Shown piece by piece: positions 1 to 64,000 of a stretch of 64,000 bases of DNA. The stretch's first letter is position 1. Each line of letters begins with the position of its first letter. Made by a program: the position numbers and the translations under genes. The notes under the pieces were generated by a model, which was not told where the DNA came from, ran no database searches, and was given only the letters and a program-made list of their open reading frames with translations. This stretch comes from Candidatus Hodarchaeota archaeon (GTDB lineage Archaea > Asgardarchaeota > Heimdallarchaeia > Hodarchaeales > Hodarchaeaceae): the NCBI GenBank assembly GCA_016840285.1, contig JAEOSR010000062.1, forward strand, positions 62,001-126,000, written 5' to 3'.

Positions 1-48
1 CCTGCGTCCCTTGAAAGAGTGTTAGAAGCATTAGAACAAAGGAGTTGA
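1..48 (+). CDS. C-terminal tail of a molybdopterin-binding hydroxylase large subunit (partial)
   Basis: Frame 1 is open from the window edge and ends at TGA 46-48. The 15 visible residues (PASLERVLEALEQRS) resemble the last residues of xanthine dehydrogenase/CO dehydrogenase-type large subunits, which typically end in a P-(A/T)-x-E-R/K-V/I-L-x-A-L motif. The next gene, starting at 54, encodes the 2Fe-2S subunit of the same enzyme class, which supports the call. Only the tail is visible, so substrate and subunit order cannot be judged. Confidence 0.6.
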   Translation, partial: PASLERVLEALEQRS

Positions 49-53
49 AGAGT

Positions 54-536
54 ATGGAGATTATAATAACAGTCAATGGTCGAAAACATACTCTAGATGT
101 TGATCCCAAAGATTCATTGTTATTTATTCTACGAGAGCAACTTGGGTTGACAGGGACAAAGAATGGATGTAATCAAGGCCATTGTGGCGCTTGTACAGTC
201 GTAATGAACGGAGAAGCTGTTAAATCTTGTCTTATACGACCTAAACAGCTTATTGATGCCGAAATATTAACTATTGAAGGAATTTCTCCACGAGTCCCGA
301 AAAGTAAGTTACACCCTATCCAACAAGCCTTCATTGAGACTACTGCAGTCCAATGTGGTTTTTGTACTCCTGGATATATTCTGGAGCTTTATGCTCTTTT
401 TGAGAAAAATCCCGCTGCTTCCGAACAAGAAATTAAATCAAAACTCCAAAAACACTTATGTCGTTGCACAGGTTACAAACCAATTTTAGATGCCGCTTTA
501 CTTGCACAGGATATGTTAAAAATCCGAAAATCATAA
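54..536 (+). CDS. 2Fe-2S subunit of a molybdenum hydroxylase (xanthine/CO dehydrogenase type)
   Basis: About 160 residues, the usual size of CoxS/XdhC-type small subunits that pass electrons from the molybdenum site to FAD. The N-terminal half is a plant-type ferredoxin domain with the C-x4-C-x2-C cluster (NGCNQGHCGAC) followed by a fourth Cys. The C-terminal half is the helical second 2Fe-2S domain, with CGFC and CRC motifs and the typical CTGY ending. ATG 54 is preferred as start: GGAG at 41-44 lies nine bases upstream, whereas the in-frame TTG at 45 has no room for a ribosome site. It follows the large-subunit tail directly, so the two are co-transcribed. The medium FAD subunit is not seen downstream and may lie upstream of the window. 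The substrate cannot be read from this subunit. Confidence 0.93.
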   Translation: MEIIITVNGRKHTLDVDPKDSLLFILREQLGLTGTKNGCNQGHCGACTVVMNGEAVKSCLIRPKQLIDAEILTIEGISPRVPKSKLHPIQQAFIETTAVQCGFCTPGYILELYALFEKNPAASEQEIKSKLQKHLCRCTGYKPILDAALLAQDMLKIRKS

Positions 537-540
537 TACC

Positions 541-1044
541 CTACTTTATTTCAATGAAACTGTACTTAAAATTCATTCCATCTATTTCCAATAGTGCAAC
601 AGTATTACGGGTAGCGAAATATCTATCTGTGGGTGATCCTGGATTAATTAATAGAATATCTTTTTCAACCTTAGCGATTGCTTTATGTGTATGTCCACAC
701 ACTATTATGTCTGGCTTTTGATCACCATTGAACTCATTTAAGACACGGTTATAATATCCTGATGAGCTCCCACTCCCATGGGTTACTCCAATCAATAAAT
801 TTTCTACTTGTACAATTTCTTTTCGTGAAAAGTGATTTTTCACCGATTGATGACACATATTTCCATGAACCGCGATAAGAGGGGCAATCTCTTCAAGAGT
901 AGAAACCACTGAAAATTCTTCAAAATCCCCTGCATGTATAATTAGATCAACATTTCTCTCTTTAAATGACTTTATCACCGAATCTGGCAATATTTTTCGT
1001 CGAGATGGAATATGAGTATCAGAGATTAATCCTAGTACTTTCAT
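541..1044 (-). CDS. YfcE/MJ0936-like metallophosphoesterase
   Basis: A compact calcineurin-like phosphodiesterase of about 167 residues. All the metal-binding blocks are visible in order: SDTH near the start, HAGD, a VHGN-like block, THGSG, GHTH and finally NPGS. This is the pattern of the small YfcE/MJ0936 class, usually Mn/Ni-dependent phosphodiesterases on small substrates. ATG 1044 is the likely start: GGATGA sits about eight bases upstream, while the frame's TTG at 1059 overlaps the end of the previous gene without a ribosome site. The gene follows eutA-like 1052..2497 after only seven bases, so the two form one transcript. The physiological substrate is unknown, and a link to ethanolamine metabolism is only inferred from the pairing. 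Confidence 0.88.
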   Translation of the reverse strand: MKVLGLISDTHIPSRRKILPDSVIKSFKERNVDLIIHAGDFEEFSVVSTLEEIAPLIAVHGNMCHQSVKNHFSRKEIVQVENLLIGVTHGSGSSSGYYNRVLNEFNGDQKPDIIVCGHTHKAIAKVEKDILLINPGSPTDRYFATRNTVALLEIDGMNFKYSFIEIK

Positions 1045-1051
1045 TTCAATT

Positions 1052-2497
1052 TCATCCAAAGATTAACGACTTAACAATAACTGGAAATACCCGATTATTA
1101 ACAACAGGCTGCCCAATATCAATGAAATCTCCCTCTTTTAAAGAAATTTCGTCGATAGAGATGATATCATTTTGTATCCTTGTTTCTCGTTGGAGAACAT
1201 TACCCACCGAGTTCCCAATATCTGTATCAAATATCATTATAATGGGCTTATTATTTTCGATCGTTTTAGGCAGAGCACTAACCACCCCCTTTGAGAATGT
1301 TGTTAGTTTTTCATATACTGTTCTAACTGGATCATGAAACGCCAATGCGATTGCTTCTTTTCCCTCAAGAAGATCAAATCTTTGTAAAGCAGTTGAAATT
1401 TGAGTAGCAACGTGTTCTTCTGATAACATCTCCCGTTGAATTATTGGTGTGACGATGGGCAAATTTCTAATTGGAAAGAAAGTCTCCATTGTTTCTAGTG
1501 ACATAAATGTTGTGGATCCACTTACTTGTAATGTATATTCACTCGCTCCTATCACGGTTGCTCGAATTTTTTCAGGTACTTCTATCCAGTTTGTTTTATT
1601 TTCGAATCGAAATCGAATTTGGTTACCTAATTGTAAGCCGAGATCATTATAACTTTGAGTATTTTTCTTGTAGATATATTCTGCTACACCACCAGAAAAA
1701 CTCCAAAAAATCTTTCCATTAACACTTTCTGTAGGTAATGGAGAGGTCATCATAAGCTTTTTAGTGAATGATGACATTTTTTGTCCAGTGATGACTTCTA
1801 GTAAAGCGGAGGCTAACTTATGAGCAATCTGATCCTTTTGGGAATGAGTAACGATATCTCCTAGGCCTAAGTCTAGCTCGCAATGAGCTAACGTGATTCT
1901 TCCAGCAGGTTCTAATCGAATTATCTCATCTTTGTCATTAAAGACAATTAGTCGCCCTCCGACATTAATACAGGCTGTGGTTGTTATCTTACCACTATCA
2001 ATGACAGCAATATTGGAAGTTCCCCCTCCGACATCAGAATGAATAACTTTACACGAATGATTTTTAGAATATTTTACCGCTCCTGATCCATAAGCAGAAA
2101 TTATCGATTCAAAATTAGGCCCTGCACTAGCAGCTACAAATTTACCTGTTTCCCGAGCTAATTTTTCTATTATCTGTTCTGCATTTTCTTTCTTGGCTGA
2201 CTCTCCAGTAATTATTATTGCTCCTGTATCAATTTCTGAAGTATCTTTTCCAGCTTTTTCATATTCTTTTAATAGAAACTGTGTTAATTCTTCTAAGTTA
2301 ATCTTATTTTCCTCTGTGAGTGGAGTGAAAAAGATTTTCCCTCGGTACTGAATGTTTCTCTCTGCAACATGAAATTTCTCTGTTCTAGAGCTTGGATCTT
2401 TCTTTAAAACTAATTCGGAGAAAATTAAATGAGATGTACTAGTTCCCACGTCAATACCTACACTAGAAATGCGTTTTTCTACTTCTGTTGGTGTCAT
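1052..2497 (-). CDS. eutA: Ethanolamine ammonia-lyase reactivating factor EutA
   Basis: EutA is an actin-fold ATPase that exchanges damaged cobalamin for fresh adenosylcobalamin on ethanolamine ammonia-lyase (EutBC). At 481 residues it is close to the bacterial length. The phosphate-binding block GIDVGTSTSHL is near residue 14, and the second nucleotide-binding block HSDVGGGTSNIAVI is near residue 155. The protein then follows the EutA pattern to the end. No EutB or EutC gene lies in this window, so its partner must be elsewhere. A metallophosphoesterase follows seven bases downstream. Promoter signals would lie in the 296-base divergent gap shared with the cyclase-family gene at 2794. Confidence 0.85.
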   Translation of the reverse strand: MTPTEVEKRISSVGIDVGTSTSHLIFSELVLKKDPSSRTEKFHVAERNIQYRGKIFFTPLTEENKINLEELTQFLLKEYEKAGKDTSEIDTGAIIITGESAKKENAEQIIEKLARETGKFVAASAGPNFESIISAYGSGAVKYSKNHSCKVIHSDVGGGTSNIAVIDSGKITTTACINVGGRLIVFNDKDEIIRLEPAGRITLAHCELDLGLGDIVTHSQKDQIAHKLASALLEVITGQKMSSFTKKLMMTSPLPTESVNGKIFWSFSGGVAEYIYKKNTQSYNDLGLQLGNQIRFRFENKTNWIEVPEKIRATVIGASEYTLQVSGSTTFMSLETMETFFPIRNLPIVTPIIQREMLSEEHVATQISTALQRFDLLEGKEAIALAFHDPVRTVYEKLTTFSKGVVSALPKTIENNKPIIMIFDTDIGNSVGNVLQRETRIQNDIISIDEISLKEGDFIDIGQPVVNNRVFPVIVKSLIFG

Positions 2498-2678
2498 CGT
2501 AAGATTTGCTTCCTAACGGGTAGTTTCTAATTGACATTTTTAATTTTATGTCCAAATGGTTAATACTAATTAATAAGAAACATGCATGAGTAGTAAAAAT
2601 TCCCTAGGGTCATTAAAATGTAGATGAAACCAGTTAAGTTACCTCTTCGGAGAATAAAATGAAACTTATCTAATTTCT

Positions 2679-2706
2679 GTACAAAGAAGTATCATAGACT
2701 TTGTAC
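2679..2706. promoter_or_regulatory. Inverted repeat, candidate operator in divergent gap
   Basis: GTACAAAG (2679-2686) and CTTTGTAC (2699-2706) form a perfect 8-base inverted repeat with a 12-base spacer. It lies in the divergent gap between eutA and the cyclase-family hydrolase. The two arms are about two helical turns apart centre to centre, which suits a dimeric repressor. No regulator gene is adjacent, so this is only a candidate. Confidence 0.35.
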
Positions 2707-2793
2707 GAAAATAGGAGCAATATTCTAAAATAGTTCGTGCAATAGGAATGTGTACTACTAATCAACTAATTTAATAAATTGATGTGGTAAAAA

Positions 2794-3600
2794 ATGTCGA
2801 ATTCTTTTAGAATGATTGATTTAACACAGCGTCTCTCAATTCACACGCCTCCGTGGCCGAGTTATGTTCCTCTACAATTGCAATACTTTAAACGAATAGC
2901 AGGAGCACATATGGGGCAAGGAGCAAATGGTCAAATATTAACAACAAGTAATCATGTAGGAACACACATTGATGGAGAAATTCATTTCTTCGCAGCAGGG
3001 AGAGCTATTGGAGAAATGGAGTTGGACGAGTTTTGCGGACCTGGAGTGGTTGTGGATCTCTCTGATGTGTTAACAGATTACGATCTCTATTCACCAGATT
3101 TGTTAATGGAACGAGCTGATATCAAAAAGGGAGATATTCTCCTTATAAAAACAGGTTATCAAAGATATGCCTGGGATCAACCTGAGAGTGATGAGATGAG
3201 ATATTTTGTCAAGCATCCAGGACCTGATAAAGATTTTCCCCAGTGGGCAATTGATATGGAGTTTAAGTGGATCGGCGTCGATTGTGGCAGCGCAGACCAT
3301 CCTATGAACACGATTATTCGTGATTGGCACCCAAAGTTGTTTATTAAAGCAGAAGAGAAATTAAAAGGAAAGTATGGAGTGAAATCCTGGGATGAGATGT
3401 TTCCTCCAGAGAAATTTTATCAAATCATGCATATTGATTTATTTCCTAAGGGCGTGATCCATGCCGAGAATCTCTGGATTCCTGATGATCCTTTACTAAA
3501 AAATAAACGGAGTTGGATAGGATGTTTCCCTCTTCGGGGAATCGAACTCGAATCTTCCATGTGCCGGATTGCTGCTTTTCCTGATGTTCCTTTAGATTAA
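2794..3600 (+). CDS. Cyclase-family metal-dependent hydrolase (kynurenine formamidase-like fold)
   Basis: 268 residues, typical for the cyclase family (PF04199) that includes bacterial kynurenine formamidase and isatin hydrolase. The hallmark metal-binding motif H-x-G-T-H-x-D-x3-H-F is seen near residue 52 as NHVGTHIDGEIHF. The N-terminus (IDLTQRLSIHTPPWP) also matches the family's D-L-(T/S) start followed by a proline-rich segment. The family hydrolyses amides or opens rings of small molecules, and kynurenine pathway genes are not visible nearby, so the substrate stays open. It stands alone on this strand, divergent from eutA, with a short inverted repeat about 90 bases upstream that may control it. 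Confidence 0.85.
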   Translation: MSNSFRMIDLTQRLSIHTPPWPSYVPLQLQYFKRIAGAHMGQGANGQILTTSNHVGTHIDGEIHFFAAGRAIGEMELDEFCGPGVVVDLSDVLTDYDLYSPDLLMERADIKKGDILLIKTGYQRYAWDQPESDEMRYFVKHPGPDKDFPQWAIDMEFKWIGVDCGSADHPMNTIIRDWHPKLFIKAEEKLKGKYGVKSWDEMFPPEKFYQIMHIDLFPKGVIHAENLWIPDDPLLKNKRSWIGCFPLRGIELESSMCRIAAFPDVPLD

Positions 3601-3694
3601 GGAACCTTATATTCTCCTTTTTTAATGGTAATTTTAAAATTATTCATAAATTTGTTAATATCTGCTAGTAAATAAGTCTAGGAAGAAAGAATGA

Positions 3695-4171
3695 ATGACT
3701 ACATCCAATAAGAAAGAAGGGAAAATAACTAAAAAGAAGAGTACTAAAAAAGGATCAATTATTGTAACCAAGGAAGAATTCTTACGATTGCGACCAATTA
3801 TCAGCCCATATGTCTCTCAAAAGAAAAAAACCAATGAGGACTTACTATTAGAACTTGATCTTCGTGAATTAAAAAAACGAAGCATCCTTAAAAGACTTTT
3901 TCCAACCCCCGATACAAAAAAAGTACAACTCGACAAATTAGGTATGGAAGTTTTTCTTCTATGTGATGGTAAACATAAAGTGAAAGATCTTATTGAGAAA
4001 TTTCAAGAAAAATATCGCTTAACGCCAACAGAGACCGAATTATCAATAAAGAAGTATTTGATGAGTCTTACTGAACGTCACCTTGTTGGATTTATGATCC
4101 CAGAAAATATCGCGAAAGGAAGACTACCATCAGGAGAAGTAATCGAAAAAATAGTTTTTGATTCGGAATAA
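3695..4171 (+). CDS. PqqD-like (RiPP recognition element-type) domain protein
   Basis: 158 residues. The first 30 are very rich in lysine. Residues from about 74 to 140 match the PqqD fold: a VQLDKLGMEVFLLCDG segment, then helices in a KVKDLIEKFQEKY pattern, then a terminal region with LTERHLVGF. PqqD domains bind precursor peptides for radical-SAM or other modifying enzymes, but no radical-SAM gene or precursor peptide is visible here. Free-standing PqqD-like proteins of unknown role are common in archaea. ATG 3695 has GGAAGA eight bases upstream. It converges on the unknown gene at 4218. Peptide modification is therefore a possibility, not a call. Confidence 0.7.
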   Translation: MTTSNKKEGKITKKKSTKKGSIIVTKEEFLRLRPIISPYVSQKKKTNEDLLLELDLRELKKRSILKRLFPTPDTKKVQLDKLGMEVFLLCDGKHKVKDLIEKFQEKYRLTPTETELSIKKYLMSLTERHLVGFMIPENIAKGRLPSGEVIEKIVFDSE

Positions 4172-4217
4172 GTTGTGCCTAAGAAATAGATCGCTTTAAT
4201 TGCCAATTCATTCAATT

Positions 4218-5147
4218 TTAATTGGCTTCTATCGCTAGTTTAGTCATGTTTTCTATTAAATCTCGAGTTTTTACACTAATTTGTTTCTTCACAGAAAAAA
4301 TAAGGCAATAGATATCATTTTTGTCTGGATTCAACCATAGATAGGTTTCTAAGAACTTACTTCCAAGTAATTTTTTTTCGATAATCTGTTCAGCCTTCCA
4401 AGCAACTATTTTCTTCTTATAAACCAGTTTTGTGAATTTTTCTGGGTTATAATTAGAGGGAATTCTTGGGAGGTGCTTTTTATAGTATTCTTTATACCAT
4501 TCAGGGATTTCACTTACATCCGTTACTTTTTGATCAGCTAGACCAATACGGTAAGCTAGAAAATCGAAATCATCATTATTAAGATGGAGAAATGTTAATC
4601 CAATCAAAAATTCTCTTTTTTTTAGGTTCATGCTGAGATAAGGAGAATATATCCGTAGATTGGGTGCTGACCATACGGAAAACTTGCTTTCTGGATGACA
4701 ATTGATTTGAGAGATTATCTCCATTATTAACGGTTTTTCCTTAGATATTTCTTTTGTGGTAAATTGAGATGTACAAATAATTAACCGTTTTGTTTGACTA
4801 CAATTCCAAATGACAACATAACCTTGAATCTTTTCTTTGTCCAATTCCCAATAGATATACCTTGCATTATGCTTATTAACTTCTCTTTCACCTTCAGTTT
4901 TTATCTTAATCTTCTTATGTGATTTTTTTAAAGATTTAAAGTACTCTTTGATAGCTTTATTAATATCTGGTGCTTTTTTATCAAATTTAATCCAACTGAC
5001 TTCCAATTTTTTTTCCTTTGCATCACGAAAACCAAAATATCCTGATTCTTTCTTTTGGCTCCGATCTCGTTTTTTCTCAAATATCATGTGCCAATCAATT
5101 GGGACTTTGATTAAGATGTATTGCCAACCTAATGTTTGAGTTTCCAT
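4218..5147 (-). CDS. Unknown cytosolic two-domain protein
   Basis: 309 residues with no signal peptide or membrane helix. I do not recognise the family. The protein seems to contain two similar-sized alpha/beta halves, each with a conserved aromatic-rich start and several beta strands. The opening (GWQYILIKVPIDWHM) resembles the beginning of Mog1/PsbP/DcrB-like folds, in which an aromatic-rich strand precedes a P-x-x-W segment, but this is weak. It is lysine-rich and converges on the PqqD-like gene with a 46-base gap. Such a pairing could mean shared function, but they are on opposite strands. Confidence 0.6.
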   Translation of the reverse strand: METQTLGWQYILIKVPIDWHMIFEKKRDRSQKKESGYFGFRDAKEKKLEVSWIKFDKKAPDINKAIKEYFKSLKKSHKKIKIKTEGEREVNKHNARYIYWELDKEKIQGYVVIWNCSQTKRLIICTSQFTTKEISKEKPLIMEIISQINCHPESKFSVWSAPNLRIYSPYLSMNLKKREFLIGLTFLHLNNDDFDFLAYRIGLADQKVTDVSEIPEWYKEYYKKHLPRIPSNYNPEKFTKLVYKKKIVAWKAEQIIEKKLLGSKFLETYLWLNPDKNDIYCLIFSVKKQISVKTRDLIENMTKLAIEAN

Positions 5148-5551
5148 CTTAATTCAATTGAGAAAACTAAAAGTATTTAAAATTCTTGTCTTTAAAATCA
5201 TGGTGAGGTAAGTGAAAATTGCAAGTGAAGGGTGTGTGGTTTAGAACTCATTTTAATATCGAAATACGGGAACAAGAGGTTTCTCTTCACAAAATAAACA
5301 TGAATTTTGGTGATTTTAATGAGAATGTGTTCCCAACAAGAAGATTGGACTTGTATCAAACCACCACCATTAAATATCAAAAGATTAAGTCTCTAGAATC
5401 CAACTGAAGCATATTAAAGTGCTATCTCAGCACTTGAATAGTAGTAGTCATATGTAATTATCAGATGGGTAATAATTTTTTAAACATAAAACGCTAGAAA
5501 CATAAGATAATTTTTATTAACTAAACAAGGTTCTAATGGAGAGTTAATTAG
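5148..5551. other. Gene-free gap, 404 bases
   Basis: This gap separates two divergently transcribed genes and so should hold both promoters. Short open frames on both strands near 5200-5400 overlap each other, lack similarity to anything I know and have no convincing ribosome sites. AT-rich tracts near 5470-5520 could supply a TATA element for the secreted protein at 5552. I see no repeat or RNA-like structure. Confidence 0.5.
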
Positions 5552-7801
5552 GTGAATAAGAAATTAAATTCTTTATTATTCGTTTTATTACTTGTATCCC
5601 TTTTATCTTTTGCTAATACGAGGGCAAATCGAACAATTTATTCTGCATTAAATGAGAGTCAGATTTCAAAAAAAGTCACGGCAAATAATGAGTTAATCAA
5701 GGTAGATATCGTTGTCACGGCCCCAACAGGACCTGATCTCGAAGAATTTACTCCTATAATAGTTCCACTATCGGAAATTGCCGATCAGCTCCCAGACTCG
5801 GTTGATCCCTTTGGAATGAATGTATCTACAGAAGATGATGACGTTAAGTGGGATGCAGCATATGTGACATACGAGGGGAATTTAATTCCTTCACAGGTGG
5901 ATGATGTTGATGATATTCGAGGTTATTCTGGGGAAGACGAATTAGTATTTGCACTCCCTGAATCTGTAAATCTAGCCAGTGGGGAAACAGCTTCTTTTTC
6001 TGTCTATTTCAGTCTAAAGGATATGGATCTACCACCCCCCTATTTTCCAGAGGTATGTACTATCTCTATTTATCCTGATCTTCGCGAAGTAAATTCTGAA
6101 TGGCCCGATATGCTAGGTAAAGGAGATGGTGTTTATGATTTAGAGAATGAACAACTCCGTGTATCAGTTCTCAAAGCAGCAGCTTGGTCTACAGGGGGAG
6201 TGTATCACATACAACTTTTGGATGAGCAAGGAGAATCACGGTGGGACGTAATCAAACAGAGCTTCCCCTATCCGTCCGAAATCTGGAAATGGTCTCGCTT
6301 CTCACTGATTGACCAATTTGCAGCGCAAAATCAATTTGCGGATCGGCCATATCCTGGAAAAATTGTCAAGATGATTCCAGGGCCTGTACGAGCCCGATTT
6401 ATCATGCAAAGTACCCAACCTTATGTCACAGGAGCATTTGGGGGTGGTACAACGACAATCAATGATCTTTTTGGTTTATTTACTTACGATGTTTACGCTA
6501 ATCAGACCTATTTTGATTACACCCTTGAATTAACTGGGCCAAAAGCTGACGATTACCCCGAAATAGCTCTCGAATTACAAAACAGAGAATGGGGTGGCGG
6601 TAGACCTGGAACACTGTATAAAGGCATTTATATACCAGGAACTGGATGGGTAGAACGTTCCCCCGATGATGCTGCGAAACACAAGGTCGAGAAAAGTGAT
6701 TTTGCAGACTCTTGGTATTTAGAGGCGTTATTGGAAGGAACTACAGTCCGTCCAGCCAAATTGCAAGAACCAGATGAAGATCCTTATCGGGGATATGGAT
6801 TTATCTTTGATGATACAGGATTTTCCAATATAACATGGGATACGGCGAGTGAGTCGCTTTCTAGCTGGTATAATGCAGCACAATTTCCTCTTCAGGCACG
6901 CTATCACCCCTTTGATAAAATTGTATTGAACGGTCAAGATAAAATTCAATTCATGGAGGACAACCATGAGGAATGGACTCGAGAGAATCCTTCGTTGACA
7001 TTTAACAGCTCGATGGTCAATGTGACTCAAATACCGTTTGAGTTCCTCTTTGTAAGTCCAGCTGGCGTTGATTTTGATCTAGACAATGAGTTAATTGATA
7101 TTGAAAATATTACAGCTTATCCAACAGATATCAATCAATTTATCACTCAAGATAGTCCAGAGCTTGAAAGTGCGACATATAAAATCCTCAACCAAAGAGA
7201 TGAATCTGAAACAGGACTGGAAGGAGATTTAACGTGGAATGATTCTTCTGAAACATGGTACGCTCATGACATCGATGTTTCTTCCCTGGATCTATTTAAA
7301 CTGTTTGTTGTGGTAGCCTATTTCGAGACTTCTACACTTGATGGTAGAAGCACGGCATCTGAACGTTTTGGAGGTGGTCCAGATACGAGTCCACCATTTA
7401 TCGGTGCTGTGAACCGAGATCCACTGGATGTTGTCAGATCTAACAACAATGTGACAATAACTGCAGATGTAATCGATTATGAAGGTAGTATTTCTTTAGT
7501 GATTCTTAGCTTTTCTAATGGAAGTTGGTACAATCTCACAATGAGTCTCGCATATGGATTATACCGTGCTGTCATTCCCCCTCAGGATGGAGGAAAAACA
7601 ATTGAATACAAAATCATTGCGTACGATGATTCTGCAAATGTGAATACTTCAGAGATATACAGTTACTACATAACAAAGCCATATGCTATTGGGCAGGGGA
7701 TTTTACCATTGATTATTGTTGGTGGAGTTCTGGTCGTAGCGGTAGTTCTTGCATTAAGATCGAGGGCTTTGCATAGACAAAAATATGATCAAGTCGAGTA
7801 A
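5552..7801 (+). CDS. Large membrane-anchored surface protein, carbohydrate-enzyme-like
   Basis: 749 residues with an N-terminal signal peptide (LLFVLLLVSLLSFA) and a C-terminal membrane helix (about 720-742) followed by a short basic tail. Residues 45-155 are a beta domain with a pattern of 'values, D.G..IPSQVDD, LVF.LP, L..GE..SF.VYF'. This resembles N-terminal domains of DUF4861 and related polysaccharide-lyase-associated proteins. The middle part (190-470) has many aromatics and a GPVRARF segment shared in style with the next gene. Residues about 610-705 look like a fibronectin/Ig-type domain. No catalytic residues can be named. Translation starts at GTG 5552 with GGAG about ten bases upstream. 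Its role is probably binding or cleavage of extracellular glycans. Confidence 0.75.
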   Translation: MNKKLNSLLFVLLLVSLLSFANTRANRTIYSALNESQISKKVTANNELIKVDIVVTAPTGPDLEEFTPIIVPLSEIADQLPDSVDPFGMNVSTEDDDVKWDAAYVTYEGNLIPSQVDDVDDIRGYSGEDELVFALPESVNLASGETASFSVYFSLKDMDLPPPYFPEVCTISIYPDLREVNSEWPDMLGKGDGVYDLENEQLRVSVLKAAAWSTGGVYHIQLLDEQGESRWDVIKQSFPYPSEIWKWSRFSLIDQFAAQNQFADRPYPGKIVKMIPGPVRARFIMQSTQPYVTGAFGGGTTTINDLFGLFTYDVYANQTYFDYTLELTGPKADDYPEIALELQNREWGGGRPGTLYKGIYIPGTGWVERSPDDAAKHKVEKSDFADSWYLEALLEGTTVRPAKLQEPDEDPYRGYGFIFDDTGFSNITWDTASESLSSWYNAAQFPLQARYHPFDKIVLNGQDKIQFMEDNHEEWTRENPSLTFNSSMVNVTQIPFEFLFVSPAGVDFDLDNELIDIENITAYPTDINQFITQDSPELESATYKILNQRDESETGLEGDLTWNDSSETWYAHDIDVSSLDLFKLFVVVAYFETSTLDGRSTASERFGGGPDTSPPFIGAVNRDPLDVVRSNNNVTITADVIDYEGSISLVILSFSNGSWYNLTMSLAYGLYRAVIPPQDGGKTIEYKIIAYDDSANVNTSEIYSYYITKPYAIGQGILPLIIVGGVLVVAVVLALRSRALHRQKYDQVE

Positions 7802-7836
7802 CTAAAATCCAGAGAGGAATTCCTTTCTTATCCTCC

Positions 7837-7843
7837 TTTTTTT
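7837..7843 (+). terminator. T-run terminator after the surface-protein gene
   Basis: A run of seven T in a pyrimidine-rich stretch, about 35 bases after the stop of the 749-residue protein. Archaeal RNA polymerase terminates on such T-runs without a hairpin. Confidence 0.4.
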
Positions 7844-8061
7844 CTATTTTTAGACCTTCTAACTGGAAATTAACCTCCTTATAAGATTTTAAAAGATGGA
7901 TTCAAAGTTGTTATTTCCTCAACCCATGTTCCATACCCATGTGGTAGCTTTAAATACATTTCGAGAGTTGATTGGAGATAAGTAGACAATACTCTATAGA
8001 ATGAAGTCTACTTTCTGAGAAAGTTTAAATTTCTTCATAAAAAGTAAAAAAGGGTTTTAAA

Positions 8062-9432
8062 ATGAAAAAGAAAAGTATTCAGGCCTTAACAGTAGGTCTA
8101 TTTGTTTTTTTATTTTTGATGTATGCAACCCAAGTAGGAATCGTTCCAGTAGCAGCCAAAAAAGCTGGCACTATCACCGTTACTGCTGGTGACGACGATT
8201 TGGTTGAAGGAACACCTATTATCCTCAATGCTTCCATGATTCCTGATGGGATTGCCAAAGCCACTGCAATCATTATGGATGAAGACACAGAGCTTCCAAC
8301 TCAGTTTGATGAAGACCTCGACGAATTGGTCTTCCAATTACCAGCTGACCTCGAAGCTGATGCTTCTGTTACATTTGATATTGTAGGAGAGGCGTCTGGT
8401 AGTAATAATGGTCAATCTGCATCAATCACGATTGGTCAAGGCGACTATGCCACTACTTATGATGATTGGCTCCCCACATGGGCAACCAAAGGATTTATGA
8501 ACGGTACAACGCAAGCAAATATGGTCAAGGTTATTGGTGATGTTATTTGGGTTGAAACAGACTGGGCTGTTCTCTGTCTTGCAGTTGAAGCTGATTGGAG
8601 ACAAGGAACATGGCGCCACGTTGCTATGAAAGATCCTAAATGGGATGCGGTTGGAACACACAATTGGAATGCTTCAAGCGATTGGCAATTTCAATGGGCT
8701 GCCTCACTCTTCCAAGATGCTGATGAAGGGTGGCCACGTGGTGGTGGATTACCTGATACAGTCGAAATTAAAGAAGTTGGTCCTGTACGAGCGGTGATCA
8801 AGACTATTGCCAACGCTCCTTTCAAAGACAATTTAGGCCAATTAGTACAAAATTGTAATGCAACAAGAACCTATACCATGTATGATGGATTTGTCGGAAT
8901 CGCTCAACATTTCACTCTCTCTGGTGAAAACGCAACTCAAGCAATGACTGATTTTACAGAGCTAAATGATCTGGAAGAACCATTACGAATGAAACATCAA
9001 ATGATGGACGGCACACTACTCAAAAAAGTACATGTTCCAGGAATTACTACTGACTTCGCTCGAGGTGGTGGAGCAGTCGATATGTCTGATGCCACTGATC
9101 CCTATTTCGCAATTTACAATGATACTACAAAATTCGGTTACGTCTATAACTACGCAGATAAGAAAAACCTCGAAGCATTCGATCCTGGCAATGAAATCGT
9201 GATGAACTACAAATATACTAAATTCCCAGAGGAAGGACTCTGCCGATTCTACATACCTTTCGACACCTACACAGGAACATTTGCCGATCACGCTGCATCA
9301 CTTAACACTATGTGGACCGCTGAATACACCTACGAAATTGAAGCAGCAGCAGCAGCCCCAGGTTTTACACTCCTCTTTAGCACTATTATCCTAATAGGAG
9401 TAGCATTGGTCATTAGAAAGAGAAGACGTTAG
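8062..9432 (+). CDS. Secreted protein with PGF-type C-terminal sorting signal
   Basis: 456 residues. It has an N-terminal signal peptide (about 1-33, ending AAKKA) and a C-terminal tripartite signal: an alanine stretch, PGF at about 430, a hydrophobic helix and RKRRR at the very end. Such PGF-CTERM-like signals are processed by archaeosortases in other archaea. The ectodomain is beta-rich and aromatic-rich. It contains a GPVRAV segment and repeated W-containing strands, and resembles the middle of the preceding 749-residue protein, suggesting a distant common origin. I see no enzyme motif, and carbohydrate binding is an inference from locus context. The gene has its own leader of about 260 bases and ends with a T8 terminator. 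Confidence 0.78.
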   Translation: MKKKSIQALTVGLFVFLFLMYATQVGIVPVAAKKAGTITVTAGDDDLVEGTPIILNASMIPDGIAKATAIIMDEDTELPTQFDEDLDELVFQLPADLEADASVTFDIVGEASGSNNGQSASITIGQGDYATTYDDWLPTWATKGFMNGTTQANMVKVIGDVIWVETDWAVLCLAVEADWRQGTWRHVAMKDPKWDAVGTHNWNASSDWQFQWAASLFQDADEGWPRGGGLPDTVEIKEVGPVRAVIKTIANAPFKDNLGQLVQNCNATRTYTMYDGFVGIAQHFTLSGENATQAMTDFTELNDLEEPLRMKHQMMDGTLLKKVHVPGITTDFARGGGAVDMSDATDPYFAIYNDTTKFGYVYNYADKKNLEAFDPGNEIVMNYKYTKFPEEGLCRFYIPFDTYTGTFADHAASLNTMWTAEYTYEIEAAAAAPGFTLLFSTIILIGVALVIRKRRR

Positions 9433-9845
9433 CTTCTTCTTCTCCCCTCTATCTTTTTTTTCGTTCCAGCTTTGAACTATAATCTCAGTTCATTCTTGAT
9501 CAGTTGCTGATTACATTCTTCAGGCTTTTTTGCCTTGGTTGTATGATCCCCAATAGAAGTAATAAAAACTCAAATGTTCAGAGAATGATTGAAAAGCCAT
9601 TTGTAGAGAATTTGTTCCCCGATCATAAGTTACCTTTTCATGAGCTGATTTATCTTCTTATTAATATATTACAACTCATATTGATTTCAGTTTCCCGCCC
9701 TTATAGAATCACCCATCTTGCTAATATGGTTTTGTTATTGCACATCGACGCAGTTTAATCAATAACTTAAAATATAGGTCCGATTTCAATATCTTAGTAA
9801 AAATTAACTAGTTTACATGTCGTTAATGATTATCTAAAGGCGAAA
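9433..9845. other. Gene-free gap, 413 bases
   Basis: It starts with the terminator of the preceding gene. An 84-codon frame at 9504-9758 begins with ATG but has no clear ribosome site or recognisable similarity and an unusual Leu/Ile/Arg make-up, so it is not called. I see no repeats or structured RNA. The promoter of the 9846 operon should lie in its last 100 bases. Confidence 0.5.
9454..9461 (+). terminator. T8 terminator
   Basis: Eight consecutive T within a pyrimidine-rich tract, starting 22 bases after the stop of the PGF-signal protein. It fits the archaeal T-run type. Confidence 0.5.
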
Positions 9846-10187
9846 ATGATGTCTGAGACGATCCAGTGTCCATGTGGTCAAACTATTGAAGATTACAAAA
9901 ATTACGAATTGTTATATCTAAAGAAAGACGAGATAGATATCTTGTGTCAAAATGAATACTGCTATTTGAGGGAATTGGGTTTTTTAAAGTTTGAATTTAA
10001 TAAAGACACTGATAAAATCACCTTTCAAACTGGAAAATTTTATGCACCGTATGTGACATGGAATGCAACACGGATGTCAGAGGAAAAAACAGTCGAAATT
10101 CTTCGCCATCACCTAATAGACATTACCGAGAAGCTCGTAGAATGGGATAAAATCAAAAAATCAGCAAAAAAACGTAAAGAGGATTAA
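9846..10187 (+). CDS. Small unknown protein with four putative zinc-ligand cysteines
   Basis: 113 residues. Cysteines at 8, 10, 34 and 39 (CPC then CQNEYC) are spaced as in small zinc-binding domains. The rest is alpha/beta with a charged, lysine-rich C-terminal helix. The family is not recognised. It begins with two in-frame ATGs (9846 and 9849). It is followed 13 bases later by the compact ABC permease, and they probably share a transcript. It may therefore regulate or accompany the transporter, which is an inference from position only. Confidence 0.65.
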   Translation: MMSETIQCPCGQTIEDYKNYELLYLKKDEIDILCQNEYCYLRELGFLKFEFNKDTDKITFQTGKFYAPYVTWNATRMSEEKTVEILRHHLIDITEKLVEWDKIKKSAKKRKED

Positions 10188-10200
10188 GGTAAGTGATTCT

Positions 10201-10803
10201 ATGAGTTTAGATTTACCTGAACCAGAATTTTCAATAGTTGAAGTGTTTTTTCTCTCTTTTTCAAATATCAGAAGACGCTTTTTCCGTTCGATGATTACAG
10301 CTTTGGGTATCATCTTAGGGATCTCATTTATGACGGCGTTGGTTACAAATTCGCTGATCTTGGGGTGGCTTCAAGCAGAAGCGAGTGTTGAAGCATACCA
10401 ATTTTGGTTAGTAGGTATATCTTTAGTAGTTTGTTTTGGGGGGATAACTAATAGCATGTTAATGGCAGTAAATGAGAGAGTAAAGGAGATTGGTGTATAC
10501 AAATGTATTGGAGGATTGGATAGCCATATTGTGAGATTATTTATTGTTGAGGCCTTACTCCTTGGAGTCATGGGGGGGACTATTGGTGGAATTATTGGGA
10601 TTGGAATAGGCATAATTATTAATTTGAACCGTGCCTCTCTTGATGAAATTACTGGGGTTTTAACAGTAAACTTTTCTACAATCGTAATTTTACTTGGAAT
10701 ATGCTTATTAATTTCTATCCTATTAACAGTTCTCGCTACTTTCATTCCTGCCAGAAGAGCCGCTGGATTGTCTCCAGCAGAGGCATTACGATACGAGAAT
10801 TAG
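10201..10803 (+). CDS. Minimal FtsX/MacB-type ABC permease without ectodomain
   Basis: 200 residues against about 400 for a normal MacB/LolC-type permease. It keeps the first membrane helix (RSMITALGIILGISF, about 31-50) and the three C-terminal helices. It also keeps the FtsX signature after helix 2 (MLMAVNERVKEIGVYKCIGG) and the terminal RRAAGLSPAEALR coupling segment. The large periplasm-facing domain that normally sits between helix 1 and helix 2 is almost entirely missing, reduced to about 15 residues. The frame is intact, so this looks like a real compact form rather than a broken gene. It is followed 15 bases later by the first of two ATPases. It could pair with another FtsX protein, such as the fusion at 17477. 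Confidence 0.85.
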   Translation: MSLDLPEPEFSIVEVFFLSFSNIRRRFFRSMITALGIILGISFMTALVTNSLILGWLQAEASVEAYQFWLVGISLVVCFGGITNSMLMAVNERVKEIGVYKCIGGLDSHIVRLFIVEALLLGVMGGTIGGIIGIGIGIIINLNRASLDEITGVLTVNFSTIVILLGICLLISILLTVLATFIPARRAAGLSPAEALRYEN

Positions 10804-10818
10804 AAGAGCGGTTAAATC

Positions 10819-11544
10819 ATGAGTCTTGAAGAATATGTTGTTGAGATCGCTGATGTTCACAAGGAATATCATATGGGAAAAATCGTAATACCTGCTCTTC
10901 AAGGGATTTCATTTAAGATCAAACGAGAAGAGTATATCAGCATCATGGGACCATCTGGATCAGGTAAGAGCACAATTTTTAATGCTATTGGTGGATTGGA
11001 CACAGTAGACAGAGGAGAAATCTATATAGATCAGGTAGATATAGCTGAATTAGATGCTTATGAACTTGCGTGGCTCAGAAATCGGAAAATTGGTTACATC
11101 TTCCAAACTTTCAATTTGTTACTCGCTTTTACAGCGCAAGAAAATGTAGAAACTCCAATGGTATTTGCTGGCGTATCGAGAGAGGATAGAAGGAAAAGAG
11201 CGAAAGAAATTCTGAAATTGGTGGGTTTAGAGGATCGAGCAGGAAATAAACCTGGTCAGTTATCAGGGGGACAACAACAGCGTGTTGCCATTGCTCGGGC
11301 TCTAGCGAACAACCCTGCTATCATTCTAGCAGATGAACCAACAGCAAATCTTGATTTAGCAACTGGTTTAGATATCATTAATTTATTGCGAAAATTGAAC
11401 GAAGAGCAAGGAACCACTATAATAACAGCTACCCATGATTTAAAGATGATTAGTATTAGTGATCGTATTATATGGGTTCGTGATGGAAAGGTGGAACGAA
11501 TAGAAGACCGTGCTGATATTAAAGTCGCAGTGGAATCTTATTAA
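10819..11544 (+). CDS. ABC transporter ATPase, LolD/MacB type (first copy)
   Basis: 241 residues. All ATPase motifs are present: Walker A GPSGSGKST near residue 44, Q-loop FQTFNLL, signature LSGGQQQ, Walker B ILADEPTA and the switch histidine in ATHD. The sequence and the size fit the lipoprotein/macrolide-export class that powers FtsX-type permeases. It lies between the minimal permease and a second ATPase that is clearly a paralogue, in one operon. The two could form a heterodimer. Confidence 0.94.
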   Translation: MSLEEYVVEIADVHKEYHMGKIVIPALQGISFKIKREEYISIMGPSGSGKSTIFNAIGGLDTVDRGEIYIDQVDIAELDAYELAWLRNRKIGYIFQTFNLLLAFTAQENVETPMVFAGVSREDRRKRAKEILKLVGLEDRAGNKPGQLSGGQQQRVAIARALANNPAIILADEPTANLDLATGLDIINLLRKLNEEQGTTIITATHDLKMISISDRIIWVRDGKVERIEDRADIKVAVESY

Positions 11545-11554
11545 GGTGATATTA

Positions 11555-12295
11555 GTGACGGAAACAGATCTTACGATCAAAATGGACGACGTCAAGAAGA
11601 CTTATCAAATGGGAACCGAGGATGTTCATGCCTTGGATGGTGTTTCTCTCTCTATTCCTCGTGGGGAGTTTCATGTAATACTAGGGCCTTCAGGCTCGGG
11701 GAAAACCACTTTTCTGAATATGGTTGGCGCTTTAGACGTCCCTACATCAGGTGAAGTGTATTTAGAAGGGGTTCCTTTATCAAGTTTAAACCCAAAACAA
11801 CTGGCTTCTATCCGTGCGTATAAAATCGGATTTATTTTCCAAACCTTCAATCTTGTTCCTGTAATTAGTGCACTGGACAACGTGGCATTACCTCTCATTT
11901 TTCAAAGGTTTCCCAGAGAGGAAAGGCGAAGGAGAGCAATTGAAATACTTAAAAGGGTTGGATTAGGAGATCGGTTGAACCACACTCCAGATGAGTTGTC
12001 TGGTGGACAACAACAACGTGTAGCAATTGCTCGAGCACTTGCAGGTAAGCCAAGTCTTATCTTGGCAGACGAAGCAACTGGAAATCTTGACTTGAAAACA
12101 GGTTTTGCTATTGTTGAATTACTGAGAGAGATGTCTCAAGAAACGGGGGTGACAGTTATCTCCTCTACGCACGATTTGAAGTTAATTGATATAGCAGATC
12201 GAATTTCTTGGCTACGAGACGGTAAGATCACTCGAACTCAGAAAAGAATAGATGTCTCAATTTCAGAAGAGGATGTTTCCTTACCTCAAAGTTAA
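11555..12295 (+). CDS. ABC transporter ATPase, LolD/MacB type (second copy)
   Basis: About 246 residues from the preferred GTG start at 11555: AAGGTGAT sits at 11543-11550, four bases upstream, and the start is ten bases after the previous stop. An upstream in-frame start at 11510 would overlap the first ATPase and lacks a ribosome site. Motifs: Walker A GPSGSGKTT, Q-loop FQTFNLV, signature LSGGQQQ, Walker B ILADEATG (Ala in place of the usual Pro after DE) and STHD. All catalytic residues are kept, so both ATPases should be active. It is paralogous to the first copy. Confidence 0.93.
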   Translation: MTETDLTIKMDDVKKTYQMGTEDVHALDGVSLSIPRGEFHVILGPSGSGKTTFLNMVGALDVPTSGEVYLEGVPLSSLNPKQLASIRAYKIGFIFQTFNLVPVISALDNVALPLIFQRFPREERRRRAIEILKRVGLGDRLNHTPDELSGGQQQRVAIARALAGKPSLILADEATGNLDLKTGFAIVELLREMSQETGVTVISSTHDLKLIDIADRISWLRDGKITRTQKRIDVSISEEDVSLPQS

Positions 12296-12320
12296 CGAAA
12301 AAGTTTAAAAAATCCACTAA

Positions 12321-12551
12321 TTGAAAGAAAACAATATAGAAATAGAAAGAAATGGTGAAAAAAGTTTGGCAGAAGTAAGTGATATTATTGCAGGCACTTG
12401 TGTTGTACTAGCTTTGCTACTAGCGATCTTTTCAACTACTGTGATGGAAATAATAGGAGATTTTCTTCTGCTGCTTATTGAAATAGGCCTACTGATAGTG
12501 ATCATAGGTACAGCATTATATGGCCAACGTATTTCTAGAAGTAGCGGATAG
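12321..12551 (+). CDS. Small two-helix membrane protein
   Basis: 76 residues from a TTG start at 12321, with no ATG or GTG in frame. Two hydrophobic helices (about 22-42 and 47-67) are separated by a very short loop, with a charged N-terminus and an RSSG tail. No family recognised. It begins 25 bases after the second ATPase on the same strand, so it may belong to the ABC operon as an accessory subunit. Function is unknown. Confidence 0.5.
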   Translation: MKENNIEIERNGEKSLAEVSDIIAGTCVVLALLLAIFSTTVMEIIGDFLLLLIEIGLLIVIIGTALYGQRISRSSG

Positions 12552-12578
12552 ATTTCAAGATTATCCCTCATATCTTGA

Positions 12579-15011
12579 CTAAAGAGCTATTAGCTCAATA
12601 AAGAGTGTCTCTTCAGCACCCAGATCAAACGTAATTCCTTCTTTATTTTCCTCCTGAGTTATTACGAGTACTTGTTCTTTTTGTTTTCCATAAAATGATC
12701 GTATCTTTAGTTGGAATTGTTTTGCTTTCGGAGAATAGAATGCAATATAACATGTCTTTGCAGAAGATAGCGGATTAAAAAGTATGTAATGCAGGTTTTG
12801 GGGGGGAAACGATTTCAGAAAAGGAAAATCAAACAAATCAAGGTTTAAAATCATTATTTCGGAACTTTTACAATTCGCTAGTGCTTCAAACATTAAATAG
12901 AGCAAAATTACCTCACCTGCTCCATAGATTTCTCTACCTAATGTGCCTGTACGTTGGCCTTTGGGAGTTCGTTCTTGGGAGTCCGAAAAATGTGGAGGAG
13001 TTTCTAACATTTCCAGATCCTCAAAGGGAATAAAGGAACAAGGAGAATTTCGGCGAGGGGGATAAATCAATTCCTTTGGTAATACCTTTGAAAAGAAATA
13101 AAAGCTATTAATCCGAATTAAATTGAAAAATTTCATGATTCCTGTAGAGATCAGTTGAGTTTTGCCAGCAAGAAAAGCGATTTTTATGAAAATCAACCAG
13201 GGATAGATTGATTCCACATTTTCTTTCATTGCAGGATATCGAATGCCTATACACGCCATAGGTAATCCTAGATTATTTCGTTTATCCTTCCATCCAAAGG
13301 AGGGGTCATTATACCAATAGAACATGCGTAATTCATTGAGAAGGAGTCTCTTGGCTTGTGAAAGGAACTCATAATTCTCAGTGATTCGCCCTAATTCCGC
13401 AAGACCAGCAACACCATAAGCGAGTTCAAAGGGTTCCCAAAACAATTGATCTGGAGAAAATTGAATCATTTTTTTTGCTGCAATTTTTGCTTCTTCTAGA
13501 AATTGGGATTCTTGACTGAGATAGAAAGCCTGTATCATGATATAAATGAATAAGGCAAGACAGGCATAGTTTTTCGCTCGCTGCTTCCAGATAATATCCT
13601 TACGTCCCCAGATCTCCATCATTTTCTGTTTTCTCACCAGATTATCCTTTAAAACTTCATCTAAGGGTTTAAGAGTGAATGGATCATAGAAAGCGGTTAT
13701 TTCATATTCATGCTTCTTTACAAATTCTATTGATTTCTCAGCCATAATTTTAAATGTTTGATAATGAGGGCCTTCATCATCTGAAATCATAGGTAAAAAT
13801 CGTATTAACCAGCCATAGCGTAAAATCGGCTCAAAAAAGTACCAAGAGTCCCCTATTGATAATTTTGTTGGTCTAATAATTTGATGGTTACCTTCAGGGG
13901 AATAAATTATGTTATTATAGAGGAATTTTGTGTTTGGATCAATGAAATAATCAATAGTCTTACAAGTGGCTTTTACATGCTTCTCTTGATTTTTATCAGG
14001 GTTGATTTGCAAGTTTAAAATCCAAGGTGGGAGCACTGAGAGCAAAGTCATTGTTTCAAAGATATCAGTCCTTCCAATGGCTTCTCTACGTTTGTTTTCA
14101 GCCTCATCCATTACGTACGCAAAATATTTTGGGGATTTTGAATCGATCCAGCAAAATTTTTCTTTCATTAAATCCTTAATACAGCCATATGCAAATTGGG
14201 TCCAGGAGAGGTTTTTTTGGGGGAATGGTATATGACTTGGTAGAAGCGTGAAACATTTAGTAATAAGCAATTCAACTGCTTCCCAAAGGTTTGGCCTTTT
14301 TTCCCTATATTCTTGTGAGATGTAGAAATCAAATGAGATTTGAAATCCCACAGGGAATGTTATTGGTGCTGTAAAAGGGACACGATGGATTAATCCGAAA
14401 TATTTATTTGAACCTAATCCGCATTCATATATTGAGAATCGTTCAACAGTTTCAGGAGCCATCCAATCCATCTTCGTAAAGTCAACAAAAAAATAAGTTT
14501 GAACCTTGGATTGTGGATTCCAAATTGCAGCAGCAGGCATGTCATTGGATTTCCACTCCTCAGTGGGAGGTGTATGGCGAGTGGGTTGTTTGATTAATGT
14601 TCCATTAGTCGAAAAATCTGCTTCTGGGACTAATAGGATTTTTAATTCAGGCCCAATCTTAGAAAACTGTTGTTCCTTCTGAAAATTAATAGTTGTATTG
14701 AAATGGATCCAATTTCTAAAATCATCATTCGCTTCAATCGTTGTAGTGATATAAATATCGCTTCTAGACTCATTAGCTACTTTGATTAACCAATCATCTT
14801 CTGATGAATGATTAGAAGAGATTATCTCGGACGCATGGATTATTTGATTTTTTTCAAGCGTAATAAGAGGTATGATAACGTTTTTGTGCCATTTAGAGTT
14901 TTTTTTTACAAATAAAGTTATTTCAAATACCCCGTTATTATTGATCAAAGAAATTCTTTGATCTCTGAGTTTAAAATCAAGTTTCGTGTTTTTTTTTTCG
15001 ATATTTTCCAT
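12579..15011 (-). CDS. Cytosolic (alpha/alpha)-barrel glycosidase-like protein
   Basis: 810 residues, without signal peptide or membrane helix. The first 250 residues are beta-rich; residues about 270-720 are helical with repeated W/Y-rich motifs such as SWYFFEPILRYGWL and FELAYGVAGLAELGR, as in (alpha/alpha)6 barrels of glycoside hydrolases and lyases; the last 90 residues are a beta domain. The segment EIYGAGEVILLYLMFEAL and a nearby IPFEDLE are matched in the secreted protein at 24512 (EIYGAGETLWLYLLFEAL, IPYEDID), so the two are paralogues, one inside and one outside the cell. Catalytic residues cannot be named. It is divergent from the OPT-like operon at 15231. Confidence 0.75.
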   Translation of the reverse strand: MENIEKKNTKLDFKLRDQRISLINNNGVFEITLFVKKNSKWHKNVIIPLITLEKNQIIHASEIISSNHSSEDDWLIKVANESRSDIYITTTIEANDDFRNWIHFNTTINFQKEQQFSKIGPELKILLVPEADFSTNGTLIKQPTRHTPPTEEWKSNDMPAAAIWNPQSKVQTYFFVDFTKMDWMAPETVERFSIYECGLGSNKYFGLIHRVPFTAPITFPVGFQISFDFYISQEYREKRPNLWEAVELLITKCFTLLPSHIPFPQKNLSWTQFAYGCIKDLMKEKFCWIDSKSPKYFAYVMDEAENKRREAIGRTDIFETMTLLSVLPPWILNLQINPDKNQEKHVKATCKTIDYFIDPNTKFLYNNIIYSPEGNHQIIRPTKLSIGDSWYFFEPILRYGWLIRFLPMISDDEGPHYQTFKIMAEKSIEFVKKHEYEITAFYDPFTLKPLDEVLKDNLVRKQKMMEIWGRKDIIWKQRAKNYACLALFIYIMIQAFYLSQESQFLEEAKIAAKKMIQFSPDQLFWEPFELAYGVAGLAELGRITENYEFLSQAKRLLLNELRMFYWYNDPSFGWKDKRNNLGLPMACIGIRYPAMKENVESIYPWLIFIKIAFLAGKTQLISTGIMKFFNLIRINSFYFFSKVLPKELIYPPRRNSPCSFIPFEDLEMLETPPHFSDSQERTPKGQRTGTLGREIYGAGEVILLYLMFEALANCKSSEIMILNLDLFDFPFLKSFPPQNLHYILFNPLSSAKTCYIAFYSPKAKQFQLKIRSFYGKQKEQVLVITQEENKEGITFDLGAEETLFIELIAL

Positions 15012-15230
15012 CTAAGAAAACCAACTCTAGTTTATCTCAAGCAGGGAATGATTTTTCAAGAATCCTTGCGTAACAATTGAATCTTAACGTTTCTATTGAT
15101 AACCAATGTTGCTTGAAAAGTTTATCAATGTCCCTAATATGGGTGTAAATCTTTTAAGCTCAACATTTTTTATGCTATTAGCTAATTAACAAAAAAAAAA
15201 CCATTTAATGAGAAGCTAGAGGTCACATAA

Positions 15231-17435
15231 ATGAGTGATGATGCCGAAAAAAAGTTAGAATCAATCGAAACTGAAGACTTTGATCCAGATCAACCGCAAA
15301 CTGGGTTAACAAAAAGGTCACTAATTGTTGCTTTAATTATACTGCTTCTATGGGGATTAATGAGTATTTTTGCAGGTAATTTTGGCAGTGCTACCCATAT
15401 ATTCATAGAGGAAATGAGTATTCTCTTCCCATTCTTTCTATTGATCTTTGGACTTCAGGCTTTAGAGAAAGTGAGAATTAAAGGACTGAGATTAACTAGA
15501 CAAGAATTAACTTTTATATGGGGTATGCTTGTTGTTGGTATTCCTATTACTAACAGTGGTTTCCTTGCTGGGAGGTTATTGCTAAATGCAATGTTTGCAT
15601 ATAGCCCAGGAAGTGGATCATATGTGCCGTCCTCATTTGTTAATCACTTGATTTTTTGGGGGCCTACATCCCCAGCAGAGCATGATGCTGCTTTTGAAGG
15701 AGGAGTAATACCGAATATGGGGGAATGGATTCTTCCAATTGTTTTTTGGGCCATTACTTCTATTGCTTGGGCTTTTATGTGTTTATTCTTAATTCAAATC
15801 TTTAGAAAACCGTGGGTAGATGTAGAACGACTTGCTTTCCCATTAGCTCAACCAGTTCAAGAACTATTGGAAGCACCATTAGCTATTCCTAGTGAGAAAA
15901 GAAAAAGATATACGTGGATGGCTCTCGGCGCATTACTTGGATTTATATGGTCATCATTTGAATTTCTCAGAGTGGTGTTTCCAGAATGGGGGGATTTTTT
16001 CGCCAATATCGACATTTTCGGGATTCAGCCTGGTAGAGCTTGGGCGGTACGTATTGACTTAGGCCAGGAACTCGGATTAAGTTCAATTTTACCTAACGCT
16101 TTTCTTGAGGCACGACCTGAACCAGTAATGATCGCGGTGTTTCTTCTTGTATCATTAAATGTCCTTCTCTCTGCATTAGTATTCTATCTACTTTTCTGGG
16201 TCATCGTACCCATCTTTGAAACTGAGGTAGGATTAATTTCTCCTCCCACTGGAGTAGCATCACCTCCCGATATAGATCTTGGGTTTGCGAAAGTAGGTGG
16301 AATGTCTCTTTTTACGTTTGGAGAGTTCGGTATTTTGTTCGGGTGTGCTATTTGGGCTATCCTTCTGCAAAGGAGATATCTTTGGAGAACAATTCAGGCA
16401 ATCCGGGATCCTAGTATTATTGATGAAAGTGGTGAACCCATTCCCTATCGTGTTGCTTGGATTGGGTTCTTAGGCTGTGCTCTTGTCTTCTTAGGAAGTT
16501 TACTACTTAGCAATCAATTTAATCTGATCGGAGGTATTTATGTAGTCATCTTTCTTTGTGTAGCTTATGTTGCAGGCGCAAGACTTAGAGCAGAAACAGC
16601 TGGTATGGGAATAGGCCATCCAGGATACGTACATTTGCATGGGATGCATACTGCTAGAGTACTTATGGGTATAAACGGTGAAAATAAGCCTGTAGATCAG
16701 CCAGGTTTTTATGTGACTGCTCTATGGATTCAATTTTTTCAGCGCGATGCCGCACCAGCCGCTCCTGCAGTTTCAGCTTTAGAATCGTATAATGTCGCAA
16801 GAATAACTAAAACTCGAACACGAGACATTTTTATCAGTCATGCAATTGGTGTTGTGATGATAATCGTGTTGTGTTTAACAGCTTGGCCATTCTTTACCTA
16901 CTTTTACGGATTAAGTAATGAATGGGCGGGCGAAGCAGGACATAACTTTGATTATACAGAATCGTCCTATCAGTTAGTGACTGGTGGTTACTGGGACTTT
17001 TTAAGTTATGGAGTGGACATCTGGGGTCAAGCAATCTTGGGAATAGTGTTTGCGATCGGATTAAATATCATTCGTCTTAGTAATCCTTGGTTACCATTGA
17101 ATCCAATTGCTGCTCCCATTCTTTTGAGTCTTCGTGGCGGCTATTGGTGGTTACCTATACTTATCGCCTATTTAATCAAATACGCAGTAGTTAGAATCGG
17201 TGGAACTAAAGCTTATACAGGCTACCTCCTACCTGCAGCTGTGGGATACCTTCTTGGGACAGCTGGTGTTTGGGGGTATTCCTTACTTTCGATTATGATT
17301 CCTGCATTGTTTCCCTTTTTACTCTTTGATCCAATCATTGAATTTATTTACTACTATGCTATTGTTTTACTGATCTGGTTCGTTGCATTAGTTGGGCTTG
17401 TAATTTATATCATAAAAGGAATGATCAAATCATAG
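15231..17435 (+). CDS. OPT-like multi-pass transporter (DUF6784/6785-like)
   Basis: 734 residues with about 14-16 hydrophobic helices after a 30-residue acidic N-terminus. The pattern and length resemble the OPT/YSL-like membrane proteins annotated as DUF6784/DUF6785 in archaea and Planctomycetes. Conserved-looking soluble segments include FRKPWVDVERLAFPLAQPVQ near 185 and a GIGHPGYVHLHGMHTAR block near 465. ATG 15231 follows GAGGTCAC at six bases. It starts a three-gene operon with the peptidase/FtsX fusion (gap 41 bases) and a second, shorter member of the same class (gap 34). OPT family members move peptides or metal chelates, but the carbohydrate-rich surroundings make oligosaccharides a possible substrate here. 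Confidence 0.8.
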   Translation: MSDDAEKKLESIETEDFDPDQPQTGLTKRSLIVALIILLLWGLMSIFAGNFGSATHIFIEEMSILFPFFLLIFGLQALEKVRIKGLRLTRQELTFIWGMLVVGIPITNSGFLAGRLLLNAMFAYSPGSGSYVPSSFVNHLIFWGPTSPAEHDAAFEGGVIPNMGEWILPIVFWAITSIAWAFMCLFLIQIFRKPWVDVERLAFPLAQPVQELLEAPLAIPSEKRKRYTWMALGALLGFIWSSFEFLRVVFPEWGDFFANIDIFGIQPGRAWAVRIDLGQELGLSSILPNAFLEARPEPVMIAVFLLVSLNVLLSALVFYLLFWVIVPIFETEVGLISPPTGVASPPDIDLGFAKVGGMSLFTFGEFGILFGCAIWAILLQRRYLWRTIQAIRDPSIIDESGEPIPYRVAWIGFLGCALVFLGSLLLSNQFNLIGGIYVVIFLCVAYVAGARLRAETAGMGIGHPGYVHLHGMHTARVLMGINGENKPVDQPGFYVTALWIQFFQRDAAPAAPAVSALESYNVARITKTRTRDIFISHAIGVVMIIVLCLTAWPFFTYFYGLSNEWAGEAGHNFDYTESSYQLVTGGYWDFLSYGVDIWGQAILGIVFAIGLNIIRLSNPWLPLNPIAAPILLSLRGGYWWLPILIAYLIKYAVVRIGGTKAYTGYLLPAAVGYLLGTAGVWGYSLLSIMIPALFPFLLFDPIIEFIYYYAIVLLIWFVALVGLVIYIIKGMIKS

Positions 17436-17476
17436 GAAAAGAAAACACAATCATATTCCCACTAGGGGTTAACACT

Positions 17477-20400
17477 ATGAGGTATCGCTTTTTCGTCTTT
17501 TTCTTTCTCCTTTTTTTTGCTACTAATCATTTCCTGGATGTCTCAAATGTTGAAAGCTCAGAGATCACGAATCCCAACGCAAATGTAATTCTGGATGTTC
17601 GTCCAGATTTTAGTGACCTAGGTCAAATGATCAATATGGAAAATATTCAGAATCATATTGCAAATTTTTCGAGTTTTCAAAGCCGTGTTACTGGTTATCC
17701 TGGTTATGAGCTCGCTGTTGATTATATAGAGAGCTTTTATACAAACCAAGGATTAACCAACGTTTCAACCATGACTTATCCTAATTTAGTAGCTATAGAT
17801 CAAGGTACAACTGTAGAAGTAAATGATCAAAACTTTACAGCTCATACCTTAATGCCCAATTCGTTCAATACTGGAAAAGCAAATGGGATATCTGGAACAT
17901 TAGTATATGGAGGCACAGGGTCATATCTAGATCTAGACGGTAAAAAAATAGAAGATTCAATTGTGGTTCTTGAATTCAACTCACAGGATAACTGGATTAA
18001 CGTGGCGAGTTTAGGTGCAAAAGGGGTCATTTTTTTAACTACTAATGACACAAACAGGTTCGAAGCAGAAGAAAAAATCCTTGACATACCACTCAATTTT
18101 CCACGGGTGTATATTCATAATCAGACCGCATCAAACGTGATTAAAACACTAGCTGAACAAAATTCTCAAACTAGTCGCATTTTTTCTCGGATGGAATGGA
18201 TTACTGTCGATGCTAAGAATGTCATGGGATTAATACCTGGGAATGATGATGATATCCTCATAATCTCTGCTCACTTCGATTCTCTCTCTGTAATCCCTTC
18301 GATTGCTCCTGGAGCTGATGAAGCATGCGGCATAGCTACCTTATTGGAGCTCATTCGAGTAATTAAAGACAATAACATTACCCCCGAAAAGACAATCATG
18401 TTTCTTGCACTTTCGGGCCATAACCAGGAAGCTGCAGGCGCTCGGAACTTTGTCGACCAGTATTATAGCTTATTAAATGTAGATTCTGGATTTAAACTTT
18501 TTATCTCATTAGACCTTTCTGCTACAAACACAAAGGTTGGAATAAATCCTTATGGCTACCTATACGAATTCCAGTTGCAATTTACCACAGGAAATAATCT
18601 CATGAAAAGAATGTCTGAGATTGGGGAGGACTATCTAGAAGCTTACGCTGAAGATATTCTTACTGAGACTGGAACCTCATTTAGTGTCGAATCGTACATT
18701 ACTAATAGTCAATTTAAACATATTACTCCTAATACCTTTGTTGGTGACCAAGAGCCTTTCGTTGCAGCTAATGTTATTGGTCTTTCCCTATTTACGGCAG
18801 AAACTCATCGTGCACGTTTTAATACACCAGCCGATTTACCCAATAGTCTACAATATAATCATTTAGAAGAACAGGTTGTCTATGTAATTTGTGCATTAAC
18901 TGCGTTGATAACCGAGACTAGTTTGGATAATCATCTTGACCTTGAAAACAAGCTTTTTGCTTTGAAAACTGCAACAAGTGCACATGTAGGTTATGGATAT
19001 ATCGAAGGTTATGTTAAAGAGTACAATGAAACAGAAGGTTGGTATAACAATATTCCAAATGTTTTCATTAGAGCTCGTCCTTGGCATCCTAGAGAGGGTT
19101 CGTGGACCGAATATAATTATATTACCAAAGCAGATGAAAATGGTTATTATGAAATTGTGGGAGTATCATCTGCACAACCTGATTATCCTTATGAGTTTCT
19201 CGTAGAAGCTTTTTCCTTTGATTCAGAGGGAAACTTAATAAAGGCAAGTAATTTGGGGCCCCGAGGGCAAAGTTTCAAACGTTATAATGCTCTCACAAAT
19301 CGTAGAACAACTGTTAACCCAACAGTTTTTGATTGTGGGACAATTGGTTTTTTTAGTGTCTCTCACCCCCATACTCAAGTGGAAGCTGCTGAACTACTTT
19401 CTTACCAAATTCTTGATCCCGACACTCGAAATGAATATTTTTCCTATGGATACTTTGGAAGAAAATCAGTCAGTCTTGTTTTTATTCAGCCAAACCTTCC
19501 ATCTATCGTTGTTGGGAATTATCCTGATAAAATACTAGGAATTTATGCCACAAATTCAAACAGGTCAGCACCTCGAGGTAATGGATTCACTTTAAGTCGA
19601 GGAGAGTATCTCAATCTTGGTATTTCCGCGTATATTACCACGAGAGATCTACTTTCAATTACAAAAACCTATGTAAATTTGTATTCATCATACAATATTC
19701 AAGATTCATTAGTAGAGGAAACATATCAAAATGCCTCCACTCTATTAACCAGCGCTAATGCTTTGCGAGATAATTATGAATATTCTGCATTAATTGTTGT
19801 TGTATCAGAAGCGCAGGCATGGGCTTACGATAGTTTCAGACAGGCAAGACAAGTCATCCAAGATGGGACAACGACTACAATTTTTTTTGCCATCCTTCTT
19901 CTTCCTTTTGCGTTTGCGATGTCAGCACTTTTATTTGATTTCGACAGTGGATTGAAAAGAATCTCTGCAACAAGTGGAATTTATGCTATAACCTTTGGAA
20001 TTTTTTATTTTATTCATCCTGGACTTCATCTTTCGAGTAACATTGCTATGATTATTGTAGGAGTTATAGCTGCAATTTTTGTGTTTCCTACGTTATATAT
20101 GATCTATTCGGAAGGATATGACTTCTTGAAATCCTTACGAATTAAAGCATTAGGAGGACATTTTGCAGATTCATCACGAACCTCAACGATACTGATTGCT
20201 ATGTCAACAGGTATTGCCAGAATGAAAAAAAGAAAAGGTCGTACTATCATAGCATTGTCAGGAATTGTTCTAATTACATTTTCATTAACTTTGTTCACCT
20301 CAGCATCCACCCAGGTTTCAACATTCATTAGAGGTCAAAGTCAAATAATAAGCTATGAGGGAATCTATCTTCGATCTAAAGATTGGGAATTTCCTCTTCC

Positions 20401-21886
20401 TGAAGGAATAATTGATAATCTTGAGTCAACGTACGGAGATCAAATACTCATAGCCTCACGCTGGTGGTTGTACCCTCCATCCGATATCCAATCATTACCC
20501 AATGGTTATGTAAATGTGGAAACACAAAATGAAACTGCTAGTTGGCAAGGATCTGCTATTTTAGGGATTACACCTAATGAACCACAATTTCAGCCTGTTA
20601 CAGCCGCGTTAATATCTGGTAAATGGTTTACTCAATCAAATAGTAGTGAGTGCATTTTTACAGACTTCATTAGTAATCAATTAGGAGTTGGAGTCAATGA
20701 TACTGTCATCTGGGCTGGTCAAGAACTATTTGTTGTTGGTATAATCTCATCAAGTCAATTGGATCAGATGATAGATATGTCAGGGGAAAAAATCACTCCG
20801 AAAAATAATCACGCTCCAGCACCTAATGTTCACATACGAGCAACTGAAACATTCATCATACCAGCTCAAACAGCAAAAACATTCGGAGCAACTCTCTCTT
20901 CTCTTTCTATCCAAACATCTAACGAATCAGTGGCAATCGAAATTGCTCAAAAGATTTCCTCTACATATGGTCGAGGATTGCAGGTACGAGTAGGTTATGA
21001 TGATGAAGTTGCAATCTATTCTCACACAGTAGAGAGTCTTGGTAAAGGTTTAGGAGATCTTATCATTCCTCTGTTGATTGCCATCCTCTTAATGGTGAAT
21101 ACATCAGTTTCCACTGTTTATGAATCAAGAAAGGAAATTAATACGTTTACCTCTTTAGGACTTGCTCCATTCCATATTGCTGGCCTCTTTTTAGCAGAAT
21201 TTCTCGTCTACGCGGTTATTGGCTCAGTTATTGGATATTTATTAGGTATTACTTCTGCAGTTATACTTTCGGCCCTAGGAGTTTTTCCAGCATCCCTAGC
21301 CATCAACTATTCCTCTGGATCAGTATTTTCAGCCCTTGGTTTAGGAATCATCGGGATTTTGCTAAGCACGGTTTATCCACTACGAATTTCAGCAAAAATG
21401 TCTGTTCCTTCAGTACGACGCTCATGGGAGTTGAAAACTGCCTACGAAGAGGATGGGAAAACATGGCACATTCCATTACCATTTGTAGCTGCAACTGAAC
21501 AAGAAGCAGCAGGTATTATTGAATTTCTTTGGGAATACTTCTTCATTTACGAATCGGAAAGTGTAGGTGGAGTATTCTTCGCTCAGAATATTCAGAAAAA
21601 AGATACAACTGTTGATCGAAAAGAGAAGCACTTAACCGCAGTAGTAAATCTGGCTCCCTTTGATGCTGGATTAAAACAGAAAGTAGACCTTTACACATAC
21701 CTCGATGAAATGAATTTGCGATGGGTCTTCGTGATTCATCTTGAGCGGTTAGAAGGAATATTGATGGCTTGGGAATCTTCAGTTAGACGTTATGTGGACG
21801 CTATTCGTAAACAACTATTAATCTGGAGAAGCTTACCTAAAGAAGAAAAGGCGGCAAAAGCTGAAAAATATAAAACAGATATCTAA
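17477..21886 (+). CDS. M28 peptidase-like / FtsX permease fusion, M28 site degenerate
   Basis: 1469 residues with a signal peptide. Order: M28 domain with an inserted PA-like region (about 50-480), a carboxypeptidase-regulatory-like beta domain (about 510-600), a helical region, three membrane helices (about 795-890), then an FtsX module: helix, about 240-residue ectodomain and three helices, ending with a 150-residue soluble domain. In the M28 part H266, D268, D281 and D346 are kept. The usual Glu-Glu pair is replaced by H315-N316, and the last zinc His by N449 in RFNTPAD. H443 lies nearby. The domain is therefore probably inactive or altered. It has no ATPase of its own. It sits between two OPT-like transporters and may couple to the two ATPases at 10819-12295. 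Confidence 0.85.
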   Translation: MRYRFFVFFFLLFFATNHFLDVSNVESSEITNPNANVILDVRPDFSDLGQMINMENIQNHIANFSSFQSRVTGYPGYELAVDYIESFYTNQGLTNVSTMTYPNLVAIDQGTTVEVNDQNFTAHTLMPNSFNTGKANGISGTLVYGGTGSYLDLDGKKIEDSIVVLEFNSQDNWINVASLGAKGVIFLTTNDTNRFEAEEKILDIPLNFPRVYIHNQTASNVIKTLAEQNSQTSRIFSRMEWITVDAKNVMGLIPGNDDDILIISAHFDSLSVIPSIAPGADEACGIATLLELIRVIKDNNITPEKTIMFLALSGHNQEAAGARNFVDQYYSLLNVDSGFKLFISLDLSATNTKVGINPYGYLYEFQLQFTTGNNLMKRMSEIGEDYLEAYAEDILTETGTSFSVESYITNSQFKHITPNTFVGDQEPFVAANVIGLSLFTAETHRARFNTPADLPNSLQYNHLEEQVVYVICALTALITETSLDNHLDLENKLFALKTATSAHVGYGYIEGYVKEYNETEGWYNNIPNVFIRARPWHPREGSWTEYNYITKADENGYYEIVGVSSAQPDYPYEFLVEAFSFDSEGNLIKASNLGPRGQSFKRYNALTNRRTTVNPTVFDCGTIGFFSVSHPHTQVEAAELLSYQILDPDTRNEYFSYGYFGRKSVSLVFIQPNLPSIVVGNYPDKILGIYATNSNRSAPRGNGFTLSRGEYLNLGISAYITTRDLLSITKTYVNLYSSYNIQDSLVEETYQNASTLLTSANALRDNYEYSALIVVVSEAQAWAYDSFRQARQVIQDGTTTTIFFAILLLPFAFAMSALLFDFDSGLKRISATSGIYAITFGIFYFIHPGLHLSSNIAMIIVGVIAAIFVFPTLYMIYSEGYDFLKSLRIKALGGHFADSSRTSTILIAMSTGIARMKKRKGRTIIALSGIVLITFSLTLFTSASTQVSTFIRGQSQIISYEGIYLRSKDWEFPLPEGIIDNLESTYGDQILIASRWWLYPPSDIQSLPNGYVNVETQNETASWQGSAILGITPNEPQFQPVTAALISGKWFTQSNSSECIFTDFISNQLGVGVNDTVIWAGQELFVVGIISSSQLDQMIDMSGEKITPKNNHAPAPNVHIRATETFIIPAQTAKTFGATLSSLSIQTSNESVAIEIAQKISSTYGRGLQVRVGYDDEVAIYSHTVESLGKGLGDLIIPLLIAILLMVNTSVSTVYESRKEINTFTSLGLAPFHIAGLFLAEFLVYAVIGSVIGYLLGITSAVILSALGVFPASLAINYSSGSVFSALGLGIIGILLSTVYPLRISAKMSVPSVRRSWELKTAYEEDGKTWHIPLPFVAATEQEAAGIIEFLWEYFFIYESESVGGVFFAQNIQKKDTTVDRKEKHLTAVVNLAPFDAGLKQKVDLYTYLDEMNLRWVFVIHLERLEGILMAWESSVRRYVDAIRKQLLIWRSLPKEEKAAKAEKYKTDI

Positions 21887-21920
21887 TTGCGAATCTTAAT
21901 GAACATGACGAGGGTTACAT

Positions 21921-23813
21921 TTGGCTGCAACCAATGAAGCTACAGATGAAGGAAAGGAAACCAGAGAGATTTTTCAAAGCGGACTGACTTGGCGGGTCGG
22001 ATTGGCGATCATTTATTCAGCAGCCATCATCCAACCAGCTGCAATTTATCTTTACTTCGTCACCAATCAGTGGTTTATTGGAGCTGTACTTAATACAACG
22101 ATTGTTCTCTTTGCAGTATTTGCTAAGATGTCAGATAATCCTTTAACAAAACAAGAAGTCTTTATGTTAATCAATGTGACGAGTACGGCCCTTGGTATGG
22201 AAATGATAGTTGTCTTGGTTTTTAATTACTATTTAAAGCACCATCCGATAATAAGTTCGCAAATTATTGATGGAACATCTCTAACTGTTCTCATCCCAGA
22301 CTGGTTTGCACCTGACTATTTTGGACCAGTTCGCACTATTTTGAATCCAGTGTTCATTCTACCTCTCACATTACTGATTTTAAGTGCCCTCTTGGCAAAA
22401 GCTTCTGATTTATCTCTTGGAATCGTATTTAATTATCTATATACCAAGGTTGAAGTATTACCCTTTCCCACAGCCGAGGTAGAAGCTGAAAGATCAAGAT
22501 CTCTGACTTGGGAAGATAAACGGAAGTTACAGATATTTTCTGTTTCTGCAATCGTAGCTAGTCTTGCAGGAATAGTTTTATATTTCTTTCCACTAGTTGG
22601 AGGCATAACACTAATCCCTATACCTTGGTTCGATTTTACATCGTCCGTAGAGGGTTTTTTAAATGGAGCAACTTTCGGTATAGCTACAGATATTATCTTC
22701 TTCGCGACCGGATTCATCCTTCCTATGAAAGTGGTTGTTTCAATCCTAATTGGTTCAGTATTTGTTAATTTGATTATGAATCCTATCCTAGTGGCGAGTG
22801 GCCAGGATATCGGATGGGAAAAAGGGATGTCATTGGTTGATACTTTTAATAATTCACAACTTAAGTTCTGGCTCCCTTGGACAATTGGGTTTCTATTATC
22901 ATCCGCCCTGATACCCATTTTAAGGAACCCTAAGATTTTTGTAACAACAATCAAAGATTTAAGAAAGCTAAGTAAGGGAAAAGGAGAGGAATTAGAAGGA
23001 GGAACACCTAAATTAAGTATCTTAATTAGTATTTTTCTACTTGGGACGTTAGGTTCGGTTGTTATAGCGATTATGCTTATTCCGAATCTTTCATTTCAAA
23101 TGATAGCTGTACTCGTGATATTAACTGTTGGATGGAGTTTTATATCTTCCCTCACCATGGCTTATGCCTTTGGCATAACTGCAAATCTTCCAATTATCCC
23201 TTATGTTAAAGAATCGGCCTTTGTTGCAGCAAATGCGCCTGTTGGTGGAGAAATATGGTTTCTACCACTCACAATTAGCCAAGGAGGAGCTTCATGGGTA
23301 GCAACCTTCAAAACTGCTGATCTAACTTACACAAAAAGAGGAAGCTTAATCAAAGCGCATATTTTAGCAAGCTTTGTTGCTTGGGCCGCAGGAATTTTTT
23401 GGGTATCAGCGCTCTTATCGATTGCTCAAGTTCCATCAGTGATTTTTCCTGTACCATTTTGGCCATTAGAAGTTGGTAAAATAGCCACTTTCGTTACTAA
23501 TCCAACTGTGGTTATTAATCCTGTAATTCTAGCAATAACATTTGTTATTACATTGATCCTTTACTTAATTGAATGGGGAACACCTGTTCCTATTTCAGTT
23601 ATTTCATTCGCAGTTGGAACAATTACTGTTATTCCTTATGCGTTCACAACATTCCTGGGAGCATTATTTGCTAAACTTCTTAAGGCTAGAATGGAGAATT
23701 GGGAAACTGATAGAGCTGTAATTCTTGCAGGAGTCGGAGCTGGAGTGGGAATCATTATTGCTTTAGCAACATTCCTTGCGCTCATCAACAACACAATTGC
23801 TTTACCATTATAG
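21921..23813 (+). CDS. OPT-like multi-pass transporter, second member
   Basis: 630 residues with about 14 membrane helices; the N-terminal 20 residues are charged and soluble. It shares the overall plan of the 734-residue protein at 15231, including a cytosolic VLPFPTAEVEAERSRS segment near 185 that parallels the W-V-D-VERLAFPLAQP segment there. The TTG start at 21921 has GAGGG about seven bases upstream. It closes the operon begun at 15231. The two could be subunits of one transporter or handle different substrates. The class is normally annotated as peptide transporter by distant similarity, and no experimental substrate is known to me. Confidence 0.78.
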   Translation: MAATNEATDEGKETREIFQSGLTWRVGLAIIYSAAIIQPAAIYLYFVTNQWFIGAVLNTTIVLFAVFAKMSDNPLTKQEVFMLINVTSTALGMEMIVVLVFNYYLKHHPIISSQIIDGTSLTVLIPDWFAPDYFGPVRTILNPVFILPLTLLILSALLAKASDLSLGIVFNYLYTKVEVLPFPTAEVEAERSRSLTWEDKRKLQIFSVSAIVASLAGIVLYFFPLVGGITLIPIPWFDFTSSVEGFLNGATFGIATDIIFFATGFILPMKVVVSILIGSVFVNLIMNPILVASGQDIGWEKGMSLVDTFNNSQLKFWLPWTIGFLLSSALIPILRNPKIFVTTIKDLRKLSKGKGEELEGGTPKLSILISIFLLGTLGSVVIAIMLIPNLSFQMIAVLVILTVGWSFISSLTMAYAFGITANLPIIPYVKESAFVAANAPVGGEIWFLPLTISQGGASWVATFKTADLTYTKRGSLIKAHILASFVAWAAGIFWVSALLSIAQVPSVIFPVPFWPLEVGKIATFVTNPTVVINPVILAITFVITLILYLIEWGTPVPISVISFAVGTITVIPYAFTTFLGALFAKLLKARMENWETDRAVILAGVGAGVGIIIALATFLALINNTIALPL

Positions 23814-23822
23814 AAATAAAAT

Positions 23823-24503
23823 TTAAAGACTCGTCTCTATCAGTCTTGTGAACCTCTGAATTTTCATTGTGATCAATTCCAAGATCTCAAATATCTTGTC
23901 TAATGTTTCATTGTATTTTTTCTTCGAAAAAATTGGGCCCAGAAACTTCTCAAGTCGTATATTCCAAATTAAATCAGAGGGTGATTCATATCGCTTACGA
24001 AATTCAAGACAATATTCGTTGAAATCATTAGTTTCTATAGGTTGAGAGAAGAGATGGACTGTTAATTCCTCTGGAACCACTTTAGAAATACATTCTTGAA
24101 GTAATTCCTCTTGATTGAGCATTTCTATCAAAGTTGTGTGTATTACTAACTCTGGTACGGTTGTTTGCAATTCTGTAAGAAGATCTCTTGATTGGAAATG
24201 AAAAGTCTTCCGTAGAAGTCCTTTTCTAACTAGTTCACATTCATAACCCTTTATTTTCTGCCATAAAGGTGTTTTTTCAGGAGAAAACTGTGTTTGATCG
24301 TAAATGATCATAGATGCAATAAAAATCCATGATTTATCTGCAGAATAAGACAGGCGTCTAGATTTAACGAGAACTGTATTGAAATGGAATTCGCTCGAAG
24401 GGATTAAAATGCATGCAGCAAGATCTGAAAGTTTCCACTCTCCGTATTTTGAAAGATACTTGGCGAATGGGGGTAGTAGTACGTCGGTATAGGAATCAAC
24501 CAA
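23823..24503 (-). CDS. Unknown cytosolic protein, alpha-helical
   Basis: 226 residues from a TTG start, with an AGGATAGGT ribosome site upstream. It has no signal, membrane helix or recognised motif. It follows the secreted barrel protein at 24512 after eight bases, so they share a transcript together with the winged-helix gene. Function unknown. Confidence 0.6.
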   Translation of the reverse strand: MVDSYTDVLLPPFAKYLSKYGEWKLSDLAACILIPSSEFHFNTVLVKSRRLSYSADKSWIFIASMIIYDQTQFSPEKTPLWQKIKGYECELVRKGLLRKTFHFQSRDLLTELQTTVPELVIHTTLIEMLNQEELLQECISKVVPEELTVHLFSQPIETNDFNEYCLEFRKRYESPSDLIWNIRLEKFLGPIFSKKKYNETLDKIFEILELITMKIQRFTRLIETSL

Positions 24504-24511
24504 TCTAAGAC

Positions 24512-26401
24512 CTATCCTTCTTTTCTTTTTCGACGAATTAAAACGTTAGTTATAACTAAAAGAGCTCCAATGCTTATGATCGGGCTAGCTGTACTTGTAG
24601 CTTGTGATGTAGAATAAGTAGATGTTAACGGAGCAGGAGGGATATAGGGAGCGGGGGGGACATCAATATCGTTGAGTGTTATGTACATCGAGGCAAAAGC
24701 AGGTAATGTAATGTTGAAAGGTTCTTCAGGTAAATACTGTTGCTCAATCTTAGTTCCATTGAAAGAGACCATATATGGTTCAGTTTGGTGTTTAAGAGAA
24801 ATGTTAAACTCCTTTGTCTCATCATATGGATTCCAGGCAATGAGAGAAGCATTCCCTGGAACAATTTCTTGGTCAAACACATTCAGGTTAATCACAAGAG
24901 CGTTAGGGTCAGAAATTTCAGCCAAAGCTTCAAATAGTAAATAAAGCCATAACGTTTCACCAGCACCATAAATTTCCTTTCCGTTGTAGCCAGCTTTTGT
25001 TCGATCAGCTTCCACGTCACCAGATCGCAAAGCATAGTAATCAATATCTTCGTAAGGAATATATTGAAGGGTCCTAGAACCGTAGAATCGCTCCTGTTCA
25101 TCAGGAATATTGGGGGAGAAAAAATAGAAGTTTTTAATACGGTTTAAATTCAGTATAGATAATGGAATTTTCAGATTCAAATCTGGCCAGAAGTATAAAA
25201 ATCGAAGAAAATCAGCCCAAAACATGATACTTTCAATATTCTCCTTAAAAGCGGGAGCATTTATCCCTCCTCCTTCACGGGGATTATAATAAGGTGAGTG
25301 GAGCCCATCCCTCCATGTACTAGGTAACCACGAGCTCGATACTGGATCAAAATTATCCAATTGGGTCTGGCCTCCATTATAATACACCATCTGTTCCTGG
25401 GCATAGAAAAAATCTAAAGCCAACTTAGCAAAATTAGTGGATGAGTCAAGGAGCTGAATGTACTGTGTCATTTTTGATGCAGCAGCGATCGCAGCAGACA
25501 ATTCTTGGGGTTCATATAGAACTTCATGGGGGAATTTTACTTTTCTTAGAGCCACTAACGCATTCTCAGCTTCTTGGAGATAGGTAATATCCTTTGTTAA
25601 TTCATAAGCGTTAATCAAACTATAAGCGAGTAGCCCTCCTGTGCAATAATTTATGGTGTTATACCCACTAGCTCTTATTTTGGAATAGACTGAAACGAAT
25701 TGAGGAAATAAATAATCAAAGTTATGGGCCATATCAAGCGCACTCTCAAGGTTCCCAAAGTAAGGCTTTTCTAAAAGGGGATTATCCGAAATCATATACA
25801 GATGCCCTTGCTTTAACACAGAATTCTCCATAAAGTACCAGCTGTCATGTCGTGTTTCATTCGGTTGGTTCGTGCTTTGCTTGTACGTGTTCCAATAGAA
25901 TTTGGGTAATTCATTAATAAAATCATTAACCATTGTCTGTCGTGTGCTGTTTGGATTTAGCTGAAGATAACGAAACATAGGCCAAAGAACATCCATTTCA
26001 GCCATCAATTCCGTGTGATCTCGTTCCCAGGATGGTGCGCCCCATCCATCCGCCCCCTTGACGTATGGGCGATAACCTACGATATCAAAGTCTGAATAAG
26101 TCTTTGTAAACCAAGATAAGTCATAAATCAGAAGATCCTCAAACGTCTTATTCGCATAATCTGTCCATGATGTTGCTTGTTCAGGAAAAACATCATGCGT
26201 AGGTAAGGTTAAAAGATTACTTCTAATTTTAGAAATCATAGTTTTCCAGTTCTTGAATGCAGAGACGTTAAAGGTTGGTTGAGTCTCCCACACTTCTTTT
26301 TCTCCTTGCCCTTCAGTATATGTGACTACCATAAAGAGTATCAAAGCGATAATGCAAAGCGGTAATGATTTTCGACTCTTCAGATAATTAAATTTCAACA
26401 T
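24512..26401 (-). CDS. Secreted (alpha/alpha)-barrel glycosidase-like protein, membrane-anchored
   Basis: 629 residues. An N-terminal signal peptide (about 12-30) is followed by a helical domain with many aromatics. A proline- then serine/threonine-rich linker (about 575-605) leads to a C-terminal helix and an RRKRK tail, so it is displayed on the cell surface. The PGF motif seen in other surface proteins here is absent. It is paralogous to the cytosolic protein at 12579 (shared EIYGAGE-x5-YL-x-FEAL and IP-Y/F-ED blocks), but lacks that protein's N-terminal beta domain. A gene for a helix-turn-helix protein lies upstream and one for an unknown protein downstream. An enzyme acting on extracellular glycans is likely, but no catalytic acids can be assigned. 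Confidence 0.75.
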   Translation of the reverse strand: MLKFNYLKSRKSLPLCIIALILFMVVTYTEGQGEKEVWETQPTFNVSAFKNWKTMISKIRSNLLTLPTHDVFPEQATSWTDYANKTFEDLLIYDLSWFTKTYSDFDIVGYRPYVKGADGWGAPSWERDHTELMAEMDVLWPMFRYLQLNPNSTRQTMVNDFINELPKFYWNTYKQSTNQPNETRHDSWYFMENSVLKQGHLYMISDNPLLEKPYFGNLESALDMAHNFDYLFPQFVSVYSKIRASGYNTINYCTGGLLAYSLINAYELTKDITYLQEAENALVALRKVKFPHEVLYEPQELSAAIAAASKMTQYIQLLDSSTNFAKLALDFFYAQEQMVYYNGGQTQLDNFDPVSSSWLPSTWRDGLHSPYYNPREGGGINAPAFKENIESIMFWADFLRFLYFWPDLNLKIPLSILNLNRIKNFYFFSPNIPDEQERFYGSRTLQYIPYEDIDYYALRSGDVEADRTKAGYNGKEIYGAGETLWLYLLFEALAEISDPNALVINLNVFDQEIVPGNASLIAWNPYDETKEFNISLKHQTEPYMVSFNGTKIEQQYLPEEPFNITLPAFASMYITLNDIDVPPAPYIPPAPLTSTYSTSQATSTASPIISIGALLVITNVLIRRKRKEG

Positions 26402-26441
26402 TGATTCACCAGATTCAGATGGTTTTTCACTAAATAGTCAG

Positions 26442-26654
26442 TTAATCCCGAAGTGAGATCCACGTCTTTCCTTCAATCATGGTTTTTTGAATAAGTTGGT
26501 TCTGTTCTAGTGTTTTCAATCCTTCAAAGAAATAGAGATTCGCTAAGGCGGATTCTTTTTTGAGTTCGAGGAGTTGCAAGGGACGTGCGTATTTTTGTAG
26601 CACTCTCAGAATGACTTCTTGGTTTTGTTTACTAAGCTCTCCTGATATTGACAT
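26442..26654 (-). CDS. Small winged-helix DNA-binding protein
   Basis: 70 residues. A helix-rich N-terminus leads into a turn-helix (LQLLELKKESALANLYFFEGLKTLEQNQLI) and a final beta wing (KTMIEGKTWISL), the MarR/ArsR-like wHTH pattern. It is transcribed ahead of the secreted barrel gene with a 40-base gap, so it may be a local regulator of the carbohydrate genes. Confidence 0.65.
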   Translation of the reverse strand: MSISGELSKQNQEVILRVLQKYARPLQLLELKKESALANLYFFEGLKTLEQNQLIQKTMIEGKTWISLRD

Positions 26655-26692
26655 ATATTATCACGAATGCACCTGCATGTTGATAAATTCCA

Positions 26693-27589
26693 CTATAAAG
26701 CTTTGAGTAACTTTTTCTTATCGATAGTAGCTACTCCGATAACTTTATCGGCCGCACCATAGTAAACAAAGAATTTCTCATCTTTTTCTACTACTCCACA
26801 GGTGAATGTCACATTTGGGACGTCACCAACTCGTTCATAGTCCTCTTCGGGAGTAAGAATTGGGTCGTCGAGGATACTGACAATCTTGCTTGGATCTTTT
26901 AAATCTAACATCATCACTCCTAGACTATAATGCAATTCCTTATCCACACCATGGTAAAACTCTAACCATCCATCTTCTGTTTTAATAGGTGGGGCTCCTG
27001 CACCAACTTTAAAGTTCTGCCACGAATTGGGGAGTGGACTGAAAAGTTTTTTATGATCAGTCCACGTATTCAGATCCTTAGAAAAAGCAATCCACATGTC
27101 TGGTTCGGGAGCTCTGTGAATAAGTACATATTGATCATCAATCTTTTCAGGAAAAAGTACCCCATCTTTGTCACGGTACTCATTAATGATTGTTCCGTGA
27201 CGTTTAAATGTCTTAAAGTCCTTTGTTGATGCTATTCCAATATGATAGTCTACATCTCCCTTTGGCACAGGTGTTCGAACCGCTGTATAAGCTATATAAT
27301 ATTTTCCTTCAAGGAATGTAATCCTAGGGTCTTCCACACCAAATCTGTCAAAATCAGCATCGGGTATCATAACGGGTTCATCAAATCTTTCAAATGTATA
27401 ACCATCTTCGCTCAATGCTAACCCTAATGTCGAGATATATTTGTCATAATCCCCAATTGCTCGATATAGGAGAAGAACTTTCTCTTCAAACATCGTCGCA
27501 GCACAATTAAATACTCCCCCTTTTTCCCAGTGATGGGTGGGGTTTGGTTTTAGAATTGGATTTTTACTATAACGAGTTAGATAAACCAT
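26693..27589 (-). CDS. GH130-family glycoside phosphorylase/hydrolase
   Basis: About 298 residues from ATG 27589, which has AAGGATG four to five bases upstream; an upstream in-frame start adds 13 residues without such a site. The five-bladed propeller pattern of GH130 is clear: RYSKNPIL at the start, GVEDPRIT near residue 85, HRAPEPD, and late blocks with HGVD and YGAADKVIGVA. GH130 enzymes split beta-mannosides with phosphate or water (beta-1,4- or beta-1,2-mannooligosaccharides). The short length suits the GH130_2/3-like or uncharacterised groups. It sits between the barrel-protein transcript and a GH4 enzyme, in keeping with a mannoside- or mixed-glycan pathway. Confidence 0.88.
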   Translation of the reverse strand: MVYLTRYSKNPILKPNPTHHWEKGGVFNCAATMFEEKVLLLYRAIGDYDKYISTLGLALSEDGYTFERFDEPVMIPDADFDRFGVEDPRITFLEGKYYIAYTAVRTPVPKGDVDYHIGIASTKDFKTFKRHGTIINEYRDKDGVLFPEKIDDQYVLIHRAPEPDMWIAFSKDLNTWTDHKKLFSPLPNSWQNFKVGAGAPPIKTEDGWLEFYHGVDKELHYSLGVMMLDLKDPSKIVSILDDPILTPEEDYERVGDVPNVTFTCGVVEKDEKFFVYYGAADKVIGVATIDKKKLLKAL

Positions 27590-27729
27590 TTTACATCCTT
27601 CTTTTGAAGTTCTTAGTTTCTTTACCATTAGTTTTTCTCTTTTTTAAGAATTGTTTCATATTAAATAATAATAGAGATTTTTTCGGAAGGTTAGAGTAGG
27701 ATGGTCCCAGAGAATGATCAAATATATTC

Positions 27730-29103
27730 TTATAAACGGTTAAATTGTGAAAGTGAGTCTTTAAAAGTCTCTAAATACTCATAAAACAAATTTTCTGCCA
27801 ATTCAAGATCATCAATCATTGGATATAAAGCGAAAGCCTGAATACCAGCCTCTATGTCTCCTTCAACAGAAGCTTTAGTAATTAATTTCGAAATTGAGAT
27901 TTCTCTACAACACAAAGCAGTGATAGCCTCTGGAAGTTTTCCAACAGAGACCCCCAAACCTCCTTGTTTATTCACTATACAGGGAACTTCAACAACTGCA
28001 TCTCTTGGTAGATTTGCTATTGTTCCGTTATTCTCAATATTCAATGCTGGTTCATAAGAAGAAGCATCAATATATATCTCTGTTATTAGATTGGCAATTC
28101 TTTCAGCAAGATCTGGCTTCAAAAAATCAATCCCAACTTCACCACCTATCAATTTTCTTATTGTTTGCCAATTTTTTGCTTTATTTCGAAGATTTTCGTC
28201 AAAATTAAAGTGGTAGAGATTATACTTATCCCAGTTCTCTTTTCGTGCAGTATAGGGAAGATATTCAGAAAGATGTGTTTCACCTGGAACAGGGAGAAGC
28301 TTATATATTTTGAAAATATGTCTTGTTAAAGCCTCATAAGTGGTTGGTAATTTATCAATATGTTGGAGGATAAGGGGATAGAGATTTTCCCCATCTGATT
28401 TTCTTCGTACTTCTAACATCCATGTAAAGTGGTTTAATCCAGCTGCTAAAATATTATATTCATTTAAAGCTAGATTTCGGTATTCATCATGTTTCAATTC
28501 TTGAAATTTGTTGATCCCTAGATCTTCTGTTAAAATACGTCCTAAGAGGGAATATCCATACCAATATTGGTGGCAAAAACTTATGCAATTAATGTTGGCA
28601 TAGTCTTTTGCCGCATAATGAATCCTCGATAATGGATTTGTAAAATTTATTAACCACGTATCTGAGGCGAGATCATGGATGTCATGCAATATTGGCATTA
28701 TAACTGCAATATTTCTTGCGGTATGACCGAAGGATCCAGGCCCCCCATTCTCAGCATAATGCCAAATACCAAACTTCTTCGCAATTTCATAATCTATTCG
28801 CCAAGTCTGCTCCCGATTTACTCCTATGGATAATACGACGAAATCAGCGTCATCTAACACTTTTTTCCGGTCTGGTTCAGCAATTAATTCTATTTTTGAT
28901 TGATAACGACTTTTAATCACGTTAGCTAAAGATGCAACTAAATTTAGATTGTGTTCATTGATATCGACCATATAAAGAGATGCATTTTGGAGTTTCGGGT
29001 TTGATAATATATCGTTTAACGTTACAAAGCAAAAATTTGAACTTCCTGCTCCTATTACTACAATTTTTGGTTCATTTGGCAAAGAAATCACAATTCTTCT
29101 CAA
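27730..29103 (-). CDS. GH4-family NAD/metal-dependent glycosidase (first copy)
   Basis: 457 residues. GH4 enzymes oxidise the sugar at C3 with bound NAD and a divalent metal, then eliminate the aglycone. The Rossmann motif VVIGAGSSNF, a long NGGPGSFGH segment, INFTNPLSRIHYAA and the metal-binding Cys-His pair in SFCHQYWYG are all seen. It resembles the alpha-galactosidase/alpha-glucuronidase-type members more than the phospho-glycosidases, but substrate cannot be told. TTG 29082 is an alternative start: a GTGAT lies just upstream and it matches the start of the paralogue at 31248. The two GH4 genes flank the secreted barrel protein at 29325. Confidence 0.88.
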   Translation of the reverse strand: MRRIVISLPNEPKIVVIGAGSSNFCFVTLNDILSNPKLQNASLYMVDINEHNLNLVASLANVIKSRYQSKIELIAEPDRKKVLDDADFVVLSIGVNREQTWRIDYEIAKKFGIWHYAENGGPGSFGHTARNIAVIMPILHDIHDLASDTWLINFTNPLSRIHYAAKDYANINCISFCHQYWYGYSLLGRILTEDLGINKFQELKHDEYRNLALNEYNILAAGLNHFTWMLEVRRKSDGENLYPLILQHIDKLPTTYEALTRHIFKIYKLLPVPGETHLSEYLPYTARKENWDKYNLYHFNFDENLRNKAKNWQTIRKLIGGEVGIDFLKPDLAERIANLITEIYIDASSYEPALNIENNGTIANLPRDAVVEVPCIVNKQGGLGVSVGKLPEAITALCCREISISKLITKASVEGDIEAGIQAFALYPMIDDLELAENLFYEYLETFKDSLSQFNRL

Positions 29104-29324
29104 TTCAAGGAATCTAGTGGGTGAATTTCCTATAAGTTAATTTAAAAAACGTAAAAATCTTTACCATTTAAAACATATTTAGATATTTATCAGAACCAAC
29201 GTTATGCTGTCCTTATGTCATACTAGGATGATTGTTTTTCTAAAAGGAATAATTTGTAAAGTGTTTTAGAGGAAAACAATTTATTCAAGAATCTTTATAG
29301 AATCTGAATTTTACTCCGAAAGGG

Positions 29325-31193
29325 ATGAAAATGCAAGTGTTGCGAGTACAAAGCATAACCCGGGGACGGGTGATGCGTGGTACGGGTATTTTTTTTTTAA
29401 TGCTACTAATTATAGGTTCAGGACTCTTTATTAGGTTAGTATTGATAAATTTTAAGAATCAATCGAATACATCAGGGAAACCAGGTCAAATTGACCGAGT
29501 AGAGTTAATGCCAAATCTCCCCGAACCATTTCACATGCGAGATTGGAACCAAGTAGCACGAGATTACGACGATCTAGTCTTTAACTTTAGTAAAACAGGA
29601 ACCTATCTTCCGTTAATCAGCTGGGACTATTCATATTGGAATTTTGATCGGGAGACATTTAGTATGCCTTCTTACGTTGGTAAACCAATGGCAGACGAAG
29701 CAATTAACTGTATGGCTGCGGTACTGAGTGCAACCCTTGTTGGAATAGACAAAAGCAACCAAAGTGGTTATAACTGGATTGAAATGTGTGAGAATTGGTA
29801 TAATGTTGACACTGAACAATATATCTACTTGAATAATCGGCATGCTCTAGCAAGTACCAGTTATTGGTATGTGCTCTTCCCTAATTTAATATTCTATCAG
29901 CTAGCATATTACTATCCAGAGACAGGCGATTTTCAAAATGAAATACTAGGAGTTGCTGATAGATGGTACGATGCCTGTGTTGCATTAGGCGGTAGTGTTG
30001 ATCCTAGAAGTGTCCCTAATTTTGCTCACACAGCTTTTGACTTCGATACAATGCAATCTGTCTACCACGGGCATAGAGAACCTGATGCAGCGGCAGCCAT
30101 TGCTTGGCTCGAGTACATCGCCTATTTGAAAGAAAATAATTCTAAATATTTACTTGCTGCAGAGTGGTGTTTGGAATTTTTAAGCCAATTAACTTATAAT
30201 CCTCTCTATGAAGTGTTACTACCATATGGAGCCTATATCGCAGCACGAATGAACGCAGAAATGGGTAAAACTTATAATACTCGAAAAATCATCAATTGGT
30301 GTTTTGGAATAGGTGATCATCAAGCACGATATGGCTGGGGTGTCATTGCACAGAATTGGGGGGGTTACGATTGTCATGGTTTGCATGGAAGTATAACTGA
30401 TGGTGGTGGTTACGCTTTTGCGATGGGTACTTATGATAATGTAGGATGTATGGTACCTATCGTCAGGTATGATGATCGTTATGCACGAGCTATAGGAAAA
30501 TATGTGTTGAACGCGGCAAATGCTGCTCGACTATTTTTTGGAAATGGTTTAGATGCCGCTCATCAAGATAGTGAAGACTGGATAGAGGCATATGATCCGA
30601 ATTATTGCATTGGTTATGAAGGACTCCGTAAAACATGGGGTGGAATAAGTCCCCTCGCCACAGGAGATGTGAACAGAGATAGATATCAAAACCAGATTGA
30701 GCTAACTAATCTTGGTCTGTATGGAAGTTCTCATGTGGGTAATTTAGGAGGAATTATTGCCTCGACAAATGATGAAAAAATTTTGCAGTTAGACTGTTTG
30801 GTGACTGACTATTACCATGATGAAGCTTATCCTACATACCTCTATTACAATCCATATGATGTCACTAAAATGGTAAAAATCGATGTTGGATTAGATTTAA
30901 TGAGTCTTTATGACACTACAACCGAAAAGTTCTTGGCAACAAATGTTTCAGGTTTGATTTCATTTCAGCTCCCCGCAGATTCTGCTGTTGTAGTAGTTGT
31001 GGTTCCTGCTGATGGAATCATAACTTATGAAGGAACAAAAACACTTATTAATAATATTACGGTCGATTACGAACCAATTATAAAGGATACATCTATCACA
31101 CAGACAGAATCAAGCCCCTTTCCCAATTTTTTCTTGATTCTCGGATTTTATATTTCACTTGTATGTTTCTCTCGTAGAAAAAGGAATACTTAA
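29325..31193 (+). CDS. Secreted, membrane-anchored helical-barrel protein of unknown family
   Basis: 622 residues with an uncleaved-looking N-terminal signal anchor (about 22-42) and a C-terminal helix followed by SRRKRNT. The middle contains a helical barrel-like pattern with many W, Y and H residues. A GYDCHGLHGSITDGGGYAFAMG block sits near 345-365; its His/Asp/Gly-rich make-up could form an active site. A beta domain (about 490-570) precedes the last helix. ATG 29331 is an alternative start, since AGGGATG lies just upstream. It stands alone on the plus strand between two GH4 genes. Lyase or hydrolase activity on an extracellular glycan is an inference. Confidence 0.7.
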   Translation: MKMQVLRVQSITRGRVMRGTGIFFLMLLIIGSGLFIRLVLINFKNQSNTSGKPGQIDRVELMPNLPEPFHMRDWNQVARDYDDLVFNFSKTGTYLPLISWDYSYWNFDRETFSMPSYVGKPMADEAINCMAAVLSATLVGIDKSNQSGYNWIEMCENWYNVDTEQYIYLNNRHALASTSYWYVLFPNLIFYQLAYYYPETGDFQNEILGVADRWYDACVALGGSVDPRSVPNFAHTAFDFDTMQSVYHGHREPDAAAAIAWLEYIAYLKENNSKYLLAAEWCLEFLSQLTYNPLYEVLLPYGAYIAARMNAEMGKTYNTRKIINWCFGIGDHQARYGWGVIAQNWGGYDCHGLHGSITDGGGYAFAMGTYDNVGCMVPIVRYDDRYARAIGKYVLNAANAARLFFGNGLDAAHQDSEDWIEAYDPNYCIGYEGLRKTWGGISPLATGDVNRDRYQNQIELTNLGLYGSSHVGNLGGIIASTNDEKILQLDCLVTDYYHDEAYPTYLYYNPYDVTKMVKIDVGLDLMSLYDTTTEKFLATNVSGLISFQLPADSAVVVVVVPADGIITYEGTKTLINNITVDYEPIIKDTSITQTESSPFPNFFLILGFYISLVCFSRRKRNT

Positions 31194-31247
31194 GCTCCTA
31201 CATGATTTGAAATTATTGAAAAACAAACTAGATAAAAATAACTAGAT

Positions 31248-32621
31248 TCATTGAAATTGAGGTAGATATTTCTTATGTACCTGAAGAAAATCATCAAGTA
31301 TTTTTTCAGCCAAATTGAGATCATTAATCATTGGATCCAATGCAAATGCTTGAAGTGCCGCTTCTCTATCTCCTTCAATTGAGGCTTTAGTAATCAATTT
31401 GGCAATAGATATTTCGCGATGACATAATGCTGCAATTGCTTCTGGTAATTCTCCCATTCGTATACCAAATGCTCCCATTCTATTGAGGGTCACTGGAACC
31501 TCTACCACAGCATCATTTGGTAAATTGCTTATAGTCCCATTATTAGTAATGTTCAATGCTGGTTCGTATGTATTTGTATTGGAATAAATTCCCGCAATGA
31601 TATGTTCACCACGATCGAAGGGATTTAGAAGTAACTTATCAAGAGACTGTGTCCCATTAACCATATCTCGAATCGTATTCCACATTTGTTTCCTGGATCT
31701 TAGTCCCCATTCAAAATTATAGAGTTTAATGTCAAATTTGGTCCAATTCTCTTTTGTGGCTGTGTAGGGGAGGTATTCAGTTATATGACAATCTCCTGGG
31801 ACTGGAAGCAGTCCGAAGACATCGAACATATGTTGAGTTAGTGGTTCAAAGTTTGCTGGCAGGTCAGCGATTTTTTCTCTAACTAATGGATACAGATCTT
31901 CTCCTGTTTCTTGACGTCTAATATCAATCATCCATGTAAAGTGATTAAGCCCTGCTGCTTTAACGTCATAATTTGCTACAGCTTCTTTAATAAATAATCT
32001 TTGTTTGACATAGCTCTCATCAGTCCATTCAAACACCCAGTCAAGATATTCTGTGATTTTAAGATCCATAGCCAAGATACGACCAAGAATACCATATCCG
32101 TGCCAGATCCCATGACAATAACTAACACATCGAACTTTGGCATAATTTGCAGCATAATGAATCCGTGGCAGAGGATTTGTAAAATTAATTAGCCAAGAAT
32201 CTGGTGCAAGATCATGGATGTCATCTAAAATCGGCATAATGAATGCTAATCCTCGTGCAGTGTGTCCGAAACTACCAGGACCACCATTTTCAGCATAATG
32301 CCAAATATTATATTTTTTACCAATCTCGTGATCCTTCATCCATGTTTCTTCTCTATCTACAGCAACGGAAAGAACTACGAAATCTGCATTCGTTAATTCT
32401 TTTTTACGATCAGTAGTTGAAAGAATCGTCATTTTTGAATTCCATTTTTGATTCATACGGTGAGCTAAAGCTGTGATTAGGGCTAAATTATCCTTATTAA
32501 TATCAATAAGCACTAAAGTAGATCCTTCTAGGTCTCTGTGTTTCATGATACCACCAAGGTTTTCTAGACCAAAACTAGCGCTTCCTGCACCGATAATGAC
32601 AATTTTTGGACCATCTGCCAT
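31248..32621 (-). CDS. GH4-family NAD/metal-dependent glycosidase (second copy)
   Basis: 457 residues, the same length as the first GH4 copy and similar throughout: Rossmann motif VIIGAGSASFG, NGGPGSFGH, INFTNPLPRIHYAA, and metal-site SYCHGIWHG. The residue after the metal-binding His is Gly here and Gln in the other copy, a position next to the metal site, so the two may differ in substrate or metal. ATG 32621 has GAGG eight bases upstream. It is the last gene of an operon with the glycosyltransferase (gap 34) and the GH13_18 phosphorylase. Confidence 0.88.
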   Translation of the reverse strand: MADGPKIVIIGAGSASFGLENLGGIMKHRDLEGSTLVLIDINKDNLALITALAHRMNQKWNSKMTILSTTDRKKELTNADFVVLSVAVDREETWMKDHEIGKKYNIWHYAENGGPGSFGHTARGLAFIMPILDDIHDLAPDSWLINFTNPLPRIHYAANYAKVRCVSYCHGIWHGYGILGRILAMDLKITEYLDWVFEWTDESYVKQRLFIKEAVANYDVKAAGLNHFTWMIDIRRQETGEDLYPLVREKIADLPANFEPLTQHMFDVFGLLPVPGDCHITEYLPYTATKENWTKFDIKLYNFEWGLRSRKQMWNTIRDMVNGTQSLDKLLLNPFDRGEHIIAGIYSNTNTYEPALNITNNGTISNLPNDAVVEVPVTLNRMGAFGIRMGELPEAIAALCHREISIAKLITKASIEGDREAALQAFALDPMINDLNLAEKILDDFLQVHKKYLPQFQ

Positions 32622-32655
32622 CGTTTTTTCCTCTGCAATAATTAATGTACTTTAA

Positions 32656-33852
32656 TTAAACCTCTTTAATGACTTCGAAGGGTATTTCTGAAGGGAGTTT
32701 AATCATTAATTCTTCCCATTTTTTTTGAAATCCAAAGTAGAAGCCAGAATTCGTTTTTGCATATGATGATGCTTCATTAAAAAAAGAGGGTATAGCTTGA
32801 AGTTTTTCGTACAACTCTTGGGGTTTTTTTACAGTTGTCAAATCACTCTCATTGTGGAATATGAAATAAAGAAGCTCTGTAACCAGGATTTTACCTTCTG
32901 TTTGTTTCAAGAAAGTACCAGGATAAGGATCGTAAAGATTGGCTTCTATACCTAACTTTTCAAGTTTAGCTTTCGCGTAGAAAAACCTAAAGACGTCTTG
33001 TTTGAATTTTGCCATGTATGAAGTCTGAGATTTTGGTGGTATATGGATTATTGAGAGAGATCTATCCAATTGGGCATCAAACCCAAAATACTTTACATTC
33101 CGTAAATAATCCATATCCTCTCCTCGTGTCATTAATGGATCAAAAGGCACTCTAGTCCAGCAATTTCTATGAATGACCATGTTTCCTCCAAAAGCAAATG
33201 GAGTATCAACCAACCTGCTTTTACCTTCGATAATTTCAAAGGTTTTGTTCATGATTTTAGGTTTATTCCATACTAATTCCCACCAAGGAACTTTAGACTC
33301 ATCTAAGAAAACAGACCCGTCTTCATTTCTATAGAAACCTAGTATTAATCCAAGGATTTTACCATCTGATTTTTTACCAATAAATTCTGTTGCAATCCTT
33401 AAAAAATTTGGTTCAGTAATTATTTCATCATCATCGATTAAAATACTAATATTTTTATTCAGTAAATGCGGGATGAGAATGCACAAATTTCTTATATTCC
33501 CATATCCCGTGTTTGATACAAGAGTTGAGAATTCTGAGAGAGAATTCGAATTTAAATACTTATTTAACCTATGATATTCCTCAAAACCGAAATATGAGAG
33601 GTTATATGGCAAATTAAGCTCTTTTAATAAGGTTTCAACTTTACTATCCATTTCTTTTCCTATTTCATCTCTAGTTGGTGCTCCAATAACTAAAACGTCA
33701 AAATCCCCCTCTATATTTGAAAATGAAAACAATGTTCTAGTTAATGTCTCTTCTGGGAATAGAAGGTCAGTTGGATGGTCATAAATAGAGTCACTATTCG
33801 TAAGAGACCCCTTTTTCCAATAGGTTGGTACAACAATAATCGGGCTGTTCAA
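32656..33852 (-). CDS. GT-A-fold glycosyltransferase
   Basis: 398 residues from a TTG start. The acidic motif ILIDDDEI near residue 140 is the metal/nucleotide-sugar site of GT-A enzymes. It is followed by FGGNMVIHRNCW and an RGEDMDYLRN block, as in inverting or retaining GT-A enzymes of the GT2/GT78/GT81 kind. There is no membrane helix, so it acts in the cytosol. It is sandwiched between a GH13_18 phosphorylase and a GH4 enzyme, spaced by 16 and 34 bases. Pairing of such a transferase with a sugar-glycerate phosphorylase is known in bacteria, so synthesis of a glycosylglycerate-type compound is one possibility. Specific donor and acceptor are unknown. Confidence 0.75.
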   Translation of the reverse strand: MNSPIIVVPTYWKKGSLTNSDSIYDHPTDLLFPEETLTRTLFSFSNIEGDFDVLVIGAPTRDEIGKEMDSKVETLLKELNLPYNLSYFGFEEYHRLNKYLNSNSLSEFSTLVSNTGYGNIRNLCILIPHLLNKNISILIDDDEIITEPNFLRIATEFIGKKSDGKILGLILGFYRNEDGSVFLDESKVPWWELVWNKPKIMNKTFEIIEGKSRLVDTPFAFGGNMVIHRNCWTRVPFDPLMTRGEDMDYLRNVKYFGFDAQLDRSLSIIHIPPKSQTSYMAKFKQDVFRFFYAKAKLEKLGIEANLYDPYPGTFLKQTEGKILVTELLYFIFHNESDLTTVKKPQELYEKLQAIPSFFNEASSYAKTNSGFYFGFQKKWEELMIKLPSEIPFEVIKEV

Positions 33853-33868
33853 CGTTAAAATTTCCTAT

Positions 33869-35767
33869 TCATTTAACACTCTTTAACCAACAAATTTGAT
33901 AAGGTTTGAGAGTTAATCGTAGCTCCTTTGATTTATTAGAATATTTTGCATGTGAGATTAAATCTTTGTAACAGTCGATTCCATCCATTTCTATATTTTT
34001 CAAATCTAGGTGGATGAGTTGATCTTTGCTGGATACATTTACAAGAGCAATTATTTTATCGGTTTCCTTAGACGACGATATTAAAACAGAAACCACAGTA
34101 TCACTAACAAGGAATGGTTTGACATGACCTCTAAGTTCGAAGGCTTTTTCGACAGTTCGTATATTTATTAATGTTTTAATTTTTGAGAATACTTTGTAAG
34201 CTATAGAATCCTTATCTGTTAACAATTCATCTAATTCTTTCTTATTGAGGATCTGGCGATTGATTGAGCGGTTTTCATCTATCTCCCCTTTGTAATTAGG
34301 GATTGCTAGCAATCCATTAATGTAAATTGAGGATACACCTTTAATCATCAATCCTAACGCAAATACAGCTAAATATCGGTCTATCTGAAGTTCAACTGGT
34401 TCCTCCTCGATTTCTGAGTTAACTAAATTCCAAGGAGTTGAGCATAATTCGTATATAATTCGTTCTCCACCTGGTAAGATTGAATAATTAGGCAATGCGC
34501 CATGTTTTTCAATCAGAATTTCTTGAAGTCTCTTTTTTTCACTGTCAGGGAGCCATTCCCCTATTGGTTTCAGACCCATTCCATCATGAGTACCCAAAAC
34601 AGAAACAAAGAGTCGTCCATTAGGCTTATGCAGTGATGGAATCCAATTCATATAATATTTTGATATTCCAGTAAGGACTGAATGGATAGCAAGAGGGAAA
34701 TGGCTAAAAAGATAGATCATATCACAATTTTCTTCTTCTTCGTTGATGAGGTAGTGAAATGTCGTTTCCTGTGGTTCATTGATCTCTCCAATTAGTACAA
34801 TCGGTAAATCTTGAAATATTCTGAAGATATCCCTAAATATTCGAATAATGACAAAAGTTTCAGGGAGATGAAGACAAGTCGTTCCAAGTTGTTTCCATAA
34901 GTAGCCTACCGCGTCTAATCGGATCCACCTGACTCCTTTACTTATGTAAAATAACATTATTTCGATGAATTTTAATAAGACATACGGATTCTGAAAATTC
35001 AGATCTACTTGTTTTGTAACAACAGTTCCATCAGGATCATTAGGTCGACTAAAGGTAGTCCATACCCATCCTGTTTTTTCTAAAACTACCTCATGTATTT
35101 TAATGTCTTGGTTGGGTTTATTAAATGTTGCCCATCGTTTTCCATTTTGATTACTTAGGATAAAATAGGGTGTTAATACAGGAGTGGAACGAGCTCGAGT
35201 GATTTTAAGTAAAATTTCCTTTTTAGGCTTTTCATCTTTGTTGAAGTTAATTGTATAGTCTGTAAATCTAGGATCACCAGTTAATGATCTTTGGATTAAC
35301 GGGTTATCAATTGAAGCATGATTAAGGACACAATCAACCATTAATGTGTCAAAAACATTTTGTAGCTCAGTAAAATCCTTCCAATTTCCATTTCTTGGAT
35401 CCACTTCAAAATAATTCAACACAGAAAAACCTCTATCTGTATCCCAAGGATAAAAAGGTAATATATGAACACCATTTATTACTCCTCGAATGTATTGCTC
35501 AGAAAATTGATAGAGTGATTGTATAGGTGTTGTTAATCTGTCTTGTATTGAATTTGCATAAGTATTGATGAAAATGTCTTTATGTGTGAATTTACTCCCC
35601 TGAATACTATTGATTAAGGATTTTCTTGTTATGGAGTGAAGTAATATCTCGTCATACTTTTTGATAATTAATTCGATTTCACTTAATATTTCACTAGCTT
35701 GTTCACCATATAATATCTTCAGGTTTTCAATTATACCTTTCTTTAAGTTTGTTGAAATTCTTACCAA
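33869..35767 (-). CDS. GH13_18 family phosphorylase (sucrose/glucosylglycerate phosphorylase-like)
   Basis: 632 residues from a TTG start, somewhat longer than sucrose phosphorylase (about 490-510), close to the longer glucosylglycerate phosphorylase group. The four GH13 blocks are present: DCVLNHAS, RLDAVGY with nucleophile D285, IGEIN with acid/base E328, and GTHDG. The opening HILPFYPWDTDRGFSV near residue 110 is typical of GH13_18. These enzymes release alpha-glucose 1-phosphate from an alpha-glucoside by phosphorolysis. It heads an operon with a GT-A transferase and a GH4 enzyme, next to an ABC sugar importer. The true acceptor (fructose, glycerate, glycerol or other) cannot be decided by eye. 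Confidence 0.85.
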   Translation of the reverse strand: MVRISTNLKKGIIENLKILYGEQASEILSEIELIIKKYDEILLHSITRKSLINSIQGSKFTHKDIFINTYANSIQDRLTTPIQSLYQFSEQYIRGVINGVHILPFYPWDTDRGFSVLNYFEVDPRNGNWKDFTELQNVFDTLMVDCVLNHASIDNPLIQRSLTGDPRFTDYTINFNKDEKPKKEILLKITRARSTPVLTPYFILSNQNGKRWATFNKPNQDIKIHEVVLEKTGWVWTTFSRPNDPDGTVVTKQVDLNFQNPYVLLKFIEIMLFYISKGVRWIRLDAVGYLWKQLGTTCLHLPETFVIIRIFRDIFRIFQDLPIVLIGEINEPQETTFHYLINEEEENCDMIYLFSHFPLAIHSVLTGISKYYMNWIPSLHKPNGRLFVSVLGTHDGMGLKPIGEWLPDSEKKRLQEILIEKHGALPNYSILPGGERIIYELCSTPWNLVNSEIEEEPVELQIDRYLAVFALGLMIKGVSSIYINGLLAIPNYKGEIDENRSINRQILNKKELDELLTDKDSIAYKVFSKIKTLINIRTVEKAFELRGHVKPFLVSDTVVSVLISSSKETDKIIALVNVSSKDQLIHLDLKNIEMDGIDCYKDLISHAKYSNKSKELRLTLKPYQICWLKSVK

Positions 35768-35884
35768 AGGAATAATAACATCCTACTTGGCGTCAATAAG
35801 AATTAAATAACACGTGAGTTGATATTATTTGTCTTTAATTGTTTATTAATAATTTGCATATCTAGATTAATAGGAAAAAAAAAG

Positions 35885-35892
35885 TATAAATA
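35885..35892 (+). promoter_or_regulatory. TATA-like element
   Basis: TATAAATA is preceded by an A-run that could be the BRE. Transcription would start near 35914. This places the RNA start downstream of the ATG at 35898 and supports ATG 35925 as the real start of the following small gene. Confidence 0.45.
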
Positions 35893-35924
35893 GAGTTATG
35901 GCCCACAATAGACTGAAGAAGACG

Positions 35925-36116
35925 ATGACATCCAATAATCAATATAAAAAACAAGAAATTTGGCTTCCACCGGATTGGTTCTTTTTACGGCCTTATAAGG
36001 CCTTAAAGGATGATGATAAAATGTCCTTGAAATTTCTCATTATCACGTCTCTTTTCTTTTCTCTTTTCATAGCCATAATGATAATAAAATTGATAATGTT
36101 TCCTGTCCACTACTAA
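35925..36116 (+). CDS. Small single-helix membrane protein
   Basis: 63 residues from ATG 35925 (72 from the alternative ATG 35898). The TATA-like element at 35885 predicts an RNA start near 35914, after the first ATG. A hydrophilic first half with WLPPDWFFLRPYKALKDDDK is followed by a single membrane helix (LIITSLFFSLFIAIMIIKLIM) and a short tail. It stands alone between two minus-strand operons. Family not recognised. Confidence 0.45.
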   Translation: MTSNNQYKKQEIWLPPDWFFLRPYKALKDDDKMSLKFLIITSLFFSLFIAIMIIKLIMFPVHY

Positions 36117-36154
36117 TTTCATTAAAAAACCAGGAAATTAAGAAAATTAAATCA

Positions 36155-37252
36155 TTAATAGAGCGTTTTCTCTGTTTTTTTATCAAATAAATAGATTCCT
36201 TTTGGATCAAATCCCACACTGAATTGTTGGCCAATCTCATATTCGTTGTCTGGTGGAAAGACCGCTAAGAAAAGATCATTTCCAATTTTAAATTCGGTAT
36301 CTACTTCAGTACCTCTGGGTTGAGCAACAGTGACTTCAGCAGGGATTATATATTCAGATGGTATATCCGTGGGTTCAAAGATTAGATCCTGAGGCCGTAT
36401 TCCCATGACTAGTTCATTGTGGTCAAGTGATCGAACGACTTCCACCGTTTTTTCTGGCACAGGTAATTCCATTGAGGATAATTTTAACCAAAGCTTACCA
36501 TCTTTTTCAATGGAGGTTGCTTCATTGAAATTCATGGGAGGAGAACCAATAAATCCTGCGACAAACTTATTCACTGGTTGGTAAAAGATTTCATGAGGAG
36601 TACCTACCTGCTGTAAATAACCCTTTTCAACAATGACTATACGGTCACCCATTGTCATTGCTTCCACCTGGTCGTGTGTGACATATAATGTTGTTATTTT
36701 CAAACTTTTTTGTAGTTTCTTTAGTTCAGCACGCATTCTCACACGAAGTTTTGCGTCTAAATTGCTTAAGGGTTCATCCATTAGGAAAACTCGTGGTTTA
36801 CGGATAATTGCACGACCAAGTGCTACCCGTTGGCGTTGTCCTCCACTTAATTCTTTTGGTTTTCTATTTAAAAGTTCGGATATTCCCATAATCTCTGCAG
36901 TATCTAACACGCGAGAATTAATTTCTTCTTTCGGTACTTTACTTACCATTAAAGGGAAAGCGAGATTATCGTGAACATTTTTGTGAGGATAAAGCGCATA
37001 AGATTGGAAAACCATAGCAATATCTCGTTGCTTCGGGGTAAGATAATTTACGACCTCCTCATCGATTTTTATCTCACCTGTTGTAGGGGTCTCAAGACCA
37101 GCAAGCATACGAAGGATTGTACTCTTACCACAACCACTAGGGCCTACAACGACAAGAAATTCTTTGTCAGGAATTTCAATAGAGAAGTCTTTTACTGCAG
37201 GTTCTTCTCCTCCAAAATCTTTGACAACATTAATGAATTGAATTGAAGCCAT
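36155..37252 (-). CDS. ABC sugar importer ATPase, MalK/UgpC type
   Basis: About 365 residues from ATG 37252, which has GTGAT just upstream. Walker A GPSGCGKST, Q-loop FQSYALYPH, signature LSGGQRQ, Walker B FLMDEPLSNLD and switch VTHDQVEAM are all seen. The last 120 residues form the TOBE/MOP-like regulatory domain with the IRPQDL motif. It is the last gene of a four-gene minus-strand operon with substrate-binding protein, MalF-type and MalG-type permeases, and would power uptake of an oligosaccharide or glycoside. Confidence 0.95.
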   Translation of the reverse strand: MASIQFINVVKDFGGEEPAVKDFSIEIPDKEFLVVVGPSGCGKSTILRMLAGLETPTTGEIKIDEEVVNYLTPKQRDIAMVFQSYALYPHKNVHDNLAFPLMVSKVPKEEINSRVLDTAEIMGISELLNRKPKELSGGQRQRVALGRAIIRKPRVFLMDEPLSNLDAKLRVRMRAELKKLQKSLKITTLYVTHDQVEAMTMGDRIVIVEKGYLQQVGTPHEIFYQPVNKFVAGFIGSPPMNFNEATSIEKDGKLWLKLSSMELPVPEKTVEVVRSLDHNELVMGIRPQDLIFEPTDIPSEYIIPAEVTVAQPRGTEVDTEFKIGNDLFLAVFPPDNEYEIGQQFSVGFDPKGIYLFDKKTEKTLY

Positions 37253-37282
37253 TTTAATCACTTATTATTATGTCTAACTATT

Positions 37283-38128
37283 CTATCCCTTCACAGCTCC
37301 AGCTGTAAGTCCTTTTACCATATATCTCTCAGCTAATAAGTAAAGAATGATTACAGGTGTAAGTAAAATCATTGCGGAAGCTAAGTAGGATCCAAAGTCC
37401 GCAAGGTGAGCTGATTTTCGAGCTAAGCCGATTGCTAAAGTAAATTGATCTGATGATGACCCTAAAAGAAAAGTTCGTGCAAAAAGGTATTCATTCCAAA
37501 CAATCATAAAGACGAATAGAGATATAGAAGCTATTGCTGGGAGAGATAGAGGTAAGGTGATTTTACTGATGATTTCAAATCGTGAACATCCGTCGATTAA
37601 AGCAGCTTCCTCTATTTCTGCTGGAATTGTTTGGAAATAGCCAGCCAGCATATAGAGGGCAACTGGAACAGTTTGTGCCAAGTAGGCTATTATAAGTCCT
37701 GTTACATTCGCTGCTAGACCGAGTTTTGAAGCCAAAACGAAAATTGGAATGATCATGATAATTCCTGGAAATGTATAGATCAGTAAAATAGAATTAGTTA
37801 CAACTGCTTTCCCGTGAAATTTCATTCTAGCTACGGCATACGCGCCAAGGGTTGAAATAATGAGAGTGAGAAGAACTGAAATAATTGAGATATATAGGGA
37901 GTTAAGGAACAAACTAATAAGAGAAGGATAAGCTTTGGTTGCTGCAAATTCATAATTGAACGTAGTTAAGGTTGTTTGCCATGGAAAAAGTTTATCTGGT
38001 ACAAAAAGATCTGTTAAAACTTTTAATGAACTGAATGCAAGCCAATAAAAGGGAAATATGACAATTATTAGATAGAACGAGAGCCCAGCAACAATGATTG
38101 AATTTTTGAATATTTTTCTCCAATTCAT
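37283..38128 (-). CDS. ABC sugar importer permease, MalG type
   Basis: About 281 residues with six membrane helices. The EAA loop near residue 185 (EEAALIDGCSRFEIISKITLPLSLP) is the contact site for the ATPase. ATG 38128 is preferred because GGTGA lies six bases upstream; upstream in-frame starts would overlap the preceding gene. It lies between the MalF-type permease and the ATPase in the importer operon. Confidence 0.93.
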   Translation of the reverse strand: MNWRKIFKNSIIVAGLSFYLIIVIFPFYWLAFSSLKVLTDLFVPDKLFPWQTTLTTFNYEFAATKAYPSLISLFLNSLYISIISVLLTLIISTLGAYAVARMKFHGKAVVTNSILLIYTFPGIIMIIPIFVLASKLGLAANVTGLIIAYLAQTVPVALYMLAGYFQTIPAEIEEAALIDGCSRFEIISKITLPLSLPAIASISLFVFMIVWNEYLFARTFLLGSSSDQFTLAIGLARKSAHLADFGSYLASAMILLTPVIILYLLAERYMVKGLTAGAVKG

Positions 38129-38147
38129 TTTTTTCACCATAAAATTG

Positions 38148-39896
38148 TTACCATTTAAGCACTTTCTTACCAAAAATCACTGAAAAAGCAACTAATCCTA
38201 GAAATAGGACTACAGCAACAGCAGCAGCCTCACTGATTTTAAAAAGTACGCCTGTCCAGACCTTATCAAAAATATAAACTGGTAACACAAGTGTTCCAGT
38301 TTCACTGCTTCCAGTTGTAAAGAGCCATACATCATCAAATTTATTGAATGTCCAAATGAATCGAAGAAGAACAACGACTCCGAGAACATATCTCAGTTCA
38401 GGTAATGTTATGTGCCGGAATTTTTGCAAGTCATTAGCTCCATCAATATCTGCAGCCTCATATAATTCATGCGAAATAGCCTGTAATTGCGCTAGAATCA
38501 TTAGCATTGCAAATGGAAAATATTTCCAAATCTCAAACAAAACCACAATCCCAAAGGCCCAAGGAGTTTGATCGATCCAAGGTTCATAATTGTTAATTAG
38601 TCCTAGTTCCATTAAGAAAAAATTAAAAACGCCATAAACTACGTCAAAAGCCCATGTCCAAAGTAAAACCATAGCAACTGTGGAAGCAATGTATGGAAAA
38701 AGCATTACACTCCTTACAGCACCACGTCCTGGGAATGAGCGATTTATTAGAAGTGCTGCGCCCAATCCCATTAATACCGAACCTGTGGTGCCTAGAATAG
38801 TGTATAAAATACTAGTAAAAACTGCTGTATAGAATTTAGGATCATCAATCAATTTCAGGTAATTGTAAAACAGCACAAAATCTGCAGGAGCGGGATTTGT
38901 ACCAACATTCCGTAATCCTACATTAAAAAACGACGCTAAAATAATCCAAATTACTGGGATTAACACTATTCCAACGACAACAGCAGCAGTCGGAATAATG
39001 AAAGTTATTGCTGTTTGTTCTTCCCGCTGTTCTGCTGTTCTTAAAATATCGAATTTATGTCGAATAGATTGATCCCTTAATAATGAAATTGTTATGGCAG
39101 AGATTATTATAGTAAAGAAAATGAGGATATTAAATGATAATAATCCTAGAGTAAATATTGTTCCCCATAGCAGTACCTTGCTAAATGTAGTCTTTCTTTC
39201 TTCTGTAAATTCTATTCTCATAAGAAAAAATAATAGAATGAACCCTATAGAGCCTACAATGCCACTGAATACAACATTTAAAGTATTACTATAAAAGGCT
39301 ACGAAAATACCGATCAGCACAGTTAATAAAGCAGCGATTAGAAAAATAAATCCGTTTCTTTGAACAGAAGAAATTTCTCTCTCTGAATATTCCCCAGAAA
39401 GATACCTTATACTCCAATAAATACCGATTAAAGTTAAGAGAAGAAATATGAAGAAGCTATGGTGGCTGATGAAGGAATCTTCTTTTAGGAAAATATCATT
39501 GAACCAAAGATCAAATGTATAAGTAGAGGCTACTCCTCCTATTGATTGAACTAGAGCTTCTGAAAACCCCTTAAACACATCTAAATAGAAATCGTTCATT
39601 AAATCTAAAAAAAGTTGACTAAATCCCGCAAAAATCATTACTATTAAAATACAATAATTAAGTATTAGAAGAAAAAACCATCCCCACGGATTATCAATAT
39701 AAAACTGATACTCTAAATATGCAATTATAACAAATATAATTATCATTAAGAAGCCGAAAATCTGATCAAAAATATCCCCAGTGGCGATTAGTAAAATAAC
39801 ACCTAATACACCGATTCCAATGTTAATAATTGTTGTAAAAAGAAGGACAACCCATTCAAAAGTTGCTTTAGATTTTGAAGTAGAGATAGTCTCCAT
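38148..39896 (-). CDS. ABC sugar importer permease, MalF type with extra N-terminal membrane domain
   Basis: About 582 residues from ATG 39896 (GGTG six to seven bases upstream). The C-terminal 290 residues are a normal MalF/UgpA-type permease with six helices and an EAA loop (ELYEAADIDGANDLQKFRHITLPEL). Ahead of it lies an unusual stretch of about 285 residues with roughly eight more hydrophobic helices, much larger than the two extra helices of E. coli MalF. Its function is unknown; it could be a membrane scaffold or a sensor. The gene follows the binding-protein gene across a T9 run that may weaken read-through. Confidence 0.9.
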   Translation of the reverse strand: METISTSKSKATFEWVVLLFTTIINIGIGVLGVILLIATGDIFDQIFGFLMIIIFVIIAYLEYQFYIDNPWGWFFLLILNYCILIVMIFAGFSQLFLDLMNDFYLDVFKGFSEALVQSIGGVASTYTFDLWFNDIFLKEDSFISHHSFFIFLLLTLIGIYWSIRYLSGEYSEREISSVQRNGFIFLIAALLTVLIGIFVAFYSNTLNVVFSGIVGSIGFILLFFLMRIEFTEERKTTFSKVLLWGTIFTLGLLSFNILIFFTIIISAITISLLRDQSIRHKFDILRTAEQREEQTAITFIIPTAAVVVGIVLIPVIWIILASFFNVGLRNVGTNPAPADFVLFYNYLKLIDDPKFYTAVFTSILYTILGTTGSVLMGLGAALLINRSFPGRGAVRSVMLFPYIASTVAMVLLWTWAFDVVYGVFNFFLMELGLINNYEPWIDQTPWAFGIVVLFEIWKYFPFAMLMILAQLQAISHELYEAADIDGANDLQKFRHITLPELRYVLGVVVLLRFIWTFNKFDDVWLFTTGSSETGTLVLPVYIFDKVWTGVLFKISEAAAVAVVLFLGLVAFSVIFGKKVLKW

Positions 39897-39926
39897 TTTG
39901 GGCACCAATTATTCATTTTAAAGAAT

Positions 39927-39935
39927 AAAAAAAAA
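39927..39935 (-). terminator. T9 run between binding-protein and permease genes
   Basis: Nine consecutive T on the minus strand, 22 bases after the stop of the substrate-binding protein and 30 bases before the MalF-type start. In archaea such a T-run can cause partial termination, giving more binding protein than permease. Confidence 0.4.
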
Positions 39936-39957
39936 GAGAGGGACGGAGTATAAAACC

Positions 39958-41376
39958 TTATTTTCGTCGTTTTTTGATTAATACCACAAGGGTTAATAGG
40001 CTACCAAAGAACGCCAAAACTCCGAATCCAGGAGTAGCTGCAGGTGCTTCACCAAGAGCATCAAGAAAAGTAGTTTCAGCTTCTTCTAATGCCGTTGCTG
40101 CATCTGTAGTATTAGCAATAACCTTTGTGATGGCTTTTGGCATGATTAATTCGCCATATAATGTATCAATCTTGGTAGAATAAGAGTTTCCGTCAATTAA
40201 ACCCCAGCGGGCAACGTTTTTGAACCCATCTAGTATAGAATCTGCAAGACCTTCCTCATAGGAACCCCAAACTTCGTGTTGGGTCCAATTGGCCAGAATT
40301 GCGGTTGTTTGTTTCAGAGGCATTTTCCCAGTAATCGCCATGTGAATCCATTTTAGATATTCTGCATCGGTGTTTAGAATGAACTTGATGAAGTCTTCAG
40401 CTTTTTCGTGTGCCCCCTCTGTAATACCTAGAGCTCCCAATTGACCATAAGATGCGGCCTCACCATGTTTGCCCTCGATTGCAGCTTGGAATCCTGTAAT
40501 ATCACCTAAGTTTGGTACTGGCGCCCATTCTCTTGCTTGCAATCCAAGGATGTCATCAGCGATATATGTACTATAAACCATCATAGCACATTTATCAGTT
40601 AGGTACAATTGATTTGCTGCATCCCAGTCGTTAAAACCTTTAGGGGCATATTGAGCGAGTTCAGCATAATACTCTAATGCTTCTAGTTGCCTTTCTGAAT
40701 TTAAAACAACTTTACCATCTTTGTCAAGCGCACGGGCACCATTGGCCAGAGCAAAGTGTTCATAGACCTGTTGAGTATAAACTGCTTTTGGATCAGTTCC
40801 TATAACAATTCCGTACATTGGATTGAGAGCACTGGTTGTATTATGGAGTTTCTTCGCGGCTGCCAAGATATTATCATAGCTATCAGGAGCATCTAATCCA
40901 GCTGCGTCAAAGAGGTCTGTTCGGTACCAAATGCCTTGAACCCAACCATCAATAGGGACAGCACCATATTTATCATCGTCACCAGTAGAAACAGGATTCA
41001 CTGCCATAGGTAATCCACCAAGATCCGAAATACCACCAATGGTAGTCGTAGCTCTTTCCGCATCCAAAATCCCTTCATCAACGTATCCACCAATGAATTC
41101 ATAGAAAATTTGTATTACGTCTGGTAACTCACCAGCAGCTTTTTTGATGGTAATTTGTTCAGGAAGGTCGTTTTCATCAACCCCAACAACCTCAACCTCT
41201 GCACCAGTGAAACGGCTTGCAATATCCTCAATAATTTCTGGCCGTCCAGGATCAGTTTCGGTTGTCCAAAATACAAGTTTATCTGCTTTTGTTTCAGCCC
41301 TAACAGGGGAAATAAGCCCCAAAACACTTAAACCTAAAACACCAAGCAAAAATATCCATATATGTTTTCTAGACAT
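39958..41376 (-). CDS. ABC sugar importer substrate-binding protein with PGF-type anchor
   Basis: 472 residues. A signal peptide (WIFLLGVLGLSVLGLISPVRA) leads into a typical family-1 extracellular solute-binding domain (about 30-440), with LVFWT at its start and many conserved-looking WVQGIWYRTDLF and EAAS-type segments. The C-terminus carries PGF, one hydrophobic helix and KKRRK, the same sorting signal type as the surface protein at 8062. The protein is thus tethered to the outer face of the membrane through that signal. It is the first gene of the importer operon. Substrate not known; the neighbours suggest an alpha- or beta-linked oligosaccharide. Confidence 0.92.
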   Translation of the reverse strand: MSRKHIWIFLLGVLGLSVLGLISPVRAETKADKLVFWTTETDPGRPEIIEDIASRFTGAEVEVVGVDENDLPEQITIKKAAGELPDVIQIFYEFIGGYVDEGILDAERATTTIGGISDLGGLPMAVNPVSTGDDDKYGAVPIDGWVQGIWYRTDLFDAAGLDAPDSYDNILAAAKKLHNTTSALNPMYGIVIGTDPKAVYTQQVYEHFALANGARALDKDGKVVLNSERQLEALEYYAELAQYAPKGFNDWDAANQLYLTDKCAMMVYSTYIADDILGLQAREWAPVPNLGDITGFQAAIEGKHGEAASYGQLGALGITEGAHEKAEDFIKFILNTDAEYLKWIHMAITGKMPLKQTTAILANWTQHEVWGSYEEGLADSILDGFKNVARWGLIDGNSYSTKIDTLYGELIMPKAITKVIANTTDAATALEEAETTFLDALGEAPAATPGFGVLAFFGSLLTLVVLIKKRRK

Positions 41377-41465
41377 TATTTTTTACTTCCTTTTTCTGAA
41401 TCCACTCATTTTTTATCTTTTCGAAGAAAAATGACTTGGATTAAAGACACTTGGAAATCCCATCC

Positions 41466-41473
41466 TATATAAG
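41466..41473 (-). promoter_or_regulatory. TATA-like element for the ABC importer operon
   Basis: On the minus strand CTTATATA is preceded by TAAAAT, like a BRE. A start about 26 bases downstream, near 41443, would give a leader of about 65 bases before the binding-protein ATG at 41376. No operator-like repeat is obvious in it. Confidence 0.4.
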
Positions 41474-41650
41474 ATTTTACTAGGGGAAATCACATGGGTG
41501 AACATAAAAAGGTGAATGTAGAAGAAAAAGATTAATTGAACTAATACTCCTCTAAAAAAATAAATTCTTGTGGAGACTAGATCAATTCGAAAATCTGCCT
41601 TGAAAACAGCAAATATCGGTTTTTTTTTACTGTTCTTGGCTAACAATCTC

Positions 41651-42289
41651 CTAATTTTTCACAATTAACAAATAAATGGTTACACTGAAAACGATGATTC
41701 CAAAGATAGGCACAATGAAGAGTTTGAAAAAAAGTCCTAAATTTAACATAATTATAAGATTCGAATTCATCCTTCCAACTATTAGACCCATTGAAAAACT
41801 TAAGTGAAGTAGAAGGTACAAAATGAAGATTCGTACATAAAAAGCAGATAATCTCTTATTCTTCTTAGAGAAAATTTGAAATTGTATAGAGTTTATTATT
41901 ATTCTAAAAAGCATAAACAAACTGATGAATAACAAGACAGCACTTATTCCAAATAAAACAATTATATTTAACTGTCCATCAAGATCATTATCTAATATTT
42001 CTGAATTTTGAAAAATCAAAAAACGCCATGCAAGAGTGCATATGCCCCATCCAATCATGAAAATCCCTGTAATTAATAAGATGCCAAGTTTCCGATGAAT
42101 GAACATATAGAATAGAGTCGTAGTAAACAAAAATGCTCCCAAAACATCTAATGGTAAGTAGTATAAAAATATGTAAAAAAAGATATTCTGGAATAGGAAT
42201 AGCAGGCATCCTGCAATAAGTAATATTTTTGGTAACCCATTTAGAGGAATCAAGAATTTTTCAAGATGTTCATGGTTAGAATTCATCAT
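41651..42289 (-). CDS. Unknown integral membrane protein
   Basis: 212 residues with six hydrophobic helices and no motif I recognise. Two in-frame ATGs (42289 and 42286) follow an AAAGGGA ribosome site. It lies upstream of the ABC importer operon on the same strand with a 274-base gap, so it is probably transcribed separately, and is divergent from the GT4 gene. Confidence 0.6.
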   Translation of the reverse strand: MMNSNHEHLEKFLIPLNGLPKILLIAGCLLFLFQNIFFYIFLYYLPLDVLGAFLFTTTLFYMFIHRKLGILLITGIFMIGWGICTLAWRFLIFQNSEILDNDLDGQLNIIVLFGISAVLLFISLFMLFRIIINSIQFQIFSKKNKRLSAFYVRIFILYLLLHLSFSMGLIVGRMNSNLIIMLNLGLFFKLFIVPIFGIIVFSVTIYLLIVKN

Positions 42290-42408
42290 ATGTCCCTTTC
42301 TGGTAAATCATATCCATTCTTAGATTTTTTAATAAAGTCAAGGTTTATCATTAATAATCTATTAATAAACTTTTAACATTCGAAGCTTCGACAATCGAAG
42401 GGATTCTA

Positions 42409-43761
42409 ATGAAAATATGTATAGCACATTTTCGGATTGGTGAACTAGATGGTGTTTCCCTTGAAATGGAGAAGTGGCGTCGAGTATTATCACAATTGGG
42501 CCATGAAGTCTACTATCTAGCAGGAACAATAGGGAATACCGATGGATATTTGATTCCCGATCTTTCTATTGATTTTAAACCCGTATTTATGATTCAAAGT
42601 AATGCTTTCACGGAATTCGTTGATTTCAATTCAGAAGAAGAATTTGAATCTGAAATTGTTCAGCTAAAGAAACGTGTGAAACAAAAAATCGAGATCTATA
42701 TTAATAATTATCAGATAGACCTCATTGTAACCAATAATATATTTAGTCTGCCACTGAACCTTCCTGCATCACTCGCTTTAGCAGAGGTTATTGAAGAGAA
42801 GAGTCTTGATTGCATTAATATAAGTCATGATTTTTATTGGGAAAGAACTAAATATCGTCCAACTGTTACTCTTGTTCAAAAATATCTTGATGAGCTTTTT
42901 CCTCCTAAATATCCGAAAATTAAACAAGTTGTAATTAATAGTATTGCCCAAAAGAACTTAAAACAAAAGAAAGGGATGGAAGCTGTTGTAATCCCTAATG
43001 TTTTCTACTTCAAAGAAAAAACTTGGAAAAAGGACAAATTTAACTCAGATCTTCGTAATAAACTTAGAATAGATCCTAATGATATCTTTATTTTACAAGC
43101 TACCCGAATTGTAAGAAGAAAAGGGATCGAATTAATTATCGATCTAATTGCGCAATTAAACCAACAAGAGAATTTAAAGCAATTGAGAGAGAAATCTCTG
43201 TACGATGGTAGAAATTTTAGCTCTAATAATAATATTGTTTTAGTAATGCCAAACATAATTGAAAATTTTGAAACTGAATACAAAGAAACAATTGAATCCA
43301 AATTAAAGGATAACAATATTGAATATCGCTTTTGTAACTATTTGTTTGATAGTACCCGAACTTCAGAACCTGATAAAAAATATACCTTGTGGGATTCCTA
43401 CGTCCATGCTGACATTGTTTCTTTCCCTAGCCTTCAAGAAGGATGGGGGAATCAGTTCTTAGAAGCAATTAAAGCAAGATTACCAATTGTAATCTTCGAA
43501 TATGAAGTTTATAAAACTGATATTGGGGGTACTGGTTTTGAAACAATTTCTTTAGGTTCTAAAATTGAGGGTTATGATAAAAATGGCTTAGTAAAGATAC
43601 CTAGTTATGTTTTAAACAAAGCAGCGGAGAAAACAATTCATTTTTTACAGAATCCAGAATATAGAGAAAGAATTGTAACCAAAAATCATTCAATAGGTTT
43701 AGAGAAATACTCCCTCAATGCTTTAAAATCATACATTATACTTCTAATGGAGAATCTCTAA
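42409..43761 (+). CDS. GT4-family glycosyltransferase (GT-B fold)
   Basis: 450 residues, cytosolic. The N-terminal domain starts with ICIAHFRIGELDGVSLEMEKW, the usual G-G/D-V pattern of GT4 donors' partner domain. The C-terminal domain has ATRIVRRKGIELII near residue 228 and SFPSLQEGWGNQFLEAIKARLPIVIFEYEVY near 345, where the E-x7-E type motif (EGWGNQFLE) binds the nucleotide sugar. GT4 includes sucrose, trehalose and mannosylglucosylglycerate synthases. With the GH13_18 and GT-A genes nearby, a glycosylglycerate-type role is conceivable, but this is inference. The gene converges with the zinc-finger giant with no intervening base. Confidence 0.82.
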   Translation: MKICIAHFRIGELDGVSLEMEKWRRVLSQLGHEVYYLAGTIGNTDGYLIPDLSIDFKPVFMIQSNAFTEFVDFNSEEEFESEIVQLKKRVKQKIEIYINNYQIDLIVTNNIFSLPLNLPASLALAEVIEEKSLDCINISHDFYWERTKYRPTVTLVQKYLDELFPPKYPKIKQVVINSIAQKNLKQKKGMEAVVIPNVFYFKEKTWKKDKFNSDLRNKLRIDPNDIFILQATRIVRRKGIELIIDLIAQLNQQENLKQLREKSLYDGRNFSSNNNIVLVMPNIIENFETEYKETIESKLKDNNIEYRFCNYLFDSTRTSEPDKKYTLWDSYVHADIVSFPSLQEGWGNQFLEAIKARLPIVIFEYEVYKTDIGGTGFETISLGSKIEGYDKNGLVKIPSYVLNKAAEKTIHFLQNPEYRERIVTKNHSIGLEKYSLNALKSYIILLMENL

Positions 43762-46700
43762 TTACTTGTAGAAGAAAGTGAAGATAGGTAGAGATTCGAC
43801 TTCAACTTCTCTTAATTTCACATTGCAGACTGGACATTTCTTTTGAAGTTTTACACTTTCCTGTAAATGGCGTCGATGAAAGAAACTAGAGCACTGAGGA
43901 CATTGTACAACATCATCATCGTTTTGCAATTTAACAACTGATTTTCTACATATGATACATGTAAGACGTTGGCTACAGAATCCGCAATTTTTTTGGTTCT
44001 CAAGTATAGGATTCCCACATTGAGGACATTGACTTTGGAATAGAGAACCTGGTTCTTTTAACCTATTATAGACTTCTTTGAGGCCTGATGCCCAAATTTG
44101 TTTAAGAGCTTGGGGTGATTGAATATCAAACCTTGAGGAGAACTTTATAAGGGCTTTTTGATACTCTCTATGGTATTTTTCTTTTTCCTGTAACTCCATA
44201 AGTATAGATAGATTATGCCAAGAACAAAATTCTCCCAAAAGTGGCAAAACAGCTCGTTGAATGTCCTCTTTTCCTTTCGCTTTCTTATAGAGGGAGAGAA
44301 AATATTCTTCAGGTTTTACAGGAGGATGAAATTCAAAGTGTTTAGTTATAGTTTTGATCATATTTTCTTCTAATGGGTCAATGGGTGAATCAAGAAGGAT
44401 TTTTTCAATAGAATGATGTGATATCCGGGTAAAAAAAACTGGTAAGAAATGAGTTTGACCTCGAGGTTTTTTTCGGAAAGTAGCAAGAATCTGCAAATCT
44501 CTACTTGCCGATTTACCAACAAGTAAGGAGATGTATTCTCGAAATACATTTTTCCCTTCAGTAGAGAATTCCCCCACTTCATGATTTGACAATAGTTTCT
44601 CCATTAGGGATAGGTCTTCTCCTTCTTTTGACAGCTTTAGGAAATAATTAAGGATTGTAGAATTTAACACATTTGATCCAAGAGTGCTCATCAACGGTAA
44701 CAAAGTTCCTTCAAGTTCGTTTTGTGATAAGGTTGATAGAAATAATTTTGCTGAAGGGACCAGTGTAATTAATCTATAAGTATCGAGAATTGCTAAAGAT
44801 TCAGTTGGATAGAAAGAAAAGAGCCTGTCCATTAAGCGAGGGGTAAAAATACTCAACTTTGGATTGGCGATCAGTTTTGAGCAACGAACTAAAGAAATAA
44901 CCAACAGGTCCTCAGGATTAAGATGAACAGTTTCTAGAACTGTGAAAATTACTTGCTCTTCGATATTTGCCAACACATGTATTGATAAGAGAGAATATAA
45001 AATTTTAGACCCTGAGGAAGAAAATTGTGGGAGGATGTGCTTAATGATGAAAGTTAAATGATCTTCAGATAAATGTGGTAAGATTTCACCAATTATCGGA
45101 ATACTATTTTCAAAAGTATGCGTTAAGATTGGTTCTAATCTAGAAATATCTTGAATATCTATTGTTTTAAGAATTGTCCAGAATTTTAGGGTCTCTAAAT
45201 CGATTAATTTATTTAATAGAGGAATTAGATAATCCTTTTTATTCCGTTCTTTGATTATATACTTTTGTAACACAACTTCTAACGCGTCTTCTGAACATAA
45301 CAGGAAAATCCTTTCCCAAAAGATAAGCAATTCCAGATTTTTTCCAATTGTAGTTAAAAGTAACTTCAAGGAATTTCTATCCATCATTGACGTAAAAGCA
45401 AGTTGAGGGAAAGTAATTTTCTTTCCTAATCGAATTATATGTTCAAAATTCTCAGATACATGTTGTCTGAGAAAAGGGTCCAATATAGCTTGAATGTGTA
45501 TGGGTAATTCCTCAGGGGAAACTAGAGCAGAATAAAAGATATCTAAATCACTGAAAAGAAATGATAATTGTGATACCAAACTTTCTTCGATAAGATAATT
45601 CCCGATATTATGCTTTATTCTCTTGGAGCAATTAGCGAAAATATTGAACACGAGATCTGGGTGTGAGGGGATTTTTGCATCAACCGTGTTTTTTATCATC
45701 TTCTTCCAATTTTTTACTGCAGCCTCCTGCAAGAATTGTTCTAATAATTGATGATGTGCTTCATAAGGACTATCAAGATAGGTAATTAAAATAAGTTCAA
45801 TGTTCTGATGGCTATAGGTCTTAAATTCCGATTGAAAAAAATCTGTATGTAGAGATACTTCCTCTTGGAGTTTATTAAGACAAGAAATGAGAATTTCTAA
45901 AGGTTGAGGTTTCATTGAACTTAAATTTTCCAAAATTTCATGTGCAATAAGAACCTCATTGAAGGATAATATAGATACTATAACCTCATCTGCGGGAAGA
46001 GTTTTTTGTTTGATACTAGTGATAAAGTAGTCTACCAATATTGCGCGAGTTTCTTCTTGAGTAGTTTGTTGATACACTCTGAGAAGTAGCTCTTGAGATA
46101 ATTTTTGGTTGGTAAGCCAATTCACAATTAAAATTCTTGATTTTTTGTCCTTGGAATAGTTTGATGCAAACAAATAGCATAATTCTACTTCTGTAGAAGA
46201 CATCAATTGGAATATATTCTGAAGATGCTTCTTGGTTAAACCTTTAGTCTTTTGAAAAATTTTTACTCGTTTTTCAGGTTCGAGTTCCTTAAATAATGGT
46301 TTTATTAGATCAATCGGAGTTTTTAAGTAAGAATCCAAAACAATAGGTAATATTTTGGTTCCCCATAGTTTCAAAATTTCTAAGATTTTAGAAGAACTAA
46401 TTTTTGATATTTTATTATATAACATTGTCGACAAGTTCGGATCAACTTGAGAAAGAATATCTCGTATTGATTCCCGTTTCAGATCAGTCTCCCAGTTATT
46501 AAAAATTTGATTTATGATTATCTCCTGTTTTTCTTGGTTTAAGGAAGAAATATGAGAAAGAAAATCAGAAGTTGAGATTAGATCAAAAAGATCTGCTGTT
46601 TCTTCAGAGCTCAATTCCTCAAATGAAGAAAGAATTGAATGTAGACTTCCTGGAAGTAATTGTTCAAGGCCGTATTTCATCTGTTTAGGATCTTTCCCTT

Positions 46701-46836
46701 GTTTGAAATTTTCAAGGAAAACCTCTAACGCCTGTTCTCGATCTTTTTTGATAAAACTTCTGACCTTTCGTTTCCACAAGATTGGAACATGGCCAGATAA
46801 TTTTATATCAAAATCTGAACTTCCATGAGAAGTCAT
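43762..46836 (-). CDS. Helical-repeat protein with C-terminal zinc ribbon and prokaryotic RING finger
   Basis: 1024 residues, cytosolic. Residues about 20-900 are almost entirely alpha-helical with repeated L-rich amphipathic pairs, like HEAT/ARM repeats. At the end are two zinc modules: a ribbon (C937, C940, C951, C954), then a RING-like finger with C960, C963, C979, C982, H987, H990, C1001 and C1004. The block VVQCPQCSSFFHRRH matches the style of the Prok-RING_1 family. Eukaryotic proteins of this plan (repeats plus RING) are often ubiquitin ligases, and Asgard genomes encode ubiquitin-like systems, but no E1, E2 or ubiquitin gene is in this window. Ligase activity is therefore inference; protein-protein scaffolding is the safer call. 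Confidence 0.8.
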   Translation of the reverse strand: MTSHGSSDFDIKLSGHVPILWKRKVRSFIKKDREQALEVFLENFKQGKDPKQMKYGLEQLLPGSLHSILSSFEELSSEETADLFDLISTSDFLSHISSLNQEKQEIIINQIFNNWETDLKRESIRDILSQVDPNLSTMLYNKISKISSSKILEILKLWGTKILPIVLDSYLKTPIDLIKPLFKELEPEKRVKIFQKTKGLTKKHLQNIFQLMSSTEVELCYLFASNYSKDKKSRILIVNWLTNQKLSQELLLRVYQQTTQEETRAILVDYFITSIKQKTLPADEVIVSILSFNEVLIAHEILENLSSMKPQPLEILISCLNKLQEEVSLHTDFFQSEFKTYSHQNIELILITYLDSPYEAHHQLLEQFLQEAAVKNWKKMIKNTVDAKIPSHPDLVFNIFANCSKRIKHNIGNYLIEESLVSQLSFLFSDLDIFYSALVSPEELPIHIQAILDPFLRQHVSENFEHIIRLGKKITFPQLAFTSMMDRNSLKLLLTTIGKNLELLIFWERIFLLCSEDALEVVLQKYIIKERNKKDYLIPLLNKLIDLETLKFWTILKTIDIQDISRLEPILTHTFENSIPIIGEILPHLSEDHLTFIIKHILPQFSSSGSKILYSLLSIHVLANIEEQVIFTVLETVHLNPEDLLVISLVRCSKLIANPKLSIFTPRLMDRLFSFYPTESLAILDTYRLITLVPSAKLFLSTLSQNELEGTLLPLMSTLGSNVLNSTILNYFLKLSKEGEDLSLMEKLLSNHEVGEFSTEGKNVFREYISLLVGKSASRDLQILATFRKKPRGQTHFLPVFFTRISHHSIEKILLDSPIDPLEENMIKTITKHFEFHPPVKPEEYFLSLYKKAKGKEDIQRAVLPLLGEFCSWHNLSILMELQEKEKYHREYQKALIKFSSRFDIQSPQALKQIWASGLKEVYNRLKEPGSLFQSQCPQCGNPILENQKNCGFCSQRLTCIICRKSVVKLQNDDDVVQCPQCSSFFHRRHLQESVKLQKKCPVCNVKLREVEVESLPIFTFFYK

Positions 46837-46949
46837 AGAATTACTAGATCCTCCGAGTCAATTGAAGAAAATGAATCTCAAAAAGATATCTATTGGGGAT
46901 TTGCGCTGGCCCTCTTAAAGAATTCTCTCCTTAGTATCACTATTTTCTA

Positions 46950-48146
46950 TCAATTTTTAACGGAGTATACTTCTTTTCCATTTATGAAGACCTTTTCGAC
47001 CTTGCTGTAAAACTCAAAGGGGTGATCTGACCATATCACAATATCAGCATCTTTTCCTTCATTTAACGACCCAACACGGTCATCGATTCCCAATATTTCA
47101 GCTGGATTCTTAGTCACACAGTTTAATGCTTCTTCGCGCGTTAATCCTTCCTTTATTGCATACATTGGTAACAACTGAAAGTAGTCCATCGGAGTTAGAG
47201 AATCTGTTTGTAAAGCAACTTTCACTCCTGTTTTGACTAAAGTCACAACTGTTTTAAAAGATCGTTCACGAGTTTCTGGTTTACTCACCCAAAAGATTGT
47301 AGGACCTATCACAGCAGGCACTCCCTTTTTCGCGATAAATTCGGCGATTTTTTCTCCCTCTGTACAATGGATGAGAACAAGACGAATATCAAACTCCTCG
47401 GCAATCCTGATAATGGTAGCGATGTCATCAGCTCGATGGGCATGAGCATGGAGAGGTAATTCTTTCTTAATAACCTTAACAACTGTTTCCATCCCTAAAT
47501 CATGCTTTGGTGGGATGGGAGGTGCTTTTCCATGCTCTTCGGAGATTGAAAATCTTTTGTTGTAAGTTTCCCATTCTTGAATGTAATTTTTAGCATCCGT
47601 GAAAGTTTTTCTTAACAGTCCAGCAACACCCATTCTCGTTTGAGGCATTCTTTTATTTTCTTGGCCATGAACTCTTTTTGGATTCTCTCCCAATGCCACT
47701 TTTAATCCAGAGGGAGCTAATACTACCATCTCATCAACTACATTCTCTCCCAAAGGTTTGATGACGAATGCTTGACCAGAAATTACATTTCCAGAGCCTG
47801 GTCCCGTGTTGATACAAGTAACTCCTCCTTTAAGTACTTCCTTAAGGGACATCTCATTTGGATTAAAGGAGTCTAAACCTCTTAGGTGAGGAGTAATTGG
47901 ATTCGTCATTTCATTTCCATCTCTTCCAGCCCATCCTATCCCACCTTCGAAAAGACCCTGGTGTGTATGTGCGTCAATAAAACCTGGTAATACAAATTTA
48001 TTATCGGCGTTAATAATCTCACTACCTTCAGGAATGGTTATATTTGTTCCTACGGCATGAATTTTTTCCTCATCGAAGACTATACTTCCATTCTCAATTA
48101 ATCCTAGATTTGGACAAAGAATTTTCGCATTGACTATTGCTTTCAT
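46950..48146 (-). CDS. Amidohydrolase-family enzyme (imidazolonepropionase-like)
   Basis: 398 residues. The TIM-barrel metal motif DAHTHQG is near residue 58. Further ligands are in HAHAHRADD (about 234), LIHCTEG (about 258) and QTDS (about 312). The C-terminal EGKDADIVIWSDHPFE segment is the usual end of the cyclic amidohydrolase family. The set of ligands suggests a binuclear or mononuclear metal hydrolase of the imidazolonepropionase-like branch. Substrate unknown, perhaps a dipeptide or cyclic amide: it lies next to oligoendopeptidase F, with a 107-base gap on the same strand. Confidence 0.88.
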   Translation of the reverse strand: MKAIVNAKILCPNLGLIENGSIVFDEEKIHAVGTNITIPEGSEIINADNKFVLPGFIDAHTHQGLFEGGIGWAGRDGNEMTNPITPHLRGLDSFNPNEMSLKEVLKGGVTCINTGPGSGNVISGQAFVIKPLGENVVDEMVVLAPSGLKVALGENPKRVHGQENKRMPQTRMGVAGLLRKTFTDAKNYIQEWETYNKRFSISEEHGKAPPIPPKHDLGMETVVKVIKKELPLHAHAHRADDIATIIRIAEEFDIRLVLIHCTEGEKIAEFIAKKGVPAVIGPTIFWVSKPETRERSFKTVVTLVKTGVKVALQTDSLTPMDYFQLLPMYAIKEGLTREEALNCVTKNPAEILGIDDRVGSLNEGKDADIVIWSDHPFEFYSKVEKVFINGKEVYSVKN

Positions 48147-48253
48147 ACATTAAATCTCCATTGACTAACCTTCGGAAGTGTTGGCTGTTGAAATTACCTC
48201 TATAAACCAGATATCTATTTAGAGTAAAGATGATTTGGTTACAGTATTTTCAA

Positions 48254-50041
48254 TCAGGAACTCGTCCGCGTATCAACGATTATTTGGAACTCTTTTAACA
48301 ACTTCCAAAGATAATCAAAGCCTGCTTGCCAAAATTCAGGTTGTGTGATGTCTAAACCAACGGAAGCAGCCAGATCAACAGGAAATTGTGATCCACCAGC
48401 TTCGAGAATTTGCTTGTATTTGGGGATAAATGATTGACCTTCTTGAAGATATTTCTGGTAAAGTCCTAGAACGAATAACATTCCAAAGGAGTATGCATAA
48501 CAATAAAATACTCGGGGATCCAGAAAATGGGGAATAGTAGCCCAATTCCAACTCTGTTCAGGAAGAAAATCTACAGCATCTCCATATGTGTCTATAACAT
48601 GTTTATCCCAGATATCTGACATTTGTTGAGCAGATAAGTTCTCTTTAGCTCCCTTTTCATGACATTCATTTTCAAAGAAAACATACATCGTTTGACGGGA
48701 TATAGTGATAATTGCATCCTCTAGCTGACCTGCAAGGAGTTTTAGTTTCGCTTCCTCGTCAGTCAAAGTTTTTAACATTTTATCAATGAGAATTTGTTCT
48801 CCAAAAACAGATGCTGTTTCTGCAGTTACCAACGGTGGATAATAGTTAAAAATGGTTTGCTTTCTACCACTGAACATATCATGAAGGCCATGACCCATCT
48901 CGTGTGCTAAAGTACTTACTCCATCTGGTGTACCATCAAAAGACATATGAAGCACTGGATCAATTCCAGGTGCTATACCCATACAAAATGCGCCGAACCT
49001 CTTAGTTTTCCGAACTTCAGAGTCTATCAAATTCCGATGGAAAAATTTTTTCGCCATATCTCCAGTCTCAGGATCAAATCCACTATAGGCGTCTAGTACC
49101 ATTTGTTTAGCTTCCTCCCAAGTATATTTAATCACTTTCCCTAAGGGGGCGTAGAGATCTGAACCTTTTATTTTGTCTCCCTGGCCCATTAATCTGGCTT
49201 TGGCTTGATAATATTCTTGTACAAGTGAATAATTCTTCTTAATAATATTCATCATTGTTTGGACGATTTTTTCATCAGTCTGATTCCTAATATGAGCGGG
49301 AGTCATAGTTGTGGGGTACTTTCGAAGATCAACATCTTGACCGTGATTTTTCCAAATATTGTTAAAACAATGGTTTATAGCAATAGAATTATCAGCATAT
49401 TTTTGATAATAAACCGTCATAGCATTTTTACGGGTTTCAGGATTTGAATCACGGAATAAGGGGTAAATTTCTCCTGGTGCCATTTTTTTCACTTCCCCCT
49501 CAATTTCGACTTCAAATTCAAAAGCTGCTGTGAATTCCTGGTAGAATTTTTGCCAAGCGGTCCTACCTACAAGCGATTTTTGCGAAAGTACTTGTTCTAC
49601 TCTCTCTGAGAGCAAATAAGGTTGTTTTAATCGCTTAACCTTGATATAATGATGATAATTTGCTAATAATGGATCCTGAAGGTATTCATCTATCTTGTCC
49701 TTTTTTAGTTCATTTAGCTCCAATGTGATCCAGATTAATTTATTGTCAATGTCAACAGCTCGTTGTTGCATTCTAGCATAAAGAGCTTTATGATCTTCAT
49801 TTGTTGTCTCTTGGTAAAATAACAGAGCACCATATGCTCCCGCTTTTGAGGCTAGTGTTTCAACCTTTTCGGCTTGTATAAAAAGGTTAAGTAATTCATT
49901 TGCAGAAAGCTCACCTTCTTTTAATTTTCCATGATATTGATCCAATCCATCAGCTATTTTATCAGCCTGATTCAAGTCTTCATCAATCTCTGGATCATTA
50001 AATCCTTTATATAAAAATGATAAATCCCATTTGCTAGTCAA
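48254..50041 (-). CDS. pepF: Oligoendopeptidase F (M3 family)
   Basis: About 595 residues, typical for PepF. The zinc motif HEMGH is near residue 385 (TLAHEMGHGLHD), and the downstream ligand Glu is in TAETASVFGE. The N-terminal helical region and the conserved YCYAYSFGMLF block near the end fit the M3B subfamily. It cleaves short peptides in the cytosol. TTG 50041 is the preferred start, since GGAG lies nine bases upstream; another TTG at 50050 lies too close to that site. The downstream amidohydrolase may continue peptide or amide breakdown. Confidence 0.93.
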   Translation of the reverse strand: MTSKWDLSFLYKGFNDPEIDEDLNQADKIADGLDQYHGKLKEGELSANELLNLFIQAEKVETLASKAGAYGALLFYQETTNEDHKALYARMQQRAVDIDNKLIWITLELNELKKDKIDEYLQDPLLANYHHYIKVKRLKQPYLLSERVEQVLSQKSLVGRTAWQKFYQEFTAAFEFEVEIEGEVKKMAPGEIYPLFRDSNPETRKNAMTVYYQKYADNSIAINHCFNNIWKNHGQDVDLRKYPTTMTPAHIRNQTDEKIVQTMMNIIKKNYSLVQEYYQAKARLMGQGDKIKGSDLYAPLGKVIKYTWEEAKQMVLDAYSGFDPETGDMAKKFFHRNLIDSEVRKTKRFGAFCMGIAPGIDPVLHMSFDGTPDGVSTLAHEMGHGLHDMFSGRKQTIFNYYPPLVTAETASVFGEQILIDKMLKTLTDEEAKLKLLAGQLEDAIITISRQTMYVFFENECHEKGAKENLSAQQMSDIWDKHVIDTYGDAVDFLPEQSWNWATIPHFLDPRVFYCYAYSFGMLFVLGLYQKYLQEGQSFIPKYKQILEAGGSQFPVDLAASVGLDITQPEFWQAGFDYLWKLLKEFQIIVDTRTSS

Positions 50042-50050
50042 TGAATACAA

Positions 50051-50854
50051 ACTCCTTTTTCCAAAGTATATGTGCTTCTTACTTGTGAATGGTGGTCATT
50101 TGCTTGAATTATCTAAAATTTATTATTACGAATAGGATATGTCAAAATTATAATTGCTATTCAAATGATAACCTCAGAGTTATTAACTCCTCTAAATGAA
50201 AACATTTTTAAGAGTAAATCAGGTAAAAAACCGTTAGAATCTATGACTAAGTCGGGTCTTGTGTCAACGGGTGCAAAACCTCACTCTTCGCATTCGTCCC
50301 AGTAAGAATGGGAAATGGTCAGGCGGGCAAAGAGTTTTGGCTTAGATATCCCAACCGAATCACAGGAAGTCATGATTGCGAGTAGATTCATAAACACGCA
50401 CTCCTGAAAATTTGTCTGACAAATGGACAGGATAGAGGGCATAGGGTTATGCCCAATATGATGGAGGCTAGCAACTGTAACGAGTTAGTTAATGACCTCA
50501 TGTGAATACAACTGACTAGCTTTGATAGCACTTGTGATAACCTTCTGACACTGATAAATCAATTTTTTTTCACTAAATCATTATAAACGTGCTCAGAATT
50601 TGATTTAAGCAAACTTATACAGGGATAAGACATCTTTAGAAGAAAATTATTTTTTAGAAATCTCATTTACAAGCATTCCAGACGTTTATGCTAAAACGTG
50701 TGATTTTAACACATTTATTATGTAAGTTATTACTGTAGTTAGGTTTAATTGTAGTTGTACTTAAAATATCGGACTTAGCTTTTTTAAAGTGAATTGTACA
50801 TAAAGGGAACTTGACTATTCAATTTGAATAAAAACAACAAGAAGGATAAGAATC
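50051..50854. other. Longest gene-free gap, 804 bases
   Basis: It lies between the divergent pepF and acyl-CoA dehydrogenase genes. The middle part (about 50235-50570) is visibly richer in G+C than its surroundings and packed with hairpins, and is listed separately as a candidate RNA gene. The flanks are AT-rich. No open frame with a convincing ribosome site was found; the longest ATG frame in the structured part stops after 20 codons. Confidence 0.6.
50235..50570 (+). ncRNA. Candidate structured non-coding RNA
   Basis: In an AT-rich gap this segment shows raised G+C and several nested hairpins. A stem pairs CAAAA/CTCTT (50274-50288) with AAGAG/TTTTG (50330-50339) and encloses TCCCA/TGGGA (50297-50313). 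Others are CAGGA/TCCTG (around 50363 and 50402), TTTGTC/GACAAA (50411-50423) and GGGCAT/ATGCCC (50437-50454). AGGCTAG/CTAGCTT (near 50465 and 50516) could close a further domain. A T8 run at 50563-50570 follows. An ATTTTTAAG element near 50205 could be the promoter. It does not show the RNase P or SRP RNA core motifs I know. Strand is inferred from the T-run. Not recognised as any family. Confidence 0.45.
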
Positions 50855-52126
50855 ATGAAAATTCAACTTCTGGAAGACGAAATCCTAGACATAATGAAGT
50901 TAGAAAATCAATTTGGAGTATTTAACAACAATATGATGATGCTCCTAGATGATGAAGATAAGGCTTATGTTGAAGAAATTCAAAGCCTGTGTATTGAGCA
51001 AGAAGAGAAAATTGGAGGAATCAATGGGCATAATAACGATGATTATTACGATTGGTTTGAATGGGCAGGTAAACATGGTCTTATTAACCGTAGTAACGAA
51101 TACCCCCATCGTTCTGATCTCCGAACAGGCATGAAAGCTGAACTCCTGCGCTGCTGGACAATGGATATATTTAATCCTCAATTTAACATGGCAATGGGAG
51201 CCTCTAGTCTTTGTATCAATCCTATTGCTCATCATAATAATGACCAAGAGAGCCTCGTAAAAGACCTTCAAGATTTGCTCGATGGTAAAAAAATCGGGTG
51301 TATAGGAATCACAGAACCAAAGCAGGGTTCTGATGCTGTTAACATGAAAGTTAAGGCTGAAAAAGCTGATGGTGGTTACGTTATCAATGGGGTAAAATGT
51401 TATACAACTAATGGGCCGAAAGCTGACATGTGTGCAGTCTACGCAGTTCTAAACGAAGAAGATCCACGGAGTACAATGGTTCAAGGTATTTCTCATAAGG
51501 ATTGGGATCGTGGATTTAAAGCAGAAAGGATAGGAATTCCTTCTGTAAGTAAAGTCCATATAGGGAAGACAATCTTTGAAGATGCCTTTATCCCAGAAGA
51601 ATATATGACAGGCGGCCCTGGCGAAGGATATCATATTTTATTCGAAGGACTTGTACCAGAAAGAATTGGTATTGCTGCGACAAATGTAGGTCAAATGTGG
51701 GGCGCTTTTTCATTAGCTTCACTTTATTCAACTGTGAGACAGCAATTTAAATCAAAAATTCTACTCCATCAAGCAGTTGGTATGTCTGTTCTAGCAAAAT
51801 ATCATTCACGACTTACATCAATAACAATGGCTTTGTTAAAATTAGCAGAAGCTTATGATGCTAAAGGAGATGAGCTTGCAGGTATAAGTCCGTTTATGAA
51901 TCCTTTTGTTGCAATGGCCTCTCAAATGAAAGAATATGCAGCATCCCTTGTTCATGATTTAACATATGAGTGTATGCACGCAATGGGTGGTACAGGTGTT
52001 ACAGACCAAACTAAGATGCCAATAATTCAAGGAGTCTCTGAGATTGCAGAAGTAGTTGGTGGGACTCGCAATGTTCAGCTACTCATAGGCAGCCGAACTA
52101 TCAATACAATGGTCAAAATGATCTAA
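50855..52126 (+). CDS. Acyl-CoA dehydrogenase-family flavoprotein
   Basis: 423 residues. The fold blocks are recognisable: the FAD-binding GITEPKQGSDAVNMK near residue 150, GYVINGVKCYTTNGPKAD near 175, and MGGTGVTDQTK near 380. The usual catalytic Glu position of medium-chain enzymes is Gly (G402 in VVGGT), while E269 in LVPERIG aligns with the alternative catalytic Glu of isovaleryl- and long-chain-type enzymes. It is thus probably active on branched or unusual acyl-CoA esters, or a related substrate. It is a single-gene unit behind the structured gap, with a leader rich in A. Confidence 0.88.
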   Translation: MKIQLLEDEILDIMKLENQFGVFNNNMMMLLDDEDKAYVEEIQSLCIEQEEKIGGINGHNNDDYYDWFEWAGKHGLINRSNEYPHRSDLRTGMKAELLRCWTMDIFNPQFNMAMGASSLCINPIAHHNNDQESLVKDLQDLLDGKKIGCIGITEPKQGSDAVNMKVKAEKADGGYVINGVKCYTTNGPKADMCAVYAVLNEEDPRSTMVQGISHKDWDRGFKAERIGIPSVSKVHIGKTIFEDAFIPEEYMTGGPGEGYHILFEGLVPERIGIAATNVGQMWGAFSLASLYSTVRQQFKSKILLHQAVGMSVLAKYHSRLTSITMALLKLAEAYDAKGDELAGISPFMNPFVAMASQMKEYAASLVHDLTYECMHAMGGTGVTDQTKMPIIQGVSEIAEVVGGTRNVQLLIGSRTINTMVKMI

Positions 52127-52142
52127 GGGGTCTTAATCTCCC

Positions 52143-52165
52143 CTTCTTCTTCTTTTTCTTTTAAT
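52143..52165 (+). terminator. Pyrimidine-rich terminator
   Basis: A CT-rich tract with runs of T follows the stop of the acyl-CoA dehydrogenase by about 20 bases; this is the archaeal type of terminator. Confidence 0.35.
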
Positions 52166-52296
52166 TTCTAAATCACTCCTTTTTTCCTTTCATAATTATC
52201 TCTTATTGGGGATTAGTCTTAAAAGACTGTTACACAAAAGAATGTATTTAAAATCCAAGAACTTCCTAAATAAATAATCGATTGGAGTTAATTACA

Positions 52297-53499
52297 TTGT
52301 CAATGATCAAAAAAGCAATCGAAGCTGTTGATATCAATAATTTATATGAGCACATACTCTCACTTGAAGGAGTTAAACACGCTCTTGATTCGTATGATAT
52401 GTTAATTCAAGCAGGAGAATATATCGAAAAATCACTCCAACAATACGATATTACTACAAACAGACACTTTTTCACCGTAGAGGGGATAGAGAAAGATTTT
52501 TTCAATGTAGAAGGTTTTTTAAAAGCCCCTATGGATCTATCCAAACCTACATTCTTAATAACCAACCATTATGATACTGTTTATTCTACTCCTGGTGCCG
52601 ATGACAACGCAAGTGGAGTAGCAGTCATGTTAGAAGTTGCTCGTGTTCTTAGCAAATTAAATTTTAAAAAAAATATTATTTTTGTCAGTTTTAATCTAGA
52701 AGAATTTTCTCCTAGTTTACAGAACCCGATAAGAAAGATTGGTAGCAAGTATGGAGTCTTTGATAGGAAATATCGTTATATTTCCTGGCCATTAAAGAAA
52801 TATACAGACCAATTTAAAAAACAGATAATTGCATCGGGACCAACAAAACCTTTCCTTGATGAGGATGAATGGAACAAATTTGAGGCAAAAGGGAAATTAG
52901 AATTGAAAAACAAGGAACTTAAATTCTTCAAGGAACAGAATAGGATATTTCGTGAATCAGCTCGAGATGATCCCTTTGGTAGAAGTTTTTGTTTGGGTAG
53001 TGATGCGTACTCAAAATATGTCGTTGAAAAAAAGATGAATCTTGCTGGGATTATTAATCTCGAATCGATAGGTTTTGCAACCAACGAACCTTATTCTCAA
53101 CGATTGCCTCGTGGTATTAGTTTAGATATGTTCAAAACTCATAGTACCGATCATAAACAATTGATAGGTAATTATATTACTATCATTGGTGATGAAAACT
53201 CTCAGGTTCTTACAAATACTTTCTTTAATTCATCTCAACATGATTTGATCAAACTGCCTTGTGCTTGCTTAGACGTTCCTTTAAATTATGAAGGAATTAA
53301 GCAAACCATGCCTGATCTATTAAGAAGTGATCATGCTCCCTTCTGGAGACTTGGAATTCCTGCAATTATGGTAACTGATACCGCTAGTTTCCGTAATCCT
53401 TTTTATCATACTGGGGGTGACACAATAAACACATTGGATTTTCCATTCATGAAAAAGATTTGTCAAACTACTCTTTCAACAATAATTAGCATGTTTTAA
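52297..53499 (+). CDS. M28-family zinc aminopeptidase, intact active site
   Basis: About 400 residues from TTG 52297 (GGAG nine bases upstream); ATG 52303 is also possible. The full M28 ligand set is seen: HYD in TNHYDTVYS, GADDNASG, the Glu-Glu pair in FNLEEFSP, an E in NLESIGF and the final His in FYHTGGD. There is no signal peptide, so it works inside the cell. It contains a lysine-rich insertion of about 100 residues between the second and third ligand regions. Its complete site contrasts with the degenerate M28 domain of the fusion at 17477. Confidence 0.9.
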   Translation: MSMIKKAIEAVDINNLYEHILSLEGVKHALDSYDMLIQAGEYIEKSLQQYDITTNRHFFTVEGIEKDFFNVEGFLKAPMDLSKPTFLITNHYDTVYSTPGADDNASGVAVMLEVARVLSKLNFKKNIIFVSFNLEEFSPSLQNPIRKIGSKYGVFDRKYRYISWPLKKYTDQFKKQIIASGPTKPFLDEDEWNKFEAKGKLELKNKELKFFKEQNRIFRESARDDPFGRSFCLGSDAYSKYVVEKKMNLAGIINLESIGFATNEPYSQRLPRGISLDMFKTHSTDHKQLIGNYITIIGDENSQVLTNTFFNSSQHDLIKLPCACLDVPLNYEGIKQTMPDLLRSDHAPFWRLGIPAIMVTDTASFRNPFYHTGGDTINTLDFPFMKKICQTTLSTIISMF

Positions 53500-53581
53500 A
53501 GGGTGCAGACAGAATATTATTTAAGGATGAAAACATTAAAGAATAAATTAACCTCAAGCAGATAAGAGAACGTGAAATATA

Positions 53582-53731
53582 ATGCTCAAAAAACTCAAGA
53601 AAGAGGCTGGAAAAAAGAAGGAAGAAGCGGAAAAACTGGGTAAGAAAACAGCTGAGAAAGGAAAAACAATTGGAAAGAAAGTTAAAGACGAAGCTGAAAA
53701 GAAAATAAAGGGAAACGAGGAGAAAGGATAA
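53582..53731 (+). CDS. 49-residue lysine-rich peptide
   Basis: ATG at 53582, stop TAA at 53729-53731. Nearly 40 percent of residues are Lys and another fifth Glu, with an Ala/Gly/Thr remainder and no aromatics. The repeated KK-x-E-x-A-E-K pattern would form one long amphipathic, highly charged helix, like histone H1-tail or LEA-type peptides. A CGTGA lies six bases upstream. It may bind DNA or RNA, but nothing specific can be said. Confidence 0.5.
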   Translation: MLKKLKKEAGKKKEEAEKLGKKTAEKGKTIGKKVKDEAEKKIKGNEEKG

Positions 53732-54012
53732 TTTTGAATACTGATTCCTTTATGAAAGCGTTCCAGCATTAGACTCTCCCATTACTGAGACTGATTCTGA
53801 TTGAATTTCTATACGTGAATTTTGTCGGTTCATTTCCATTCAAAATGCGAGGTTTCTTTTTTTTTTTAGTATTTCCTTATTTCTTCTCTAAGATTACGAA
53901 TATCCGGAAAAATTGTTCAGGTGATTTTTTTAAGCAAAGTTGTTTTTTTAATCAATAAATGAGTACATTTTTCCAAAGAAAAACTTGATGACGCTGGTAC
54001 GGTGACCCTTGA

Positions 54013-54918
54013 ATGACGCTCCTTTCAGTCAAAGTCTTTGACGAGAATAATTCAGAATTAATTTCAACTGTCTCCATTTCTAGTAATCAACAGTTCCATA
54101 GTTTAATACCAGTTATTGGAAAGTTAGCACGAGAAGAGACTCAGAAGGGACATACTCAAGGAATAATTATTAGTAATCAATTGATAGCATTTCGTACCAC
54201 CATTCAAGATCTAATGTTAGTTTCGGTTGCCTCAATTAATACCTCTTTTCAACGGCTTGAATTGTTTTTAAACCTCCTTAATGAATATTTGAGTAAAGAT
54301 ATCCCTACTTCTGAGTCCATCGTTTCGTCGAAGCATTTTCAAGATTTATGTAATTCAATAGTAAAAGCAGTTGACAGCTCAAACACAGGATTAAAAATTG
54401 CTCTTCTCGGATTAGATCGCTCAGGTAAAAGTACCTTTGTTAGCTATTTAAGAGAAGATCGTCCCCTTGCTGGATTCGAGTCTTATCAACCGACACAGCT
54501 ACTGGACATCATTAAAATAGATCCGATAGGAAATTTGCCACAAATACAGTTTTTTGACCTTGGATATGCTTTTCAGCAGCAATGGTGGAGATTTAGTAAC
54601 GAATCTGACGGGTATATATTTTTTGTAGACAGTTCAGACTCAAAACGGATTAGAAAGTCACAAGATTTGTTTCAAGAAATCCGTAGCTTCTGGGACCAGC
54701 CTTTCGTTGTCGCTGCAAATATGCGAGATATTAGTAAAATAACCAATATTCGGAAATACCTTGCGCGAAGATTTCGTATTTCTAGCAGGAAAATCTACGA
54801 AACAAACACTTGGACTGGGGATGGAATTTCGGCTCTTCTTGAAGGATTAGTTAAAAATGAGTTACAAGGAAACAAACTAGCAGTTTCCATTGTTCATCCG
54901 AACAGAAAAAAGAAATAG
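54013..54918 (+). CDS. Longin-like domain fused to Arf-type small GTPase
   Basis: 301 residues. Residues 1-105 have the alternating strand and helix pattern of a longin/profilin-like domain, starting LLSVKVFDENN. Residues 125-290 are a small GTPase: P-loop GLDRSGKST (133-141), G3 DLG (182-184) followed by AFQQQWWRF, then GYIFFVDSSD, which match the Arf/SR-beta order. G4 is ANMRD (N236, D239), where the usual Lys after Asn is Met. The tail is basic. The combination resembles the two eukaryotic SRP-receptor subunits, alpha with its longin part and beta with its Arf-like GTPase, within one chain. ATG 54013 has GGTGA seven bases upstream. Confidence 0.82.
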   Translation: MTLLSVKVFDENNSELISTVSISSNQQFHSLIPVIGKLAREETQKGHTQGIIISNQLIAFRTTIQDLMLVSVASINTSFQRLELFLNLLNEYLSKDIPTSESIVSSKHFQDLCNSIVKAVDSSNTGLKIALLGLDRSGKSTFVSYLREDRPLAGFESYQPTQLLDIIKIDPIGNLPQIQFFDLGYAFQQQWWRFSNESDGYIFFVDSSDSKRIRKSQDLFQEIRSFWDQPFVVAANMRDISKITNIRKYLARRFRISSRKIYETNTWTGDGISALLEGLVKNELQGNKLAVSIVHPNRKKK

Positions 54919-55076
54919 AAACTTATTTTAATGTAGTTTCGACAGGATATTAATTTTAAAACCGTGACAATGAATATTGTCATTGTAAATAAAGTAGGAA
55001 TGCAGTTATTCTAGGGCGAATTTTCTTTTTTAGTCCAATTTTAGGCATTGAGATACAATTCAATAGTGAGAATCAG

Positions 55077-55847
55077 ATGGTTGAGAATCAGGAAACTCAA
55101 GATTTATTTCATCAGTTAGAAGAGGCTCATAAAGATCTCGAATTCTTCATAGATCTGCTTACACATGATGTTTCCAGTCAAACGATGATAACTTATAGTT
55201 GTTTAGAGGAATTGAAGTTTGTCATTGATAAAAAGGATGAAGATTCTCAATTTTTTATGCAAACAGCATTCCAAAGCCTGCTACGAGCTCAAATGGTAAT
55301 TGATCAAGTTAAATTACTATCAAAAATTAAAAGTCTACATGATGGGGATTACACACCTATCGACTTGTGTGGTGTTGTTAATCGTTCCATAACTTCCGTT
55401 AAAGGAATGTTTTCTGATGAAAAAATAGAGATCAGTACTTCTTTCCCAAAAAAGCATTGTTTTGTGCAAGGAACAACAATACTCGACAATTGTATTATCA
55501 ATCTTTTACAGAATGCAGTATTAGCAGATCAAAATCCCATCAAAATGGTTGAAGTTATCATTAGTGATGTTCAGGATTCTAATCAGTGGAAAATCGATGT
55601 CATAGATCATGGAGAGGGGATACCAGATTCAAATAAAGAAAAAATCTTCCAACGTTGGTTTCGAGCCAGGTCGGAGAAGAGAGGCTCAGGATTGGGACTC
55701 TATATTGTTAAAACAATATTAGAAAAGTTTGGAGGAGAAATTAGCGTTTCTAACAGGATTATAGGTGATTACACCCAAGGAACTCATTTTGAGATTTCTT
55801 TACCTAAGATTGAGATTGCAAATTTTCCCGCGAGCTTAGAAACCTAA
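55077..55847 (+). CDS. Soluble histidine kinase without sensor domain
   Basis: 256 residues. The phospho-acceptor H30 lies in LTHDVSS, and the ATP-binding domain has the N box (LLQNAV), G1 (DHGEGIP), F box (IFQRWFR) and G2 (GSGLGLYIV). No PAS, GAF or membrane segment precedes the H box. Input must therefore come from another protein. No response regulator is adjacent. It lies downstream of the longin-GTPase with a 158-base gap. Confidence 0.9.
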   Translation: MVENQETQDLFHQLEEAHKDLEFFIDLLTHDVSSQTMITYSCLEELKFVIDKKDEDSQFFMQTAFQSLLRAQMVIDQVKLLSKIKSLHDGDYTPIDLCGVVNRSITSVKGMFSDEKIEISTSFPKKHCFVQGTTILDNCIINLLQNAVLADQNPIKMVEVIISDVQDSNQWKIDVIDHGEGIPDSNKEKIFQRWFRARSEKRGSGLGLYIVKTILEKFGGEISVSNRIIGDYTQGTHFEISLPKIEIANFPASLET

Positions 55848-56255
55848 GATAGGGGATAAGAGAACCCCTAATAAAACCATGATGTATATTGAAATTAGAC
55901 TAACAATTCCAGCTCGTTCCATTCTAACAAAAAATTGAACTGAGATTGCACGAGCGGATAGAAGTATCACCCAAAGCTGAAGTATAATAGCTAGAGCTAA
56001 TGGGGTAATAGATTGAGTTAAATCAATTATATTTGCTAATACGAGAAGGGGAAAGATTCCTAATGGTCGCAAAGACATACCTAAAAAGATAGCAGTTGTC
56101 ATAATATCTTCTAAAGTCATTATTTTCTTCTGAAGTAATTGTCTAGAAAGAAGCAACACCAATATAGTTAAAATTACCCATGATAACACAATGCTCCTTA
56201 AACTGATAAGAATGTCCTTTCTCGGATTTATATCAGAATAAAAGAGGAATATCAA
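55836..56255 (-). CDS. Unknown integral membrane protein, start uncertain
   Basis: At least 139 residues with three to four hydrophobic helices, from a TTG at 56255. The same frame stays open and hydrophobic for another 36 codons up to a stop at 56364-56366, but offers no ATG, GTG or TTG. The true start may thus be a rare codon, or there is a disrupted 5' part. The 3' end overlaps the histidine-kinase gene by 12 bases on the other strand. Family not recognised. Confidence 0.5.
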   Translation of the reverse strand: MIFLFYSDINPRKDILISLRSIVLSWVILTILVLLLSRQLLQKKIMTLEDIMTTAIFLGMSLRPLGIFPLLVLANIIDLTQSITPLALAIILQLWVILLSARAISVQFFVRMERAGIVSLISIYIMVLLGVLLSPILGF

Positions 56256-56390
56256 TATTAGATCAGCTTGGGCGGTAAGAAATGAAAACAGTAAGAAGAA
56301 AAGTATTTGCCACCCAACGAATAGTGTAATAGACTTTTTGATAAAGAAAAAACTGCTGGGTTTCTATAGCTAGGTTACTTGTTGTTAATT

Positions 56391-57707
56391 ATGATTTATA
56401 ACCTAAAAAACTGGAAGACTATAGTAAAATCACCCAACTTTTTAATAGGAACCTGTTTTCTAATTTTGCTATTCCTTATGCTCTTTTTAATGGAGCCCAC
56501 TCCTTCTGGAGGACAGGTTGTTTTTGGACTGGTGTTTCTTCTTTTACTTGGGGGATTTTTTATGTATATCTTCACCCCTCAATTAGTTGCCTTGATGCGT
56601 GAATTCCTTATAACATCTAAGAGTTGTATAATCCCTCCACTCTTTTTGTTTATTATTTTTGGAATATACCGAATCGTTGTACCAACTACAACAGATCCAT
56701 TGGTAACTCTAGTCCAGATTTCTGCCAGTCTTATCTTTATTTTAACTCCAAGTTTACTGTATATCTCGTTTCATGAGCAGAATGAGAAGGGATTGTCCTA
56801 CATCGATGTTATTGCTGGTATGTGGGTGTGGCTTCCAATAGAGTTTGGTCTTGTTGATGATTTCTTAGGCACGGTAGAATTTGGGAATCTTCCTTTTGAC
56901 ACATTATTGGCATTATTTGCTTTTTTTTATCCACTGATCTTTGTTCGTCATCATGACATGGGATTATCTTTTTCTATCTCAACGGAGGATCTAATGATTG
57001 TTATATTAGCTGTTGGAATACTAATGCTCATTATTGTTCCCCTAGGTATGCTTACGTTTTTCTTAGCTCCCCCCGCAGTAATAGTCGAGAATATTGTGAT
57101 TCTTATTCAAAAGATTCCAGGATCCTTAGTTGAGATAGTTCTTACTTTTCTACTCATATTTCTTGGAACAGCACTAATAGAAGAACTGTTTTTTCGAGGC
57201 TTTTTCTTTCGACTCCTTGAAGAGAAGTTTGAGCAGGAGCATCTCTCAAATGGTTGGTGGTATGGGGGAATCGTTGCATTAGTTTGCTTAATTATCATTA
57301 CCCCTTGGATTGATGATTTACTGCAGATATTCAGTTGGATTCCAATGACTACTTCTCTCAGAGACATTATTGGGTCCTTAGCTAAACCTTTAGGAGATGC
57401 AGAAGGTCAAGCTTGGCCTCTCGTTCAGTCCATTCCCTTAGAAATGTTATACTTTGTGGCTGCTATAGTTCTTGGATTAATTGCGGTCATTTTGACCTAT
57501 AAAACGCAGGATCCTCTGGTAGCTGCACTAGTCTTAAGCTCACTCCTATTTGGTTGGGCTCATTTTGAAGATGTTAGGTATATTTTTTTTGCTAGCATTG
57601 CAGGTTTTGCTTATGGTGGAACATATTGGAAAACACAGAAAATTGTGCCAGCTGCTTTAGTCCATACGACCGTAAATACAATCTGGGGGATATTTTTGGG
57701 TTTCTAA
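56391..57707 (+). CDS. CPBP-family intramembrane metalloprotease (CAAX protease-like)
   Basis: About 438 residues with ten or more membrane helices. The C-terminal half carries the three CPBP blocks: EELFFRG (E-E-x3-R), FGWAHFE and HTTVNTIWG (H-x3-N). The N-terminal 250 residues are extra helices. Members cleave prenylated proteins or bacteriocin-like peptides, or only scaffold. ATG 56391 is preferred over a TTG at 56379. There is no prenylation-motif protein nearby. Confidence 0.88.
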   Translation: MIYNLKNWKTIVKSPNFLIGTCFLILLFLMLFLMEPTPSGGQVVFGLVFLLLLGGFFMYIFTPQLVALMREFLITSKSCIIPPLFLFIIFGIYRIVVPTTTDPLVTLVQISASLIFILTPSLLYISFHEQNEKGLSYIDVIAGMWVWLPIEFGLVDDFLGTVEFGNLPFDTLLALFAFFYPLIFVRHHDMGLSFSISTEDLMIVILAVGILMLIIVPLGMLTFFLAPPAVIVENIVILIQKIPGSLVEIVLTFLLIFLGTALIEELFFRGFFFRLLEEKFEQEHLSNGWWYGGIVALVCLIIITPWIDDLLQIFSWIPMTTSLRDIIGSLAKPLGDAEGQAWPLVQSIPLEMLYFVAAIVLGLIAVILTYKTQDPLVAALVLSSLLFGWAHFEDVRYIFFASIAGFAYGGTYWKTQKIVPAALVHTTVNTIWGIFLGF

Positions 57708-57723
57708 GCTCAAAGAAGTCGAT

Positions 57724-58521
57724 TTAGGGTTGAGTCAACATTCTTTTGACAATAGGAATTAACTCAGTAAGATTATCAATTATTTCAAATTTATCTTTTT
57801 GTATTTTCTTTGGCTTAGAATCCTTCTTTCTCCAAACTAGTACAAACTTCATTCCAAGTTTAGTGGTAAGAATAGCTTCCTCAATGGAGTCTCCTACAAA
57901 GATAACTCTTTCTGGAATTGTTTTGATAACTTGAAGCATCCTTTTGAAATATTCTGCTGAAATTGCCTTTTTAGGTGCTTTAACCGTATCGAAACCAATC
58001 AATTCATGAAAAAATTTCTCCAGATTGTGACAAGCAACGGCTCCTTTAACATGGCGAGAGGAAGCGGACGAAGCTATATGCATACGTAGATAATCTATCT
58101 TAACTAATTCTGATAAGACTGATTTAACTTCAGAATAGAGGATAGGATACGAACCTTTCGCGAGTGCTTCATATTCTACTAATGATGTCTTCAAAAGTGG
58201 TTTAATATCGTTTTTATGCTCTAGTGGGACAGATTCCAAGATGAATTTTTCCCATTTAGCGTCAATTACATTATATTTTCTCATAAAAACTTCTGAATTA
58301 GTACTCCATTTTTCTGATTCATTAAATTCCTTGGTAAGTCGTGTTATTTCTTCTATCCAATTTTTAAAAGCAAATTCATGAATTTTAACGACTTTTTCAC
58401 GTTTCATTCCTATGGGTACCAAAACGTTCTCTAAATATTCCCCATAATTGCGATTTACAGCATTAACGTCCGCTAGGACTCCATGTAAATCAAAAAATAG
58501 ATCCCAGTGAAATTCTGGCAA
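57724..58521 (-). CDS. HAD-superfamily hydrolase
   Basis: 265 residues from a TTG start. Motif I is DLHGV (D11 nucleophile, H13 where phosphatases usually have Asp), motif II IASSAS, motif III a Lys near APKK, motif IV FVGDSIEE. A helical cap fills residues 20-130. The D-x-H variant occurs in some HAD members, so the chemistry may differ from ordinary phosphatases. Confidence 0.82.
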   Translation of the reverse strand: MPEFHWDLFFDLHGVLADVNAVNRNYGEYLENVLVPIGMKREKVVKIHEFAFKNWIEEITRLTKEFNESEKWSTNSEVFMRKYNVIDAKWEKFILESVPLEHKNDIKPLLKTSLVEYEALAKGSYPILYSEVKSVLSELVKIDYLRMHIASSASSRHVKGAVACHNLEKFFHELIGFDTVKAPKKAISAEYFKRMLQVIKTIPERVIFVGDSIEEAILTTKLGMKFVLVWRKKDSKPKKIQKDKFEIIDNLTELIPIVKRMLTQP

Positions 58522-58665
58522 TATTAATCATTAAAAGGATAATTTTTTCTTTCTTAATTGTTTTTACATTGAACCAAAAAAGGTAATTCTTTCTGAAACC
58601 ATTTGCTTTTCCTGAAATGACGGAGTAATGTTTACCTAAAGGAAACAATTCATTGTTGAATCATA

Positions 58666-58800
58666 CTAGTATAGTTCTTCTCCACATCTAGGACAATATT
58701 TCACAATATACGTTATTTCATTACCACAATCCTTGCAACGCGGACGCTGTGCTTCCTTTTTTGTGTTAAGACTTGAATTTTCATTTAATTCTTTAGTCAT
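58666..58800 (-). CDS. 44-residue zinc-ribbon protein
   Basis: Start ATG at 58800, stop TAG at 58666-58668. A Lys/Asn-rich leader of about 20 residues is followed by a perfect four-cysteine ribbon (CKDCG ... YCPRCGEEL). Such single ribbons occur as small nucleic-acid or protein-binding factors. It lies in the gap between the HAD gene and the next plus-strand gene. Confidence 0.6.
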   Translation of the reverse strand: MTKELNENSSLNTKKEAQRPRCKDCGNEITYIVKYCPRCGEELY

Positions 58801-58992
58801 TATGTAAACCGATTTCCAATCAAAGGTTAATAGAATTATTCTTCATTATTCCTTAGTAATGGTTTTAATTGTTGATGTAAATGCTTCTGGAATGCTTAAA
58901 ATAAGTATTAATTATATTGTCTCTTTCTATTATCACTATATTTTTTAAGTATAATATAAATTAAAAAAAACCAAAGGGGAATAGAACTGTCT

Positions 58993-59385
58993 TTGATAAG
59001 AAAGAAATTGGATGCGTTGGATATAACATGGAAAATTGCTTTTAGAAAAACATTACTTGTTTTTGGGTGCTATTTTGGCGCATTAACTATCTGTTTCATA
59101 ATAGTTATGGGATTAGGTATTATTTCTTTTGGTTTATTTCCACAAGAGGTATCTTCAACGTTTTTTAATGATACGACAATCCGCTTTTTTGCGCTTATAG
59201 TTCCTTTTTTTGGGTGTCTTATTGGCCTGTTTAAAGCACTAATAGACATATTAAGCCTTAAAGAAGAGGATTCTTCCACCTTCCTGATATACATAATCTA
59301 TACAAGGACTTTAGATTCGAGAATTATGAGAGATGACCATGGAATTAAAAGTGCGAAAGCAATTGATTTTGGAGAATTTTCGTAA
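58993..59385 (+). CDS. Small membrane protein
   Basis: 130 residues from a TTG start with GGGGA upstream. It has two hydrophobic helices (about 21-50 and 61-82) and a charged tail. The tail's last 50 or so bases overlap the next gene in another frame. The overlap suggests translational coupling with the phosphatase. Family not recognised. Confidence 0.55.
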   Translation: MIRKKLDALDITWKIAFRKTLLVFGCYFGALTICFIIVMGLGIISFGLFPQEVSSTFFNDTTIRFFALIVPFFGCLIGLFKALIDILSLKEEDSSTFLIYIIYTRTLDSRIMRDDHGIKSAKAIDFGEFS

Positions 59386-59842
59386 GTCTGATCACTTTAC
59401 AATAATCTTCATATGTTCTGGAAATATCATTCGAAGCCCGTATGCCCATATCCTTTTCGAACACCTCATACAAGAAGATTTAGAATTATCAAAAAAAATC
59501 CAAGTAGAATCAGGGGGAGTAACTTATCGAAACTATTCTATATCAATAGAATCTCGTGATATGTTATTAAGAGAAGGTATTTCTATTGAAAAAATCGATG
59601 AGTTCAAATCGCGATATTTTCCAGATCATCCCAACATGTTCGAAGGAGTAGATCTAGTCTTAGTAATGGAAAAAAACCACATACGAAAAATCCCCAATGA
59701 AAACACCTTTCTATTACTGGAATTCACCTTAGGAATTTCTGATAATGTTCCAGATCCCTATTTTGATCCTCCTTTTGAGAGATCTTTTCAGATGATTAAA
59801 GAGGCTTTAATTCAATTGAGAGAGATATTCAGAAATTATTAA
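59333..59842 (+). CDS. Low-molecular-weight protein-tyrosine phosphatase
   Basis: 169 residues. The P-loop CSGNIIRSP (C28, R34) has the C-x5-R-S signature, and the general acid Asp lies in VPDPYF near residue 142. Length and order fit LMW-PTP/arsenate reductase-type enzymes. The second Cys used by arsenate reductases is not obvious, favouring phosphatase. It overlaps the preceding membrane-protein gene by 53 bases and meets the next gene tail to tail by four. Confidence 0.9.
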   Translation: MTMELKVRKQLILENFRKSDHFTIIFICSGNIIRSPYAHILFEHLIQEDLELSKKIQVESGGVTYRNYSISIESRDMLLREGISIEKIDEFKSRYFPDHPNMFEGVDLVLVMEKNHIRKIPNENTFLLLEFTLGISDNVPDPYFDPPFERSFQMIKEALIQLREIFRNY

Positions 59843-60654
59843 TCTTCTCTTTCTAATTTACTTGTTATTTCTTTGGGTAATGCGAAGAAACCAGTCAGGA
59901 TGAAAGCTAAAGAAACAAGAAAGATATCAAACCATATAAAGTAAATATATCTTAGATCTGAGAAGTGCCAAGGCGCCCAGGATGCGTATGTCAAAGCTAA
60001 TAATGAAAAACCAATTGTCAATATCCAAGCGGATGATAACTGCTGATTTTTCCCATAAAAATAGAAAAGATAAGCAATTAGTATTGATATGGGGATAAAT
60101 TCTCCGAACAAGAATCCATACATCGTTTGTTCCACAGAATTAATATCCACAAGAAGTACTAGTCTAAAGAAGAACCAAATCTCTCCAGCGAGGAAAACTA
60201 TCAAACCAGAAATGTATATACTCTTTTTATCCTCTGTGAAAAGCATCATTGTACCAATCATCATTCCTGTGACCCATAAGATCATGGGATTTCGCCAAAG
60301 AAAGAAAATGAATGGTTCGTCCATATTAGCAAAATCAAATCCTAGGGATTGTAAACACATACCAATGAATGTAACACTATAAAGTAGGAAAGAGATTCCC
60401 CAAATGAGTTGATACATGCTTTCTTTCCGAGGAGGCGGTTTTATAAGATAACGATAGAGAAGATAACCTCCAATTGTTAACAAAAGGATAAGAGCAGAAA
60501 AAGAAGGACCGAAGAGCATATAGCTATCGGTGAGTTGGGGGATCTCAAATCCCTTTGGTAGAGTTAGGACTGTGATAGCTGAGATGATGTAGAAAATCAT
60601 TATTAAGATTACAAAAACTAGATGACGCCCTAACAACTTTGTGATTTTCAACAT
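59839..60654 (-). CDS. Unknown multi-pass membrane protein
   Basis: 271 residues with about eight helices and a short charged tail. No motif recognised. It follows the TIM-barrel gene at 60669 after 14 bases, so the two share a transcript. Confidence 0.6.
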   Translation of the reverse strand: MLKITKLLGRHLVFVILIMIFYIISAITVLTLPKGFEIPQLTDSYMLFGPSFSALILLLTIGGYLLYRYLIKPPPRKESMYQLIWGISFLLYSVTFIGMCLQSLGFDFANMDEPFIFFLWRNPMILWVTGMMIGTMMLFTEDKKSIYISGLIVFLAGEIWFFFRLVLLVDINSVEQTMYGFLFGEFIPISILIAYLFYFYGKNQQLSSAWILTIGFSLLALTYASWAPWHFSDLRYIYFIWFDIFLVSLAFILTGFFALPKEITSKLERED

Positions 60655-60668
60655 TGTACTATATTCCT

Positions 60669-61541
60669 TTACATTAGAACCTCAGGGATGTTATTCTTAA
60701 TATATGTCATGGACTTTTCAACCTCATCAAGGTCTAGTTCAAAAACGATTGGCCCAGAGAAATTCACTTCTAATAATAACTTAAGTAATTCCGAGACTGG
60801 AAGATCGTACTCCCCAAGAGGTTTGTGATCTATTCTGGGTTTTGTCCCATCATGAAGATGAAGTTCTATAATACGATCTTGGTATGATTCGAAAAAGTCC
60901 ATCACACCCCCTTTCCATTCACCAGAATATCCTGCAAGCAGATGACCCGTATCAAAACATATACTCAAGTCCAAAGCTTCGAGACATCCTTCCATTTCTC
61001 TAAAAGGAAATTCAACATTTTCAACTGCAAGTTTACGGGGTGGAACATTTGTTTGGTCAATTATCTGTTCTAGACTTTCTTGAGCGGTTGAAGCAAACAT
61101 TCTAGTCATAAAGGATTTCGCAAAATTCGGAAGATTAATTCTTGTAAATTCCGAAATCAACGCTCCAGTAGCATGTATAATCCAGCATATTGGATCTAGT
61201 TTCCTAGTTAGTTCTATTGCATCAACAAGGCATTTAATTGACGCGTTCTTTATGTGGTCATTTGGTGATGCCAATTCGATAGCCCAGAGTGGTAAGTGTA
61301 CTGAACAGGAAAAATTATTACTTGTTTTAAACTCAATTAATTGATTGATAACATCTTTACTTAGAAGTCCAGGTAAAACATATGCTAAATCACCAGTAAT
61401 CTCAAAATGATTAAAATTCCCTTGTAAACTATCTTTTACCACATCTGTATAGTTTACACTAGATATATCCAATTTTTCTTTTTCTATCATTCCAATAAAG
61501 TCTGGAAACTCAAAGGGTCTTACACCAAAGCGCAAAGTCAA
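60669..61541 (-). CDS. AP-endonuclease-like TIM barrel, CbiR-like cobamide-remodelling candidate
   Basis: 290 residues. It has the xylose-isomerase-like barrel with metal-binding residues: an H in SVHLPLWAIELASP, an E in AVENVEFP, D-x-GH in CFDTGHLL, H-x-H in ELHLHDG, and a final E in FELDL. The HLP...ASP...A-S pattern near residue 95 resembles CbiR, the phosphodiesterase that removes the lower part of cobamides. Other members of the superfamily are sugar-phosphate isomerases. The B12-dependent EutA context elsewhere in the window gives modest support. TTG 61541 has GGAG nine bases upstream. Confidence 0.65.
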   Translation of the reverse strand: MTLRFGVRPFEFPDFIGMIEKEKLDISSVNYTDVVKDSLQGNFNHFEITGDLAYVLPGLLSKDVINQLIEFKTSNNFSCSVHLPLWAIELASPNDHIKNASIKCLVDAIELTRKLDPICWIIHATGALISEFTRINLPNFAKSFMTRMFASTAQESLEQIIDQTNVPPRKLAVENVEFPFREMEGCLEALDLSICFDTGHLLAGYSGEWKGGVMDFFESYQDRIIELHLHDGTKPRIDHKPLGEYDLPVSELLKLLLEVNFSGPIVFELDLDEVEKSMTYIKNNIPEVLM

Positions 61542-61696
61542 GATTGCATTCTCCTAGATTACGATTAATGAGAATTATACTTATTCGTTCGGATTCAAAT
61601 GAAGATGTTAAAAGGCTATTTAGAATACATTTCATATGAAATTTAACTCTCTTCTATGATCATATTTAGTCCATATCATTATTAGGTTGAAGTAGC

Positions 61697-62398
61697 ATGT
61701 TTGGATGGATCATTCCTCCTCCAAAACCATCAAAAAAATCAATAGAAATCTTTGTACAGGAAAGACAAAGAAAAATTGTATCATTAAAACAATCAGGTTT
61801 ACTAAAATCCAAAGTTATTGAAAAAGCAATGCTTAGAATCCCAAGAGAGGTGTTTGTCCCCTTTAACTATCGGGATCATACCTATGAAGAACTCCCTTTT
61901 CCTCTTCCTGGAAAGAAATCAACTATATCATGTCCTCACTCCTATCCAATGTTTTATGAAGCAATTGACTTATCTCTAGGAAATAATCTTCTAGAAATCG
62001 GTACAGGTTCAGGTTATGGGGCAGTTTTAGCTGCAGAGATAGTAGGAATACGCGGTCAAGTTACATCAGTTGAAATAGATCACGACACATTCTTATATGC
62101 ACAAAAATGTATCTCCCTGTTTAATTACCCCAATTTATCCTTAGTTGTAGGAGACGGAGGAAAAGGTTATCCCTCCAATGCTCCATATGATAAAATCTGT
62201 ATAACTGCGGCTTGTGTTAAGATTCCATCTCCCCTTGTTAAGCAATTGAAGGAAGGAGGGAAATTAATAACACCTCGTCAAACATCTGAAACCGTTCAAG
62301 ACTTAATTTTACTTGAAAAGAATGAAGGTGGAGACATCAGGATAAAATCAATCGAGAAAGTGTTATATGTTCCCCTTCAAGGCGAATATAGTCATTAA
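61697..62398 (+). CDS. pcm: Protein-L-isoaspartate O-methyltransferase
   Basis: 233 residues. It has the SAM-binding motif LLEIGTGSGYGAVLAAE near 100 and the PCMT block STISCPHSYPMF near 75, where the usual 'TISQP' signature is TISCP. The end is KVLYVPLQGEY, which matches the family's V-P-L finish. It repairs isoaspartyl residues in aged proteins. It is a single gene. Confidence 0.85.
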   Translation: MFGWIIPPPKPSKKSIEIFVQERQRKIVSLKQSGLLKSKVIEKAMLRIPREVFVPFNYRDHTYEELPFPLPGKKSTISCPHSYPMFYEAIDLSLGNNLLEIGTGSGYGAVLAAEIVGIRGQVTSVEIDHDTFLYAQKCISLFNYPNLSLVVGDGGKGYPSNAPYDKICITAACVKIPSPLVKQLKEGGKLITPRQTSETVQDLILLEKNEGGDIRIKSIEKVLYVPLQGEYSH

Positions 62399-62674
62399 CA
62401 TTCCTTATTAAAGTGAAGGAATATTATTCTAGGTGAAAACTTAATGGAAATCAGTTCTGATTTAGTTGGCACACCTCTTGAACCATTTATACGGATAATA
62501 GACTGGCCAGAAATAATGTAACTGGTTAACTTACAAACTGGATGATACTGAAAAATTTATATAAAAAATCTTCATTAACGTTGGTAGTACACACGAACCT
62601 CCGTATATTGAAACAAAAGAGTTACATATAACATTAGTGGCTGAGGGTCGTATGATGAAGGGAAACTAAGATAG

Positions 62675-63094
62675 TCATTCTAGATATTCAAGCTTGAGCT
62701 TCTTGTCAGGGCCATTTAATAACGCAATATAAAGTTCTAAGAGCTGTCTTCCAATTAATGGTTCTGTACAATGGGGAGTTGTGTCTACCTCAACAATAGT
62801 TTCAGTTAACAATTCTTTTATTTCAAGTAAAGAGTGAGCTGTCCTCAGACTAATTTTTTCCCCTGTAATAGTCTCAACAATGGGAATTTCATCTTCTACA
62901 ACTTCAAAAGTGCTTAACTCTAAATCATCATAAATCTTTTCTGGAATTACCAGAAATCCATCATAACCTGTATCAATTAATACACTTATACTCTTCTGTT
63001 TTGATCCGAGAAGATTCTTGACAATTAAATCTGGAATTTTAGGAGCTAAGATGTCACTAAACACTGTTTTTTCATAGTTATATTCCACGTTCAT
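62675..63094 (-). CDS. Retropepsin-like aspartyl protease (clan AA), DTG motif
   Basis: 139 residues. The active-site block LIDTGYDGFLV has the D-T-G motif near residue 41, followed by the usual strand pattern and an LIGRQLL second conserved block near 115, as in single-domain retropepsin-like proteins that dimerise. Its ATG overlaps the stop of the upstream RHH gene by one base (TAATG), so the two are translationally coupled. Such pairs are frequent in archaea and resemble toxin-antitoxin modules in layout; toxicity has not been shown to my knowledge. Confidence 0.75.
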   Translation of the reverse strand: MNVEYNYEKTVFSDILAPKIPDLIVKNLLGSKQKSISVLIDTGYDGFLVIPEKIYDDLELSTFEVVEDEIPIVETITGEKISLRTAHSLLEIKELLTETIVEVDTTPHCTEPLIGRQLLELYIALLNGPDKKLKLEYLE

Positions 63095-63480
63095 TATTGT
63101 ACTCTCCTACCAAATCCGAATGTTCTTTTCTTCACTTCTTTCCCGACTTGAAAGACAAAACAATGTTCTCCCTCCAGATTAAGGTCTTTTATTTTGGTTA
63201 AGATCGGATCCAAAGTGTCACCTGAGATCAAAAATTCCCCACGACCGATTAAAACCCACATCCCATTGTATTCTTTAATCAAGGTCTCTTTTAATTTTCT
63301 GTATGTTAGTAGATTAAGCTGTCGCTGTCTATCTTTCTCACTAAACGGCCTATTTTTTTCCATCCAATCTTTCATTGCTTTAGTAATCGCTTCGCCTAAT
63401 TTAAGCCCTTCTTGGGCTGCTTTGGCTTTAAAACTAGTATAAGTATCCGTATCCACGTCTCTTATCAGTACATTTGGCAA
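63094..63480 (-). CDS. Ribbon-helix-helix protein with DUF5678-like C-terminal domain
   Basis: 128 residues from a TTG start. The N-terminal 45 residues have the RHH pattern (short strand VLIRDVD, then two helices), a DNA-binding dimer fold. The last 55 residues (NGMWVLIGRGEFLISGDTLDPILTKI) follow the DUF5678 pattern. It is likely to bind the palindrome just upstream and repress its own two-gene operon with the aspartyl protease. Confidence 0.75.
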   Translation of the reverse strand: MPNVLIRDVDTDTYTSFKAKAAQEGLKLGEAITKAMKDWMEKNRPFSEKDRQRQLNLLTYRKLKETLIKEYNGMWVLIGRGEFLISGDTLDPILTKIKDLNLEGEHCFVFQVGKEVKKRTFGFGRRVQ

Positions 63481-63513
63481 ATATATAACATCCTAAGAAT
63501 ATTTACATTCGTT

Positions 63514-63529
63514 ATTATTAATTAATAAT
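63514..63529. promoter_or_regulatory. 16-base palindrome, candidate RHH operator
   Basis: ATTATTAATTAATAAT is a perfect palindrome 34 bases upstream of the RHH gene's start at 63480, in the place expected for the promoter. RHH repressors usually bind such sites to control their own operon. It is also very AT-rich, so chance is possible. Confidence 0.4.
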
Positions 63530-63670
63530 GTTAACATATATATCTTTTGTTATCACTTAATCAAGAATTCAATATAACGTTGCAGTACTTCGTAACTTCA
63601 ATTTTCGAATTTTTTTAGAAAAATTGGAGGAGAAACCTTTAAAAGTGGAATCCAGCGAAGTAACACTAGA

Positions 63671-64000
63671 ATGATCAAATTCAAATTACCTCGCTTTCCA
63701 CCACGGAAAGCACGAAATACACCGACCCTTATAAACTTTGTGGTACGCTGGTTAGATAAATTTCAAATCTTATTAAACCCGATCCCAAGTAGCTCACCTT
63801 TCAACATGAAAGATCGATTGAAATTACTTTTACTTACCGCCATAGATCGAACCTCAATTTCTCGCAAAGCTCGAGATCTACGAGAACAAAACCTCCCAAT
63901 TCCCTCAGGTGAAGCTACTTTAGCATGGTTAAAAACCAAATCCGTTGAAGATATAACAGCCTCGCAACAAGCTGGTTTCTACGAATTCTTAGAGAGTCTA
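63671..64000 (+). CDS. Transposase N-terminus, ISH3/IS4-like (partial, runs off the window)
   Basis: ATG at 63671 with GGAGGAGAAACC about 30 bases upstream, open to the last base (110 codons). The segment LLLLTAIDRTSISRKARDLR followed by PIPSGEATLAWLKTKS resembles the N-terminal part of IS4/ISH3-type transposases, before the DDE catalytic core. The core itself lies outside the window, and no terminal inverted repeat was identified. The start of an insertion element so close to the RHH/protease pair marks the region as mobile. Confidence 0.55.
   Translation, partial: MIKFKLPRFPPRKARNTPTLINFVVRWLDKFQILLNPIPSSSPFNMKDRLKLLLLTAIDRTSISRKARDLREQNLPIPSGEATLAWLKTKSVEDITASQQAGFYEFLESL

Follow-up and report, generated by a model that had tools for sequence, protein, structure and literature searches.

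In a window of 64,000 nucleotides from a Candidatus Hodarchaeota archaeon, a giant protein of 1469 amino acids (17477..21886, forward strand) was found to fuse an M28-fold region to an FtsX permease, and its M28 domain is, as judged by sequence comparison, a pseudopeptidase with a re-used pocket. The gene often lies beside genes for transporters and a peptide-binding protein, which apparently form an undescribed system. The M28-fold region (residues ~40-480, 17594..18916, +) is probably extracytoplasmic, to judge from hydropathy and family knowledge, and the protein continues with a putative MacB_PCD-like periplasmic core domain (residues 923-1149, 20243..20923, +; Pfam 25.5 bits, below the cut-off of 27) and an FtsX permease domain (residues 1197-1309, 21065..21403, +; Pfam 40.8 bits, cut-off 25.5). 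The HxD, PGAD and LD motifs are recognisable, and fold and motif order are the same as in the M28 aminopeptidases (AAP, 1amp; 2ek8; BSAP; PaAP), whereas the giant family lacks the second Glu and the last zinc His, mostly has His in place of the base Glu and is fused to FtsX. A sequence-only reading of the gene had described H266, D268 (18278..18280, +; AAP D99 by alignment), D281 and D346 as retained, with H315-N316 (18419..18424, +) in place of the Glu-Glu pair and N449 (18821..18823, +) in place of the last His. All of these residues were confirmed, H315-N316 in alignments that included a control alignment. The second His that the same reading suggested as a zinc replacement is present but is H444, not H443.

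Metal-site loss is seen throughout the family. A search with the giant protein gave 180 homologues, of which the best 120 were listed, and the residue counts refer to 191 distinct relatives at E 1e-40, a threshold that leaves out remote members (19 sequences were dropped as identical to another over the aligned part). Glu occurs at position 315 or 316 in none of them, and by sequence never more than three of the five metal ligands are kept. Two ligand positions drift (conservation ranks 131 and 265 of 436), the second being position 449, where His was found in 1 out of 191. With the Glu-Glu pair and the last His lost from the window protein and from the whole family alike, the canonical di-zinc site is absent, as the earlier reading had held. 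H444 was rejected as a replacement ligand, position 444 being His in just 26 of the 191, and with His at position 266 in 58, a zinc site rescued by H315 and H444 gains no support as a function of the family. A sequencing or assembly error was discarded as the source of the missing Glu pair because relatives from many genomes share its absence, and both the conserved His and a single 100/100 branch speak against recent decay. No M28/FtsX fusion with an intact Glu-Glu site was found in a search seeded with a divergent member. Metal-site loss common to the whole family favours binding or scaffolding over decay.

The former base position, 315, is His in 177 out of 191 relatives and ranks 21 of 436 in conservation; it is another residue in 13 (e.g., Arg in a Thermoprotei member, Gly or Ser in the Thermodesulforhabdus group) and a gap in one. 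D268 is Asp in 190, the remaining one having a gap. Stand-alone M28 genes served as controls: among 14 M28-related ORFs (the M28-only matches from seven of ten genomes plus the window gene, a subset of the M28 genes in those genomes) the Glu-Glu pair is kept in 11. The window gene (52282..53499, +) lies outside the module and retains the pair; the earlier reading had used it, from position 52297, as an internal control. The family-wide loss, the conserved His and the mostly intact controls together lead to the pseudopeptidase with a re-used pocket.

The giant gene is flanked by two genes for membrane proteins. OPTa (15231..17435, +) carries DUF6785 and DUF6784 (Pfam E 1.4e-33 and 6.4e-10), and OPTb (21921..23813, +) has no Pfam match. 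A predicted model of OPTb (mean pLDDT 79) matches barley Yellow Stripe 1 (OPT/YSL) over 529 residues, two entries of this protein being the sole match at E <= 0.001 in a comparison with PDB folds, and the OPTb family therefore likely has the OPT/YSL fold. OPTa is homologous to the 21921 family (hhalign 99.2%), through which an OPT fold is likely for DUF6785 as well. The OPTa and OPTb profiles were built from neighbours in loci L001-L036 chosen by similarity, some bacterial OPTa rows being chosen by position, and among the bacterial rows only that of L024 was checked against Pfam. The Pfam OPT model gave no match to OPTb at E 1, HMMER filters being liable to drop weak matches, and PDB sequence searches with DUF6785 (phmmer and profile) and the 21921 family (profile) gave none at E 5 or 10, the fold comparison alone being informative. 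OPTb thus shares its predicted fold with the OPT/Yellow Stripe transporters but only 14% identity, and here two related types adjoin an ABC engine. To our knowledge, no FtsX-type ABC engine has been coupled to an OPT-fold carrier.

The candidate engine is encoded upstream. It comprises a minimal FtsX half-permease of 200 amino acids (10201..10803, +), too small for a periplasmic domain and with homologues near the giant gene, a LolD/MacB-type ATPase (10819..11544, +) with the LolD model as best match (E 1.1e-66, below the equivalog cut-off), and a second ABC ATPase (11510..12295, +) that is present in nine long-form Hodarchaeal loci. An ATPase lies within 12 kb of the giant gene in 25 out of 39 well-flanked loci. 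The FtsX domain, the putative MacB_PCD-like domain and the nearby LolD-like ATPase recall the type VII ABC systems (LolCDE, MacB, FtsEX, BceAB), from which the present one differs in its very unequal putative halves (1469 and 200 aa), its pseudo-M28 ectodomain and its OPT-fold partner genes.

Further upstream are a PqqD-like (RRE-fold) protein of 158 amino acids (3695..4171, +), a protein of ~300 amino acids (4218..5147, reverse strand) and two surface proteins with hydrophobic N- and C-terminal segments (5552..7801 and 8062..9432, both +). Relatives of the surface proteins occur in eight and seven, respectively, of nine long-form Hodarchaeal loci, and a small hydrophobic protein (76 aa in the window, 12321..12551, +) is also found in the nine. 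The ~300-aa protein has no Pfam match at E 0.05 and is a conserved neighbour of the module in genomes of Hodarchaeota, Desulfobacterota and the Armatimonadetes phylum. The PqqD-like protein was assigned by Pfam (E 2.6e-6; 4.8e-11 in L024 and 8.8e-12 in L107, all three above the Pfam cut-off and below the NCBIfam equivalog cut-offs) and is tied to the module by genomic linkage, which was computed with rounded genome sizes on 11 genomes, five of which (G003, G008, G348, G384, G498) were already known to have the gene in the locus. The RRE-Finder paper takes the occurrence of a PqqD-like protein next to regulators, enzymes and transporters as indicative of a RiPP cluster (PMC7470986). Here, too, the PqqD-like protein is discrete and its gene lies close to an ABC system, but a RiPP precursor was rejected since none is conserved near the module by small-ORF clustering, from which diverse precursors could escape; the only small-ORF cluster in more than four loci was a hydrophobic protein in Hodarchaea. 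No radical SAM domain was found among the Pfam-scanned neighbours, which are a part of all neighbours. A pair of M16 peptidases was likewise rejected as part of the module, since it was found only in L105 and L107, with L110 adding a 612-aa ORF.

We propose, with about equal confidence for and against, that the giant protein serves, driven by ATP, as a receptor arm for peptide-like ligands, which it leaves uncut, and that it works with the OPT-fold transporters. The earlier reading, which is borne out in part, had supposed that the domain may bind peptides or glycopeptides and may pass that signal to the FtsX module. It would form one half of a type VII (FtsX/LolCE/MacB-type) ABC machine, with the minimal FtsX at 10201 as the partner half and the LolD-like ATPases at 10819 and 11510 as motors. 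The M28 fold, which apparently cannot build the usual di-zinc site and in whose former pocket a conserved His replaces the catalytic Glu, would hold a peptide or peptide-like ligand without cleaving it; ATP-driven movement of the FtsX module would load or release this ligand to or from the OPT-fold transporters, and in the cytosol the PqqD-like protein may deal with that ligand or else with a peptide segment belonging to a partner. The computed basis of the proposal is the family-wide loss of the metal site, the conservation of the new His, the predicted OPT fold of the 21921 family and the gene linkage, from which we infer ligand identity, direction of transport and coupling. More tentatively, and with the balance tipping against it, the module may be an undescribed archaeal and bacterial system for transport or signalling in which a LolD/FtsX-type engine drives or gates OPT-fold transporters through the giant arm, its aminopeptidase domain having turned once, early, into a non-cutting receptor, with the PqqD-like protein as cytosolic ligand chaperone.

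Several other explanations were weighed. A structural platform that docks a partner, e.g., the surface proteins at 5552 and 8062 or the OPT-fold transporters, while its pocket stays free of ligand would resemble the ectodomains of transferrin receptor and nicastrin. Nicastrin and nicalin are non-catalytic proteins of the M28 fold, and transferrin receptor, which shares the fold and is no peptidase, ranks among the top fold matches; all three carry this fold without a peptidase site on a membrane protein, as the giant protein does. The strong gene linkage to membrane partners would also fit. These proteins are eukaryotic receptors or complex subunits, however, whereas the giant protein is half of an ABC permease with a conserved pocket His, and a pure platform does not explain why residue 315 tops 415 of 436 positions in conservation. 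The platform is unlikely. The sugar genes around the module in the window (GH4 twice, GH130, an amylase and a MalEFGK-like importer at 26693-41376) suggest that the ligand may be a glycan, so that the module would import glycans or glycoconjugates bound by the pseudo-M28 domain; in L016 a glycosyl-hydrolase-like gene comes after the module, and one Armatimonadetes genome has 29 DUF6785 matches. Other sampled loci, however, have a different setting: L107 has M16 peptidases, relatives of which occur in L105, L031 has glycosyltransferases and L106 a TonB-dependent receptor, ten such neighbours being covered by one of the scans. PqqD-like proteins, moreover, bind peptides where studied (PMC7470986). 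Carbohydrate uptake is quite unlikely.

A little more doubtful again is a remaining metal hydrolase, a slow or specialised peptidase or cyclase holding one metal through H266, D281 and D346 with H315 as base. The window protein possibly binds one metal ion through these three second-metal residues, which it shares with 39 others (40 out of 191). The title of PDB entry 2anp announces a functional AAP mutant with Glutamate 151 changed to Histidine, the substitution seen at H315; by this title, the earlier statement that M28 enzymes need the first Glu was too strong, and the losses of the second Glu and last His weigh more. The mutant retains the other ligands, however, of which the giant family is without two, and at position 266 either Tyr or Phe occurs in 126 of the 191 relatives and Tyr in 18 of the first 24 listed proteins (the window protein among them), relatives at 55-68% identity having mostly Tyr, while position 281 varies to Glu, Thr and Ser. 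A metal-free catalytic site on D268 and H315, possibly with S271, might perform, e.g., acyl- or amide-transfer on an exported or imported molecule. D268 ranks 2 of 436, E426 is kept in 169, R445 in 173 and D453 in 175 out of 191 relatives, and S271 is Ser at a weighted frequency of 0.96 among 98 full-length members. However, H315 is replaced in 13 members, and active M28 enzymes also have an Asp at the place of D268, as a second-shell residue. Such a site is highly unlikely.

Some observations count against the receptor arm, our preferred explanation. They include the other residues found at position 315, the one metal ion that the window protein may still bind, the lack of a conserved precursor peptide by small-ORF clustering and the sugar genes around the module. 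An OPT-fold gene is absent from 5 out of 39 well-flanked loci of the giant gene (the 6 kb count overlooked the OPTa gene of L031 and the OPTb gene of L118, which overlap the giant gene, with totals for any OPT unaffected), and no minimal FtsX was found beside it at 11 Thermoproteota/Thaumarchaeota loci. Among the contigs with DUF6785, a single one in genome G006 and none in G007 also carries the giant gene.

In the open-access literature, no paper was found on DUF6785 or DUF6784, on an M28 peptidase-FtsX fusion, linking PqqD with FtsX, ABC transporter and peptide, or joining M28, nicalin and nicastrin. Among the matches listed, titles and abstract starts for Peptidase_M28, FtsX and archaea held no such fusion, and none of those matches for OPT, PqqD and Armatimonadetes concerned such a module; pseudopeptidase with M28 returned only a fungal degradome paper. 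The conserved substitution and the multi-gene module go beyond the earlier reading: what was suspected to be a dead enzyme, in a single gene of an Asgard-type archaeon, becomes a pseudoenzyme of the whole family whose pocket is defined and open to testing, and the unnamed 21921 family and, via homology, DUF6785 gain a likely OPT transporter fold. Should the ABC engine indeed power or gate OPT-fold carriers, two separately treated transporter classes would be mechanically linked.

Profile matches to the giant family occur in genomes of several phyla, archaea and bacteria alike. The protein was found in 121 out of 151 sampled genomes of the phylum of an Armatimonadetes MAG, phylum labels being those of the named MAG used as centre; the surveyed genomes are an even sample of a larger group, and with only three candidates scored per genome the copy numbers are lower bounds. 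The contig scan used the pattern [AS]PGAD[EQD][ATS]CG, which favours members retaining D281. Six short Hodarchaeal paralogues (~1250 aa) have no module gene in their available flanks, only one of them having long flanks on both sides, an absence that counts against the receptor arm. One carrier bears a species name, Thermodesulforhabdus norvegica (P0121), a cultured bacterium in which ligand and transport direction are testable.

The open reading frame at 17477-21886 on the forward strand encodes a giant protein of 1469 amino acids in which Pfam identifies M28 (residues 248-464) and FtsX (residues 1197-1309) domains and, between them and slightly below the cut-off, a MacB-like periplasmic core domain (residues 923-1149). 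The active site of the Aeromonas/Vibrio aminopeptidase (AAP; residues E151, E152, H97, D99, D117, D179 and H256) served as the reference. In an alignment of the M28 region with solved M28 aminopeptidases, the Glu-Glu pair of AAP (the catalytic Glu and the zinc-ligand Glu) falls on H315-N316 of the window protein, and D346 and N449 were assigned by motif and profile alignment. All site positions named in the sequence-only reading were confirmed, except that the residue given as H443 is correctly numbered H444, and the stand-alone M28 gene at 52282, proposed there as an intact control, does contain the EE motif.

The conservation of these positions was analyzed in 191 distinct family members (119 from the protein search and 72 from public loci, after the removal of 19 duplicates); the protein search identified 180 homologues, the best 120 of which were listed. 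Not a single member carries a Glu at position 315 (0/191) or at position 316 (0/191), and a His is found at the terminal zinc-His position in one out of 191. Every one of the 191 members retains at most three of the five canonical ligands. Position 315 is a His in 177 members, another residue in 13 (for example, Arg in a single Thermoprotei protein and either Gly or Ser in proteins of the Thermodesulforhabdus group) and a gap in one, and position 268 is an Asp in 190 members with a gap in the remaining one. Position 266 is variable, with Tyr (94/191) more frequent than His (58/191) or Phe (32/191). When the 436 positions were ranked by conservation, with similar sequences down-weighted to an effective number of 54, D268 ranked 2 and H315 ranked 21, compared with 131 for position 316 and 265 for position 449. 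A further search with a divergent bacterial member as query returned 21 proteins, one of which was already in the set of 191; none of them carries a Glu at the 315/316 positions (0/21), and 16 out of 21 carry the His when the alignment rows are read by eye. Computationally, the giant protein has an M28 fold that lacks its metal site and contains a newly conserved pocket residue.

Fourteen M28-related open reading frames, from seven of ten genomes plus the control gene in the window, were aligned with the fusion profile as controls. EE is present at both columns in eight of them and within an unaligned part in three, and the others display E-D, S-K and a gap (one each). A maximum-likelihood tree separates 29 fusion domains from the 14 stand-alone domains by a branch with 100/100 support, although several of the stand-alone rows have long branches. 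The most economical interpretation is a single loss of the M28 site, ahead of the spread of the family, after which the His has mostly been retained. The open reading frame with S-K at the EE columns, a stand-alone M28-like one in a Heimdallarchaeota MAG (L125, G001:C31:20000-22700), perhaps represents a second loss of the M28 site.

The distribution of the giant protein was determined with the family profile (E 1e-100) in even samples of genomes, each labeled by the phylum of a named MAG. The protein is present in 121 out of 151 genomes in the phylum of the Armatimonadetes MAG, 23 out of 151 in that of the Thaumarchaeota MAG, 9 out of 148 in that of the Desulfobacterales MAG and 5 out of 148 in that of the Heimdallarchaeota MAG. 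A Planctomycetota MAG (L019) is a further carrier, and Thermodesulforhabdus norvegica is a carrier with a species name. Shorter Hodarchaeal paralogues of ~1250 amino acids were found at six loci (L007-L010, L012 and L013, the last of which is truncated by the contig end), and none of the module neighbors was present in the flanking DNA examined around them. Proteins of similar length (P0025-P0042) lack the MacB core domain in their precomputed domains, and two longer relatives, P0138 (2450 amino acids) and P0139 (2480 amino acids), contain an additional LysM domain (PF01476) in the precomputed Pfam list.

The genes computed to lie near the giant gene include LolD-like ATPases (10819 and 11510), genes for predicted OPT-fold proteins (15231 and 21921) and a PqqD-like gene (3695). 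The conserved pseudopeptidase-ABC-OPT module is a larger finding than the single altered site, and no description of it was found in searches of an open-access library. The minimal FtsX protein (10201) would be the partner half of the giant protein, whose ectodomain may bind a peptide-like ligand without cleaving it, and FtsX movement might link ligand binding to OPT-fold transport. The earlier proposal of binding instead of cleavage, with the signal passed to FtsX, pointed in the right direction but was narrow and relied in part on a substitution that does not necessarily abolish enzyme activity. That the ligand is peptide-like is a guess by analogy, made because known relatives of three of the parts (M28 fold, OPT and PqqD) handle peptides. 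No conserved precursor peptide was found near the module, which was therefore not classed as a RiPP cluster, and a term search of the main text of a later RRE paper (PMC12710340) returned neither FtsX nor M28. Sugar genes are located at 26693-41376 in the window and the ligand may therefore be a glycan instead.

Two related proteins without a Pfam match are encoded on the reverse strand at 12579-15011 and 24512-26401 (cross-matches of ~1e-26 to 1e-34 in relatives). Both are conserved in Hodarchaeal loci and their genes are close to those for GH4, GH130, an amylase and a MalEFGK-like importer. In the phylum of the Armatimonadetes MAG, two genomes carry a pair of M16 peptidase genes adjacent or close to the giant gene (L107:2628-5275 and L105:11908-14589). 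The membrane protein encoded at 15231-17435 belongs to the Pfam family DUF6785, which has 29 matches in the genome of Armatimonadetes bacterium CG06 (G006, the genome of locus L018). Only one of the contigs with DUF6785 in this genome contains the giant gene, and the DUF6785 copies of the genome suggest that these OPT-fold transporters form a large family of their own.
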